A stretch of DNA of 29,331 bases. It comes from a virus. Below, in pieces: positions 1 to 29,331 of the stretch. The position numbers and the translations under genes are program-made. Positions within the stretch are counted from its first letter, which is position 1, and each line of letters opens with the position of its first letter. The stretch spans positions 1 to 29,331 of the IMG/VR virus record IMGVR_UViG_3300035180_003417, one strand, 5' to 3'. The notes beneath the pieces were generated by a model. It was not told the DNA's origin. It searched no databases and worked only from the letters and a program-made list of their open reading frames with translations.

Positions 1-8
1 TGTTTTTA

Positions 9-209
9 TTATACACCTTTGGCAAATCTTTTTTCAATTAATTCACCATTGCGCTTGAAGATGATAACCCAATTATTGGCCTTTTTAGTACTTCTTCGTA
101 GTATCTCAACCTGAGTTCCATACAATTTCGGGTCCCACTGGCTAAAATACAATTCTATTTCTTTCACTGCGTTATACAGGTGCTCAACGATCTTCTTCTC
201 AAAAACCAT
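9..209 (-). CDS. Small hypothetical protein (66 aa)
   Basis: I do not recognise this protein. It is a short soluble polypeptide with an amphipathic N-terminal half (VEHLYNAVKEIELYF) and a basic C-terminal half rich in Lys and Arg. It has no membrane segment or Cys motif. The ATG is preceded by a strong Shine-Dalgarno (AAGGAGG about 6 nt upstream), so translation is well supported. A rho-independent terminator lies just upstream, between it and the gene at 266-532. It therefore probably has its own promoter or depends on read-through. Confidence 0.65.
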   Translation of the reverse strand: MVFEKKIVEHLYNAVKEIELYFSQWDPKLYGTQVEILRRSTKKANNWVIIFKRNGELIEKRFAKGV

Positions 210-226
210 GTCCCCTCCTTGGTGAT

Positions 227-254
227 AAAAAAGGGGAGCATGTGCTCCCCTTTT
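227..254 (-). terminator. Rho-independent terminator
   Basis: On the minus strand a GGGGAGC/GCTCCCC stem with a 4-nt loop is followed by six T residues and then ATC. The A-tract on the other side makes it near-symmetrical, so it could also work weakly on the plus strand. It sits 12 nt after the stop codon of the gene at 266-532 and so marks the end of that minus-strand transcription unit. Confidence 0.88.
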
Positions 255-265
255 GGTATAACGGT

Positions 266-532
266 CTAGCTAGCGGCGTAAACCTTTGGTTCACGACGAC
301 GTGGACGAAATGGTTCAGACACAACTACATTATCAGTAGATAGTGTAATTTCCAGTTCGACCAATTTTTCATTTGGGCGCAACTTCACTTGATGTTTGTT
401 TGAAAACAACTTAGCGCCCAATGGAGATTCGACCATCTGCGGTACGTTAGCTTCTGGGTCAAAGCCAGCAAAATACAAGCTTGTGTCCACGTTAATAACA
501 GCATAAAATGATTGTATATATGATTCTGACAT
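266..532 (-). CDS. Small hypothetical phage protein (88 aa)
   Basis: I do not recognise a family. The protein is soluble. The N-terminal half is mixed hydrophobic (YAVINVDTSLYFAGFDP), and the C-terminus has a basic patch, RPRRREPK, that could bind nucleic acid. The start has a clear AAGGAG Shine-Dalgarno about 10 nt upstream, and the gene is followed directly by a strong terminator. That makes it the last gene of the minus-strand unit containing the metallophosphoesterase and ligase region. Confidence 0.65.
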   Translation of the reverse strand: MSESYIQSFYAVINVDTSLYFAGFDPEANVPQMVESPLGAKLFSNKHQVKLRPNEKLVELEITLSTDNVVVSEPFRPRRREPKVYAAS

Positions 533-582
533 CTTGTCTTACTCCTTAATGTTTAAATTATTGCTATCTTTGATAGCTTTCA

Positions 583-1395
583 TTATTTTAACTCAATCAA
601 ACCGATTTTGTCAAAATTCTTATTTTGAGGCTCGCCATGTTTATTAGCATAGCCTCTAGAATTACTAAATAAAGTAGTATTTCCAATTTTAAAATTGTTT
701 GAATTATGTGAATGACCAAAAAACCAATACTCTGGTTGATAAGTCAAGATAAACTCATCTAAATTAGAAGCATATCCACCATTTATTTTATCGGCATTAG
801 AGCGATAAATTTTATCAATAGCCGCATACGATGGTAAGTGATGTGTCACTACATAAGTCTTTCCATCATATGGTTCAGTTAACAATTCTTCAAACTTTGT
901 GATTGTCTGCTTAAACTTTTCTATTGTATCATCAGGTCGTAAGGTTGTACCTTCAAGATTGCTAATCAATCGATAATCATTCATTGAGCGACCAACGATT
1001 GACTTAGTCACTGGATTATCACCATCCATATCAGTCCATAAGGTGCCAGCTAAAAATCTAAAACCGTCAAATTTAATTTGCTGTGGGTCATCAACTACTG
1101 TATAGTTGTTCGTAAATAACTCAGCTTCAAATGTTTGTTCAATGATGTTTTTAGTAGTCGCAATATTGCCATGATAATGTTCATGATTGCCAAGTACATA
1201 AATGATATGAGCAAACCGACGAGTTAAATTTGCAAACCAAAATACACTAAATGGATAAACGGTAATATCACCGGCTAAAACCAATAACGTTTCTTTATCA
1301 GTCGGTAATTCTTCAATTTTAAATGCACCAAACTCAAGATGCAAATCAGAGTAAACCCTGAGATATTTTATTTTAGTTTTCATTTTAGTTTTCAT
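583..1395 (-). CDS. Calcineurin-like metallophosphoesterase
   Basis: This is a phosphoesterase with the five metal-binding motifs of the calcineurin-like superfamily in order: YSDLHLE near residue 15, LAGDIT near 41, GNHEH near 69, THHLPS near 184 and GHSH near 227. The length (270 aa) fits the single-domain family. These enzymes use two metal ions to cleave phosphomono- or diesters. The substrate cannot be read from the motifs and could be a nucleotide, a cyclic nucleotide or nucleic acid. The start is ambiguous because the first 12 nt (ATGAAAACTAAA) are directly repeated, giving in-frame ATGs at 1395 and 1383 and the N-terminus MKTKMKTK. No strong Shine-Dalgarno decides between them. It lies downstream of the PTH2-like gene, about 43 nt away. 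Confidence 0.88.
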   Translation of the reverse strand: MKTKMKTKIKYLRVYSDLHLEFGAFKIEELPTDKETLLVLAGDITVYPFSVFWFANLTRRFAHIIYVLGNHEHYHGNIATTKNIIEQTFEAELFTNNYTVVDDPQQIKFDGFRFLAGTLWTDMDGDNPVTKSIVGRSMNDYRLISNLEGTTLRPDDTIEKFKQTITKFEELLTEPYDGKTYVVTHHLPSYAAIDKIYRSNADKINGGYASNLDEFILTYQPEYWFFGHSHNSNNFKIGNTTLFSNSRGYANKHGEPQNKNFDKIGLIELK

Positions 1396-1438
1396 TTTAT
1401 AAGTCCATTTACTGTATGATTTTATTTATTGTTGAAAA

Positions 1439-1903
1439 TTACCTCGCTAAAGACAACCTGGCTAATAGCTCAATAAGTGCAAGTTCAGCCTTAGACAATT
1501 CACAAATCTTGTCTAAAATTCCAAACATGGCAAAAACATCTGCCAAATCAGTATTTTTTCCACCGCGTTTTCTGTTATCAACGAATTCATAAATCCGTTC
1601 TGGCACAATAACTGCGATCGCTGTTAAAGCATCTCCAATGCCAGGTTCGTAAAATGTAGCCCATGGTAGACCAACTTCTTTAATGACATCTAACGCCGGC
1701 TCAAGGTGTTCAGTCATTCCACCATTTAGGACATACCAAGTTTTATGGTTGGTCGCATGGTCATATACCATGTCACGCAGAACTTGCTCTTCAGGCGTCT
1801 GTGGTTTATCGTACTTGACGAAAAGCTCGGTTACAGCATGGCCACTTTGAATTCCATGCTGGATAGGGCTCAAGTACATATTCGTTAAAAAATAACATCT
1901 CAT
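1439..1903 (-). CDS. PTH2/PTRHD1-like protein
   Basis: The protein resembles the peptidyl-tRNA hydrolase II fold. An N-terminal GIQSGHA segment corresponds to the family's Q-xx-HA element. A later KTWYVLNGG strand follows, then GLPWATFYEP and DALTAIAVIVPE, which match the end of the PTH2/PTRHD1 domain. The length (154 aa) is somewhat greater than the roughly 115-aa core because of a C-terminal helical tail. True PTH2 enzymes recycle peptidyl-tRNA, but here the catalytic Lys region is poorly matched, so activity is uncertain. It begins 6 nt after the ligase gene and is probably co-transcribed with it. The alternative is an unrelated phage protein with a similar pattern. Confidence 0.55.
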   Translation of the reverse strand: MRCYFLTNMYLSPIQHGIQSGHAVTELFVKYDKPQTPEEQVLRDMVYDHATNHKTWYVLNGGMTEHLEPALDVIKEVGLPWATFYEPGIGDALTAIAVIVPERIYEFVDNRKRGGKNTDLADVFAMFGILDKICELSKAELALIELLARLSLAR

Positions 1904-1909
1904 AAAAAT

Positions 1910-3895
1910 TTAGAAAATAAGTACGGTTTTTTTGTTTTCCTCTTCTGTTTTTATTTCAATTACAGGTTCTGCCTGAGTTGGGCCTAGCATGTCATACAAC
2001 TCAGAGAGTGAGATGATTTTTATTCCTTGTTTTCTTGCTTTTTCTAACTTGCCAGAAGTAGCTTTTGGATCCTTTGCGATTAACACTGTGGTGTCTTTTT
2101 TCACACCATCATGTATGATACCACCCTTAGCTTTTATCCGTTCCTCAGCGTCACTAGACCTAACCCCTGTGAATGCAAATGATTGACCAGACAATTCGCC
2201 GTCAATTGTGACTGCTTGTTTGAGAGTCACAATACCTTCTTGCAAGAGGTAATCAAGGAATTCAATGAATGATCTACGACCGCATAAAAATACCGCCGCA
2301 CTCTTATCACTATAACCTTCAACTGTTATGATTTGGCTTACTTCTGCAGTTCGCCAAGCATCACCTAACTTGTCAAGCAACATTTTAGCTTTGCGAGTGC
2401 CAAAACCACGGCCGAATTTAGGGTAAGAACCCATCAACGCCGCTAAATCACAATTTTGTAAGACTTTTTGCAGTGAAAAGTAGGTTTTTGAACCATTCTT
2501 GCCTAAGATTGCATTTAGCTGAGGTTCTGTCAGCTCTATGATGTCTAGCAGTTCAGTAAACCCTTCTTCGTACAGCCGCTGAAGAGATGCATCTTTCAGG
2601 TTGTCTATCTCTAGGCCAGCAAAAAAGTTTTTCAACCGTAAGATGTGAGCTCGTTCGGTTGTTTCAAGAGCAATTGCATCAACTCCAGTTTCATTCCAGT
2701 CCCAATCAACTGAAGGCATCATAGGTTCAGTGCCTTCAATCACTTCTAAGATGTCTGGGATAACATCGCCAGCGCGTTGAAATTTAACTTTAGCTCCAAT
2801 GCCAATCTTATTCTCGAAGATAAAGCTTGCGTTAAAGCCAGATAAACGAGAAATCGTGACGCCACCAACTTCAGTTGGTTTGATTAGGACAACTGGCTTC
2901 ATGTAGTCATAAGCCGTAATGTTCCATTCAACGCCGATAACCTCGCCAATAAAAATTTCATTGACTATTTTCCATTTGAAGGCATAGCCTGGATTTAAAT
3001 CATCGAGCGTTGGCATTAATTCAGCGCGAATGGAACCTTCGTAAAGTTCAATTACTATACCGTCGCATTCATATTCGCTTTTTTCTTTTATGTCAAAGAC
3101 AAGTGAATTGAAATGTTGATCGAGTGAAGTTTCAACCTTTGACAGTTCAATGATACTCCACCAGGGAACCTTAAAGCCCATTTCAGCAAGATAATGGAAT
3201 TGCTGTGATTTATCAAGATCACAGCCGGCAATATCATATGCAACAAAGTCTAGGTAAGGAAAAACCTCATCTGGTATCTCTTTTGCATTTATTAGCCCGG
3301 TGATTGTATTACGAGCATTCTTGTATTCACGACCTTTAACACGAAGTAATATATCTCGAACAATTGGAAAATTGCGTTTAGAGATAATCAATTCACCGCG
3401 AACGCTGAAGTCTTCTTGATCGAGCGCTAAAAAATGATTAAGCGAATGTGGTAGCGACGTAAATTTAAGCAAATGTCGCGTGATATCTTTACCTGTGACG
3501 CCATCACCACGCGTGGCTGCTAAAGTCAGCTGACCTTTGTTATACGTTACCGTTCCAGAGCCACCATCGAGTTTTTCCGATGCGATGAGAACTACTGGCT
3601 TTTTAGTCTGCATCCATATGTTAATGTCATTCAACGTATAGAGCTGTTTCAAACCGGCTACTGGCATGCTGTGTTGTAATTCAGCGCCGCGAACCTTTGC
3701 ACCAACCTTTCTAAAGAAATGATTATCTGGCCAAGTGTCTTGAGCTAGCTTGTAAAGCCTATCGAAATCTTCATCAGTAGCAAGTGGTTCACCTTCGTGA
3801 TATGCATCGGACAGACTTGTCAAAATTCCAATTGCTTCAGCTTCATTTAAAGTATTATTGTGGAAGCCTGACATTGCAAAGTCGATTGTTTTCAT
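1910..3895 (-). CDS. ligA: NAD-dependent DNA ligase, zinc finger lost
   Basis: This enzyme seals nicks in duplex DNA using NAD+. Visible domains are an N-terminal Ia segment (AYHEGEPLATDEDFDRLY near residues 31-48, the NMN-binding signature that separates it from ATP ligases) and the adenylation domain with nucleophile Lys108 in EKLDG. These are followed by an OB fold ending near FQRAGDVIPDI, a helix-hairpin-helix region around residues 460-560, and a C-terminal BRCT domain (FAFTGVRSSDAEERI onward). At 661 aa it is close to bacterial LigA length. The Cys4 zinc finger normally between OB and HhH is absent: that stretch contains no cysteine at all. Its need for NAD+ fits the NAD-salvage genes further along the window. 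Confidence 0.95.
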   Translation of the reverse strand: MKTIDFAMSGFHNNTLNEAEAIGILTSLSDAYHEGEPLATDEDFDRLYKLAQDTWPDNHFFRKVGAKVRGAELQHSMPVAGLKQLYTLNDINIWMQTKKPVVLIASEKLDGGSGTVTYNKGQLTLAATRGDGVTGKDITRHLLKFTSLPHSLNHFLALDQEDFSVRGELIISKRNFPIVRDILLRVKGREYKNARNTITGLINAKEIPDEVFPYLDFVAYDIAGCDLDKSQQFHYLAEMGFKVPWWSIIELSKVETSLDQHFNSLVFDIKEKSEYECDGIVIELYEGSIRAELMPTLDDLNPGYAFKWKIVNEIFIGEVIGVEWNITAYDYMKPVVLIKPTEVGGVTISRLSGFNASFIFENKIGIGAKVKFQRAGDVIPDILEVIEGTEPMMPSVDWDWNETGVDAIALETTERAHILRLKNFFAGLEIDNLKDASLQRLYEEGFTELLDIIELTEPQLNAILGKNGSKTYFSLQKVLQNCDLAALMGSYPKFGRGFGTRKAKMLLDKLGDAWRTAEVSQIITVEGYSDKSAAVFLCGRRSFIEFLDYLLQEGIVTLKQAVTIDGELSGQSFAFTGVRSSDAEERIKAKGGIIHDGVKKDTTVLIAKDPKATSGKLEKARKQGIKIISLSELYDMLGPTQAEPVIEIKTEEENKKTVLIF

Positions 3896-4033
3896 TTAAT
3901 GACCCAAAAATGCTTTAACATTTATCTATTTTAACCATCTTACGAAAAGTAATTGGCCAATATGTTGGTAATGGATATATTATTAAATCTGATATGACAT
4001 TCAAGTTGTTTTATGTTTAATAAATTATATCAA

Positions 4034-4528
4034 TTAATTCATCAAATGTACACCATCGTATTGTGGAAATATATCATCAAAGCTGCTGAATAAATCAATG
4101 TATTCAGGTGGTATGTTGTGATAGTACGATGCGTGAATGATATTATCCCCAAAAAATCTAAGTGCGGTCAAACCAGCTTGACCATTAAACCAATGTATAG
4201 TCCCTGGCTGCAGTGTGACAATATCACCAATTGAGCAGGTGATAATCAGCACGTTGTTTTTTGTCGGAATATAAAAGGTTCCAGTACCAGCTAGAAATAA
4301 TCGTTTTTCCTCTCCAGTGTGCCAATGTGGAGCAAAAAAAGTATTTTGGTGAATTGAAAAAGTATCATAACCACAGCTTTTCAATTTTAACAACTGGAGA
4401 TCGCTCTTTGTCCATTTGGCTTGATAGTAAAGCGTTATCAGATTGTTAAAGGTGCGTGGCGTTTCTGAAGAAAAGATTTCAAAATTATTTAAAATCTTCT
4501 CATGCGTAAAAGTGTAAATAATTGCCAT
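4034..4528 (-). CDS. Acireductone dioxygenase-like cupin
   Basis: This small cupin has all the metal ligands of acireductone dioxygenase: His68 and His70 in PHWHTGEE, Glu74 four residues later, and His112 in PGTIHWFNG. The flanking RLFLAGTGTFYI strand and the later LRFFGDN match the ARD pattern (R-F-x-x-x-G-x-G-x-F, then R-x-F). In bacteria ARD (MtnD) oxidises acireductone in methionine salvage, and the chemistry depends on whether Fe or Ni is bound. At 164 aa it is slightly shorter than the usual 180. It is not in an operon with other methionine-salvage genes here. The start has no obvious Shine-Dalgarno. It could be a cupin with another substrate. Confidence 0.75.
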   Translation of the reverse strand: MAIIYTFTHEKILNNFEIFSSETPRTFNNLITLYYQAKWTKSDLQLLKLKSCGYDTFSIHQNTFFAPHWHTGEEKRLFLAGTGTFYIPTKNNVLIITCSIGDIVTLQPGTIHWFNGQAGLTALRFFGDNIIHASYYHNIPPEYIDLFSSFDDIFPQYDGVHLMN

Positions 4529-4545
4529 AAGTTTTTAGTTAAAGA

Positions 4546-4573
4546 TTGTATTTAGACAACGAATAGATATAAT
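4546..4573 (+). promoter_or_regulatory. Candidate sigma70-like promoter for 4606-5034
   Basis: A perfect -10 box (TATAAT, 4568-4573) lies in the intergenic region between divergent genes. A poor -35 (TTGTAT, 4546-4551) is found 16 nt upstream. It is placed 32 nt before the GTG start of the only internal plus-strand gene, which must have its own promoter. The region is very AT-rich, so chance matches are likely. Confidence 0.4.
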
Positions 4574-4605
4574 AAAAATTATTACTTAATCGGAGTACTA
4601 ACAGC

Positions 4606-5034
4606 GTGAAGAAAAAAATTCCACCACTTATAATTGATAACATTGAAGAAGCAAAAAATCTACATTTACTTTCACTAGTTGAATATCGTCGAGTTGAATA
4701 TACCTGCATAATCGATAATATAACTCCAACTGAGTTAAAAGTATATGCGATTGATAAGGCACACCCTGAGGCAATTTTACCAAAGCAGCTCGTTTCAGAA
4801 GCAATTTACTGGTATTATAATTGTTCTGACAAATATCAATTCAGTGTCTATCTAGCATCTAAAGATTTAGCACAACATGCAACTCCATTTTATCATTCAT
4901 TTGACATTAATGGAGTTTCGCGTGTTGTGGGGCGTGCTTTTCACTTTCCTGATTTATCAAAAGCAAAAATAAAGCGACGCCGAATTATCCCAATTCAAGA
5001 AGGAATTCCAGTCGTGTTTAAAAAAAGTTCTTAA
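4606..5034 (+). CDS. Hypothetical phage protein (142 aa), lone plus-strand gene
   Basis: I do not recognise this protein. It is soluble and mixed alpha/beta. Its distinctive segments are SEAIYWYYNCSDKYQFSVYL and FDINGVSRVVGRAFHFP, and the C-terminus is strongly basic (KAKIKRRRIIP). It starts with GTG, supported by a GGAG Shine-Dalgarno about 10 nt upstream. It diverges from the ARD-like gene, and its stop codon overlaps the stop of the AGT-like gene on the opposite strand by 4 nt (convergent). A single gene against the strand of all its neighbours is often a late insertion or an independently timed gene. Codon use looks like that of its surroundings. Confidence 0.75.
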   Translation: MKKKIPPLIIDNIEEAKNLHLLSLVEYRRVEYTCIIDNITPTELKVYAIDKAHPEAILPKQLVSEAIYWYYNCSDKYQFSVYLASKDLAQHATPFYHSFDINGVSRVVGRAFHFPDLSKAKIKRRRIIPIQEGIPVVFKKSS

Positions 5035-6443
5035 AATTCTAAAATTGATTTTTTAGCTGCTGAAGTTTGAACCAAGTTTTGGGGCAGCTTAAACTTTGCT
5101 GCCTCGACTCGTTTTTTACCATCGAATACCGCAATAATACCTTTTTTTGGTTCTTCTAATCCTAATGCAACGAGCTGTCCTTTATAATTCAGTTCCAAAT
5201 ACTTTTCAACATAGTCTTCACTTCTTGTAATGTTAAGCAACATTTCTTCGATTGATTTAAATTTGTTGCGATCTTTACCAATTGCTAAAACTTCTTCAAA
5301 CATTTTCGGCAAGATTATTTCAGCGTCATACTCAGCTCGAATAATATCATATGATGTATTTCTAATCAACTTTTGCAGCGAAGGTGTTTTTGAAACTTCA
5401 ACAAGCTTTTCAACTGTTTCAGCTAAATTAGCTTTGTCAGAATAGATGCCAGAATGCTCAATCTCACTGAATGGGGTACCATCACTTATGCCATTATGTT
5501 GAGCCCAATGCAAATCAAAAACTGGTAAAGAGCCGACCGCGATCATTTCAATCTGCGCATATTCCATTCTCCAACCATAACCATTTGGGTCTTTTGGCAT
5601 TCGATAAAAAGAACAGTTAAACAATGAGTTTGCCATTTGTTCTAAACCATACTGCCTCATGTACGGTCCTTCAACTGGAGTGCCTGCTAGATTACCAAGT
5701 TGCTTGCCCTTTATTGATAAATCTAAACAATATGGATGGTCAAAAATATCACCTTTTGCTCCAATAGACCGTTCAATGCCTATCAATCGAGTATCAATTT
5801 CGTGCTCTCTAAGTAATGGTCCAAGGTCCAACACGCGCCTTGGGTCTTTCATTGAGGTCCAACGGCTTGCGTAAAGTAACTCTTTTTTCTTGGCTGAAAG
5901 TGGAATGGAGTCACGCAGTTTTTCAGTTGTGACAGTAAAATTTTGCCACATTGTAAAGCGTTTGATACGTTCGCCAAGCTTTTTAGAAGGTAGCAGCGTA
6001 CTCACGTTAGTTGAAAAATATGTCTTTTCACTAAAATTGAAGATAACATCACACGCATTTAAAATTCCAAGCAGATGTGGAATCTTATTGATGTTCATGG
6101 TGGTTAGTTCATGCATAAAACCCATGATAACTGGCTTTTCAAGCTTTAACACCAGCTCATAAAAAAATCCATCGATTGCTTCCTTTGAATTTGTAGCAGC
6201 TGGGTAAGAATTCAAGTAAACAATATCGACTTGTTCAAGCTGAGCTCGTAAGCTTGGAATGTCGGCTACGGTAAAGAAGTTATTGTCAATTCCATGTCCA
6301 TCGCCACGAGCGAATTTACGTTCAGCTAAAGAATAAACCTTAGCGATATGCCCGGTTTTTTCAGCCCATATTTGAACTTCGTGTGCGCCACGCGTAACAC
6401 CACAACCGTCAAGTCCTTTTCCATTTATTATTGCTATTTCCAT
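5031..6443 (-). CDS. agt: T4 AGT-like DNA glycosyltransferase
   Basis: This GT-B-fold glycosyltransferase closely parallels T4 alpha-glucosyltransferase, which puts glucose on 5-hydroxymethylcytosine in phage DNA. Collinear matches recalled from the T4 protein include the N-terminal GKGLDGCGVTRG (T4: GLEGCGVTK), RWTSMKDP (T4: RTTTWKG) and TRLIGIERS (T4: TVMEGLERS). Further matches are MEYAQIEMIAVGSLPVF (T4: LEYTHLELGACGTIPVF) and HSGIYSDKANLAETVEKL. At 470 aa it is about 70 aa longer than T4 AGT, with an extra C-terminal region of unknown role. It lies first in a run of sugar- and nucleotide-related genes, 2 nt from the FkbM gene. The sugar transferred could differ from glucose, and the acceptor base cannot be proved from this window because no hydroxymethylase is present. 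Confidence 0.85.
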   Translation of the reverse strand: MEIAIINGKGLDGCGVTRGAHEVQIWAEKTGHIAKVYSLAERKFARGDGHGIDNNFFTVADIPSLRAQLEQVDIVYLNSYPAATNSKEAIDGFFYELVLKLEKPVIMGFMHELTTMNINKIPHLLGILNACDVIFNFSEKTYFSTNVSTLLPSKKLGERIKRFTMWQNFTVTTEKLRDSIPLSAKKKELLYASRWTSMKDPRRVLDLGPLLREHEIDTRLIGIERSIGAKGDIFDHPYCLDLSIKGKQLGNLAGTPVEGPYMRQYGLEQMANSLFNCSFYRMPKDPNGYGWRMEYAQIEMIAVGSLPVFDLHWAQHNGISDGTPFSEIEHSGIYSDKANLAETVEKLVEVSKTPSLQKLIRNTSYDIIRAEYDAEIILPKMFEEVLAIGKDRNKFKSIEEMLLNITRSEDYVEKYLELNYKGQLVALGLEEPKKGIIAVFDGKKRVEAAKFKLPQNLVQTSAAKKSILEF

Positions 6444-6444
6444 A

Positions 6445-7116
6445 TTATCTTTTAAAGTGCATTTTAACTGCTACAGGTTTTTCAAAAACGATTTCATCCT
6501 TTTCAAAAATTGGTTCGCCAAATTGACGCTTTAAATTTTCGATAAGAATAATTGATTTAGCACGATTTTCATTGCTTGAAAAGTGAATCTCAATGGCAAG
6601 TTCTTTGACGAAATTAGGTAAATCATGTGATAATACCTCGTACTCAGCGCCTTCGATGTCCATCTTAATTAATTCAGGTTTTATTTCCTGCAGCTCATCC
6701 CAAAAATTTACCGCTGGAACAACGTATTCAGTTGCTTTTGATTTCTTCTTGATGCTAGCTGAACAGTGCGCAAGTTTGCTGTTATTAAGGTAGAAGGTAA
6801 TTGTTGGTTTATCAGAGCCGATAACGCATTTTTCAACTACTTTGATTTTGGTGTTAGCGGTGTTTAACTTAAGAACTTCGATATTAGACGGAAGTGGCTC
6901 GTAACATACTACTTGTTTAGCTCCAAGTTGTTCAGCTCTTACGCAAAAACCACCAATATTTGCTCCTAGGTCCATAACAACCTTTCCAGCTGGATCGACA
7001 GTCGCATAATCTGATTTAGGTGAACCAATTTTTGAATCAGCAAGCATTGCTGTATCTGACGTATTTGGACGATAGTACAGACCTTCTTTGTTCTTTTTTA
7101 TAATTTGTTCTGACAT
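6445..7116 (-). CDS. FkbM-family SAM methyltransferase
   Basis: The Rossmann methyltransferase core is clear: MDLGANIGGF (SAM-binding motif I, near residue 48), VVCYEPLPSNIEVL (motif II with acidic residue), and IKMDIEGAEYEVL followed by LAIEIHF, the FkbM signature. FkbM enzymes typically O-methylate sugars or polyketides. At 223 aa it is a single-domain family member. An AAGAGA Shine-Dalgarno precedes the ATG. It sits between the AGT-like gene and a HAD nucleotidase in a tightly packed operon. A role in methylating a sugar that is then attached to DNA or a glycan is my inference from context. Confidence 0.88.
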   Translation of the reverse strand: MSEQIIKKNKEGLYYRPNTSDTAMLADSKIGSPKSDYATVDPAGKVVMDLGANIGGFCVRAEQLGAKQVVCYEPLPSNIEVLKLNTANTKIKVVEKCVIGSDKPTITFYLNNSKLAHCSASIKKKSKATEYVVPAVNFWDELQEIKPELIKMDIEGAEYEVLSHDLPNFVKELAIEIHFSSNENRAKSIILIENLKRQFGEPIFEKDEIVFEKPVAVKMHFKR

Positions 7117-7118
7117 AA

Positions 7119-7622
7119 TTATCTCTTTTGCAAAATGTTAAGTTTCTTGATGGTGTCAGCAGCAGAAGTGTGAAGAATCGCTGTACCACCTGCTTTCTCC
7201 CAAGCTTCTATATTGCATATTGTATCATCAATCAATACATCGTATTTACTATTTGCAAATTTTGCCTTTTTCCTACCACCATAAACAAAATCAGCACGCG
7301 TGATATTAAAATGCTTTAACAACCATTCTCGTTTATCTTGCTCTGCAGTCTTTAACACTCCAGTTTTCAATGGTAAAGAACCAAGGCATGAAAAATCAAA
7401 TTGCTCTAAATACTGAACTAGCTCAAATGCGTCAGGTAATGGTTGGCTGTTTAAAAAGAGATGCGGCGGATTTAATGATAACTTACGCCAAAAAATTGCA
7501 GGATGTAAGTTTTTCCAATCTTTGCCTAAATGTTTTTCAACTTCTGCTTCGAAATCGTTTAGTACTCCATCTAAGTCGAGATAAAAACGAAAGTTTGGTT
7601 TCAGTATTTCTGCAAGTTTCAT
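7119..7622 (-). CDS. HAD-superfamily 5'(3')-deoxyribonucleotidase-like phosphatase
   Basis: A short HAD hydrolase. The nucleophile motif YLDLDGVLNDF carries Asp16 and Asp18. A later Lys-containing segment and the C-terminal LIDDT acidic pair, followed by WEKAGGTAILH, match the 5'(3')-deoxyribonucleotidase branch. Such enzymes dephosphorylate nucleoside monophosphates and help balance dNTP pools, but small HAD proteins of this type also act on sugar phosphates. The ATG has a GGAG Shine-Dalgarno and overlaps the end of the cytidylyltransferase gene by 4 nt, so the two are translationally coupled. In this cassette a phosphatase for an activated-sugar route is as plausible as nucleotide metabolism. 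Confidence 0.8.
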   Translation of the reverse strand: MKLAEILKPNFRFYLDLDGVLNDFEAEVEKHLGKDWKNLHPAIFWRKLSLNPPHLFLNSQPLPDAFELVQYLEQFDFSCLGSLPLKTGVLKTAEQDKREWLLKHFNITRADFVYGGRKKAKFANSKYDVLIDDTICNIEAWEKAGGTAILHTSAADTIKKLNILQKR

Positions 7623-8128
7623 TTTTTCTCCGGAAATTCCATTTGCCTATTAAGTACTGGTTTCATTTCACTTGCGGTAAAATTAATGATACGTTCTCTT
7701 AGTTCAGTTGTTGAAAAACTGTGACGACGCTTATTGAAATAAATTTCAATGTCAGTTAAATCTGAGCCATTGAAATTTAATCCTTTATATTCTTCACCAA
7801 CAAACCTAATGTCAGGACGAATGACAAGCAGGCTGTCATATAAATCTTGCTCTGATTCAAATGGAAATACTAAATCAATATATGATATTGCTTGTAATTG
7901 AACCCATCGCTCAAACATTGATTGAACTGGTTTATTTTTTGTCGTTGGTCTATCAATGGTCGGGTCTGATAACAACCCCGCTACTAAAAAATCACAGTTG
8001 GCTTTACTCTCAGCAAGCATCGCAACATGTCCTGCATGCAAGCAGTCGAATGAAGAGCAAACATAGCCAATCTTTTTTCCATTTTTTCGTTCAATTTCAA
8101 TTATTTCAAGTGGTTTTAGCGTCGTCAT
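7619..8128 (-). CDS. Cytidylyltransferase-like nucleotidyltransferase
   Basis: The protein has the nucleotidyltransferase signature of the glycerol-3-phosphate cytidylyltransferase / RfaE-C / phosphopantetheine adenylyltransferase superfamily. SSFDCLHAGHV contains the H-x-G-H loop at residues 31-34, and FSTTELRERI near residue 143 is the S-T-x-x-R-x-x-I motif. The enzyme would join CTP (or ATP) to a phosphorylated polyol or sugar, giving a CDP- or ADP-activated donor and pyrophosphate. The length (169 aa) is typical. Overlaps with neighbours on both sides show it is part of the sugar operon. The exact substrate cannot be read from the sequence. Confidence 0.85.
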   Translation of the reverse strand: MTTLKPLEIIEIERKNGKKIGYVCSSFDCLHAGHVAMLAESKANCDFLVAGLLSDPTIDRPTTKNKPVQSMFERWVQLQAISYIDLVFPFESEQDLYDSLLVIRPDIRFVGEEYKGLNFNGSDLTDIEIYFNKRRHSFSTTELRERIINFTASEMKPVLNRQMEFPEKK

Positions 8129-8603
8129 TTATGTCTTCCTTTTCAAAAACTCTATCTAAGTATGTAGTATGCAATGAATAAATCTCCCCAACTGGGCCAG
8201 TCATTGGCTGAACTCCAATAATATCTTGGACAAGTAATTGTTGTGATGAGAAAGCAATTTGCTTAGCAATTAGTTTTTGGAGTTGTTTTCGATAACCATT
8301 AACATTTTTAAGAGCCCAAGTTAAAGCCCAAGAATACTCTTCTTGTTTGATATTTTCTTGAACAAGCTTTGCGATTAAATGGTATTGACGATTTATTATC
8401 CAACTTGCTGGCAAAATTAACTTATCGAATTTGACGAACTTTGTTCTATTGAGCAGCTCTTCATGTTCATTTAGCAAAAGCATTGCTAATAAAACAAGTG
8501 GCTCATTTGAATCCAGTAATTCTCTTTTATAAAATTGAACATGTAATGGAACACCTTCTTCATGTTTGAATTCTACTCTAATTGTGTTCGGCTTAAAAAA
8601 CAT
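8106..8603 (-). CDS. Hypothetical protein in sugar cassette (165 aa)
   Basis: I do not recognise a family. The predicted protein is soluble. It starts with a beta-rich segment (NTIRVEFKHEEGVPLHVQFY) followed by a largely helical middle, including EYSWALTWALKNVNGYRKQL. There are no catalytic motifs, Cys pairs or membrane spans. It overlaps the LpxH-like gene upstream by 11 nt and the cytidylyltransferase gene downstream by 23 nt, so it belongs to the same transcript and is probably translated by coupling. Its position in the middle of the enzyme cassette suggests an accessory or structural partner, but this is a guess. Confidence 0.7.
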   Translation of the reverse strand: MFFKPNTIRVEFKHEEGVPLHVQFYKRELLDSNEPLVLLAMLLLNEHEELLNRTKFVKFDKLILPASWIINRQYHLIAKLVQENIKQEEYSWALTWALKNVNGYRKQLQKLIAKQIAFSSQQLLVQDIIGVQPMTGPVGEIYSLHTTYLDRVFEKEDINDDAKTT

Positions 8604-9378
8604 TTTTTGTTCTCATTTCTGCTATTTGCTTCCAGGACAGTACTTTTAATTCACCAGTATCTAATTCAACGATGGCGGTACAACTTTCAACACCATCACC
8701 GCAATTCAAGTATCTTAAGCCATTAAGTTCTTTATCGGCAGCGACGTGAATATGACCGCAAATGACACCATCGAAGTTGTGCTTTTTAGCTTCAAACGCA
8801 ACGGTCTGTTCAAATGAATAGATGAATTCAAGTGCACCTTTGACCCGTGACTTTAGATATCCGGCTAAAGACCAATAGCCAAGACCAAATTTAGCTCTAA
8901 CCCAGTTTAAAATTGAATTGATTTCGACTAGCAGTGTGTACAAGCTATCGCCAAGTTGAGCAACCCAACGATGATGTCGTGTCACTGTATCATACATATC
9001 ACCATGTGTAACCAAATATCTTTGGCCATTTTTAGTATGATGTAGAAACTCATTACCAAATGTTACATTGCCAAATGATTGAATAATGTCAGTGTATTTC
9101 CTGAGGAATTCATCATGGTTACCAATCACATAAAAGATATGCGTTTTGTTTTTGGCTTTAGTTAGAAATTTTCTAATAGCGTTCACGTGATCTTGAGGGA
9201 AATGTGAATTTCCTTTTGCTATAGCCCAACCATCTAATATGTCACCAACCAAATAAAGATTTTCACATGTAAAGCTAGACAAAAAATCATTTAGCTGCTT
9301 TATCTTACATGCCTTTGTTCCGATGTGAAGATCGGACATAAAGATAGATTTAAAATGTGGTTTATTTTGATTTGACAT
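8593..9378 (-). CDS. LpxH-like UDP-diacylglucosamine diphosphatase family phosphatase
   Basis: A metallophosphatase of the UDP-2,3-diacylglucosamine pyrophosphatase (COG2908) type. Metal motifs are FMSDLHIG near residue 14, VGDILDGW near 45, IGNHDEFL near 86, THGDMYD near 125 and CGHIHVAA near 206. Between the last two lies the family's inserted helical region (RWVAQLGDSLYTLLVEINSI). In bacteria LpxH cleaves the pyrophosphate bond of UDP-2,3-diacyl-GlcN in lipid A synthesis, but this wider family includes proteins of unknown substrate. It lies 2 nt from an MJ1255/VC2487-type glycosyltransferase. The pair may process or transfer a nucleotide-linked sugar. Confidence 0.85.
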   Translation of the reverse strand: MSNQNKPHFKSIFMSDLHIGTKACKIKQLNDFLSSFTCENLYLVGDILDGWAIAKGNSHFPQDHVNAIRKFLTKAKNKTHIFYVIGNHDEFLRKYTDIIQSFGNVTFGNEFLHHTKNGQRYLVTHGDMYDTVTRHHRWVAQLGDSLYTLLVEINSILNWVRAKFGLGYWSLAGYLKSRVKGALEFIYSFEQTVAFEAKKHNFDGVICGHIHVAADKELNGLRYLNCGDGVESCTAIVELDTGELKVLSWKQIAEMRTKNVF

Positions 9379-9379
9379 T

Positions 9380-10429
9380 TTATTCTACCTGCATCCAAAG
9401 GTTTTTTGATAATCGTTCTACGTTAAGATCTGCTCCATCTTTAACAAGTTCTGTAACCAATGCCTTAGCGACATCTGGAAATTTAATTCGTTTTACCGTT
9501 AACTTAGCGTTAGTGCCAGCCATTGATTGCAAGAACTGAAAAACTATATCGGGCGTAAGTTTATCGCCACATGTCCAGCCATATCCGAGTTCATGCATGG
9601 CTAACGCATTAGCCTGCTGTTCAACTTGACCTTTCATTGGTTTGACCAACAAGGATTTTCCTAACTGTAATGCTTCACTAGCAAGTTCAAAACCAGCATT
9701 ACAAATAATAAATTGGCATGACTTAAGTTCCGCTAAAAAATGCGCCTTAGAAATAGCATTTATCTTTACATTGTTTGGTTTGTAGAAAACCTCTTGGTTG
9801 GTAAAGTATTCGAAATGAAAATCCTTAAACGCACTAAACAACGCAACCATATGTCTTGCTTCTTCAGCAGGAAGATAGACCACTACTTTATTTCTGTTCG
9901 TACTGGTTGGTTCTAACTGTTCAATGATTGGTGGTAAGATCGGCTCATTGAAGTGATGCCAGTGTAAGCCAATGTTAACTGCTACTGGAGCGAAATTGTC
10001 CATCCCAAGTTGAGTTAAAAAATTACCTGCCTTTGGAATGCTTTTGTATTTGAATGCGTATTGATGTCCAATACCAACTGATTGAACTCCTTTCAACTTT
10101 GCAGCCCATGCAACAGTTGGTTCGTAATCAGTTAGAACCAAATCATACTGTTCAACTGGTAGTTCTTTTGCTCTGTGGTACAGCTTTGCCACTTCAGCTT
10201 TTTGAATTGTTTTGAGCCAGTCTACTCCACCATTAGCTTGTTGAAAGCTCAAACCTTCGCCAAAGGTACAAAGATCTCCAAACACTTCCATATCAAAGTA
10301 TTGTGATTTTTCTCTACCTGAAAAAAAGTAATCAACGCTTAAACCGAGATTGTTAAACTCCTTAGCAATTAAGCGCGATCTTGTCAAATGACCATTTCCA
10401 GTTCCTTGGATGCCGTATAAGATTTTCAT
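9380..10429 (-). CDS. MJ1255/VC2487-family GT-B glycosyltransferase
   Basis: The N-terminus, MKILYGIQGTGNGHLTRS, is the hallmark of the MJ1255/VC2487 glycosyltransferase family. The family is related to MurG and UDP-glucuronosyltransferases and has an N-terminal G-x-G-x-G-H-xx-R loop. A donor-binding C-terminal domain follows, with ICNAGFELASEALQLGKSLLVKP near residues 237-259 and the QVEQQANA segment typical of GT-B donor sites. The size (349 aa) is normal. Its start codon overlaps the stop of the HAD-kinase fusion (ATGA). No gene in this window fixes the acceptor. Options are a sugar already on DNA, a virion glycan or a host surface glycan. Confidence 0.87.
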   Translation of the reverse strand: MKILYGIQGTGNGHLTRSRLIAKEFNNLGLSVDYFFSGREKSQYFDMEVFGDLCTFGEGLSFQQANGGVDWLKTIQKAEVAKLYHRAKELPVEQYDLVLTDYEPTVAWAAKLKGVQSVGIGHQYAFKYKSIPKAGNFLTQLGMDNFAPVAVNIGLHWHHFNEPILPPIIEQLEPTSTNRNKVVVYLPAEEARHMVALFSAFKDFHFEYFTNQEVFYKPNNVKINAISKAHFLAELKSCQFIICNAGFELASEALQLGKSLLVKPMKGQVEQQANALAMHELGYGWTCGDKLTPDIVFQFLQSMAGTNAKLTVKRIKFPDVAKALVTELVKDGADLNVERLSKNLWMQVE

Positions 10430-11505
10430 AGTTGAATATAGAGTTGTTTAGAAAGTTCAAAAATTATTTGCTTTGATCGCTCATATAAATCTGGGGCTGA
10501 ATGTCTAACATATTTTAACATGCGAATCCAATGAGACATCTCTAACAGAGTTAGAACACGATCGAGTGAATGATAACTATATCGTTTTTGAATATATGCA
10601 AGGTCGCCAGATAACTGAAAGCGGCGGAACGATTGTTGTAACTTACTGACATCAAGAAGCCAACTTGAATAATCAGTTGGATTTGGATCGATCATGAAGA
10701 TATCGCGATCTTGAATGATCAAATTGTCGACAGTAAAATCGCCATGGCAAAACGTTTTGTTTTCATCCATGAATTTTACTATACCAGCCAATTGATTCAA
10801 ATACAAATCATTAAACGCTATTGGAAGTTCACTTTCACTAAGGTGAACTTCCACGCGTTTTACGTAAGTTGAAAATGAACCTTGGAACAATGGTTCGTAA
10901 TCTCTAAAGCTATCAATTAGATCGCATAATTTATTTCTTATTGTACCCGGCTTATATTGATGCCCAGTAATGAACTCAAAGTTTATTGTCTTACCAATAA
11001 CACTACGAACTTCAGGAACGCAATATTGTAGCTCCTTAGCTCGTTCATGCCAATGTGCAATTAGGTTAGCATTATCACAAGTCTTTGAAACAGTTTTGTC
11101 AGTGATAAAAACTTCAGTTCCAGATAAACCTCGTTTAATTTTAAATGAGGTTTCTTTAAAGTCTGGAATTGTTAAAGCTTTATCATCGACGTAATAAGCG
11201 CCAAGAACCTTTTCAAATGAAAGGTTATGATAATGCACGTTATACTTGTTAAGCCAACTTTCAATTTGCACACGATACTTCTGCTCTCGTAGAGTGATGT
11301 CTCCATTACAAGAAATTTGCCCACGTGCCGTTACAATCCAGATTTCAAAGCCTTCGGCATAAAGCTCATTTATCTTAGCGATAAGCTCTAAATCTGGTTC
11401 GGCATTTTCCCAATCTCGATCGGTGCAAAAAGAAAGCGTATCATCAAAGTCAAAGATGAAACGCTTATAATGGTTTTGATTTGGATTTTGGTCTTTCTGG
11501 AACAT
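10426..11505 (-). CDS. HAD phosphatase fused to APH/choline-kinase-like kinase
   Basis: This is a two-domain fusion. Residues about 15-115 form a HAD-type phosphatase: RFIFDFDDTLSF with the nucleophile Asp pair, WIVTARGQ as motif II, and the acidic YYVDDKA motif. Residues about 120-359 form an aminoglycoside-phosphotransferase-like kinase, with the catalytic FCHGDFTVDNLI near residue 254 and IDPNP, the metal-binding Asp, near 272. The fold family phosphorylates small alcohols or sugars. An upstream TTG at 11532 extends the frame by nine codons. I chose the ATG at 11505, which has an AAGAGA-like site before it. A phosphatase and a kinase in one chain suggest remodelling of a sugar or polyol phosphate feeding the nearby cytidylyltransferase. 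Confidence 0.82.
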   Translation of the reverse strand: MFQKDQNPNQNHYKRFIFDFDDTLSFCTDRDWENAEPDLELIAKINELYAEGFEIWIVTARGQISCNGDITLREQKYRVQIESWLNKYNVHYHNLSFEKVLGAYYVDDKALTIPDFKETSFKIKRGLSGTEVFITDKTVSKTCDNANLIAHWHERAKELQYCVPEVRSVIGKTINFEFITGHQYKPGTIRNKLCDLIDSFRDYEPLFQGSFSTYVKRVEVHLSESELPIAFNDLYLNQLAGIVKFMDENKTFCHGDFTVDNLIIQDRDIFMIDPNPTDYSSWLLDVSKLQQSFRRFQLSGDLAYIQKRYSYHSLDRVLTLLEMSHWIRMLKYVRHSAPDLYERSKQIIFELSKQLYIQL

Positions 11506-11617
11506 ACCATCTCTTATATTCTTTAGCGGCAAAAAGATAACTCAAAAATTGAGCATCAAACATTAATGCTTGATATGTCACGGTAATGAGTTGATAATTT
11601 ATTTGGAGTTCTGACAT
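11465..11617 (-). CDS. Small overlapping ORF (50 aa)
   Basis: I do not recognise it. The frame starts at an ATG inside the end of the 37-aa membrane peptide gene and overlaps the start of the HAD-kinase gene by 41 nt. The product starts MSELQINYQL and ends in a basic tail (RWYVPERPKSKSKP). There is no strong Shine-Dalgarno, so translation would depend on coupling. It fills an otherwise empty stretch in a densely coding operon, which favours a real gene. An upstream extension to 11686 exists but reads through the membrane-peptide frame region. Confidence 0.4.
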   Translation of the reverse strand: MSELQINYQLITVTYQALMFDAQFLSYLFAAKEYKRWYVPERPKSKSKPL

Positions 11618-11712
11618 AATTCTACCACAATATCGACTAAAAATAAAACAGAGGCGATACACACAATCAATACAATAGCACCACAAGTAACTAAAAAGTT
11701 AATGATTTTCAT
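11599..11712 (-). CDS. Single-span membrane peptide (37 aa)
   Basis: A tiny gene whose ATG overlaps the TGA stop of the FmdB zinc-ribbon gene (ATGA). The product is almost one hydrophobic helix (residues about 4-28, INFLVTCGAIVLIVCIASVL), with a short acidic and polar tail. Phages often encode such peptides for lysis control, superinfection exclusion or host membrane takeover, but nothing here points to one of these. Start-stop coupling and the clean transmembrane segment are the only support. Confidence 0.55.
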   Translation of the reverse strand: MKIINFLVTCGAIVLIVCIASVLFLVDIVVELCQNSK

Positions 11713-11894
11713 TTTCGTCCTGAATAACCAGCTTTATACCAGCCTGAGCCTTTTAAAGAAAAGCCTGCAGCTGAAATAAGTTTTTTACTTGGTGATTGAC
11801 ACTTTTCGCATAAAACGGCTGGTTTTTCAACAATCTTATGTGAAACCTCCTGAATATGTCCACAACTTGTGCAACTGTAATCGTAAATTGGCAT
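11709..11894 (-). CDS. FmdB-family zinc-ribbon protein
   Basis: A 61-aa protein with two CxxC knuckles: YDYSCTSCGHIQEV at the N-terminus and CEKCQS near residue 35. The characteristic C-terminal FSLKGSGWYKAGY of the FmdB/CxxC-CxxC-SSSS family follows. The family is annotated as regulatory but is biochemically undefined. It binds zinc and is common in phage and bacterial genomes. A GGAG Shine-Dalgarno lies 5 nt before the ATG. It is coupled to the downstream membrane peptide and sits 15 nt after the nucleotidyltransferase gene. Confidence 0.85.
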   Translation of the reverse strand: MPIYDYSCTSCGHIQEVSHKIVEKPAVLCEKCQSPSKKLISAAGFSLKGSGWYKAGYSGRK

Positions 11895-11909
11895 TTTTAC
11901 TCCATGAAA

Positions 11910-12899
11910 TCAATTATAGAAATTGAAGATTAACCAATTCGACAACCACTTTTCAAATCGCTTTTTCAGCTCTTCAGTTCTTGGCTGTAGAGTAGTTGTT
12001 TTGATTAGCTCTTCTAGTTCTGTATTTAGCTGGGTGAAAATTGCAATAGCGTCATCAAATGGAATTTTTTCTTGCTTGATGTCCAATAGTAACTGTTTGT
12101 TTGCCAGCGGGAATTTAAGCTCATGGGTTTTGAGTAAATCTACCGCTTGTGAAACAACTCGAACGGCATGTGAAAGTGCTTTCCAGTCAATCTCAGAGCT
12201 CTGAGCTTTCTTGACACGTTCACCGTATCTTTCTCTAACTTTGTTCAGTTCAATTAGCAGATATTGAACTGAAGATGTTAGTGGATATTCATTGTTGTTT
12301 ACCTTTAGGGCTGGCTGATTTGCATGTGCCGGGTTAGTTCCCTTAATGATAGTAAACGTAATTTCATCACTTAACAGTGTATTCAATGCGTTTTTAATAT
12401 CAGCCAATCGAACAACAGTCGGATTCTCGATAGTCTGTAAAAACCCAATTAGGCGCTCTAATGCATTCAATCGTTCAGCCTTAATGCCATACAATTGAGA
12501 TTGTTTAATCGCGTAACTAACCATTGCGTTAAGTTCTTTTGTCAAAAATCTTTGCACAAGTTCTCTAGCAAATAGAGACATTTGTTGTTGTCTGTCTTCA
12601 AAAAATTCAACATTGTTCGTGATTGGGTCTAACATCGCAAAGGTGCATTCGATTGCCCATGATTGCCCAGAGAAAAAGTCATATGCTAAGCGATGAATTG
12701 GAACAAATTCAGTTTCAGTTTCACCAGCTGACATACATTCATTTTCTTTAACGGGTCTATCTTTATAGATTTCGGCCTTTTTTCCAAGAACCATATCAGA
12801 AAGCTCTGGAAGATAAATGACTTTTAAGTCAATATCCGATTGTAGTGTTGAGGTGCCATAGAGATGACTACCAAATGGAATTTTTACTATCTTTCGCAT
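11910..12899 (-). CDS. Predicted nucleotidyltransferase (COG3541-like)
   Basis: The N-terminus carries the polymerase-beta-superfamily nucleotidyltransferase motif GSHLYGTSTLQSDIDLK: a helix-turn GS, then the D-x-D metal pair. The rest (to residue about 329) is helical, as in the COG3541 group found in large phages. Such proteins add nucleotides to an RNA, a protein or a small-molecule acceptor, but the substrate of this branch is not established to my knowledge. A GTG at 12908 would add three residues. I prefer the ATG at 12899, because an AGG site lies 8 nt before it. Confidence 0.75.
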   Translation of the reverse strand: MRKIVKIPFGSHLYGTSTLQSDIDLKVIYLPELSDMVLGKKAEIYKDRPVKENECMSAGETETEFVPIHRLAYDFFSGQSWAIECTFAMLDPITNNVEFFEDRQQQMSLFARELVQRFLTKELNAMVSYAIKQSQLYGIKAERLNALERLIGFLQTIENPTVVRLADIKNALNTLLSDEITFTIIKGTNPAHANQPALKVNNNEYPLTSSVQYLLIELNKVRERYGERVKKAQSSEIDWKALSHAVRVVSQAVDLLKTHELKFPLANKQLLLDIKQEKIPFDDAIAIFTQLNTELEELIKTTTLQPRTEELKKRFEKWLSNWLIFNFYN

Positions 12900-12927
12900 T
12901 GATTGCACCTGTTAGATTTATAATAGA

Positions 12928-13229
12928 TTAATTATAACACAAGTTCAAGGCTTGTAATGATTTAATGCACCATTTGCAAAGATAAGTGTCAATTAATTCA
13001 TCAAAGCAATTTGTACCTAAAATCCAGCAATATCCAGTTTCAGTTCCATTTATCCAGTCAAATCGAAAATAAAGCTCAGCGGTAATAACTTCATAGGCAT
13101 GTTCGCCCTCTTCAAAGATTTAACCTGCTTGAAAAACCTAACCACTCTATCCCCAAGTTCAACAATGTGACCTTCAGATAGAGCAGCTAGTACTGAGTTT
13201 GCATGTTGTAAAGTTTTTAAGTCAGCTAT
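12928..13229 (-). pseudogene. Frameshifted small gene
   Basis: Two reading frames each look coding over part of this 300-base gap. One gives ADLKTLQHANSVLAALSEGH and continues to RVVRFFKQVKS. The other begins FEEGEHAYEVITAELYFRFD and runs to the stop at 12928. They join smoothly if one base is added in the A-run at 13114-13116 (minus TTT). No good start codon exists in the first frame: the nearest possibilities are an ATA at 13229 or a GTG within RVVRF. Either this is a decayed gene of about 95-100 codons or the read has a homopolymer error. I do not recognise the product. Confidence 0.6.
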
Positions 13230-13465
13230 ATTTGTAAGATTGGGGTAAAGGTTGCACTGATGACGTGGTCATTGATTTCTTCAATAGAGACTAACAAATC
13301 ATCAGCAAATTGATTAATAATCTCTTTAAATGCCATGACAACATCAGTTGTCAAAATTTCATTGTCTGGTACTTCCAGCTCTACACGATGGTTGTCAAAC
13401 ACTGATACTACGGCTTGTGGAATTTCGGTAGCGAATGTTTTTTGGATTGCTTCAGCGATGTTCAT
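13226..13465 (-). CDS. Small hypothetical protein (79 aa)
   Basis: I do not recognise this acidic protein. It appears to be alpha-beta (FATEIPQAVVSVFDNHRVEL, then a helix ending FADDLLVSIEEINDHVISAT) and could be a small ferredoxin-like fold. The ATG has a GGAGAAT Shine-Dalgarno and lies 2 nt after the preceding stop. It is part of the unit downstream of the polymerase-like gene. Confidence 0.65.
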   Translation of the reverse strand: MNIAEAIQKTFATEIPQAVVSVFDNHRVELEVPDNEILTTDVVMAFKEIINQFADDLLVSIEEINDHVISATFTPILQI

Positions 13466-13467
13466 CT

Positions 13468-13779
13468 TTATTCTCCAGCGTTAGCTATTTGAAGTAATTG
13501 TTTACGATACTTTACAATACGTTTACGCGCGGTTGTCAAGTATTTACCAGATAAATCACAGTTATTTTTTTGAGCATATTGTGCGCAATAACTTAACAGC
13601 CTTGCGTCAGCTGAGTTAAAGCCAATGCCATTTGTGTGCTTTGTGTCATGTATTACTTTTTCATCTTCAGTTTGCCGTTTGTAGATTGCAATTACCGCTC
13701 TAGTCACAGCTTTATCAGAAGAATTAAGTAATTCAATAATGCTTTGCTCTGTCCATTTTTTAGTAGTTGTAGTTTTCAT
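13468..13779 (-). CDS. Small basic phage protein with GFN-DA motif (103 aa)
   Basis: A basic protein, probably helical. The segment GIGFNSADARLLSYCAQYAQ, followed by LSGKYLTTARKRIVKYRKQL, resembles a small domain I recall in phage and plasmid DNA-metabolism proteins (G-F-N-x-x-D-A, then a lysine/arginine-rich helix ending K-Y-x-x-Q-L). I cannot name the family with confidence. The frame can start at TTG 13785, but the ATG at 13779 is better placed, about 8 nt after GAGAGGA. A nucleic-acid-binding role is inferred from charge and from its place near replication genes. Confidence 0.65.
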   Translation of the reverse strand: MKTTTTKKWTEQSIIELLNSSDKAVTRAVIAIYKRQTEDEKVIHDTKHTNGIGFNSADARLLSYCAQYAQKNNCDLSGKYLTTARKRIVKYRKQLLQIANAGE

Positions 13780-13854
13780 CTTCAAATCCTCTCATCAACT
13801 TATGGTAGAATTTTATCCTTAAAAACTAAAAAAGTAAACTAAAAAATGTTAAGT

Positions 13855-14433
13855 CTATAACACTTCTATACCAATTAAGTGCAGTTGAAGCACTATAATG
13901 TGAGCATACGCTATCGCATGAGATTTTTTAAATGAAAAACCATTAGTGTCCTTTAAATATAAAATGCCTCTACAAACATCACGGTTAGATAGGTAAAGTG
14001 GTAAAAGCTCTTGCTTACCTGGTCTAATTAGAGCTAGTGCATCAGCAAGTTCTTCAATTGATGTTGGCTGTAGTTGTTTTAACAGCTTTGCGTGTCTGCT
14101 AAGTTGAAATAACTTTTCAACTTCTGCCTCATTTAATAATATGCTCCAATCTGGTTCAAGGTCAAGTAACTGCAACATTTCAGTTCTTTCGGTGAAATGT
14201 TGATATATTGTTAAATGTAGAAAATCGAGCTTAAAATAACCGAGTTCTTCAGCTTGGTCATATGGAATTGCCGCAAGCTTAGTTATTGGGTCAACTGCAA
14301 TATCTTGTGGATAGATGCCACACGGATGCGGCCCAAGTACTTCATTTTTTACAACACTTGCTCTAACCCAGTTAGGAAAAAGAACTAGTGGATCAAATGA
14401 AGGGTCTAAGTCAATATCAATATCAAAGCTCAT
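13855..14433 (-). CDS. Catalytic half of split DNA polymerase III alpha-like protein
   Basis: Short collinear segments match the palm and thumb of DnaE. FDIDIDLD (residues 3-10) corresponds to PDFDVDF with the first two catalytic aspartates. GYFKLDFLHL holds Asp70, matching Asp555 of the E. coli enzyme. LADALALIRPGK matches the IALVALFRPGP region, and GFSFKKSHAIAYAH matches the YGFNKSHSAAYA motif. DnaE needs about 380 residues between the first and last of these motifs; here it is about 165, so much of the thumb and fingers is missing. The protein starts exactly where the GRGS-containing protein at 25812-26342 stops. It is coupled (ATGA) to the zinc-finger gene and downstream of the clamp loader. 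Polymerase activity is not assured. Confidence 0.75.
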   Translation of the reverse strand: MSFDIDIDLDPSFDPLVLFPNWVRASVVKNEVLGPHPCGIYPQDIAVDPITKLAAIPYDQAEELGYFKLDFLHLTIYQHFTERTEMLQLLDLEPDWSILLNEAEVEKLFQLSRHAKLLKQLQPTSIEELADALALIRPGKQELLPLYLSNRDVCRGILYLKDTNGFSFKKSHAIAYAHIIVLQLHLIGIEVL

Positions 14434-15182
14434 TCGCCTAAACCTAAATCATTCACGAATTCAATCAGTTCTTTTTGAAGCTCTTGATTTTTTGAAAGCC
14501 TTGAGCTCCAAGCTGAATACACAACGCTAGAATCAATAAGTTTAATCTCACTTTCATCTAATGTTGAAATATATTTCAACATTTTTTTTGATAAGAATAT
14601 CAGCCATGGTGATATTTTTTTAGTCCGTATTGCCTCTAAAAAGCGATTAAATCCAAGCCTATAAGGAACTTCAGCCAATTCGCATTCTAAAATCTCGGCT
14701 TGCTTTGTTAAATATTCTACCGAATCAGCAAATTGAACTAATGGGTCATTTAATTTATCGTAATACTCTAGGTAGAGAGAATATACCTCAGGAGTTGTCC
14801 ACATCGTGGGTGAAATGTCTGGGGATATCTTCATTATAGTAGAAACAAAATGCTCAGTATTCAACCCAAGTTGTTGCGCATATTGTGCAAATCTAAAAAA
14901 CGGACTGAATTGTTTTGAGGTACTAAATGTTTCAATTTTTGGGATTGAATGACGTTTAGCCTTCATCCATGAACAATACGTCGCGTAAGCTGTTTGACCA
15001 GTTATTGACTGAAGTTGTTCAAGTTTTTGTTTACCTTTACATATATGCGTCATAAAGCTACGTTCATATGCAAAGTTTTTCTTGCAATATGAACAATGCC
15101 AGCCATCTTGTTGAATGGTGACTTTTGCTCGGCGACCAACTGCTCTATTTTTAAGGTCGTATGTATCCATTGAGCTTTTCAT
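14430..15182 (-). CDS. C2HC zinc-finger protein of unknown function (250 aa)
   Basis: Residues 28-48 form a zinc finger: WHCSYCKKNF with Cys30 and Cys33, then FMTHICKG with His46 and Cys48 (C-x2-C-x12-H-x-C). The preceding segment is very basic (KNRAVGRRAKVTI). The remaining 200 residues are helical, and I do not recognise them. The start is coupled to the preceding stop, 2 nt away, and the stop overlaps the start of the polymerase-like gene. The position between clamp loader and polymerase suggests a DNA-bound replication or recombination factor, but no motif proves it. Confidence 0.75.
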   Translation of the reverse strand: MKSSMDTYDLKNRAVGRRAKVTIQQDGWHCSYCKKNFAYERSFMTHICKGKQKLEQLQSITGQTAYATYCSWMKAKRHSIPKIETFSTSKQFSPFFRFAQYAQQLGLNTEHFVSTIMKISPDISPTMWTTPEVYSLYLEYYDKLNDPLVQFADSVEYLTKQAEILECELAEVPYRLGFNRFLEAIRTKKISPWLIFLSKKMLKYISTLDESEIKLIDSSVVYSAWSSRLSKNQELQKELIEFVNDLGLGE

Positions 15183-15184
15183 GT

Positions 15185-15706
15185 TTATGAAAATATTGAA
15201 TTGAGTTGTTTCTTAGTAAACTTGATTGGAGTTGATGTTTGCCAAAACAGCTCACCATTCTCCAAAAATTCTTTAATGAATCCCTTGAGAATATGTTTAC
15301 TAATGTTATTGACATTAATGACGCCTTTAATAATTTCATAATAATTACCACCATCATGAATTTTAACACATCTTTCATAGATTGGAAAATCTAAAGTTTC
15401 ATATAACCGTTTAGCTTCAGTTCGTTCTTCAACTAAAATTTCACTCGCCTGTTTTTCAAAATCAAAATAATTCTGATCGCGCTTCGCGACATTTTCCGCG
15501 GCTATCTTACTTAGCCGACGATTAAGCTCAAATGTTGCAGTGCTTAGACAGAGCTGATAAACTAATGGACGACGCTCAGAGAGAAAATAACAATAAACCC
15601 AACTACCATCAATAATCATATCTGATGCATAGCCCTTATTGCCAATTTCATTGCGTACTGAACTTAAATAATCTTTTCGTAAAAGATGTTTCACATCATG
15701 CTCCAA
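15185..15706 (-). CDS. Hypothetical protein in the replication cluster (173 aa)
   Basis: I do not recognise this protein. It is soluble and charged, with a helical middle (AAENVAKRDQNYFDFEKQAS) and a C-terminal basic segment. It occupies the place where T4 has the translational repressor regA (directly after gene 62), but I see no resemblance to RegA, which is also shorter (122 aa). Its start overlaps the end of the small clamp-loader gene by 11 nt. Confidence 0.7.
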   Translation of the reverse strand: MEHDVKHLLRKDYLSSVRNEIGNKGYASDMIIDGSWVYCYFLSERRPLVYQLCLSTATFELNRRLSKIAAENVAKRDQNYFDFEKQASEILVEERTEAKRLYETLDFPIYERCVKIHDGGNYYEIIKGVINVNNISKHILKGFIKEFLENGELFWQTSTPIKFTKKQLNSIFS

Positions 15707-16178
15707 TTTCTTTCTTCAGTTTTTTAAGTTCATCCTGCTGCCATCCTAAATCCTCAGCAAGCTCGTAAATATCAGTTGACGATAATAAATCTAAGGTATC
15801 TAAAGCTTCTCTTGTTGAATACTCATAATAATCTTTTATTACCGTTAATGCTAAATTACTAGTTTTATTTTTTTTAGCTTCAGCAATCCATTGAAATCGA
15901 CGAGAGCGTTGACTACCACAGCAAGCAAGTAACTTACAATATAACTCCTCATGGTCTTTTCCAAGTTTAAACAGCAGTGAATTAACAAGCTCATTTACAT
16001 ACATCAGCTGCAATGCGTCGGCAGTGCCAGACATCCAACGAGTAATGATAAATGAAGAAAATCCCTTCTGCTCATCTTCACTTAATTTTTCCCAAATATG
16101 CAAATCTCTAGCATCAAGCTGAGAAAGTACCTTAAAGATGTCTAATTTAAACGCTGGCTTTTTTATTGGTTCTTTCAT
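15696..16178 (-). CDS. 62: Clamp-loader small subunit (T4 gp62-like)
   Basis: A 160-aa helical protein that begins at the ATGA overlap with the clamp-loader ATPase gene, exactly as T4 gene 62 follows gene 44. Segments such as DIFKVLSQLDARDLHIW, the central YCKLLACCGSQRSRRFQW and the C-terminal helix fit what I know of divergent phage gp62 proteins. That family is very poorly conserved, so position is the main evidence. In T4 one gp62 and four gp44 subunits form the loader that opens the sliding clamp. No clamp gene (gp45) is seen in this window. Confidence 0.7.
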   Translation of the reverse strand: MKEPIKKPAFKLDIFKVLSQLDARDLHIWEKLSEDEQKGFSSFIITRWMSGTADALQLMYVNELVNSLLFKLGKDHEELYCKLLACCGSQRSRRFQWIAEAKKNKTSNLALTVIKDYYEYSTREALDTLDLLSSTDIYELAEDLGWQQDELKKLKKEIGA

Positions 16179-17125
16179 AGAGCGCCAAGTTCAATAAAAC
16201 ATGCGGCTAAATTTATATCAACGTGAGTATAACTTGCATGCTTGTAAAGCCGGTCAGCAATTATCACAATAGCTTTTTCTTCAGTTTCTTGTTGTTTAAA
16301 TTTGGGACAACGGTGAATGTTTTGATACAGCCACTTGTATAGGTCTTCATACTCTTCACGCTGAACAACATCACAAACCAGCTTACGAGCTTGAGCAAAA
16401 TTGCTTTGTTCAATGTAATCTAAAAGCTTAATTTTATATTCAGATGAATCAGCAGCGCTAACACTTTCTCGCCAAATCAATTTACCCGACCTACAACTTT
16501 GTTGTAAGATTTGAATTGTTTTGCGAATGTCAGGATAAACAGCAGTGACAATCTTTTCAAGAGCCTCAAGGCTTGTTTCGTCAACTTCAATATCTTCAGT
16601 CATTAAGATTTCAGCCATTTTCTCCATAACTAAATCTTTTCCTGGAGCTTTAAAATTCACCTCTTGAAGGCGAGATTTAATCGCTGGCATTACTTTATTT
16701 GAGTAATTACAGGTGCAGATAAATCGGCAATTATCACTTGAATCTTCTATAATATGACGAAGCACCGCATATGCGTTTTGAGAAAGAAAATCAAATTCTT
16801 CAAGTTGAACAACTTTAAAATCTCCAATTGGCATTGTTTCAGCAAATCGGGATATTTTATCACGCATTGAATCAACACCAGTTTCATCAGAGCATTTAAT
16901 TCGCATTAAATCGGCTGGGTCAATTCCAAATTCATTTACGAGAACGCCAGACATGGTTGTTTTACCAGTGCCTTGAACTCCCGATAAAAGTAAATTAGGA
17001 AGGTCTTTTTCAGCAATAATTTTTTCAAAAAACTTTTTTTGAATTTCATCTTGAAAAATGACATCAGCTAAAGTAGTTGGTCGATATTTTTCAACCCATA
17101 ATTTTTTTAATTTTGATTTTGTCAT
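16175..17125 (-). CDS. 44: Clamp-loader ATPase large subunit (T4 gp44-like)
   Basis: An AAA+ ATPase of the RFC/gp44 clamp-loader family. It has VEKYRPTTLADVI at the N-terminus, Walker A GVQGTGKTT (residues 49-57), and a Walker B-like VVQLEEFDFL near 105-114. In the Walker B the usual Asp-Glu is Glu-Glu. Sensor 1 is in ICTCNYSNKV, and the arginine-finger segment IKSRLQEV is near 149. The length (316 aa) matches T4 gp44 (319 aa). It loads the sliding clamp onto primer-template junctions using ATP. It is coupled to the membrane protein upstream (TAATG) and to the gp62-like gene downstream (ATGA). Confidence 0.9.
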   Translation of the reverse strand: MTKSKLKKLWVEKYRPTTLADVIFQDEIQKKFFEKIIAEKDLPNLLLSGVQGTGKTTMSGVLVNEFGIDPADLMRIKCSDETGVDSMRDKISRFAETMPIGDFKVVQLEEFDFLSQNAYAVLRHIIEDSSDNCRFICTCNYSNKVMPAIKSRLQEVNFKAPGKDLVMEKMAEILMTEDIEVDETSLEALEKIVTAVYPDIRKTIQILQQSCRSGKLIWRESVSAADSSEYKIKLLDYIEQSNFAQARKLVCDVVQREEYEDLYKWLYQNIHRCPKFKQQETEEKAIVIIADRLYKHASYTHVDINLAACFIELGAL

Positions 17126-18168
17126 TATTGATTTTTATATTCGTTAAAAATTTTGCTATTTGCCGTTTCATCATAAAAAGTAACTTCAGAACCTGGCATA
17201 TAATTAATATCAGCTAATGTAGCACGAGGTTGATCAACTGAAGCCGCAAGAGATTTAGCTTGGTCAATCATTTCAGCCGGAAACATTTTATAAAGCTGCT
17301 GGTCTGTATCCTCAAGCTTACCTTCATCAAGTGAGTTAAAGTGCAAATTATCAGCGAGTTGTAAGTGAATTGGATTTTCAACTTTCGATTCAATTATAAC
17401 ATCTTGTTCGGTTGAATTAAACTCCTCTGTCACCTCAGGAATCACTTCTTCAACAACGTGTGTGGTATCTAATGGTTGAATTACTGGTCGCTGTTGACGC
17501 TTCTCGACCAAATAATTCCCAGCTAAAATTAAAGCAACGGCTAATGGGTCAAATACAAATATAATTAAGCCGATAATATAGCTCATTGCTGTTTCAGCGG
17601 TTTTTCCTGTAGCCTCAGCAATATAGGTGATTGGCCCAGAATGACTGCTTTTTTCTATTAATTCAACTTGCAATTTTGGTAATTGTTGGTCAAGCTCGAT
17701 TAAGCGAGTATTGACGTGCTCAAGTTCAACCTTAAATGAGTTAATTAGCTTAGTTCTTCCTTTCACCATGTCTGGTGGTAAGTTGCTAATTTGTAAATCA
17801 ATTTCCCGTTTTCTAGCTTCAAGCTTTTGTTTTTCTGCTGTTATAGCATCAACTTGAACTTGAATCGATTTAGTTGGAAGCAAAGCTTTTTGCGATGCTG
17901 CCGAAAGAAAACCAGCGCCACCAGCGCTGGTGATGGTCATTAGTACTGCTGATGCGGCAAAGAGATATCGGCGAAGCATTTTTGGAAGTGTCCGCCATTC
18001 TTTATACAGCAGCGAAACTGAAACTAACTTACCAAAATCAAATGCAATAGCTAGCGCTATGATTAATAGCGCATCGCCAAATAAGAGAGTTAACCCTTGA
18101 ATTGAAACTATCGTTCCGATGCCCTCTAAAAGAAGAGCGGCAAGGAACGTTAAGATTATAAAAAGCAT
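17125..18168 (-). CDS. Phage membrane protein with coiled coil
   Basis: I do not recognise a named family. Hydrophobic segments at about residues 1-22, 28-50 and 67-92 are followed by a long charged coiled coil (about 100-170, AEKQKLEARKREIDLQISNL). A fourth hydrophobic span (about 190-218) comes next, then an acidic, disordered C-terminal tail to 347. The layout suggests an inner-membrane protein with a large cytoplasmic or periplasmic coil. The start codon lies within a 10-bp inverted repeat (18167-18205), which may affect translation. It is the first gene of the coupled series leading into the clamp loader. Confidence 0.75.
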   Translation of the reverse strand: MLFIILTFLAALLLEGIGTIVSIQGLTLLFGDALLIIALAIAFDFGKLVSVSLLYKEWRTLPKMLRRYLFAASAVLMTITSAGGAGFLSAASQKALLPTKSIQVQVDAITAEKQKLEARKREIDLQISNLPPDMVKGRTKLINSFKVELEHVNTRLIELDQQLPKLQVELIEKSSHSGPITYIAEATGKTAETAMSYIIGLIIFVFDPLAVALILAGNYLVEKRQQRPVIQPLDTTHVVEEVIPEVTEEFNSTEQDVIIESKVENPIHLQLADNLHFNSLDEGKLEDTDQQLYKMFPAEMIDQAKSLAASVDQPRATLADINYMPGSEVTFYDETANSKIFNEYKNQ

Positions 18169-18205
18169 AGTAGATAATTCCTATTAAGATAGACATATCT
18201 ACTAT
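18167..18205 (-). promoter_or_regulatory. Hairpin enclosing the start site of the membrane-protein gene
   Basis: A perfect 10-bp inverted repeat (ATAGTAGATA at 18167-18176 and its complement at 18196-18205) has a 19-nt loop. On the minus-strand transcript the start ATG (18166-18168) falls at the base of the stem, and the likely Shine-Dalgarno (AGGA) is in the loop. It could modulate translation, but one such repeat is expected by chance in a window of this size and base composition. Confidence 0.35.
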
Positions 18206-18213
18206 TTAACTTT

Positions 18214-18594
18214 TTATTCGATGAACTGTAACTCAGGATACAAACTCCTAATGGTAAAGAAGTCAATGTAGTCAGATGACAAGTGGGCATCATGAACTGC
18301 GATTTGACAAATGATTTTATCGATGATTTCTTGGTGAGTATATTCACCATTCAACAAATCGAATGAACCGGTCAAGTGTGGCAAACCGGTAGCAACATTT
18401 TTGTCGACTGCATCACGAGCGGCCGCTTTGGAAAATTGATCGCTAGGAGCTTTGTATGCAACGCCCCAGACACAACGTGAAAACTTTTCATCTACATTCG
18501 TTACCGACGTTGAAATGGTAACGCACAGTTTATGAAGTTTTGGAAATAATGCAATCTGACCCAGCCGCAAATAACGATTTTTTTTTACAGACAT
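18214..18594 (-). CDS. Hypothetical phage protein (126 aa)
   Basis: I do not recognise the family. It is a soluble protein with a basic N-terminus (SVKKNRYLRLGQIALFPKLH). The middle reads FSRCVWGVAYKAP and LPHLTGSFDLLNGEYTHQEI, and the C-terminus is acidic. An AGAGGA Shine-Dalgarno precedes the ATG. It lies 24 nt after nadV on the same strand and is likely co-transcribed with it. Confidence 0.7.
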   Translation of the reverse strand: MSVKKNRYLRLGQIALFPKLHKLCVTISTSVTNVDEKFSRCVWGVAYKAPSDQFSKAAARDAVDKNVATGLPHLTGSFDLLNGEYTHQEIIDKIICQIAVHDAHLSSDYIDFFTIRSLYPELQFIE

Positions 18595-18618
18595 AGTTCT
18601 ATCCTCTTTTTGTGTTGA

Positions 18619-20100
18619 TTAAATTTGAATTGTTCCAGCTCTTGCCCTTGCTTGAACATCGTCAAATGACTGACGATATTCACGAAACCCAGTATCAAAG
18701 TAAGACCGCCAACCAGGTTGATCGACCCACATTGTCATTTCACCACTGAACTCTTTAAGGTTGTCAATTACCTCCAGCTCACCAGTTTGATTTTCTCTGC
18801 AACGAGCTAAACCAGTTAATGATTTTTTACCACTGTCAGTTTTTGGGTCTTTTAACAGGCTTTGCCAATGTCCATTTGACAACTTATTCGCTATTGCTTT
18901 AACCGAGAAGCTGAAGTCATCACGTCTACCATCATGGGTAACGCCAGAGCCCATGCCCATGCAGAAGTTGTCTAAGCTAAAGCCACCATTAAATACCCAG
19001 CCTTTGATGATTGCCTCATGGGTTTGAACCACAACACCATCGCCTTGGATAACACCGATTGCTGGGTGTAAAACGTCGAAGCCAGCAGCATTTGTAGTTG
19101 CGCCAAAACGGTTTCTGAAGATTGTTCCAATTTCAGCAGGTTTTGTTGTTGCATCGCCGCTGTCAGGGCGACCAATCAATCGACCACCAGAATTAATGAT
19201 ACGATCTTTTAACAACTGACCGAGATATTCATCAGCAAAGCGAATATCATCAAACGTATCGATAACTACGGATACAAATGGAATGCCAATACCAGTTTCA
19301 TTTACGCGTCTAACAGCAGCTTCAAGCTGTTCAACCATCATTACCGCCGCACCATAATCGTCTTTTTTTGCGCAATTTGAATTACTGGTCATAGTGTAAT
19401 GCTCTGAAGCATCGATTGATGATGTGTAATTCTTTTGTGTACGATACAACTTTTTGATATAGCGATTAGCTTGTAGGCAATCGCTGCCATTAAACAACAT
19501 AGCGTGAGCCATTGCAGCAAGAACAGCGGCTTCAGGAGCATCAGCACCACGATCGCCAAAGTTGTGCAGCATGTAACTGATATCATCTTTAGTGTCCGTC
19601 ATTTCTGCATAGTGATACAGAGTTTTTCTAATAGCTCGGCAGATTGAAGCCACAGTGGTCATTTTCCAGCCGATACATTGGATGATAGTTTCAACATCGC
19701 CAACAAGCCAAGCAAAACCTGGTTTGCTGTTAATCCAACCCATCATCGGAGTTTGTGGCTTGATGATACGGCCTTCTTCAACACCAAAAATTTTTAATGG
19801 CAACTTGCCGTCAAATTCACGAACAATTCGCATCCAGCCTTCACGGTAGAATTCATAGCCTTGAGCTTCAATTTCAAGTTGAGCTTCGTCAACCATGTCT
19901 TCGGTAATACGAACAGAAGCAAGATATGAGGCAATCATGTGTTGACCGGCTGAAACAATTTCGTCAGCATAATCAGCGTATTGCCGTGGAACCATGACCG
20001 TGTAGGTATAATCAACATCAGTTGGTATTTGTTTCCAGTGACAAGCTTTATATCCATCGCAAGTTAAAATAAAATTGGATGATGCTAAATGCTCTATCAT
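18619..20100 (-). CDS. nadV: Nicotinamide phosphoribosyltransferase
   Basis: This enzyme makes nicotinamide mononucleotide from nicotinamide and PRPP. NAMPT motifs are clear: CDGYKACHWKQIP near residue 14 (family D-S/G-Y-K-x-x-H-x-x-Q), LHNFGDRGADAPEAA near 178, DASEHYTM with His234 equivalent to the phosphorylated catalytic His247 of human NAMPT, and GRPDSGD near 310. The length (493 aa) is normal. An AAAGGAG Shine-Dalgarno precedes the ATG. With the NMN adenylyltransferase/Nudix protein at 22903-23952 it forms a two-step route from nicotinamide to NAD+. This is the arrangement first noted in phage KVP40 and later described as a phage NAD+ reconstitution pathway. Confidence 0.95.
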   Translation of the reverse strand: MIEHLASSNFILTCDGYKACHWKQIPTDVDYTYTVMVPRQYADYADEIVSAGQHMIASYLASVRITEDMVDEAQLEIEAQGYEFYREGWMRIVREFDGKLPLKIFGVEEGRIIKPQTPMMGWINSKPGFAWLVGDVETIIQCIGWKMTTVASICRAIRKTLYHYAEMTDTKDDISYMLHNFGDRGADAPEAAVLAAMAHAMLFNGSDCLQANRYIKKLYRTQKNYTSSIDASEHYTMTSNSNCAKKDDYGAAVMMVEQLEAAVRRVNETGIGIPFVSVVIDTFDDIRFADEYLGQLLKDRIINSGGRLIGRPDSGDATTKPAEIGTIFRNRFGATTNAAGFDVLHPAIGVIQGDGVVVQTHEAIIKGWVFNGGFSLDNFCMGMGSGVTHDGRRDDFSFSVKAIANKLSNGHWQSLLKDPKTDSGKKSLTGLARCRENQTGELEVIDNLKEFSGEMTMWVDQPGWRSYFDTGFREYRQSFDDVQARARAGTIQI

Positions 20101-20156
20101 AGTAAATCTCCTTTACTTTAAATTAAAAGATCCAGGTCTATCCCAAATCTTACTAT

Positions 20157-20181
20157 ATTATACTACATTTTTAAGATTATA
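20157..20181 (-). promoter_or_regulatory. Tandem -10 boxes upstream of nadV
   Basis: Two perfect TATAAT hexamers on the minus strand (20157-20162 and 20176-20181) lie in the 87-nt gap between nadV and the NADAR gene. No convincing -35 element was found at the right spacing for either. In AT-rich sequence such boxes are common, so this is only a candidate promoter for nadV. Confidence 0.35.
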
Positions 20182-20187
20182 CACTTT

Positions 20188-20724
20188 TTATTCGTATGGA
20201 TTTGCGTCGTCAAAAAGGCGAACATAATTCTTTATCTCGGTAATTAATTCTCCGAGCCAGTTTCTACCTCGCCATTGTTCTTCTGGCGTTATTAGCGCGG
20301 TAGCTTCATCCAAACCAATACCCCAAATCGTATCATACGGTGAAGCTTTAACCAAAATCTTATCACCAGTATCCAAAAGCTGTTTTAAGAGCTTTGGGTC
20401 CTGGTTAAACTTTTCATAAAGCCCTGGGTAGATCAAACGTTTTGCATTTGCTTCCCAAACTCCTACATCAAAGTTTTTAACTAAGCGACCAAAGTCTTTG
20501 ATTTCTTTTGGATCACTAGATTGCATGATCTTATCAGCAATCTCAACATCCTCAAATAAACCAGCTTTCTTGAACACCATGTACTGCTCGCCACAGTTAA
20601 ACATCAATGGGCCATAATCTTTGTCGGCTATCACATTGTCATGCATCTTGAAATAGCTTGGATACCAGTTAGAAAAAGGTCCAGACCAAAAGAAATAAAA
20701 TTTTCCGTTATGTATGTCAGTCAT
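20188..20724 (-). CDS. NADAR (YbiA-like) family protein
   Basis: Matches the NADAR/YbiA fold throughout: FFWSGPFSNWYPSYF at the N-terminus, CGEQYMVFKKAGLF (Glu46 in the family's catalytic region), FGRLVKNF, and LYEKFNQDPKLLKQLLDTGD. The closing motifs ASPYDTIWGIGL and RGRNWLGEL are also present. Family members are N-glycosidases acting on riboflavin intermediates, and some have been reported to remove ADP-ribose from guanine bases. The length (178 aa) is normal. It sits between nadV and a deoxyribosyltransferase-like gene with short spacings, and a GGAG Shine-Dalgarno precedes the start. A role in reversing ADP-ribosylation of phage DNA is plausible from this context but not proven. Confidence 0.88.
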   Translation of the reverse strand: MTDIHNGKFYFFWSGPFSNWYPSYFKMHDNVIADKDYGPLMFNCGEQYMVFKKAGLFEDVEIADKIMQSSDPKEIKDFGRLVKNFDVGVWEANAKRLIYPGLYEKFNQDPKLLKQLLDTGDKILVKASPYDTIWGIGLDEATALITPEEQWRGRNWLGELITEIKNYVRLFDDANPYE

Positions 20725-20727
20725 GAA

Positions 20728-21213
20728 TTATTCTCCGTGATTTTCATATTGATTAATTGTGTTGTCAATAAATGCGATTAAGCGTGCTAAGCTATTAAGT
20801 TGTGGGATAGCAAATCTATCACAAATGATTTCAACATTGCCTTTCCGATAAAAGCCATCAGGGCAACAAACAACTGCTGGTTTTTTCAAACCGACAACAA
20901 GACCAAGTTCAGCCAATGTGATTGGGGATTTAGTTGCTGGATCAATGTAGAATACGACTAAATCACTGCCCATAATGCCATTCAATTCCCAATTCACTTG
21001 CTCTCTGAACACTGGATCTTCGACCGATTGAACAACCGCATTATTCCAATCGTCTCGACGAGGATTAAAGAATGAAACATTTTTCGACTTAAAGCTTTGA
21101 ACAATCTTTTCTTGCCAGCGTTCAGCAGCATTCATCTCTATTGAGCCAGCTAAAAAGATTGTTGGACCAAGCTTTTCGAATTTTTGAAATAGGGGTGGTT
21201 GTAGTTCAATCAT
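20728..21213 (-). CDS. Nucleoside 2-deoxyribosyltransferase-like protein
   Basis: TIFLAGSIEMNAAERWQEKI near the N-terminus, FNPRRDDWN, and WELNGIMGSDLVVFYIDP are typical of the nucleoside 2-deoxyribosyltransferase-like family. ITLAELGLVV follows, with the catalytic-type Glu. These proteins hydrolyse or exchange N-glycosidic bonds of nucleosides or related compounds. At 161 aa it is a single-domain protein. It is coupled by 4 nt to the PurA fragment upstream and followed closely by the NADAR gene. The fold and the company suggest base, ribose or ADP-ribose chemistry, but the substrate is unknown. Confidence 0.82.
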   Translation of the reverse strand: MIELQPPLFQKFEKLGPTIFLAGSIEMNAAERWQEKIVQSFKSKNVSFFNPRRDDWNNAVVQSVEDPVFREQVNWELNGIMGSDLVVFYIDPATKSPITLAELGLVVGLKKPAVVCCPDGFYRKGNVEIICDRFAIPQLNSLARLIAFIDNTINQYENHGE

Positions 21214-21704
21214 TTTTTAAACCGCACGTCGTTTCTAGTTGGACAAAAGCTGAGATAATTTGCTTGTTGAGATAAGTAACTGTGTTGCAGCTTATCAGCC
21301 CACGTTACAGCAAGTGAAACCTTTTTATGTTTTGCTTGAATATGCTGGCTATCATGCAAAATTCTAAAAGCGAGATCATTTATATCATTTTGTTTTATCG
21401 GAGCAAACCTGAGGTGTTGCTGGTAATCGTTGAAGATGTTTGTCTTATCTTCAAATTCTTCTGGCCAACGTATCTCATTTTCAAGTGGGCCAGCACCATG
21501 TCGAGTAAGATAGCCACGAGTAACGTAAATTAATTCGACGTAAAGATCATCATGACCTTTAATGCACTTTGCAATATTTTCAGCACCACATGCCGATGGA
21601 GTACAGTATGGCATTGTTCCATACTGTTCATCAAGTAATAGCCCTTGAGCGCCTTCGAAGATGACTGTATCATGTGTTCGCATCACAAGGTCCATTGTAT
21701 TCAT
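21210..21704 (-). pseudogene. Adenylosuccinate synthetase-like fragment (C-terminal half)
   Basis: The fragment begins just before a PurA motif: VIFEGAQGLLLDEQYGTMPY, followed by the family's VTRGYLTRHGAGPLENEI and a C-terminal segment ending SFCPTRNDVR. The N-terminal half, which holds the P-loop (G-D-E-G-K-G-K) and most of the IMP/GTP site, is missing, so it cannot be an active synthetase alone. The frame extends to TTG at 21707. The best start is the ATG at 21704, which overlaps the stop of the truncated kinase (TGATG) with no Shine-Dalgarno. It could be a remnant of a phage purA/purZ-type gene after a deletion joined it to the neighbouring gene. Confidence 0.72.
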
Positions 21705-22402
21705 CAATAGATACAGGTCGAATGGTACTGTGGGCTAACAAAAACATTAGTTGTTGTTAAACCATTGTGATTTAAATTAATGTAATTCAAAAAACAGTTC
21801 GTATTCAATAACGAACTGACAATCCAAGCCACATGTTTAGGAGGTATTTTACCACCCAAGTGATCGATTAAATCTTGTAACAATACGACATCTTCAGTCT
21901 TTTTCATCACAAAGACGTGGCCAATCGAGCAGTCAACTCCACTGAAAATGATGTCCGGCATATAACGCGTAAACTCGTCTTTGAATTTGTCAAGAGGATA
22001 GTGAATTGCGCCAATCTGTTTTTGAGCGTTTTCAAATAATGGTTTAAAATTTTGATCGATAACATACATCAAAAATTTGCGCCCGATGTAAAGCTTACCA
22101 ACTTCAATTTCATGGAAACGACGATATTTAAAAACCATCTTTTTCTTGTCATTTGTATAGAACAAGATTTCATTTGGGCCATTCCAAGTACCCATTCCAA
22201 GCTGCTCTAAAGCAGTTTCTTTCAGCTCATTTAAGTGCTGAAAAACCTTGGTGGCATCCGGCGATTTGTTTCGGTCTGGGTGCCATTTAGACTTTATCTT
22301 CCGATGCTGAATGATGATGTCAACCGGATTAAACAGTTTGTCAGGGCGATTCTTTGGAATTGCTAAGATGTCAGACGCTGATAATGAATCCAAGTCAATC
22401 AT
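21704..22402 (-). pseudogene. J-domain protein kinase, C-terminally truncated
   Basis: Residues about 28-65 form a J domain with the HPD motif (KSKWHPDRN, residues 38-45). The rest resembles the N-lobe and catalytic loop of a small phage J-domain kinase. The last recognisable segment is NHNGLTTTNVFVSPQYHS, equivalent to an H-x-D-x-x-x-x-N catalytic loop with the Asp changed. The expected activation region and C-lobe are missing, and the frame ends shortly after at 21704. The PurA-like fragment starts at the same point, so a deletion probably fused the two genes. The N-terminal J domain may still be made: an AGGAG Shine-Dalgarno precedes the ATG. Confidence 0.72.
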
Positions 22403-22403
22403 A

Positions 22404-22490
22404 TTAAGCTCCTAATGGACTTCCGCGTTTATAGCTTTCTTCCATAGCCCAAGTGATAATGTCCAAGTGATCTCTCATATGAATAATCAT
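22404..22490 (-). CDS. Very short ORF or gene tail (28 aa)
   Basis: A short frame (MRDHLDIITWAMEESYKRG and a few more residues) ends by overlapping the start region of the J-domain kinase, and its last codons contain that gene's Shine-Dalgarno. The composition looks coding, but there is no Shine-Dalgarno of its own. The homing-endonuclease remnant begins 11 nt upstream on the other strand. It may be the surviving 3' end of a gene cut by that insertion, or a tiny intact gene. Confidence 0.4.
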   Translation of the reverse strand: MIIHMRDHLDIITWAMEESYKRGSPLGA

Positions 22491-22500
22491 TTATTATTTT

Positions 22501-22859
22501 GGAATTAAAATAAAAGTATTTGGATTCATCTATCTTACTACAAATTTGGTCAATAATAAAAAATATCTAGGATCTGGAAAGTTTTTATTAAAATCTATTA
22601 AAAAATATGGCATTGAGAATTTCGCCAGAGGGTTTACTGGGGGAAAACACTCTAATGAATTTAAACTTAAACAAGCAGAGCATTGCAAAAAAGACCAATC
22701 ACGGAAAATATGCGAAATGCATTTCGCATAAATGGAACGAAAACTGGTGGTTTTTATCATACAGAAAGTCATAAAAAAGCAATAATAAATTGTGGTAAAA
22801 TGAATAGAGGTAAAAATGGTATAACAATGGAATACGAAATTTTTACTTTTTCCAACTAA
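22501..22859 (+). pseudogene. Remnant of a GIY-YIG homing endonuclease
   Basis: In one plus-strand frame (from 22501) the sequence reads VFGFIYLTTNLVNNKKYLG, then SGKFLLKSIKKYGIENF. This is the classic start of Seg-type GIY-YIG homing endonucleases (GFIY with KYLG). It is followed by GFTGGKHSNEFKLKQ, a NUMOD-like DNA-binding motif. That frame stops at 22731. A second frame (22710-22859) continues with FYHTESHKKA and CGKMNRGKNG, another NUMOD-like repeat. The catalytic Glu region between the two parts is deleted, and no start codon or Shine-Dalgarno remains, so it is a dead gene. It lies on the strand opposite the NAD genes. Confidence 0.75.
22709..22730. repeat. 22-bp perfect palindrome
   Basis: A perfect inverted repeat of 22 bases around the centre AATGCATT, with outer arms TATGCG/CGCATA, lies in the homing-endonuclease remnant, where the two coding frames meet. 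It could be a protein-binding site, a hairpin left by a repair or deletion event, or a chance feature of the coding sequence. Confidence 0.6.
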
Positions 22860-22902
22860 TTTAAAAATAAATGAACAACAATTAACACTCGGGTTTAAAT
22901 CA

Positions 22903-23952
22903 TTACATTGAATCACATGCATTTTTTGCAAATCGAATTATATCAATATGATCTTCAAATAAAAACTCTTCCATCTCCAAAGCATCATCTAAAGGAAACC
23001 ACTTTGCTTTCGTGGCATCGTCGCCACCTTTCACCTTAGACAGCTCACCATTTGGTAAGACAAATGCGAAAGCGTGGGTAATTGTGCGGCCGCGTAATGA
23101 TCGACCTGGGTGGTCAAATACATGTCGAGCTACCATTGAACCTGCCAAAACCGCGGTAGGTACCTTCAATTTTGTTTCTTCACGAAGCTCCCGCAAAACA
23201 CCAACCGTGACAGTTTCATCTTGATTGAGGAATCCGCCAGGAAGAGCCCAAAGACCTTTGCCAGGAGCTGCTTTTCGTTGAACCAGCAAGATGTGACCAG
23301 ACTGAATAATCGCCGCATCCGTTGTCACAAAGATTGGTGGATATGGTGCTTTTTCCCAAGCCGATTTATACTTTTTAACAAACTCAAATTCAGTCACAAG
23401 GTCAGAATATTGTTCGGCCTTTGACCATTGGCGCAAGAAATCTTGAAGCGGTTTAGAGATGAAGTCTTTATCATGCCATTGAAATAACCTACCAGTAAAA
23501 TATTCTTCGCGTATGGCCGTGGCGTTGACGTCTTCGATTTGTTCCATCTCAATAAATTTCCATTGAGGGAACATATCGAGGTAGTAGCTAGATGAATCTT
23601 TTTTGCAGCCGATGATACCAATTTTTGGCTTATCAATTCCGATGATTTCTTGTTTGACTAAGCGTTGAACTTGTTGTGCCCACTCTTGGTCATTATATCG
23701 GTAATCATGGATGCCGCGGCAGCTAACACTTGGAGTATCAGCTGGCTCTAATTGATTAATGAGCATGGTAGCTCGTTCATGCCAACTCCAAGGATTTTTA
23801 ATTGTGCGTGGTTGAAAACTTGAACCAAAAAGAACTAAGACTTTTTTAGAAAGTTCAATAGCGGTTTTAACATTGGCAATGTGCGCCAAGGTTGGTGGTT
23901 GCATACGACCAATATAGATTACTAAATCGTACGGTTTTGAGATTTTTTGCAT
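22903..23952 (-). CDS. natV: Bifunctional NMN adenylyltransferase/Nudix hydrolase
   Basis: Residues about 8-155 form an archaeal-type NMN adenylyltransferase: YIGRMQPPTLAHIANVK near 13-29 (nucleotidyltransferase loop), and DVNATAIREEYF near 141-152 (S/N-x-T-x-x-R motif). Residues about 205-345 form a Nudix domain with an intact box from GGFLNQDET to RELREETKL (240-262). The first domain makes NAD+ from NMN and ATP. The Nudix half probably hydrolyses ADP-ribose or related compounds. The length (349 aa) equals known bifunctional proteins, and an AGGAG Shine-Dalgarno precedes the ATG. It completes the nicotinamide-to-NAD+ route with NadV, from which it is separated by several genes and a decayed insertion. 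Confidence 0.93.
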   Translation of the reverse strand: MQKISKPYDLVIYIGRMQPPTLAHIANVKTAIELSKKVLVLFGSSFQPRTIKNPWSWHERATMLINQLEPADTPSVSCRGIHDYRYNDQEWAQQVQRLVKQEIIGIDKPKIGIIGCKKDSSSYYLDMFPQWKFIEMEQIEDVNATAIREEYFTGRLFQWHDKDFISKPLQDFLRQWSKAEQYSDLVTEFEFVKKYKSAWEKAPYPPIFVTTDAAIIQSGHILLVQRKAAPGKGLWALPGGFLNQDETVTVGVLRELREETKLKVPTAVLAGSMVARHVFDHPGRSLRGRTITHAFAFVLPNGELSKVKGGDDATKAKWFPLDDALEMEEFLFEDHIDIIRFAKNACDSM

Positions 23953-24019
23953 GATTTGCTCCTAGTTTAAAGTAACACCTGGAAAATTCGAGAAGAAGAT
24001 ATCTAAGACAAGATTTAAA

Positions 24020-24187
24020 TCATATCTTATGAATTTGTCCATCTTGAATGACAGCGGCGGCCAACATTAATTTGTTTTCTAGAGGAGCTTGATTGAATTC
24101 AGCAACTATATCTGAAGAGACATAATATGTAGTATTCCAAAATGTTTTTTGAAAACCCTTTGGCGCATATGCTATTGAATCGGTCAT
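24020..24187 (-). CDS. Small protein (55 aa)
   Basis: A short open frame in the 350-base stretch before natV. The ATG at 24187 has AAGGGGA about 7 nt upstream, and the frame reads TDSIAYAPKGFQKTFWNTTY, then LMLAAAVIQDGQ, to a TGA. I do not recognise it. The good ribosome site and protein-like composition support a real gene. It may belong to the unit with the proteins at 24304-25510. The bases on either side (23953-24019 and 24188-24303) contain nothing else I can name. Confidence 0.6.
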   Translation of the reverse strand: MTDSIAYAPKGFQKTFWNTTYYVSSDIVAEFNQAPLENKLMLAAAVIQDGQIHKI

Positions 24188-24303
24188 AAGGAATCCCCTT
24201 AAGAAGTTTGTTGAAATCGTCTATCAATTCCAATTCGATTTTTAATAAATCTATCTTATCACAAAGATTTATTGAGGTACATTATTATTTATCGCGAAAT
24301 AAT

Positions 24304-24666
24304 TTAAAAACTTGCAGCTAATGGAGTATCATCTACAGAAGTATGTTGCACGGCTGGATGTGTAAACCCAAAGTCATTAATCAATGAACAAGCTAAACCT
24401 TCAACCACTTGTAATATTGCTTTTCGTTGTTCTGATTCTGCAAAATAACTTAGCGGAAGAGTTTCCACTTTGTTAACGTTTGCAGAGCGAATTGAAAAAG
24501 TAACTTTATTTTTGGTTACTTTTTCAATAAAAATCATTAACTCAGAAATGCCATGAATGCCACGATATTTTGCAAGAACGAATTTTTCACATAACGGAAT
24601 CATTCGCTCATATAAGTAACCAAACATAATTTCTTCATCGAGTGCCATATGAATAGGTTCAGCCAT
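24304..24666 (-). CDS. Hypothetical protein (120 aa)
   Basis: I do not recognise it. It is soluble, with an N-terminal helix (EPIHMALDEEIMFGYLYERM), a central beta hairpin (TKNKVTFSIRSANVNKVETL) and a C-terminal helical part. A GGACT-type Shine-Dalgarno lies 6 nt before the ATG. It follows the 69-aa protein gene by 10 nt, in a run of small phage genes downstream of the co-chaperonin. Confidence 0.65.
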   Translation of the reverse strand: MAEPIHMALDEEIMFGYLYERMIPLCEKFVLAKYRGIHGISELMIFIEKVTKNKVTFSIRSANVNKVETLPLSYFAESEQRKAILQVVEGLACSLINDFGFTHPAVQHTSVDDTPLAASF

Positions 24667-24676
24667 GTTAGTCCAT

Positions 24677-24886
24677 TCAAGAAAAAGATTTTGTCGTGAT
24701 TGATATTACAGTAGGAATTATATCAAGGTCAGAGTCAACTTTCGACTTATTTCTTAAAATATTTTCTTTAGCTGTTAATATAGTAGTCAACTGGCCAGTA
24801 TTAATATGACGATCCAATTGGTCAAAGAAGTCAAATTTTATATCGATTTCTCTGATATCTTCAAGGCTTGATTTAATAGTCGTCAA
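24677..24886 (-). CDS. Small hypothetical protein (69 aa), TTG start
   Basis: I do not recognise it. The acidic, mostly helical product reads SLEDIREIDIKFDFFDQLDR then a helix containing LTAKENILRNK. The only plausible start is TTG, which overlaps the co-chaperonin stop as TTGA, so it is translationally coupled. There is no in-frame ATG. The same stop-start arrangement occurs at 25623-25626. Confidence 0.55.
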   Translation of the reverse strand: MTTIKSSLEDIREIDIKFDFFDQLDRHINTGQLTTILTAKENILRNKSKVDSDLDIIPTVISITTKSFS

Positions 24887-25224
24887 TATCGATACGTAAC
24901 AGCTTCATCATCAGCGGTCGCTAAGATGAATGATTCTTCAGTTTGCCAAAACCTATCATCATCAAAATTTATTCCAAGCGTCCATTTGCCCGGTTCAACT
25001 AAAATGTATTTGCTTTTAGCTATTTCTTGATTTACCTCCACTCCACATGATAATACCTCACCCCATTTTGGTTTGTGAATTTCTTGGTAGGTATTAAAAT
25101 CTGTCACCATTATACCTGACCTAGTTTTTGGCATGAAGCCATCTTTAGTAAGTGGGTCAGTAAATTTAAAAAGGATTTTATCATGCAATGGTGTAACTGA
25201 ACGATTTTTAGTAAAATGTGTCAT
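24883..25224 (-). CDS. GroES/gp31-like co-chaperonin
   Basis: The sequence fits the GroES fold: VTPLHDKILFKF at the start, SGIMV preceding the mobile-loop-like NTYQEIHKP, KWGEVLSCGVEVN, the EPGKWTLG strand, and the closing ESFILATADDEAVTYRY. The 113-aa length is near T4 gp31 (111 aa), which replaces GroES so that GroEL can fold the large capsid protein. Sequence identity to GroES is low, as expected for phage gp31-type proteins, so the call rests on the order of these segments. No Shine-Dalgarno is obvious. Its stop is coupled to the small TTG-start gene. Confidence 0.75.
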   Translation of the reverse strand: MTHFTKNRSVTPLHDKILFKFTDPLTKDGFMPKTRSGIMVTDFNTYQEIHKPKWGEVLSCGVEVNQEIAKSKYILVEPGKWTLGINFDDDRFWQTEESFILATADDEAVTYRY

Positions 25225-25246
25225 ATGATTTTATAAATTTAAGTTT

Positions 25247-25510
25247 TTATTCTTTTTGTTGTTCAACTTCTGAATCGACAACCGTCGCGTTTATCGCAAA
25301 ACTTAGCGCTGAAATATCTTTAAGTGCATTTTGAGCTACTGGTTGCGAATTTGCGCTAACTACTTTAGGTTTTACCCCATCTTTTTCATCAATAAAGCGA
25401 CGACGCTCTTGTGTGCCGATTTGAATTGGATTATTTGCAAGTTGCTGTTTGATTTTAATGACGTCAAAATCAACTAACTCGCCGCGGGCTGATCTAGCTC
25501 TGGCTGCCAT
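25247..25510 (-). CDS. Conserved small phage protein (87 aa)
   Basis: The N-terminus, ARARSARGELVDFDVIKIKQ, followed by RRRFIDEKDG, recalls a short basic protein I associate with marine T4-like phages (A-R-G-x-x-V-D-F-D-x-x-K-I-K-Q-Q). I cannot name its function. The C-terminal half looks disordered and acidic. A GGAGAG Shine-Dalgarno lies 8 nt before the ATG, so it is well translated. It lies 23 nt before the gp31-like gene. Confidence 0.75.
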   Translation of the reverse strand: MAARARSARGELVDFDVIKIKQQLANNPIQIGTQERRRFIDEKDGVKPKVVSANSQPVAQNALKDISALSFAINATVVDSEVEQQKE

Positions 25511-25554
25511 ATTGTAGCTCTCCGTTTATGGTTATGAAATAAATAGTGATGTTT

Positions 25555-25626
25555 CTATTTATCTTGCAATGTTTTATAAAAGTCAGCAATTTGTTGCATT
25601 TCTTGTAACGTAGCGTTATTTTTCAA
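25555..25626 (-). CDS. Tiny ORF or downstream half of a frameshifted gene (23 aa)
   Basis: This frame gives NNATLQEMQQIADFYKTLQD and a stop, starting from TTG that overlaps the stop of the 49-aa frame as ATTGA. The segment looks like the natural end of a helical protein, continuing the 49-aa frame in another phase. Either it is coupled as a tiny gene, or a frameshift split one gene of about 72 codons. Confidence 0.4.
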   Translation of the reverse strand: MKNNATLQEMQQIADFYKTLQDK

Positions 25627-25772
25627 TCGATTTGCTTTCCAAGATTAATGCGGTTGTTATAGATAAAGTGTAGGTCGCGAACTGCAATTTCCACACCTAT
25701 TCTAAACAATTTCAAAGCTATTCTATAGAGACAGCAATGTTCAGCAATCTTATTTATGCGTCTCAAAAACAC
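25623..25772 (-). CDS. Small basic protein (49 aa), GTG start
   Basis: The open frame begins at GTG 25772 with AGGA about 10 nt upstream. It reads FLRRINKIAEHCCLYRIALK, then LFRIGVEIAVRDLHFIYNN, to TGA. It is basic and helical, not recognised, and fills most of the 300-base gap downstream of the polymerase-III-alpha-like N-terminal gene. It overlaps the 23-aa frame by 4 nt, see that entry for the frameshift possibility. The other bases of the gap (25511-25554 and 25773-25811) show nothing further. Confidence 0.5.
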   Translation of the reverse strand: MFLRRINKIAEHCCLYRIALKLFRIGVEIAVRDLHFIYNNRINLGKQID

Positions 25773-25811
25773 ACCAGTGGATGTCCTGTGTATTATGTCT
25801 ATGCCTAAAAA

Positions 25812-26342
25812 TTAGTCATGAAAGAATTCACTCCAATGAATGTTGTATTGTAATGGGTTTACTTGATGTAAGCCAATTAAGTATAGTAGATAACTTGCGC
25901 AACTACTCCCACGACCAATTCCCCAAAGTTGATTATTCTTCTTGAATGTTTCAACAACATAGATGATTGTGCGTAGCCCATTTTCAAAATTGAACTTATG
26001 AACTTGATGTAGTTCTTCACAAACACGTTCAATTTGTTGTTCATTTAATTTTTTTTGAACTATTTCATTTGCAAAATAATCTTGAAGGTCTAAATTAAGA
26101 TATCGTTCTGGTATTAGCCATTTTGGAGAAAAAGAAAGCTCTTGGTCAACTGAGAATTCTAGCAACTGAACTTCAGAGCGTTCATTGAATTTGATGGTAT
26201 CTAAAGAATGTTCAGTAAGTTTGATTTTTGATGGTGGAACCTGGCGCAGCAAAAGTTCATAAACTGATTCGGGTTCAACAACTGAAGTTCCATCTCCAAG
26301 AAGAAGTCGTTCTTTTAATACTGTTATGGCAGCTGGATGCAT
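25812..26342 (-). CDS. GRGS half of split DNA polymerase III alpha-like protein
   Basis: The C-terminal 40 residues are a clear match to the DnaE palm entry. QLWGIGRGSSCASYLLYLIG (139-158), followed by HQVNPLQYNIHWSEFF, equals the bacterial V-G-P-G-R-G-S, S-L-V-A-Y, then D-P-L, F-E-R-F series that binds the incoming nucleotide. The residues before this fit the preceding helical linker of DnaE. The PHP domain is absent. The protein stops directly after the FERF equivalent, exactly where the other half (13855-14433) begins with the catalytic aspartate motif. At 176 aa it would need that partner to form a palm. It overlaps the dCMP deaminase gene by 19 nt, so both are co-transcribed. Confidence 0.78.
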   Translation of the reverse strand: MHPAAITVLKERLLLGDGTSVVEPESVYELLLRQVPPSKIKLTEHSLDTIKFNERSEVQLLEFSVDQELSFSPKWLIPERYLNLDLQDYFANEIVQKKLNEQQIERVCEELHQVHKFNFENGLRTIIYVVETFKKNNQLWGIGRGSSCASYLLYLIGLHQVNPLQYNIHWSEFFHD

Positions 26343-26773
26343 TGTAATCCATTATCAAGTAATATTTCAATTCCCTCTGGGTCGCGATCATATTTGGTTA
26401 AGTAATAAACTTTTTTAATTCCAGCCATTACAATCGTCTTTGCACATGGTCCACAAGGGCTATAAGTGACAGCCATGTCCCAACCATCAACAGCGATACC
26501 AAGTTTTGCCGCAGTAGCAATTGCTGAAATTTCAGCGTGAGATTCATGTCTACGTGACCATTCTCCATGGGCGACGTAAAATTCTGGTGAAGTTTTATCC
26601 CAGTTCGCAAATACATCAATGCAGTGCTCTCGCTTCGGCATGCTGCCATTCCAGCCTGAATTAATAATTCGACCATCTTTAACAATGATAGCCGCAACAT
26701 TAAGGCGAGCGCAAGTACTATTTTTCATAGTGGCGAGCAGCAATTCTTTGTAAAATTGAGCATACTTTGTCAT
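26324..26773 (-). CDS. cd: dCMP deaminase
   Basis: A zinc-dependent deaminase that converts dCMP to dUMP for dTMP synthesis. The catalytic core is complete: SHAEISAI with His79 and Glu81, and SPCGPCAKT with Cys107 and Cys110. The early VAAIIVKDGRIINSGWNG strand and the inserted HCIDVF segment are typical of T4-type dCMP deaminase. The 149-aa length is slightly shorter than T4 Cd (193 aa). The start codon and ribosome site are within a perfect 12-bp hairpin (26772-26803), which suggests regulated expression. Confidence 0.92.
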   Translation of the reverse strand: MTKYAQFYKELLLATMKNSTCARLNVAAIIVKDGRIINSGWNGSMPKREHCIDVFANWDKTSPEFYVAHGEWSRRHESHAEISAIATAAKLGIAVDGWDMAVTYSPCGPCAKTIVMAGIKKVYYLTKYDRDPEGIEILLDNGLQCIQLP

Positions 26774-26803
26774 ATAATGACCTCATTTAAAAGGTCATTA
26801 TAT
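26772..26803 (-). promoter_or_regulatory. 12-bp hairpin/operator over the dCMP deaminase start
   Basis: The two 12-base arms (ATATAATGACCT and its exact complement) are separated by 8 bases. In the minus-strand RNA the downstream arm contains the AGG ribosome site and the first two bases of the ATG, so the folded form would block translation. The upstream arm contains a TATAAT, so the same element could instead be a promoter with an overlapping operator. There is no T-run after it, so it is not a rho-independent terminator. Confidence 0.65.
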
Positions 26804-26819
26804 CAAAACTGTTAGCTAT

Positions 26820-27065
26820 TTAATACTTTGTTTTTCTGACAACCGGGCCACTGTGAGTGTAATGTTCTTTGATGCTTGTCAAAAATGGGTCAAATAGAGT
26901 TTGATTGATGATTTTAAAGAAATTTTGTTTTTGTTTTTCATCAAGGTCGGCTAAGCTTTGCTCGCGTCGTGCTTCTATTAACTTTTGTAAATTGAGTTGA
27001 GCATTTCCTTTTTCTAATTCTCTTTCTTGAGCATTTTTAAGAAGCCATTTAAAATGGTTAAACAA
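26820..27065 (-). CDS. Hypothetical helical protein (81 aa), TTG start
   Basis: I do not recognise it. The product is strongly helical and charged (NAQERELEKGNAQLNLQKLI, then EARREQSLADLDEKQKQNFF), with a short basic tail. The frame has no ATG, so the TTG at 27065 is used here, with an AGAG site close before it. It overlaps the end of the CPHC protein gene by 52 nt, a larger overlap than elsewhere in the window. The true start may be internal or the gene may be coupled. Confidence 0.5.
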   Translation of the reverse strand: MFNHFKWLLKNAQERELEKGNAQLNLQKLIEARREQSLADLDEKQKQNFFKIINQTLFDPFLTSIKEHYTHSGPVVRKTKY

Positions 27066-27316
27066 TTTTCTCTTAGTGCTGTGTCAATTTTAATTGCATT
27101 TACATTACCTATGAAACCATAACCACCATAGGTACCACAACGACGATAAGCTCTAACCCTTAGACCTTTACAATGAGGGCAAACTGGTATTTTCAATGCA
27201 GAGCAAAAAGAAATTGTTGCTGAACCTTGTGGAATTATTGCAATCTCTTCAGGAAGAAATATTTCTGCAAGAAGAGCTTTTGTGATTTCCGTCAATTGAA
27301 GTAGTGTTTTTGTCAT
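27014..27316 (-). CDS. Small Cys-motif protein (100 aa)
   Basis: The product carries a single zinc-knuckle-like segment, IPVCPHCKGLRVRAYRRCGT (residues about 50-69). This resembles half of a DnaJ-type C-x-x-C-x-G zinc site and is followed by GGYGFIGNV. The N-terminal half is helical (LQLTEITKALLAEIFLPEEI). It is not otherwise recognised. A frame extension exists up to 27361, but the ATG at 27316 is preceded by GGAGAAC at good spacing and is preferred. It is the first gene on the minus side of the divergent region facing the plus-strand envelope operon. Confidence 0.6.
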   Translation of the reverse strand: MTKTLLQLTEITKALLAEIFLPEEIAIIPQGSATISFCSALKIPVCPHCKGLRVRAYRRCGTYGGYGFIGNVNAIKIDTALRENCLTILNGFLKMLKKEN

Positions 27317-27397
27317 CTCAGTTCTCCAAAATTCTGAGTATATTGAAACTAAAAAGTACACTGTTAACTTCTAAATAGTTAAGAATTTATTAAAAAT

Positions 27398-27415
27398 CAT
27401 AAATATCAATATAAT
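27398..27415 (+). promoter_or_regulatory. Candidate promoter elements for the plus-strand envelope operon
   Basis: The divergent 84-bp gap holds CATAAATA at 27398-27405, a seven-of-eight match to the T4 late promoter box TATAAATA. A TATAAT follows at 27410-27415 and would suit a sigma70-type promoter. They lie about 30-45 nt before the first ATG of the operon. No good -35 is present. In such AT-rich DNA neither is secure. Confidence 0.4.
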
Positions 27416-27445
27416 GGTCAAATTTAACTTTTACATTGAAAAATT

Positions 27446-27874
27446 ATGATTGACAAAAAACGTACAGCATATATTTCTCGCGACAATCTTTCAACTTTAG
27501 CTAGTTGGGATGGTATTGAGCGCCGATTACAAGAAAGACGTGGAGTTGTATCATTGTCAACTCAATTAGTTGATAATGACCAGTCACCTGAGAAGAAGGT
27601 TCCTTTGATTGTGAAATACGCGCCTGTTATTTCAGCTTTTTTAGCAATTGCTACTACATTAGGTAGTTTTGGCGCAACCTTATACACAAGAATCACAAAG
27701 CTTGAAAGTAATCAAGTGACAACGGTTGATAAAATTGAAATTATAAAACATGATATTGAAGATGTTAAAGCTCTGTTAAAAGAAGGAGATAAATCCAGAG
27801 TGCAATTAAAAAATCAAATTGATAGTTTAGAAGAATCATTCATACAACTATATTCAGCAAAATCTAAAAAATAA
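27446..27874 (+). CDS. Single-span membrane protein with coiled coil (142 aa)
   Basis: I do not recognise a family. An Arg-rich cytoplasmic-type N-terminus (GIERRLQERR) is followed by one hydrophobic span (about residues 53-80, including YAPVISAFLAIATTLGSFGA). After it comes a charged coiled coil (VDKIEIIKHDIEDVKALLKE) to the C-terminus. It would sit in the inner membrane. It is the first gene of a plus-strand operon with two exported proteins, and the next gene starts 22 nt later. Confidence 0.75.
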   Translation: MIDKKRTAYISRDNLSTLASWDGIERRLQERRGVVSLSTQLVDNDQSPEKKVPLIVKYAPVISAFLAIATTLGSFGATLYTRITKLESNQVTTVDKIEIIKHDIEDVKALLKEGDKSRVQLKNQIDSLEESFIQLYSAKSKK

Positions 27875-27895
27875 CTAACTCTCATAAGACCTGAT

Positions 27896-28324
27896 ATGAA
27901 ACAATTTTTAGTACTACTGCTGTGTTTAGCGATTGATATGCGGGCAGTTTTTGCTACTGAACCACAAGTGCTAGCTGAAAAAAATATCGCTGACAAACAG
28001 TTATCAAAATACGACCTTATTAACATTTTTACTAGAAAAAAACAATTCTGGTCAGATGGGCATAAGATTAAAGTTTTCACAAAGCCGACTGATTCGCTTG
28101 AACATCGAATGTTCACGATTAGCGTTCTAAATATTACCCCATATAAGTATCGTACACTATTAGATAGTGTAATCTATAGTGGTGCAAACAATTCAGTTAA
28201 TGAGATTAGTTCAGATGCTGAAATGTTGACAAAGCTAGCTGCAACCCCATATTCAATTGGATATGTCAATTATACAATAATAGTAAATTCAAATTCGCAA
28301 TTAATAGAGATAAAATATGACTAA
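27896..28324 (+). CDS. Periplasmic PstS-like (PBP-like) protein
   Basis: An N-terminal signal peptide (hydrophobic LVLLLCLAI, cleavage likely after VFA at residue 20) exports it. The mature part follows the pattern of short phosphate-binding-protein-like domains. The LSKYDLINIFTRKKQFWSDG segment is followed by KIKVFTKPTD, and the ending is EMLTKLAATPYSIGYV. Proteins of this type bind oxyanions or partner with outer-membrane proteins in bacteria. It is about half the size of full-length PstS. It overlaps the beta-barrel gene by 8 nt, so the two are coupled. Transfer from a host genome is an inference. Confidence 0.75.
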   Translation: MKQFLVLLLCLAIDMRAVFATEPQVLAEKNIADKQLSKYDLINIFTRKKQFWSDGHKIKVFTKPTDSLEHRMFTISVLNITPYKYRTLLDSVIYSGANNSVNEISSDAEMLTKLAATPYSIGYVNYTIIVNSNSQLIEIKYD

Positions 28325-29331
28325 GCTATATGCCTGTGCACTAGGTTTAGCCCTTGTTAGTTTAACAGCTCAAGCGGAACGTTTTAGTTTACCGGGCGAT
28401 ATGAAATTAGATGTTAATGGCTACATTGGTTATAAGTACATAAGTTCTTCAGTGAAAAATTCAGCAATTAAGTCAAGCCCTGAACTTGGCTTATTACTTT
28501 CACTGCAAGCAACTGAAAATCTTTCATTTTATACTCAATTAGCTTACGATCAACGCATGGATACATCGTTAGTTTATAGCTTTGCTGCTTTTGATTGGCA
28601 ATTTGAGAATGGTTTAAGAACAAGTATAAAAGCTGGTAAATTACGTCAGAATTATGCGCTTTATAATACAACGAGGATTAACCCGAGAACTCGACAAGGA
28701 GTAATTCCGCCACAAGCCATTTATTGGGATTCTCTTTCAACGCTTTTAACATCAGGTATTGGCGTTAGTGGACAGGTAGATTATTCAAATTTTGAAGTTG
28801 GGTTTACTGTAGATAAACCAATCTCAATCGATCCAAAACAAGAAGCTGATACTTGGACAACTGGGTTAGTTGATAAAGTGCAAGTTGGTTTTGGTTCTAG
28901 AAAATCAGCATACCTTCAATATTCAAATGATGAAGTTCCAATTAAGGCAAAGTTGTCGTGGTTTCAATTAAACCTTGGCAATAATTATACCTTGCCAATG
29001 AAATATCTTTTTCCAGAATATTTGAATAAAGACCAGATTGTAAACATTTATTTAGCCGGTATTGAGTATTCGCCGACCGATAAATTAACATTTATTGGTG
29101 AAACTCTTTTTATTAAAGCCTTTTTTAACACATTTTCGCATGTTGAAAAATGGAGTAATGGTTATTCTTTTACCGCAAAATATGATTTAACTGAGTATAC
29201 CACACCTTACATAAATTATAATTATTATCATTCTCAGCATGTCGATAGAACTCCACCAATTCCATGGCAGTATGAACATACCTCAGACATAAATGCTGGC
29301 ATAAATTATCACCACGACAATTGGCAGGTCG
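28317..29331 (+). CDS. Outer-membrane beta-barrel (porin-like) protein, partial
   Basis: The gene runs off the right edge: 338 codons are visible and no stop is reached. A signal peptide (ACALGLALVSLTAQA, cleavage after residue 20) is followed by alternating hydrophobic-polar strands rich in Tyr, Phe and Gly, such as GDMKLDVNGYIGYKYISS and WQFENGLRTSIKAGKLR. This is the pattern of a transmembrane beta-barrel. The RQNYALYNTTRINPRTRQG segment recalls a loop seen in trimeric porin-like proteins. No known porin was matched with confidence. It is translated with the PstS-like gene (8-nt overlap). It could act as an outer-membrane channel, a receptor mask or an exclusion protein. Confidence 0.75.
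   Translation, partial: MTKLYACALGLALVSLTAQAERFSLPGDMKLDVNGYIGYKYISSSVKNSAIKSSPELGLLLSLQATENLSFYTQLAYDQRMDTSLVYSFAAFDWQFENGLRTSIKAGKLRQNYALYNTTRINPRTRQGVIPPQAIYWDSLSTLLTSGIGVSGQVDYSNFEVGFTVDKPISIDPKQEADTWTTGLVDKVQVGFGSRKSAYLQYSNDEVPIKAKLSWFQLNLGNNYTLPMKYLFPEYLNKDQIVNIYLAGIEYSPTDKLTFIGETLFIKAFFNTFSHVEKWSNGYSFTAKYDLTEYTTPYINYNYYHSQHVDRTPPIPWQYEHTSDINAGINYHHDNWQV

Follow-up and report, generated by a model that had tools for sequence, protein, structure and literature searches.

The DNA analysed here, referred to as the window, is the whole of the viral IMG/VR record IMGVR_UViG_3300035180_003417 (positions 1-29,331; 29,331 bases). Two open reading frames on its minus strand each encode one part of a protein resembling DNA polymerase III alpha: the N-terminal half of a minimal enzyme (25812-26342; 176 aa), recognised by PF07733, phrog_11127 and its fold model, and the C-terminal catalytic half (13855-14433; 192 aa), recognised by PF17657, phrog_11778, its fold model and residue counts. 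A preliminary description of this DNA had proposed a DnaE-like enzyme carried by two separate genes and divided at the active site, and our analysis confirms the division it had observed, with both frames open over these positions.

The N-half matches the Pfam family DNA_pol3_alpha (PF07733; E 3.5e-12) over residues 91-174 only, and the PHROG family phrog_11127, 'DNA polymerase', with an E of 9.7e-38. Its GRGS motif (residues 143-146) is invariant in all 74 N-half sequences. The AF2 model has a mean pLDDT of 92.4 and reaches a VIA-align Z of 12.9 to residues 304-414 of 5lew over 101 residues, against 2.9 for the best unrelated row; the first ~70 residues have no assigned fold and are barely covered by this comparison. 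A dCMP deaminase gene (26324-26773, minus strand; PF00383, E 2.4e-20) overlaps the start of the N-half gene by 19 bases.

The C-half matches DNA_pol3_finger (PF17657; E 1.2e-5) and phrog_11778, also 'DNA polymerase' (E 6.9e-58). The catalytic Asp4 and Asp6, the third aspartate Asp70 and the KKSHA motif lie where the preliminary description had placed them. Asp4, Asp6, Lys68, Asp70, Arg137 and His172 are invariant in 85 of 85 C-half sequences, and Lys170 is kept in 80 of the 85. The AF2 model (mean pLDDT 95.3) aligns with a Z of 10.3 to PolC 3f2b and 10.1 to residues 398-782 of 2hnh; the best unrelated row has a Z of 3.5.

The C-half gene is placed among replication genes. Its start is overlapped by 4 bases by the gene for a zinc-finger-like protein (14430-15182, minus strand; phrog_11058, E 1.2e-38), a candidate third component; the zf-C2H2 match of this protein is far below the cut-off (E 0.29), and a relative is annotated 'C2H2-type domain-containing protein'. 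A 173-aa ORF with no convincing family match in Pfam or PHROG (15185-15706, minus strand) separates it from the clamp loader small subunit (gp62-like; 15696-16178, minus strand; phrog_225, E 4.3e-11) and large subunit (gp44-like AAA+; 16175-17125, minus strand; phrog_168, E 1.7e-73). The clamp loader is close and upstream of the C-half, with two genes in between. Of the 12 named phage records, 10 have a gene annotated as primase or replicative helicase no more than 4 kb from the C-half; XacN1 and RAS14 lack such an annotation at that distance. Of 95 loci, 92 have a homologue of the zinc-finger gene on the upstream side of the C-half (within 1.5 kb in 83, farther in 9); none was seen in the other 3. 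Its phage range, 61 records, is similar to that of the halves; this shared range may mark one phage clade only, and is thus a lead rather than proof of partnership. At the DNA level, positions 13226-17125 have no match in plasmids.

Position of the cut and domains absent from the pair

The fold models of both halves match C-family polymerases far above any other fold, and they do so on adjoining ranges: the N-half covers residues 279-394 of E. coli alpha in 2hnh (271-394 on 4jom) and the C-half residues 398-782 (399-782 on 4jom). The earlier claim that nothing is lost at the cut is borne out by these ranges, the N-half ending 2 residues past EFF at the equivalent of E. coli DnaE residue 394. 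Foldseek similarity is modest, with TM-scores normalised to the model of 0.31-0.55 for polymerase rows; in fold libraries without cellular AlphaFold models, six rows reach E <= 0.001 for the C-half and none for the N-half (best E 7.1e-3). Altogether the evidence supports the view that the pair represents the two sides of a single DnaE palm, the cut falling after the GS motif and before the DxD motif. Taken together, the two chains contain the elements of a Pol-beta-type palm, the GS motif and three catalytic aspartates.

Much of what surrounds the palm in cellular enzymes is absent. No PHP domain was matched in Pfam, and the alignment of the N-half begins only at residue 279 of 2hnh and residue 271 of 4jom. 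The thumb is missing, with 60-65 residues between Asp6 and Asp70 across 85 sequences versus 164, counted by hand on the 5lew alignment, in M. tuberculosis DnaE1. The fingers are reduced by about 85 residues, and the C-half stops 20 residues past the KSHA histidine, at the equivalent of 2hnh residue 782, with nothing beyond the KSHA helix; HhH, OB and clamp-binding parts are absent from this chain. The pair thus resembles bacterial DnaE and PolC in the GRGS, DxD, third aspartate, RP and KSHA elements and in the palm fold. However, the bacterial enzymes are one long chain (910-1220 residues in the solved chains) with PHP, thumb, full fingers, HhH, OB and clamp-binding parts, whereas the pair consists of two short chains, 368 residues in all, with none of these. 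To our knowledge, an enzyme of this size would be among the smallest of the C family.

Because the PHP, thumb, HhH, OB and clamp-binding parts are missing, the pair may not be a normal polymerase. One alternative, which we regard as possible though not likely, is that the halves form a single non-processive nucleotidyltransferase adding one or a few nucleotides in end processing, gap filling or lesion bypass. The retention of the residues of chemistry alongside the loss of the thumb and of finger residues is consistent with such an activity, as is the family B polymerase of all 12 named relatives, but the missing grip on DNA could be provided by another protein, for example the zinc-finger neighbour or the clamp. 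With its GS motif and catalytic aspartates on different polypeptides, the pair would also be a very unusual nucleotidyltransferase.

Distribution and origin of the split

A search for the same split in related phages, recommended in the preliminary description, found it in dozens of them, with the halves anywhere from 4 kb to over 200 kb apart. The 12 named phage records each carry each half once, both on the same strand, together with a family B polymerase. PF07733 marks one place in each of them, the N-half, and a complete DnaE, which had been held to count against a split enzyme, is found in none of these 12 relatives, searched whole. Among 16 other records, PF07733 marks one place in a small ORF in 11, a 572-aa frame in one (G007) and nothing in 4. 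The C-half of L175 matches 63 phage records and the N-half of L101 matches 60; the 60 C-half accessions among the matches listed (of 63) are the same 60 as for the N-half. In the viral_contigs scan, a single N-half sequence fetched no relative, but the N-half alignment did. A jumbo genome is not a requirement for the gene pair, since Slickus01, at 141,644 bases, has both halves. The gene break is not a fresh one, being shared by a whole group of phages, most of them large. In the window, PF07733 marks one place, and no family B polymerase was identified among the scanned ORFs; its own family B polymerase is not visible because the window is only a 29-kb fragment. Pbunavirus was considered as an independent case of a split and dropped, phage PB1 having one polymerase gene of 3,108 bases.

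Several records do not show the pairing. On four contigs (G007, of 182,953 bases, and the short contigs G047, G069 and G070) the N-half was not found and the C-half lies ~4-6 kb from a one-piece compact DnaE of 566-577 aa with its own palm motifs, and these contigs are the main complication for the pairing. The N-half was also not detected in G012, G017 and G018 (148-280 kb), which have the C-half, nor in G011, where the C-half lies at the contig end; seven records have the N-half only. The one-piece contigs, and the absence of a detected N-half from G007, G012, G017 and G018, would fit a C-half that works alone or with another partner and does not need the N-half. Records with a C-half and no N-half may be partial, however, and the accession comparison shows both halves in all 60 phage records that it covered. 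In addition, the Pol-beta-type transferases known to us carry a GS motif, and we consider an N-half-independent enzyme improbable. The compact one-piece DnaE (on contigs of L163, L175, L179 and G007, and in LR756508) resembles the pair in being phage-borne and in having too little sequence ahead of the palm to hold a PHP domain, and in LR756508 it occurs alongside a family B polymerase, as in the split-pair phages. It differs in being a single chain with a longer insert between the aspartates and, in the three sequences inspected, in having TRGS where the pair has GRGS.

The preliminary description had also raised the possibility of a regulatory relic and of a split made by a homing endonuclease, and neither is supported. 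Both half-genes are under purifying selection (median dN/dS 0.131 over 187 pairs and 0.154 over 122 pairs), and this, with the invariant catalytic residues, makes a relic unlikely. The "dead GIY-YIG" gene reported between the halves corresponds to a possible homing endonuclease remnant (22546-22731, plus strand), a weak match to phrog_314 (E 0.0018) that covers only 22 residues and that we judge unrelated to the split. A split of that origin is recognised by an endonuclease at the break and unsplit close relatives; here the halves are not adjacent, and no fused gene, sought as an ORF matching both profiles, was found among 203 sequences (the window plus 202 loci, with some overlap), a set made up only of what our queries fetched. 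Paride is reminiscent of such an event, in that an annotated homing endonuclease gene separates two pieces of its family B polymerase, likewise a polymerase in two pieces and in the same phage group. Those pieces directly flank the endonuclease gene, however, whereas the DnaE halves lie far apart, at varying distances, with the same cut in dozens of phages. We therefore regard it as very improbable that a homing endonuclease broke a DnaE gene whose remains are now decaying, even with the weak remnant between the halves.

Cyanobacterial DnaE is divided by a split intein, each side of the cut carrying one half of it. An intein or a trans-spliced intron was considered for the phage pair and rejected: the N-half ends so close to EFF, and the first aspartate of the C-half comes so early, at residue 4, that the cut-facing ends have no coding room for intein parts. 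The only match in an Rfam scan was SL1, which scored 29.2 bits versus a threshold of 75.

The published split and the proposed enzyme

The 2021 paper on a split polymerase of this kind reportedly has Iyer as its first author. That paper (Viruses 2021, 13:63, PMC7824862) already reports a split minimal Pol III alpha in 'group 2.2' jumbo phages, so the split itself is not the main novelty it had been taken for. In the available portions of the article, the enzyme belongs to jumbo genomes (over 200 kb) and consists of two standalone proteins from distantly located genes, without other Pol III alpha domains, the N-part binding NTP and the C-part Mg2+ and template. A family B polymerase occurs in the same phages. 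The authors suggest that an enzyme is reconstituted from the two halves, and they put the pair forward as a model of an ancestral Pol III. The window too has standalone proteins at separate loci, cut between the NTP-binding and metal-binding parts, and is a further member of this group of split enzymes, although it is a metagenomic fragment. Relative to those portions of the article, our analysis adds the exact cut position, the selection on the genes, the zinc-finger neighbour, a 141-kb carrier and the one-piece DnaE contigs. We found no experimental study of the pair in the literature searched, with bioRxiv and most subscription papers outside that search.

Judged from their sequences, the two genes encode what we take to be two subunits of a minimal C-family (Pol III alpha) polymerase. 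We envision a scenario in which the N-half supplies the GS (GRGS) nucleotide-binding element and the C-half the metal-binding aspartates and reduced fingers, both most likely being made during infection and associating in trans into one Pol-beta-type palm. The enzyme would act beside the phage family B replicase, probably in secondary synthesis such as gap filling, repair or one-strand synthesis. We favor this model of a two-subunit polymerase that associates in trans and has a secondary role, and consider it fairly probable.

We are more doubtful of an extended version, in which the palm is assembled only in trans and the zinc-finger protein makes up for the loss of thumb and tail by gripping the DNA. 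If true, two unrelated polymerases would operate in these phages: a family B replicase and a C-family enzyme of three parts, the assembly of which could be controlled. The one-piece compact DnaE of some relatives offers a comparison for the idea of an ancestral Pol III, as put forward in the available portions of PMC7824862. A working pair would provide a minimal and perhaps switchable model for the active site of the replicative polymerase of bacteria, and would prompt the question of why phages that have a family B replicase retain another polymerase.

Two proteins that tile a DnaE palm

Altogether our results support the model that the virus record of 29,331 bases analyzed here encodes a DnaE-type polymerase palm in two separate minus-strand genes. 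The upstream gene (25812-26342) specifies a 176-residue protein, the N-half, that matches Pfam DNA_pol3_alpha at residues 91-174 (E 3.5e-12); the downstream gene (13855-14433) specifies a 192-residue protein, the C-half, that matches a DNA polymerase III fingers family (E 1.2e-5). PHROGs labels both 'DNA polymerase' (families 11127 and 11778, respectively). The by-eye motif assignments in the preliminary description were correct. AlphaFold2 models built from alignments of 74 natural N-half and 85 natural C-half sequences were confident (mean pLDDT 92.4 and 95.3), and the top Foldseek matches of both were C-family polymerases, albeit with modest E-values. In VIA-align comparisons of these models, the best polymerase rows reached Z 12.9 (N-half) and 10.3 (C-half), and the best unrelated rows 2.9 and 3.5. 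On E. coli alpha (2hnh) the N-half covers residues 279-394 and the C-half residues 398-782; thus, the palm is tiled by two proteins without overlap. Residues 1-70 of the N-half are scarcely reached by the fold-match lists.

The two proteins total 368 residues and, compared to bacterial DnaE, lack the PHP domain and anything beyond the KSHA helix. In the 85 C-half sequences, Asp6 and Asp70 are separated by 60-65 residues and Arg137 and His172 by 32-39, whereas the equivalent spacings in M. tuberculosis DnaE1, counted on the alignment, are 164 and 120, indicating loss of the thumb and of much of the fingers. Asp4, Asp6, Asp8, His36, Gly39, Lys68, Asp70, Arg137, Pro138, His172 and Tyr176 are invariant in all 85 C-halves, as are Arg106, Glu110 and the G-x-G-R-G-S core in all 74 N-halves. 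For pairs with dS of 0.05-2, which are not mutually independent, median dN/dS was 0.131 for the C-half (187 pairs; highest 0.358) and 0.154 for the N-half (122 pairs; highest 0.246). Both halves are under selection.

A split shared by a phage group

Searches with tblastn using the window's own proteins returned 113 phage records for the C-half and 441 for the N-half; both counts are probably raised by hits to complete DnaE genes in other phages. Cleaner counts came from queries inside the family, taken from two related loci: the L175 C-half matched 63 phage records and the L101 N-half 60. Among the matches listed, 60 C-half accessions were identical to the 60 N-half accessions; judging from organism counts, the three further C-half records are probably two Alishewanella phages and one Klebsiella phage. 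A profile search detected the N-half in Alishewanella phage Slickus01. The split reported in the preliminary description recurs in related phages: all 12 named records searched whole carry one N-half and one C-half on the same strand, together with a family B DNA polymerase. In each, PF07733 matches the N-half only, and no complete DnaE was found elsewhere in these relatives. Eight IMG/VR records, mostly short, contained the C-half in every case, the N-half in three and family B in two. The split DnaE is an arrangement common to a phage group, which extends to Slickus01 (OQ508957.1; both halves plus family B), whose 141,644 bases fall well under the 200-kb jumbo limit.

In the named records the spacing between the halves ranges from about 11 kb in Slickus01 to more than 200 kb in Phosso. 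A further 22 loci with both halves represent 19 distinct contigs, three of which were seen twice. There, the halves share one strand with the N-half upstream and 4.3 to 14.9 kb between them, these loci spanning at most about 40 kb and so excluding wider pairs. The opposite order, C-half first, occurs in GAP32 and others. No open reading frame matching both profiles was found among the loci fetched.

The preliminary description raised the possibility that a homing endonuclease caused the split, a view that our data do not favor. A possible remnant of such a gene does lie in the window (22546-22731), whose inter-half interval is the one scanned for endonucleases, but the match is weak and the DnaE split is found across the group. 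Family B genes provide an instructive comparison. They are annotated as two neighboring genes in Slickus01 (OQ508957.1 2558-5196) and Atu_ph07 (NC_042013.1 211877-214846), and in Paride (OR805295.1 87883-93109) two adjacent pieces flank an annotated homing endonuclease gene. This is the form that an endonuclease-made split takes in these phages, and the DnaE halves do not resemble it.

Single halves and one-piece enzymes

Some records do not fit simple pairing. Among 21 that were profile-searched, all except SCTP-2 from IMG/VR and possibly fragments, nine had both halves, seven the N-half only, four the C-half only (G011, where it sits at the contig end, G012, G017 and G018) and one, G007, the C-half together with a 572-residue one-piece DnaE. 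In a second set of 49 C-half records, 38 of them under 50 kb, the N-half profile matched in five, three of which were one-piece DnaE. These compact enzymes of about 566-577 residues (L163:8745-10445; L175:16103-17836; L179:6182-7891; G007:C1:63332-64990; LR756508.1:47361-49043) lack PHP and carry their own TRGS, DVDID and VDIL elements, with TRGS replacing GRGS in the sequences read. On four metagenome contigs the one-piece gene lies about 4-6 kb from a split-family C-half. The C-half can thus coexist with a complete compact palm; the contigs concerned are possibly partial, and no N-half was seen in their sequenced part. The uncultured phage LR756508 (484 kb) encodes one-piece DnaE and family B, and was absent among the listed matches to the L175 C-half and L101 N-half.

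Gene neighborhood and a putative two-subunit polymerase

Ten of the 12 named records have an annotated primase or replicative helicase gene no more than 4 kb downstream of the C-half, and several, including GAP32, RaK2, Slickus01 and Paride, have an annotated helicase or clamp-loader gene a few kb upstream of it. Where 3 kb or more of upstream sequence was available (95 loci, a few contigs being counted twice), 83 loci have a phrog_11058 gene no more than 1.5 kb upstream of the C-half and nine have it farther upstream; no homolog was seen in L005, L132 and L139. Its product, called zinc-finger-like on the basis of one weak match and one annotation, occurs in 61 phage records with nearly the same phage range as the C-half, and in the window its coding sequence overlaps that of the C-half by 4 bases. 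We infer that this protein is a candidate third component of the enzyme.

The window also encodes, on the minus strand, a nicotinamide phosphoribosyltransferase (18619-20100) and a cytidyltransferase/NMN adenylyltransferase-Nudix protein (22903-23952), which together look like a pair for NAD salvage; XacN1 and RAS14 have genes with similar annotations near their DnaE halves. Other minus-strand genes encode an NAD-dependent DNA ligase (1910-3895), an alpha-glucosyltransferase-like protein (5031-6443) and a 165-residue protein (21210-21707) that matches phrog_1211 (E 1.5e-20) over only positions 209-303 of 414 and is a truncated or split adenylosuccinate-synthetase-like relative.

A split DnaE pair of group 2.2 jumbo phages is already described in a 2021 paper (PMC7824862; Viruses 2021, 13:63), whose authors propose that the two standalone proteins reconstitute an enzyme, so the split itself is not new. 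Portions of the Callisto paper (PMC11079468) label one protein 'DNA polymerase III' and another 'putative DNA polymerase'. We found no experimental follow-up in the open-access literature. The pair is real and functional-looking, of a kind known but uncharacterized. Most likely, the halves constitute a putative two-subunit minimal C-family enzyme that would work beside the family B polymerase of the same phages.

Follow-up and report, generated by a model that had tools for sequence, protein, structure and literature searches.

The window studied here, 29,331 bp in length, is a 29-kb fragment of a large phage genome, and the analysis of the locus is confined to that fragment. The sequence-only reading had described four minus-strand genes, encoding NadV, a NADAR protein, a deoxyribosyltransferase-like protein (hereafter NDT2), and an NMN adenylyltransferase/Nudix (NMNAT/Nudix) protein. 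All four were borne out at the same positions by Pfam, PHROGs, and PDB matches, with scores far beyond chance. NADAR and NDT2 indeed lie between the two NAD+ enzymes, but the list was incomplete, as a PurA/PurZ stub, a DnaJ ORF, and a broken GIY-YIG gene had been missed (Table 1). The cassette adjoins clamp-loader genes, with a dCMP deaminase close by. The next gene downstream of NadV encodes a small protein that had no match in Pfam and PHROGs searches, and its homologs are situated immediately after NadV in the relatives L006, L007, L009, and L084. A scan for promoters and terminators showed no enrichment relative to shuffled sequences (19 vs. 18.6 and 4 vs. 4.2, respectively).

Table 1. Genes and gene remnants of the NAD+ cassette and other features of the window.
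Feature	Coordinates	Strand	Matches and remarks
NAD-dependent ligase	1910-3895		PF01653 4e-25
Small protein, next gene downstream of NadV	18214..18594	-	place kept in relatives
NadV / NAMPT-type nicotinamide phosphoribosyltransferase (predicted), 493 aa	18619..20100	-	PF04095 7e-19, PF18127 1e-15; phrog_448 3e-110
NADAR-domain protein (YbiA-like), 178 aa	20188..20724	-	PF08719 6.4e-45; PDB 8bau match
NDT2, PF15891 nucleoside-deoxyribosyltransferase-like protein, 161 aa	20728..21213	-	PF15891 1.3e-32
PurA/PurZ (adenylosuccinate-synthetase)-like gene, C-terminal stub, 165 aa	21210..21707	-	PF00709 positions 202-277 of 416
DnaJ-domain protein, 232 aa, possibly truncated	21704..22402	-	PF00226 2e-5
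GIY-YIG (homing-type) endonuclease relic, frame broken	about 22530..22800	+	motif VNNKKYLGSGKFLLKSIKKYGIENF; weak phrog_314 match 0.0018
NMN adenylyltransferase / Nudix (ADP-ribose pyrophosphatase-type) bifunctional protein, 349 aa	22903..23952	-	PF00293 8e-20, PF01467 5e-6

The window NadV aligns with NAMPT structures (6tac E, 1.4e-50), and the positions corresponding to D16/Y18, R196, D219, H247, D279, R311/D313, and R392 of human NAMPT are conserved in this alignment. The two aromatic residues of the Namat clamp helix (positions 392/396, numbered according to PDB 9w5x and PMC12774641) are absent, their places being occupied by G and D in GMGSGVTHDGRRD; with both missing, a Namat/NARP1 identity was rejected. 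Judged from these residues, the window NadV is of the NAMPT type, predicted to convert nicotinamide and PRPP to NMN. The bifunctional protein matches PDB entries 2qjo (1.5e-95) and 2qjt (1.4e-73) and has both nucleotidyltransferase motifs, GRMQPPTLAH and NATAIR, as well as the Nudix box GFLNQDETVTVGVLRELREE; its NMNAT domain is thus predicted to be able to convert NMN to NAD+. Hence, the two features by which NARP2 is recognized in sequence, NAMPT-type catalytic residues and an NMN adenylyltransferase encoded alongside, are both found in the window, and the claim of a complete nicotinamide-to-NAD+ route holds at the level of conserved catalytic residues. Because a NAMPT-type NadV neighbors an NMN adenylyltransferase, the route is of a known kind, NARP2. 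The same two enzymes, a few genes apart and on the same strand, are present in NARP2 and in jumbo phages RaK2, CBB, and XaC1. In contrast to NARP1 (Adps and Namat), the window core is made of NAMPT and NMNAT, with no Namat clamp aromatics and no PRPS-like (Adps) ORF found by phmmer within the 29-kb fragment.

The NADAR protein has a PF08719 match and the predicted catalytic Glu, Lys, and Asp of the superfamily, E46, K53, and D131, whose positions were mapped via 8bau and residue spacing rather than by direct alignment to the E. coli C7 NADAR. The branch leading to it is long, at 0.9 changes per column, and the function of this protein may have changed or become relaxed. One explanation of its presence is a DarT1-like toxin, so that NADAR would strip guanine ADP-ribose marks from phage DNA or RNA, NDT2 being unrelated. 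The putative catalytic residues are kept, and every NADAR assayed in vitro, the T4 enzyme among them, reverses guanosine-ADP-ribose on DNA or RNA (PMC11125620; PMC11833690). Yet T4 NADAR, while cleaving guanosine-ADP-ribose in vitro, failed to protect cells from DarT1 (PMC11125620), and therefore removal of DarT1 marks is not the obvious role for the window NADAR. Moreover, no DarT gene adjoins the window NADAR, which is flanked by NDT2 and NadV, for which reason a DarT1 antitoxin role was rejected; and NDT2 is left unexplained. We regard this explanation as very unlikely.

NDT2 combines the PF15891 family match with the corresponding fold and a predicted catalytic residue, E102, that is invariant across 22 aligned sequences. 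In a Foldseek search with its AlphaFold2 model (pLDDT 87.6), 4mcj ranked first (6.5e-12), followed by YtoQ, MilB, and DNPH1. The modeled fold, together with invariant E102, matches N-ribosyl hydrolases and transferases. MilB and DNPH1 share the fold but are distant relatives (14–17% identity), with CMP-type and deoxynucleotide substrates. The closest solved relative, 4MCJ (BDI_0649 from Parabacteroides distasonis), has an NDT2-like fold, and its entry title says only putative deoxyribosyltransferase; work on NDT2 could thus assign a function to this family. Searches of open-licence papers for PF15891/Nuc_deoxyri_tr2, including the combination of deoxyribosyltransferase, NadV, and phage, found nothing.

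In 61 of 65 viral NadV clusters, NMNAT/Nudix lies no more than 6 kb from NadV; the corresponding numbers for NADAR and NDT2 are seven and four. With NDT2 as the anchor, there were 13 independent viral clusters, of which eight have NadV within 6 kb (P = 1.6e-7, assuming a 6% chance each; this background was calculated rather than empirical, since the control scan anchored on dCMP deaminase returned nothing). The remaining 5/13 clusters have no NadV within 6 kb, which counts against the cassette reading. NDT2 accompanies both types of NadV: the NAMPT type in the window and in phage loci L006, L029, L111, and L148, and the Namat type, with F/Y at 9w5x positions 392/396, in L031, L034, L042, and L044. 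Close relatives of the window vary, as L006 has no NADAR and L007 and L084 have no NDT2; hence neither accessory is essential.

The association extends to bacterial chromosomes. In about 28 Bacteroidota loci, NDT2 is clustered with NrtR and PRPS-like genes and with varying sets of NADAR, Macro, KptA, ADP-ribosylglycohydrolase, and NadV. The latter is present in 19 of these clusters and is of the Namat type, with F/Y at positions 392/396. Aquimarina atlantica (L207) provides one of the Bacteroidota clusters. Among the bacterial loci examined, NDT2 genes outside Bacteroidota had no NadV nearby. The suggestion that NADAR and NDT2 belong with the NAD+ module is thereby upheld, as unrelated phages and Bacteroidota alike show both of them next to NadV. 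For the recurrence of NDT2 beside NadV, no earlier report was found in the literature searched; NADAR adjoining NadM/NadV was already published in 2022 (PMC9503650).

The stretch between NMNAT/Nudix and NadV also contains damaged genes. The PurA-like stub covers positions 214–376 of 380 in a purpose-built profile and has lost the N-terminal half, including the P-loop GDEGKG and the catalytic Asp, whereas the homolog in L009 is complete, with 383 aa and an intact GDEGKG motif. When the full PurA-like protein was used as query, only its own locus was matched. As only a stub is present, a functional PurZ/2-aminoadenine pathway was rejected here, and a search of open-licence papers for adenylosuccinate synthetase, NADAR, and phage found nothing. 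The PF00226 match of the DnaJ ORF falls short of the curated cut-off, and no relatives beyond generic DnaJ were found. It aligns with phrog_3043 ("kinase", 376 positions) at the N-terminus only; matches being limited to the DnaJ part, a protein kinase identity was rejected. The GIY-YIG motif of the relic is recognizable, but stops occur in all frames; an intact GIY-YIG ORF occupies the corresponding place in L006. The PurA-like stub, DnaJ ORF, and GIY-YIG relic were most likely left behind by insertions and deletions at this site.

Since broken genes and homing endonucleases abound at the site, NADAR and NDT2 might themselves be passengers at an insertion hotspot, functionally unlinked to NAD+. 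This agrees with the PurA-like stub, DnaJ ORF, and GIY-YIG relic of the window, with L006, which has a truncated RlmN-like gene in addition to its GIY-YIG ORF, and with L007, in which the N-terminal 66 residues of NadV have given way to a GIY-YIG segment. Such an explanation seems quite unlikely for two reasons. Firstly, NADAR and NDT2 are intact, with conserved predicted catalytic residues. Secondly, both recur near NadV in phages of differing gene order and on bacterial chromosomes.

An alternative without any role in defense is plain metabolic supply: NadV and NMNAT/Nudix would raise NAD+ for the NAD-using enzymes of the phage, and NADAR and NDT2 would perform general clean-up of nucleotides or riboflavin intermediates. 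It is consistent with the adjoining clamp-loader genes, the nearby dCMP deaminase, the nucleotide N-glycosidases MilB and DNPH1 among the fold relatives of PF15891, and the activity of YbiA on riboflavin intermediates (PMC11543638). The NAD-dependent ligase, proposed earlier as a reason to protect NAD+, is present in the same fragment and fits as well. However, it provides no general explanation of the cassette, because the related jumbo phage CBB, with the same NMNAT–NadV pair, carries an annotation of the other ligase type, DNA_ligase_A_M. Furthermore, in Bacteroidota NDT2 and NADAR co-occur with Macro, KptA, ADP-ribosylglycohydrolase, and NrtR, and in phage protein Tunturi_5 gp225 NDT2 is fused to two ART-PolyVal (ADP-ribosyltransferase) domains, both of which speak against metabolic supply. 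On balance, we consider it rather unlikely.

Somewhat favored, in our assessment, is the reading of the window as a NARP2-type phage NAD+ reconstitution cassette with two N-glycosidase accessories, NADAR and NDT2. That the same helper families are found repeatedly next to NAD+-rebuilding genes, both in unrelated phages and in Bacteroidota, suggests but does not prove that these families return ADP-ribose products to NAD+ during host defense, by analogy with RyDEP. This glycosidase, encoded within a NARP1 operon, was shown in 2026 to convert 2'/3'cADPR to ADPR feeding NAD+, so that a Thoeris signal can be turned into NAD+ (PMC13232231). RyDEP serves as a model of how the window helpers might work, supplying linear ADPR from ADPR signals; it differs in having a RyR-domain fold and cutting ribose–ribose O-glycosidic bonds, whereas NDT2 and NADAR have other folds and belong to N-glycosidase families.

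In the proposed scheme, NADAR and NDT2, to judge from their context, would hydrolyze N-glycosidic bonds of defense-made ADP-ribose derivatives, candidate substrates being base-linked ADP-ribose and possibly cyclic or amino-acid-linked ADP-ribose signals. The linear ADP-ribose released would re-enter NAD+ synthesis: the Nudix domain, by its homolog class, would split it into AMP and ribose 5-phosphate, host enzymes would convert the latter to PRPP for NadV, and the predicted NadV and NMNAT reactions would complete the route. In NARP1 loci, NDT2 and NADAR would supply Adps/Namat directly. No support was obtained for the proposed decoy signaling molecules.

Some TIR-derived signals carry N-glycosidic ADP-ribose, and from a brief literature search we know of no enzyme that degrades them. 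NDT2 and NADAR represent N-glycosidase families recurring beside NAD+-rebuilding genes of both types, NARP1 and NARP2. A bolder and doubtful proposal is that this PF15891 clade consists of N-glycosidases that destroy immune signals in which ADP-ribose is linked to a base or an amino acid, and that channel ADP-ribose back into the synthesis of NAD+. They would then be an unrecognized part common to both phage pathways, NARP1 and NARP2, and to an operon with which Bacteroidota recycle NAD+/ADP-ribose.

Among known loci, NARP1, including the Bacteroidota clusters, has the NDT2 and NADAR accessories and an NAD+-rebuilding core in common with the window. The neighborhoods of Iyer et al. 2022 (PMC9503650) likewise place NADAR within NAD+ salvage; the window adds NDT2, as their text names no deoxyribosyltransferase-like component in NADAR–NadM–NadV neighborhoods. 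Xanthomonas phage XacN1 has the order NMNAT–NADAR–NadV, with NADAR inside, as in the window. While the window has NADAR and NDT2 between both enzymes, the linked extras in RaK2 and CBB are Sir2 and Nudix instead.

The sequence-only reading had listed four genes of the NAD+ cassette, all of which lie where it placed them and show strong family matches; it had omitted the three features situated between the NMNAT/Nudix and NadV genes (see the table). NAMPT structures align with the NadV of the window from end to end, and the nicotinamide, PRPP and histidine residues are kept. The Namat of phage SPbetaL1 uses ADPR-PP and depends on F392 and Y396 (PMC12774641). PDB chain 9w5x is evidently this protein, since counting along the chain places F and Y at 392 and 396. 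The window NadV has G and D at these positions and scores higher against NAMPTs than against 9w5x (approximately 175 vs. 140 bits); hence, it is classified as NAMPT-type, which requires an NMN adenylyltransferase. A gene for such an enzyme is located 2.8 kb away, and its product resembles the bifunctional 2qjo enzyme, with the nucleotidyltransferase motifs and the Nudix box intact. Judged by sequence, the nicotinamide-to-NAD+ enzyme pair is complete and constitutes the NARP2 pathway, which we take to be NAMPT plus NMNAT. The pathway name is found in PMC12300627.

Features of the window and of two compared loci (L007, a viral contig; L077, phage Tunturi_5)
Feature	Locus	Coordinates	Strand	Length	Remark
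NadV	window	18619-20100	-	493 aa	
NADAR	window	20188-20724	-	178 aa	
NDT2	window	20728-21213	-	161 aa	PF15891, nucleoside-deoxyribosyltransferase-like
PurA-like stub	window	21210-21707	-	165 codons	matches only C-terminal part of adenylosuccinate synthetase
DnaJ-domain ORF	window	21704-22402	-	232 codons	
GIY-YIG relic	window	~22530-22800	+		opposite strand; stops in all frames
NMNAT/Nudix	window	22903-23952	-	349 aa	
Glucosyltransferase-like	window	5031-6443			weak match, T4-type DNA alpha-glucosyltransferase (PF11440, 3e-7)
Nucleotidyltransferase	window	11910-12908			near RlaP RNA-repair family (PF10127, 1e-4, slightly below cut-off)
DNA polymerase III alpha, short ORFs	window	25812-26342; 13855-14433			match separate parts of C-family subunit
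Two ORFs	window	27896-29330	+		no Pfam match; by eye, resemble phosphate-binding protein fragment and outer-membrane porin
NadV ORF	L007	7797-9260			in-frame GIY-YIG segment replaces first 66 residues, including conserved DxYK motif
gp225	L077	11953-15741		1262 aa	NDT2 fused to two ART-PolyVal ADP-ribosyltransferase domains

The window record (29,331 bases, viral) is probably a fragment. The named phages nearest to its NadV are XaC1, Vibrio phage 2.275.O, RaK2, CBB, and GAP32 (39–45% identity); in the four examined, i.e., all except GAP32, an NMNAT/Nudix gene lies near NadV. Several IMG/VR contigs are closer (L006, 72%; L007, 69%; L084-L086 and L009, about 55%). Phage NAD+ synthesis and the placement of NADAR next to NadM/NadV are already in the literature (PMC9503650; PMC7824862), so the window represents a known kind in variant form. 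What is new is the recurrence of NDT2 as a partner of both NARP types; no literature linking PF15891 to NAD+ rebuilding was found among the open-licence papers searched.

Among 65 viral clusters, genes within 6 kb of NadV include NMNAT/Nudix (61), NADAR (7), RlmN-like radical SAM (6), and NDT2 (4). Conversely, NadV is found within 6 kb of NDT2 in 8 of 13 independent IMG/VR NDT2 clusters (P = 1.6e-7, uncorrected for shared ancestry, at a per-cluster chance of 6%, a calculated background that is set generously for 12 kb of sequence out of a 200-kb genome). NDT2 may stand before, after or between its partners. In the isolates CcrColossus, Marchewka, and Tunturi_5 the NDT2-NadV distance is 7–10 kb. 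The examined stretches of X1, Slicko01, and Lak-A1 lack NadV; thus, the association is frequent, not universal.

NDT2 adjoins NadVs of both types. Both Namat positions are aromatic in the NadVs of L031, L034, and L042/L044, and only the first in L032, L041, and L046, with PRPS-like and Macro genes at several of the loci. The residues are non-aromatic in the window, L006, and L029, and the NadVs of L111 and L148 are accompanied by an NMNAT/Nudix gene.

By sequence, the window NADAR and NDT2 are two intact proteins of N-glycosidase families. In NADAR, the active-site Glu and Lys and the WGIG-strand Asp are retained, as mapped indirectly via 8bau and the residue spacing in PMC11543638. In NDT2, E102, at the catalytic Glu position of N-deoxyribosyltransferases, and the W/NPR/WE/RxGN set are invariant among 22 sequences; its AlphaFold2 model (pLDDT 87.6) matches 4MCJ (6.5e-12) and, less strongly, YtoQ, MilB, and DNPH1.

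In Bacteroidota, NDT2 clusters with NrtR and PRPS-like genes at about 28 loci (among 80 bacterial NDT2 loci), many from the single genus Aquimarina and hence representing few independent events. Further partners, in varying sets and order, are NADAR, Macro, KptA, ADP-ribosylglycohydrolase, phosphoesterase, and Namat-type NadV. The NADAR tree places the window with L009 and L084 (99/96) and Bacteroidota NADARs in one separate group (98/93); hence, the window gene was not simply copied from the bacterial clusters. The NDT2 tree, with few columns, is poorly resolved, and its deep branches carry no weight here. Two Flavobacterium NDT2 loci also have PurA-like and VWA-like genes, which adjoin NADAR in phages L009, L121, and phiKT1024; this neighborhood spans three phages and two Flavobacterium chromosomes (L009, L121, L026, L225, L236).

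We propose that NADAR and NDT2 would convert N-linked ADP-ribose derivatives from host TIR, Sir2 or ART effectors to ADP-ribose, which the Nudix domain would cleave to AMP and ribose 5-phosphate, with host PRPP synthetase making PRPP. A precedent for ADP-ribose release by glycosidases feeding NAD+ synthesis is RyDEP, a glycosidase in a NARP1 operon that converts 2'/3'cADPR to ADPR (PMC13232231). The bacterial Macro, KptA, and glycohydrolase partners point the same way. The Tunturi_5 gp225 fusion, encoded immediately before the portal gene, is a separate tie of NDT2 to ADP-ribose chemistry.

L009 carries a PurA-like gene of full length, whose 383-aa product contains GDEGKG, immediately ahead of NADAR and NadV; the N-terminal half thus seems to have been lost from the window copy, by natural deletion or an assembly join. 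The altered NadV ORF of L007 may be a broken gene, a fusion or an intron. RlmN-like genes occur near NadV in L007, L103, L110, L125, and L132, usually between NMNAT/Nudix and NadV. The two plus-strand ORFs near the contig end of the window look host-like. The glucosyltransferase match suggests that the phage DNA may be glucosylated. The C-family DNA polymerase looks to be encoded in pieces (PF07733 and PF17657; phrog_11127 and phrog_11778) 11 kb apart, an arrangement also seen in L006 and, by eye, in L084.
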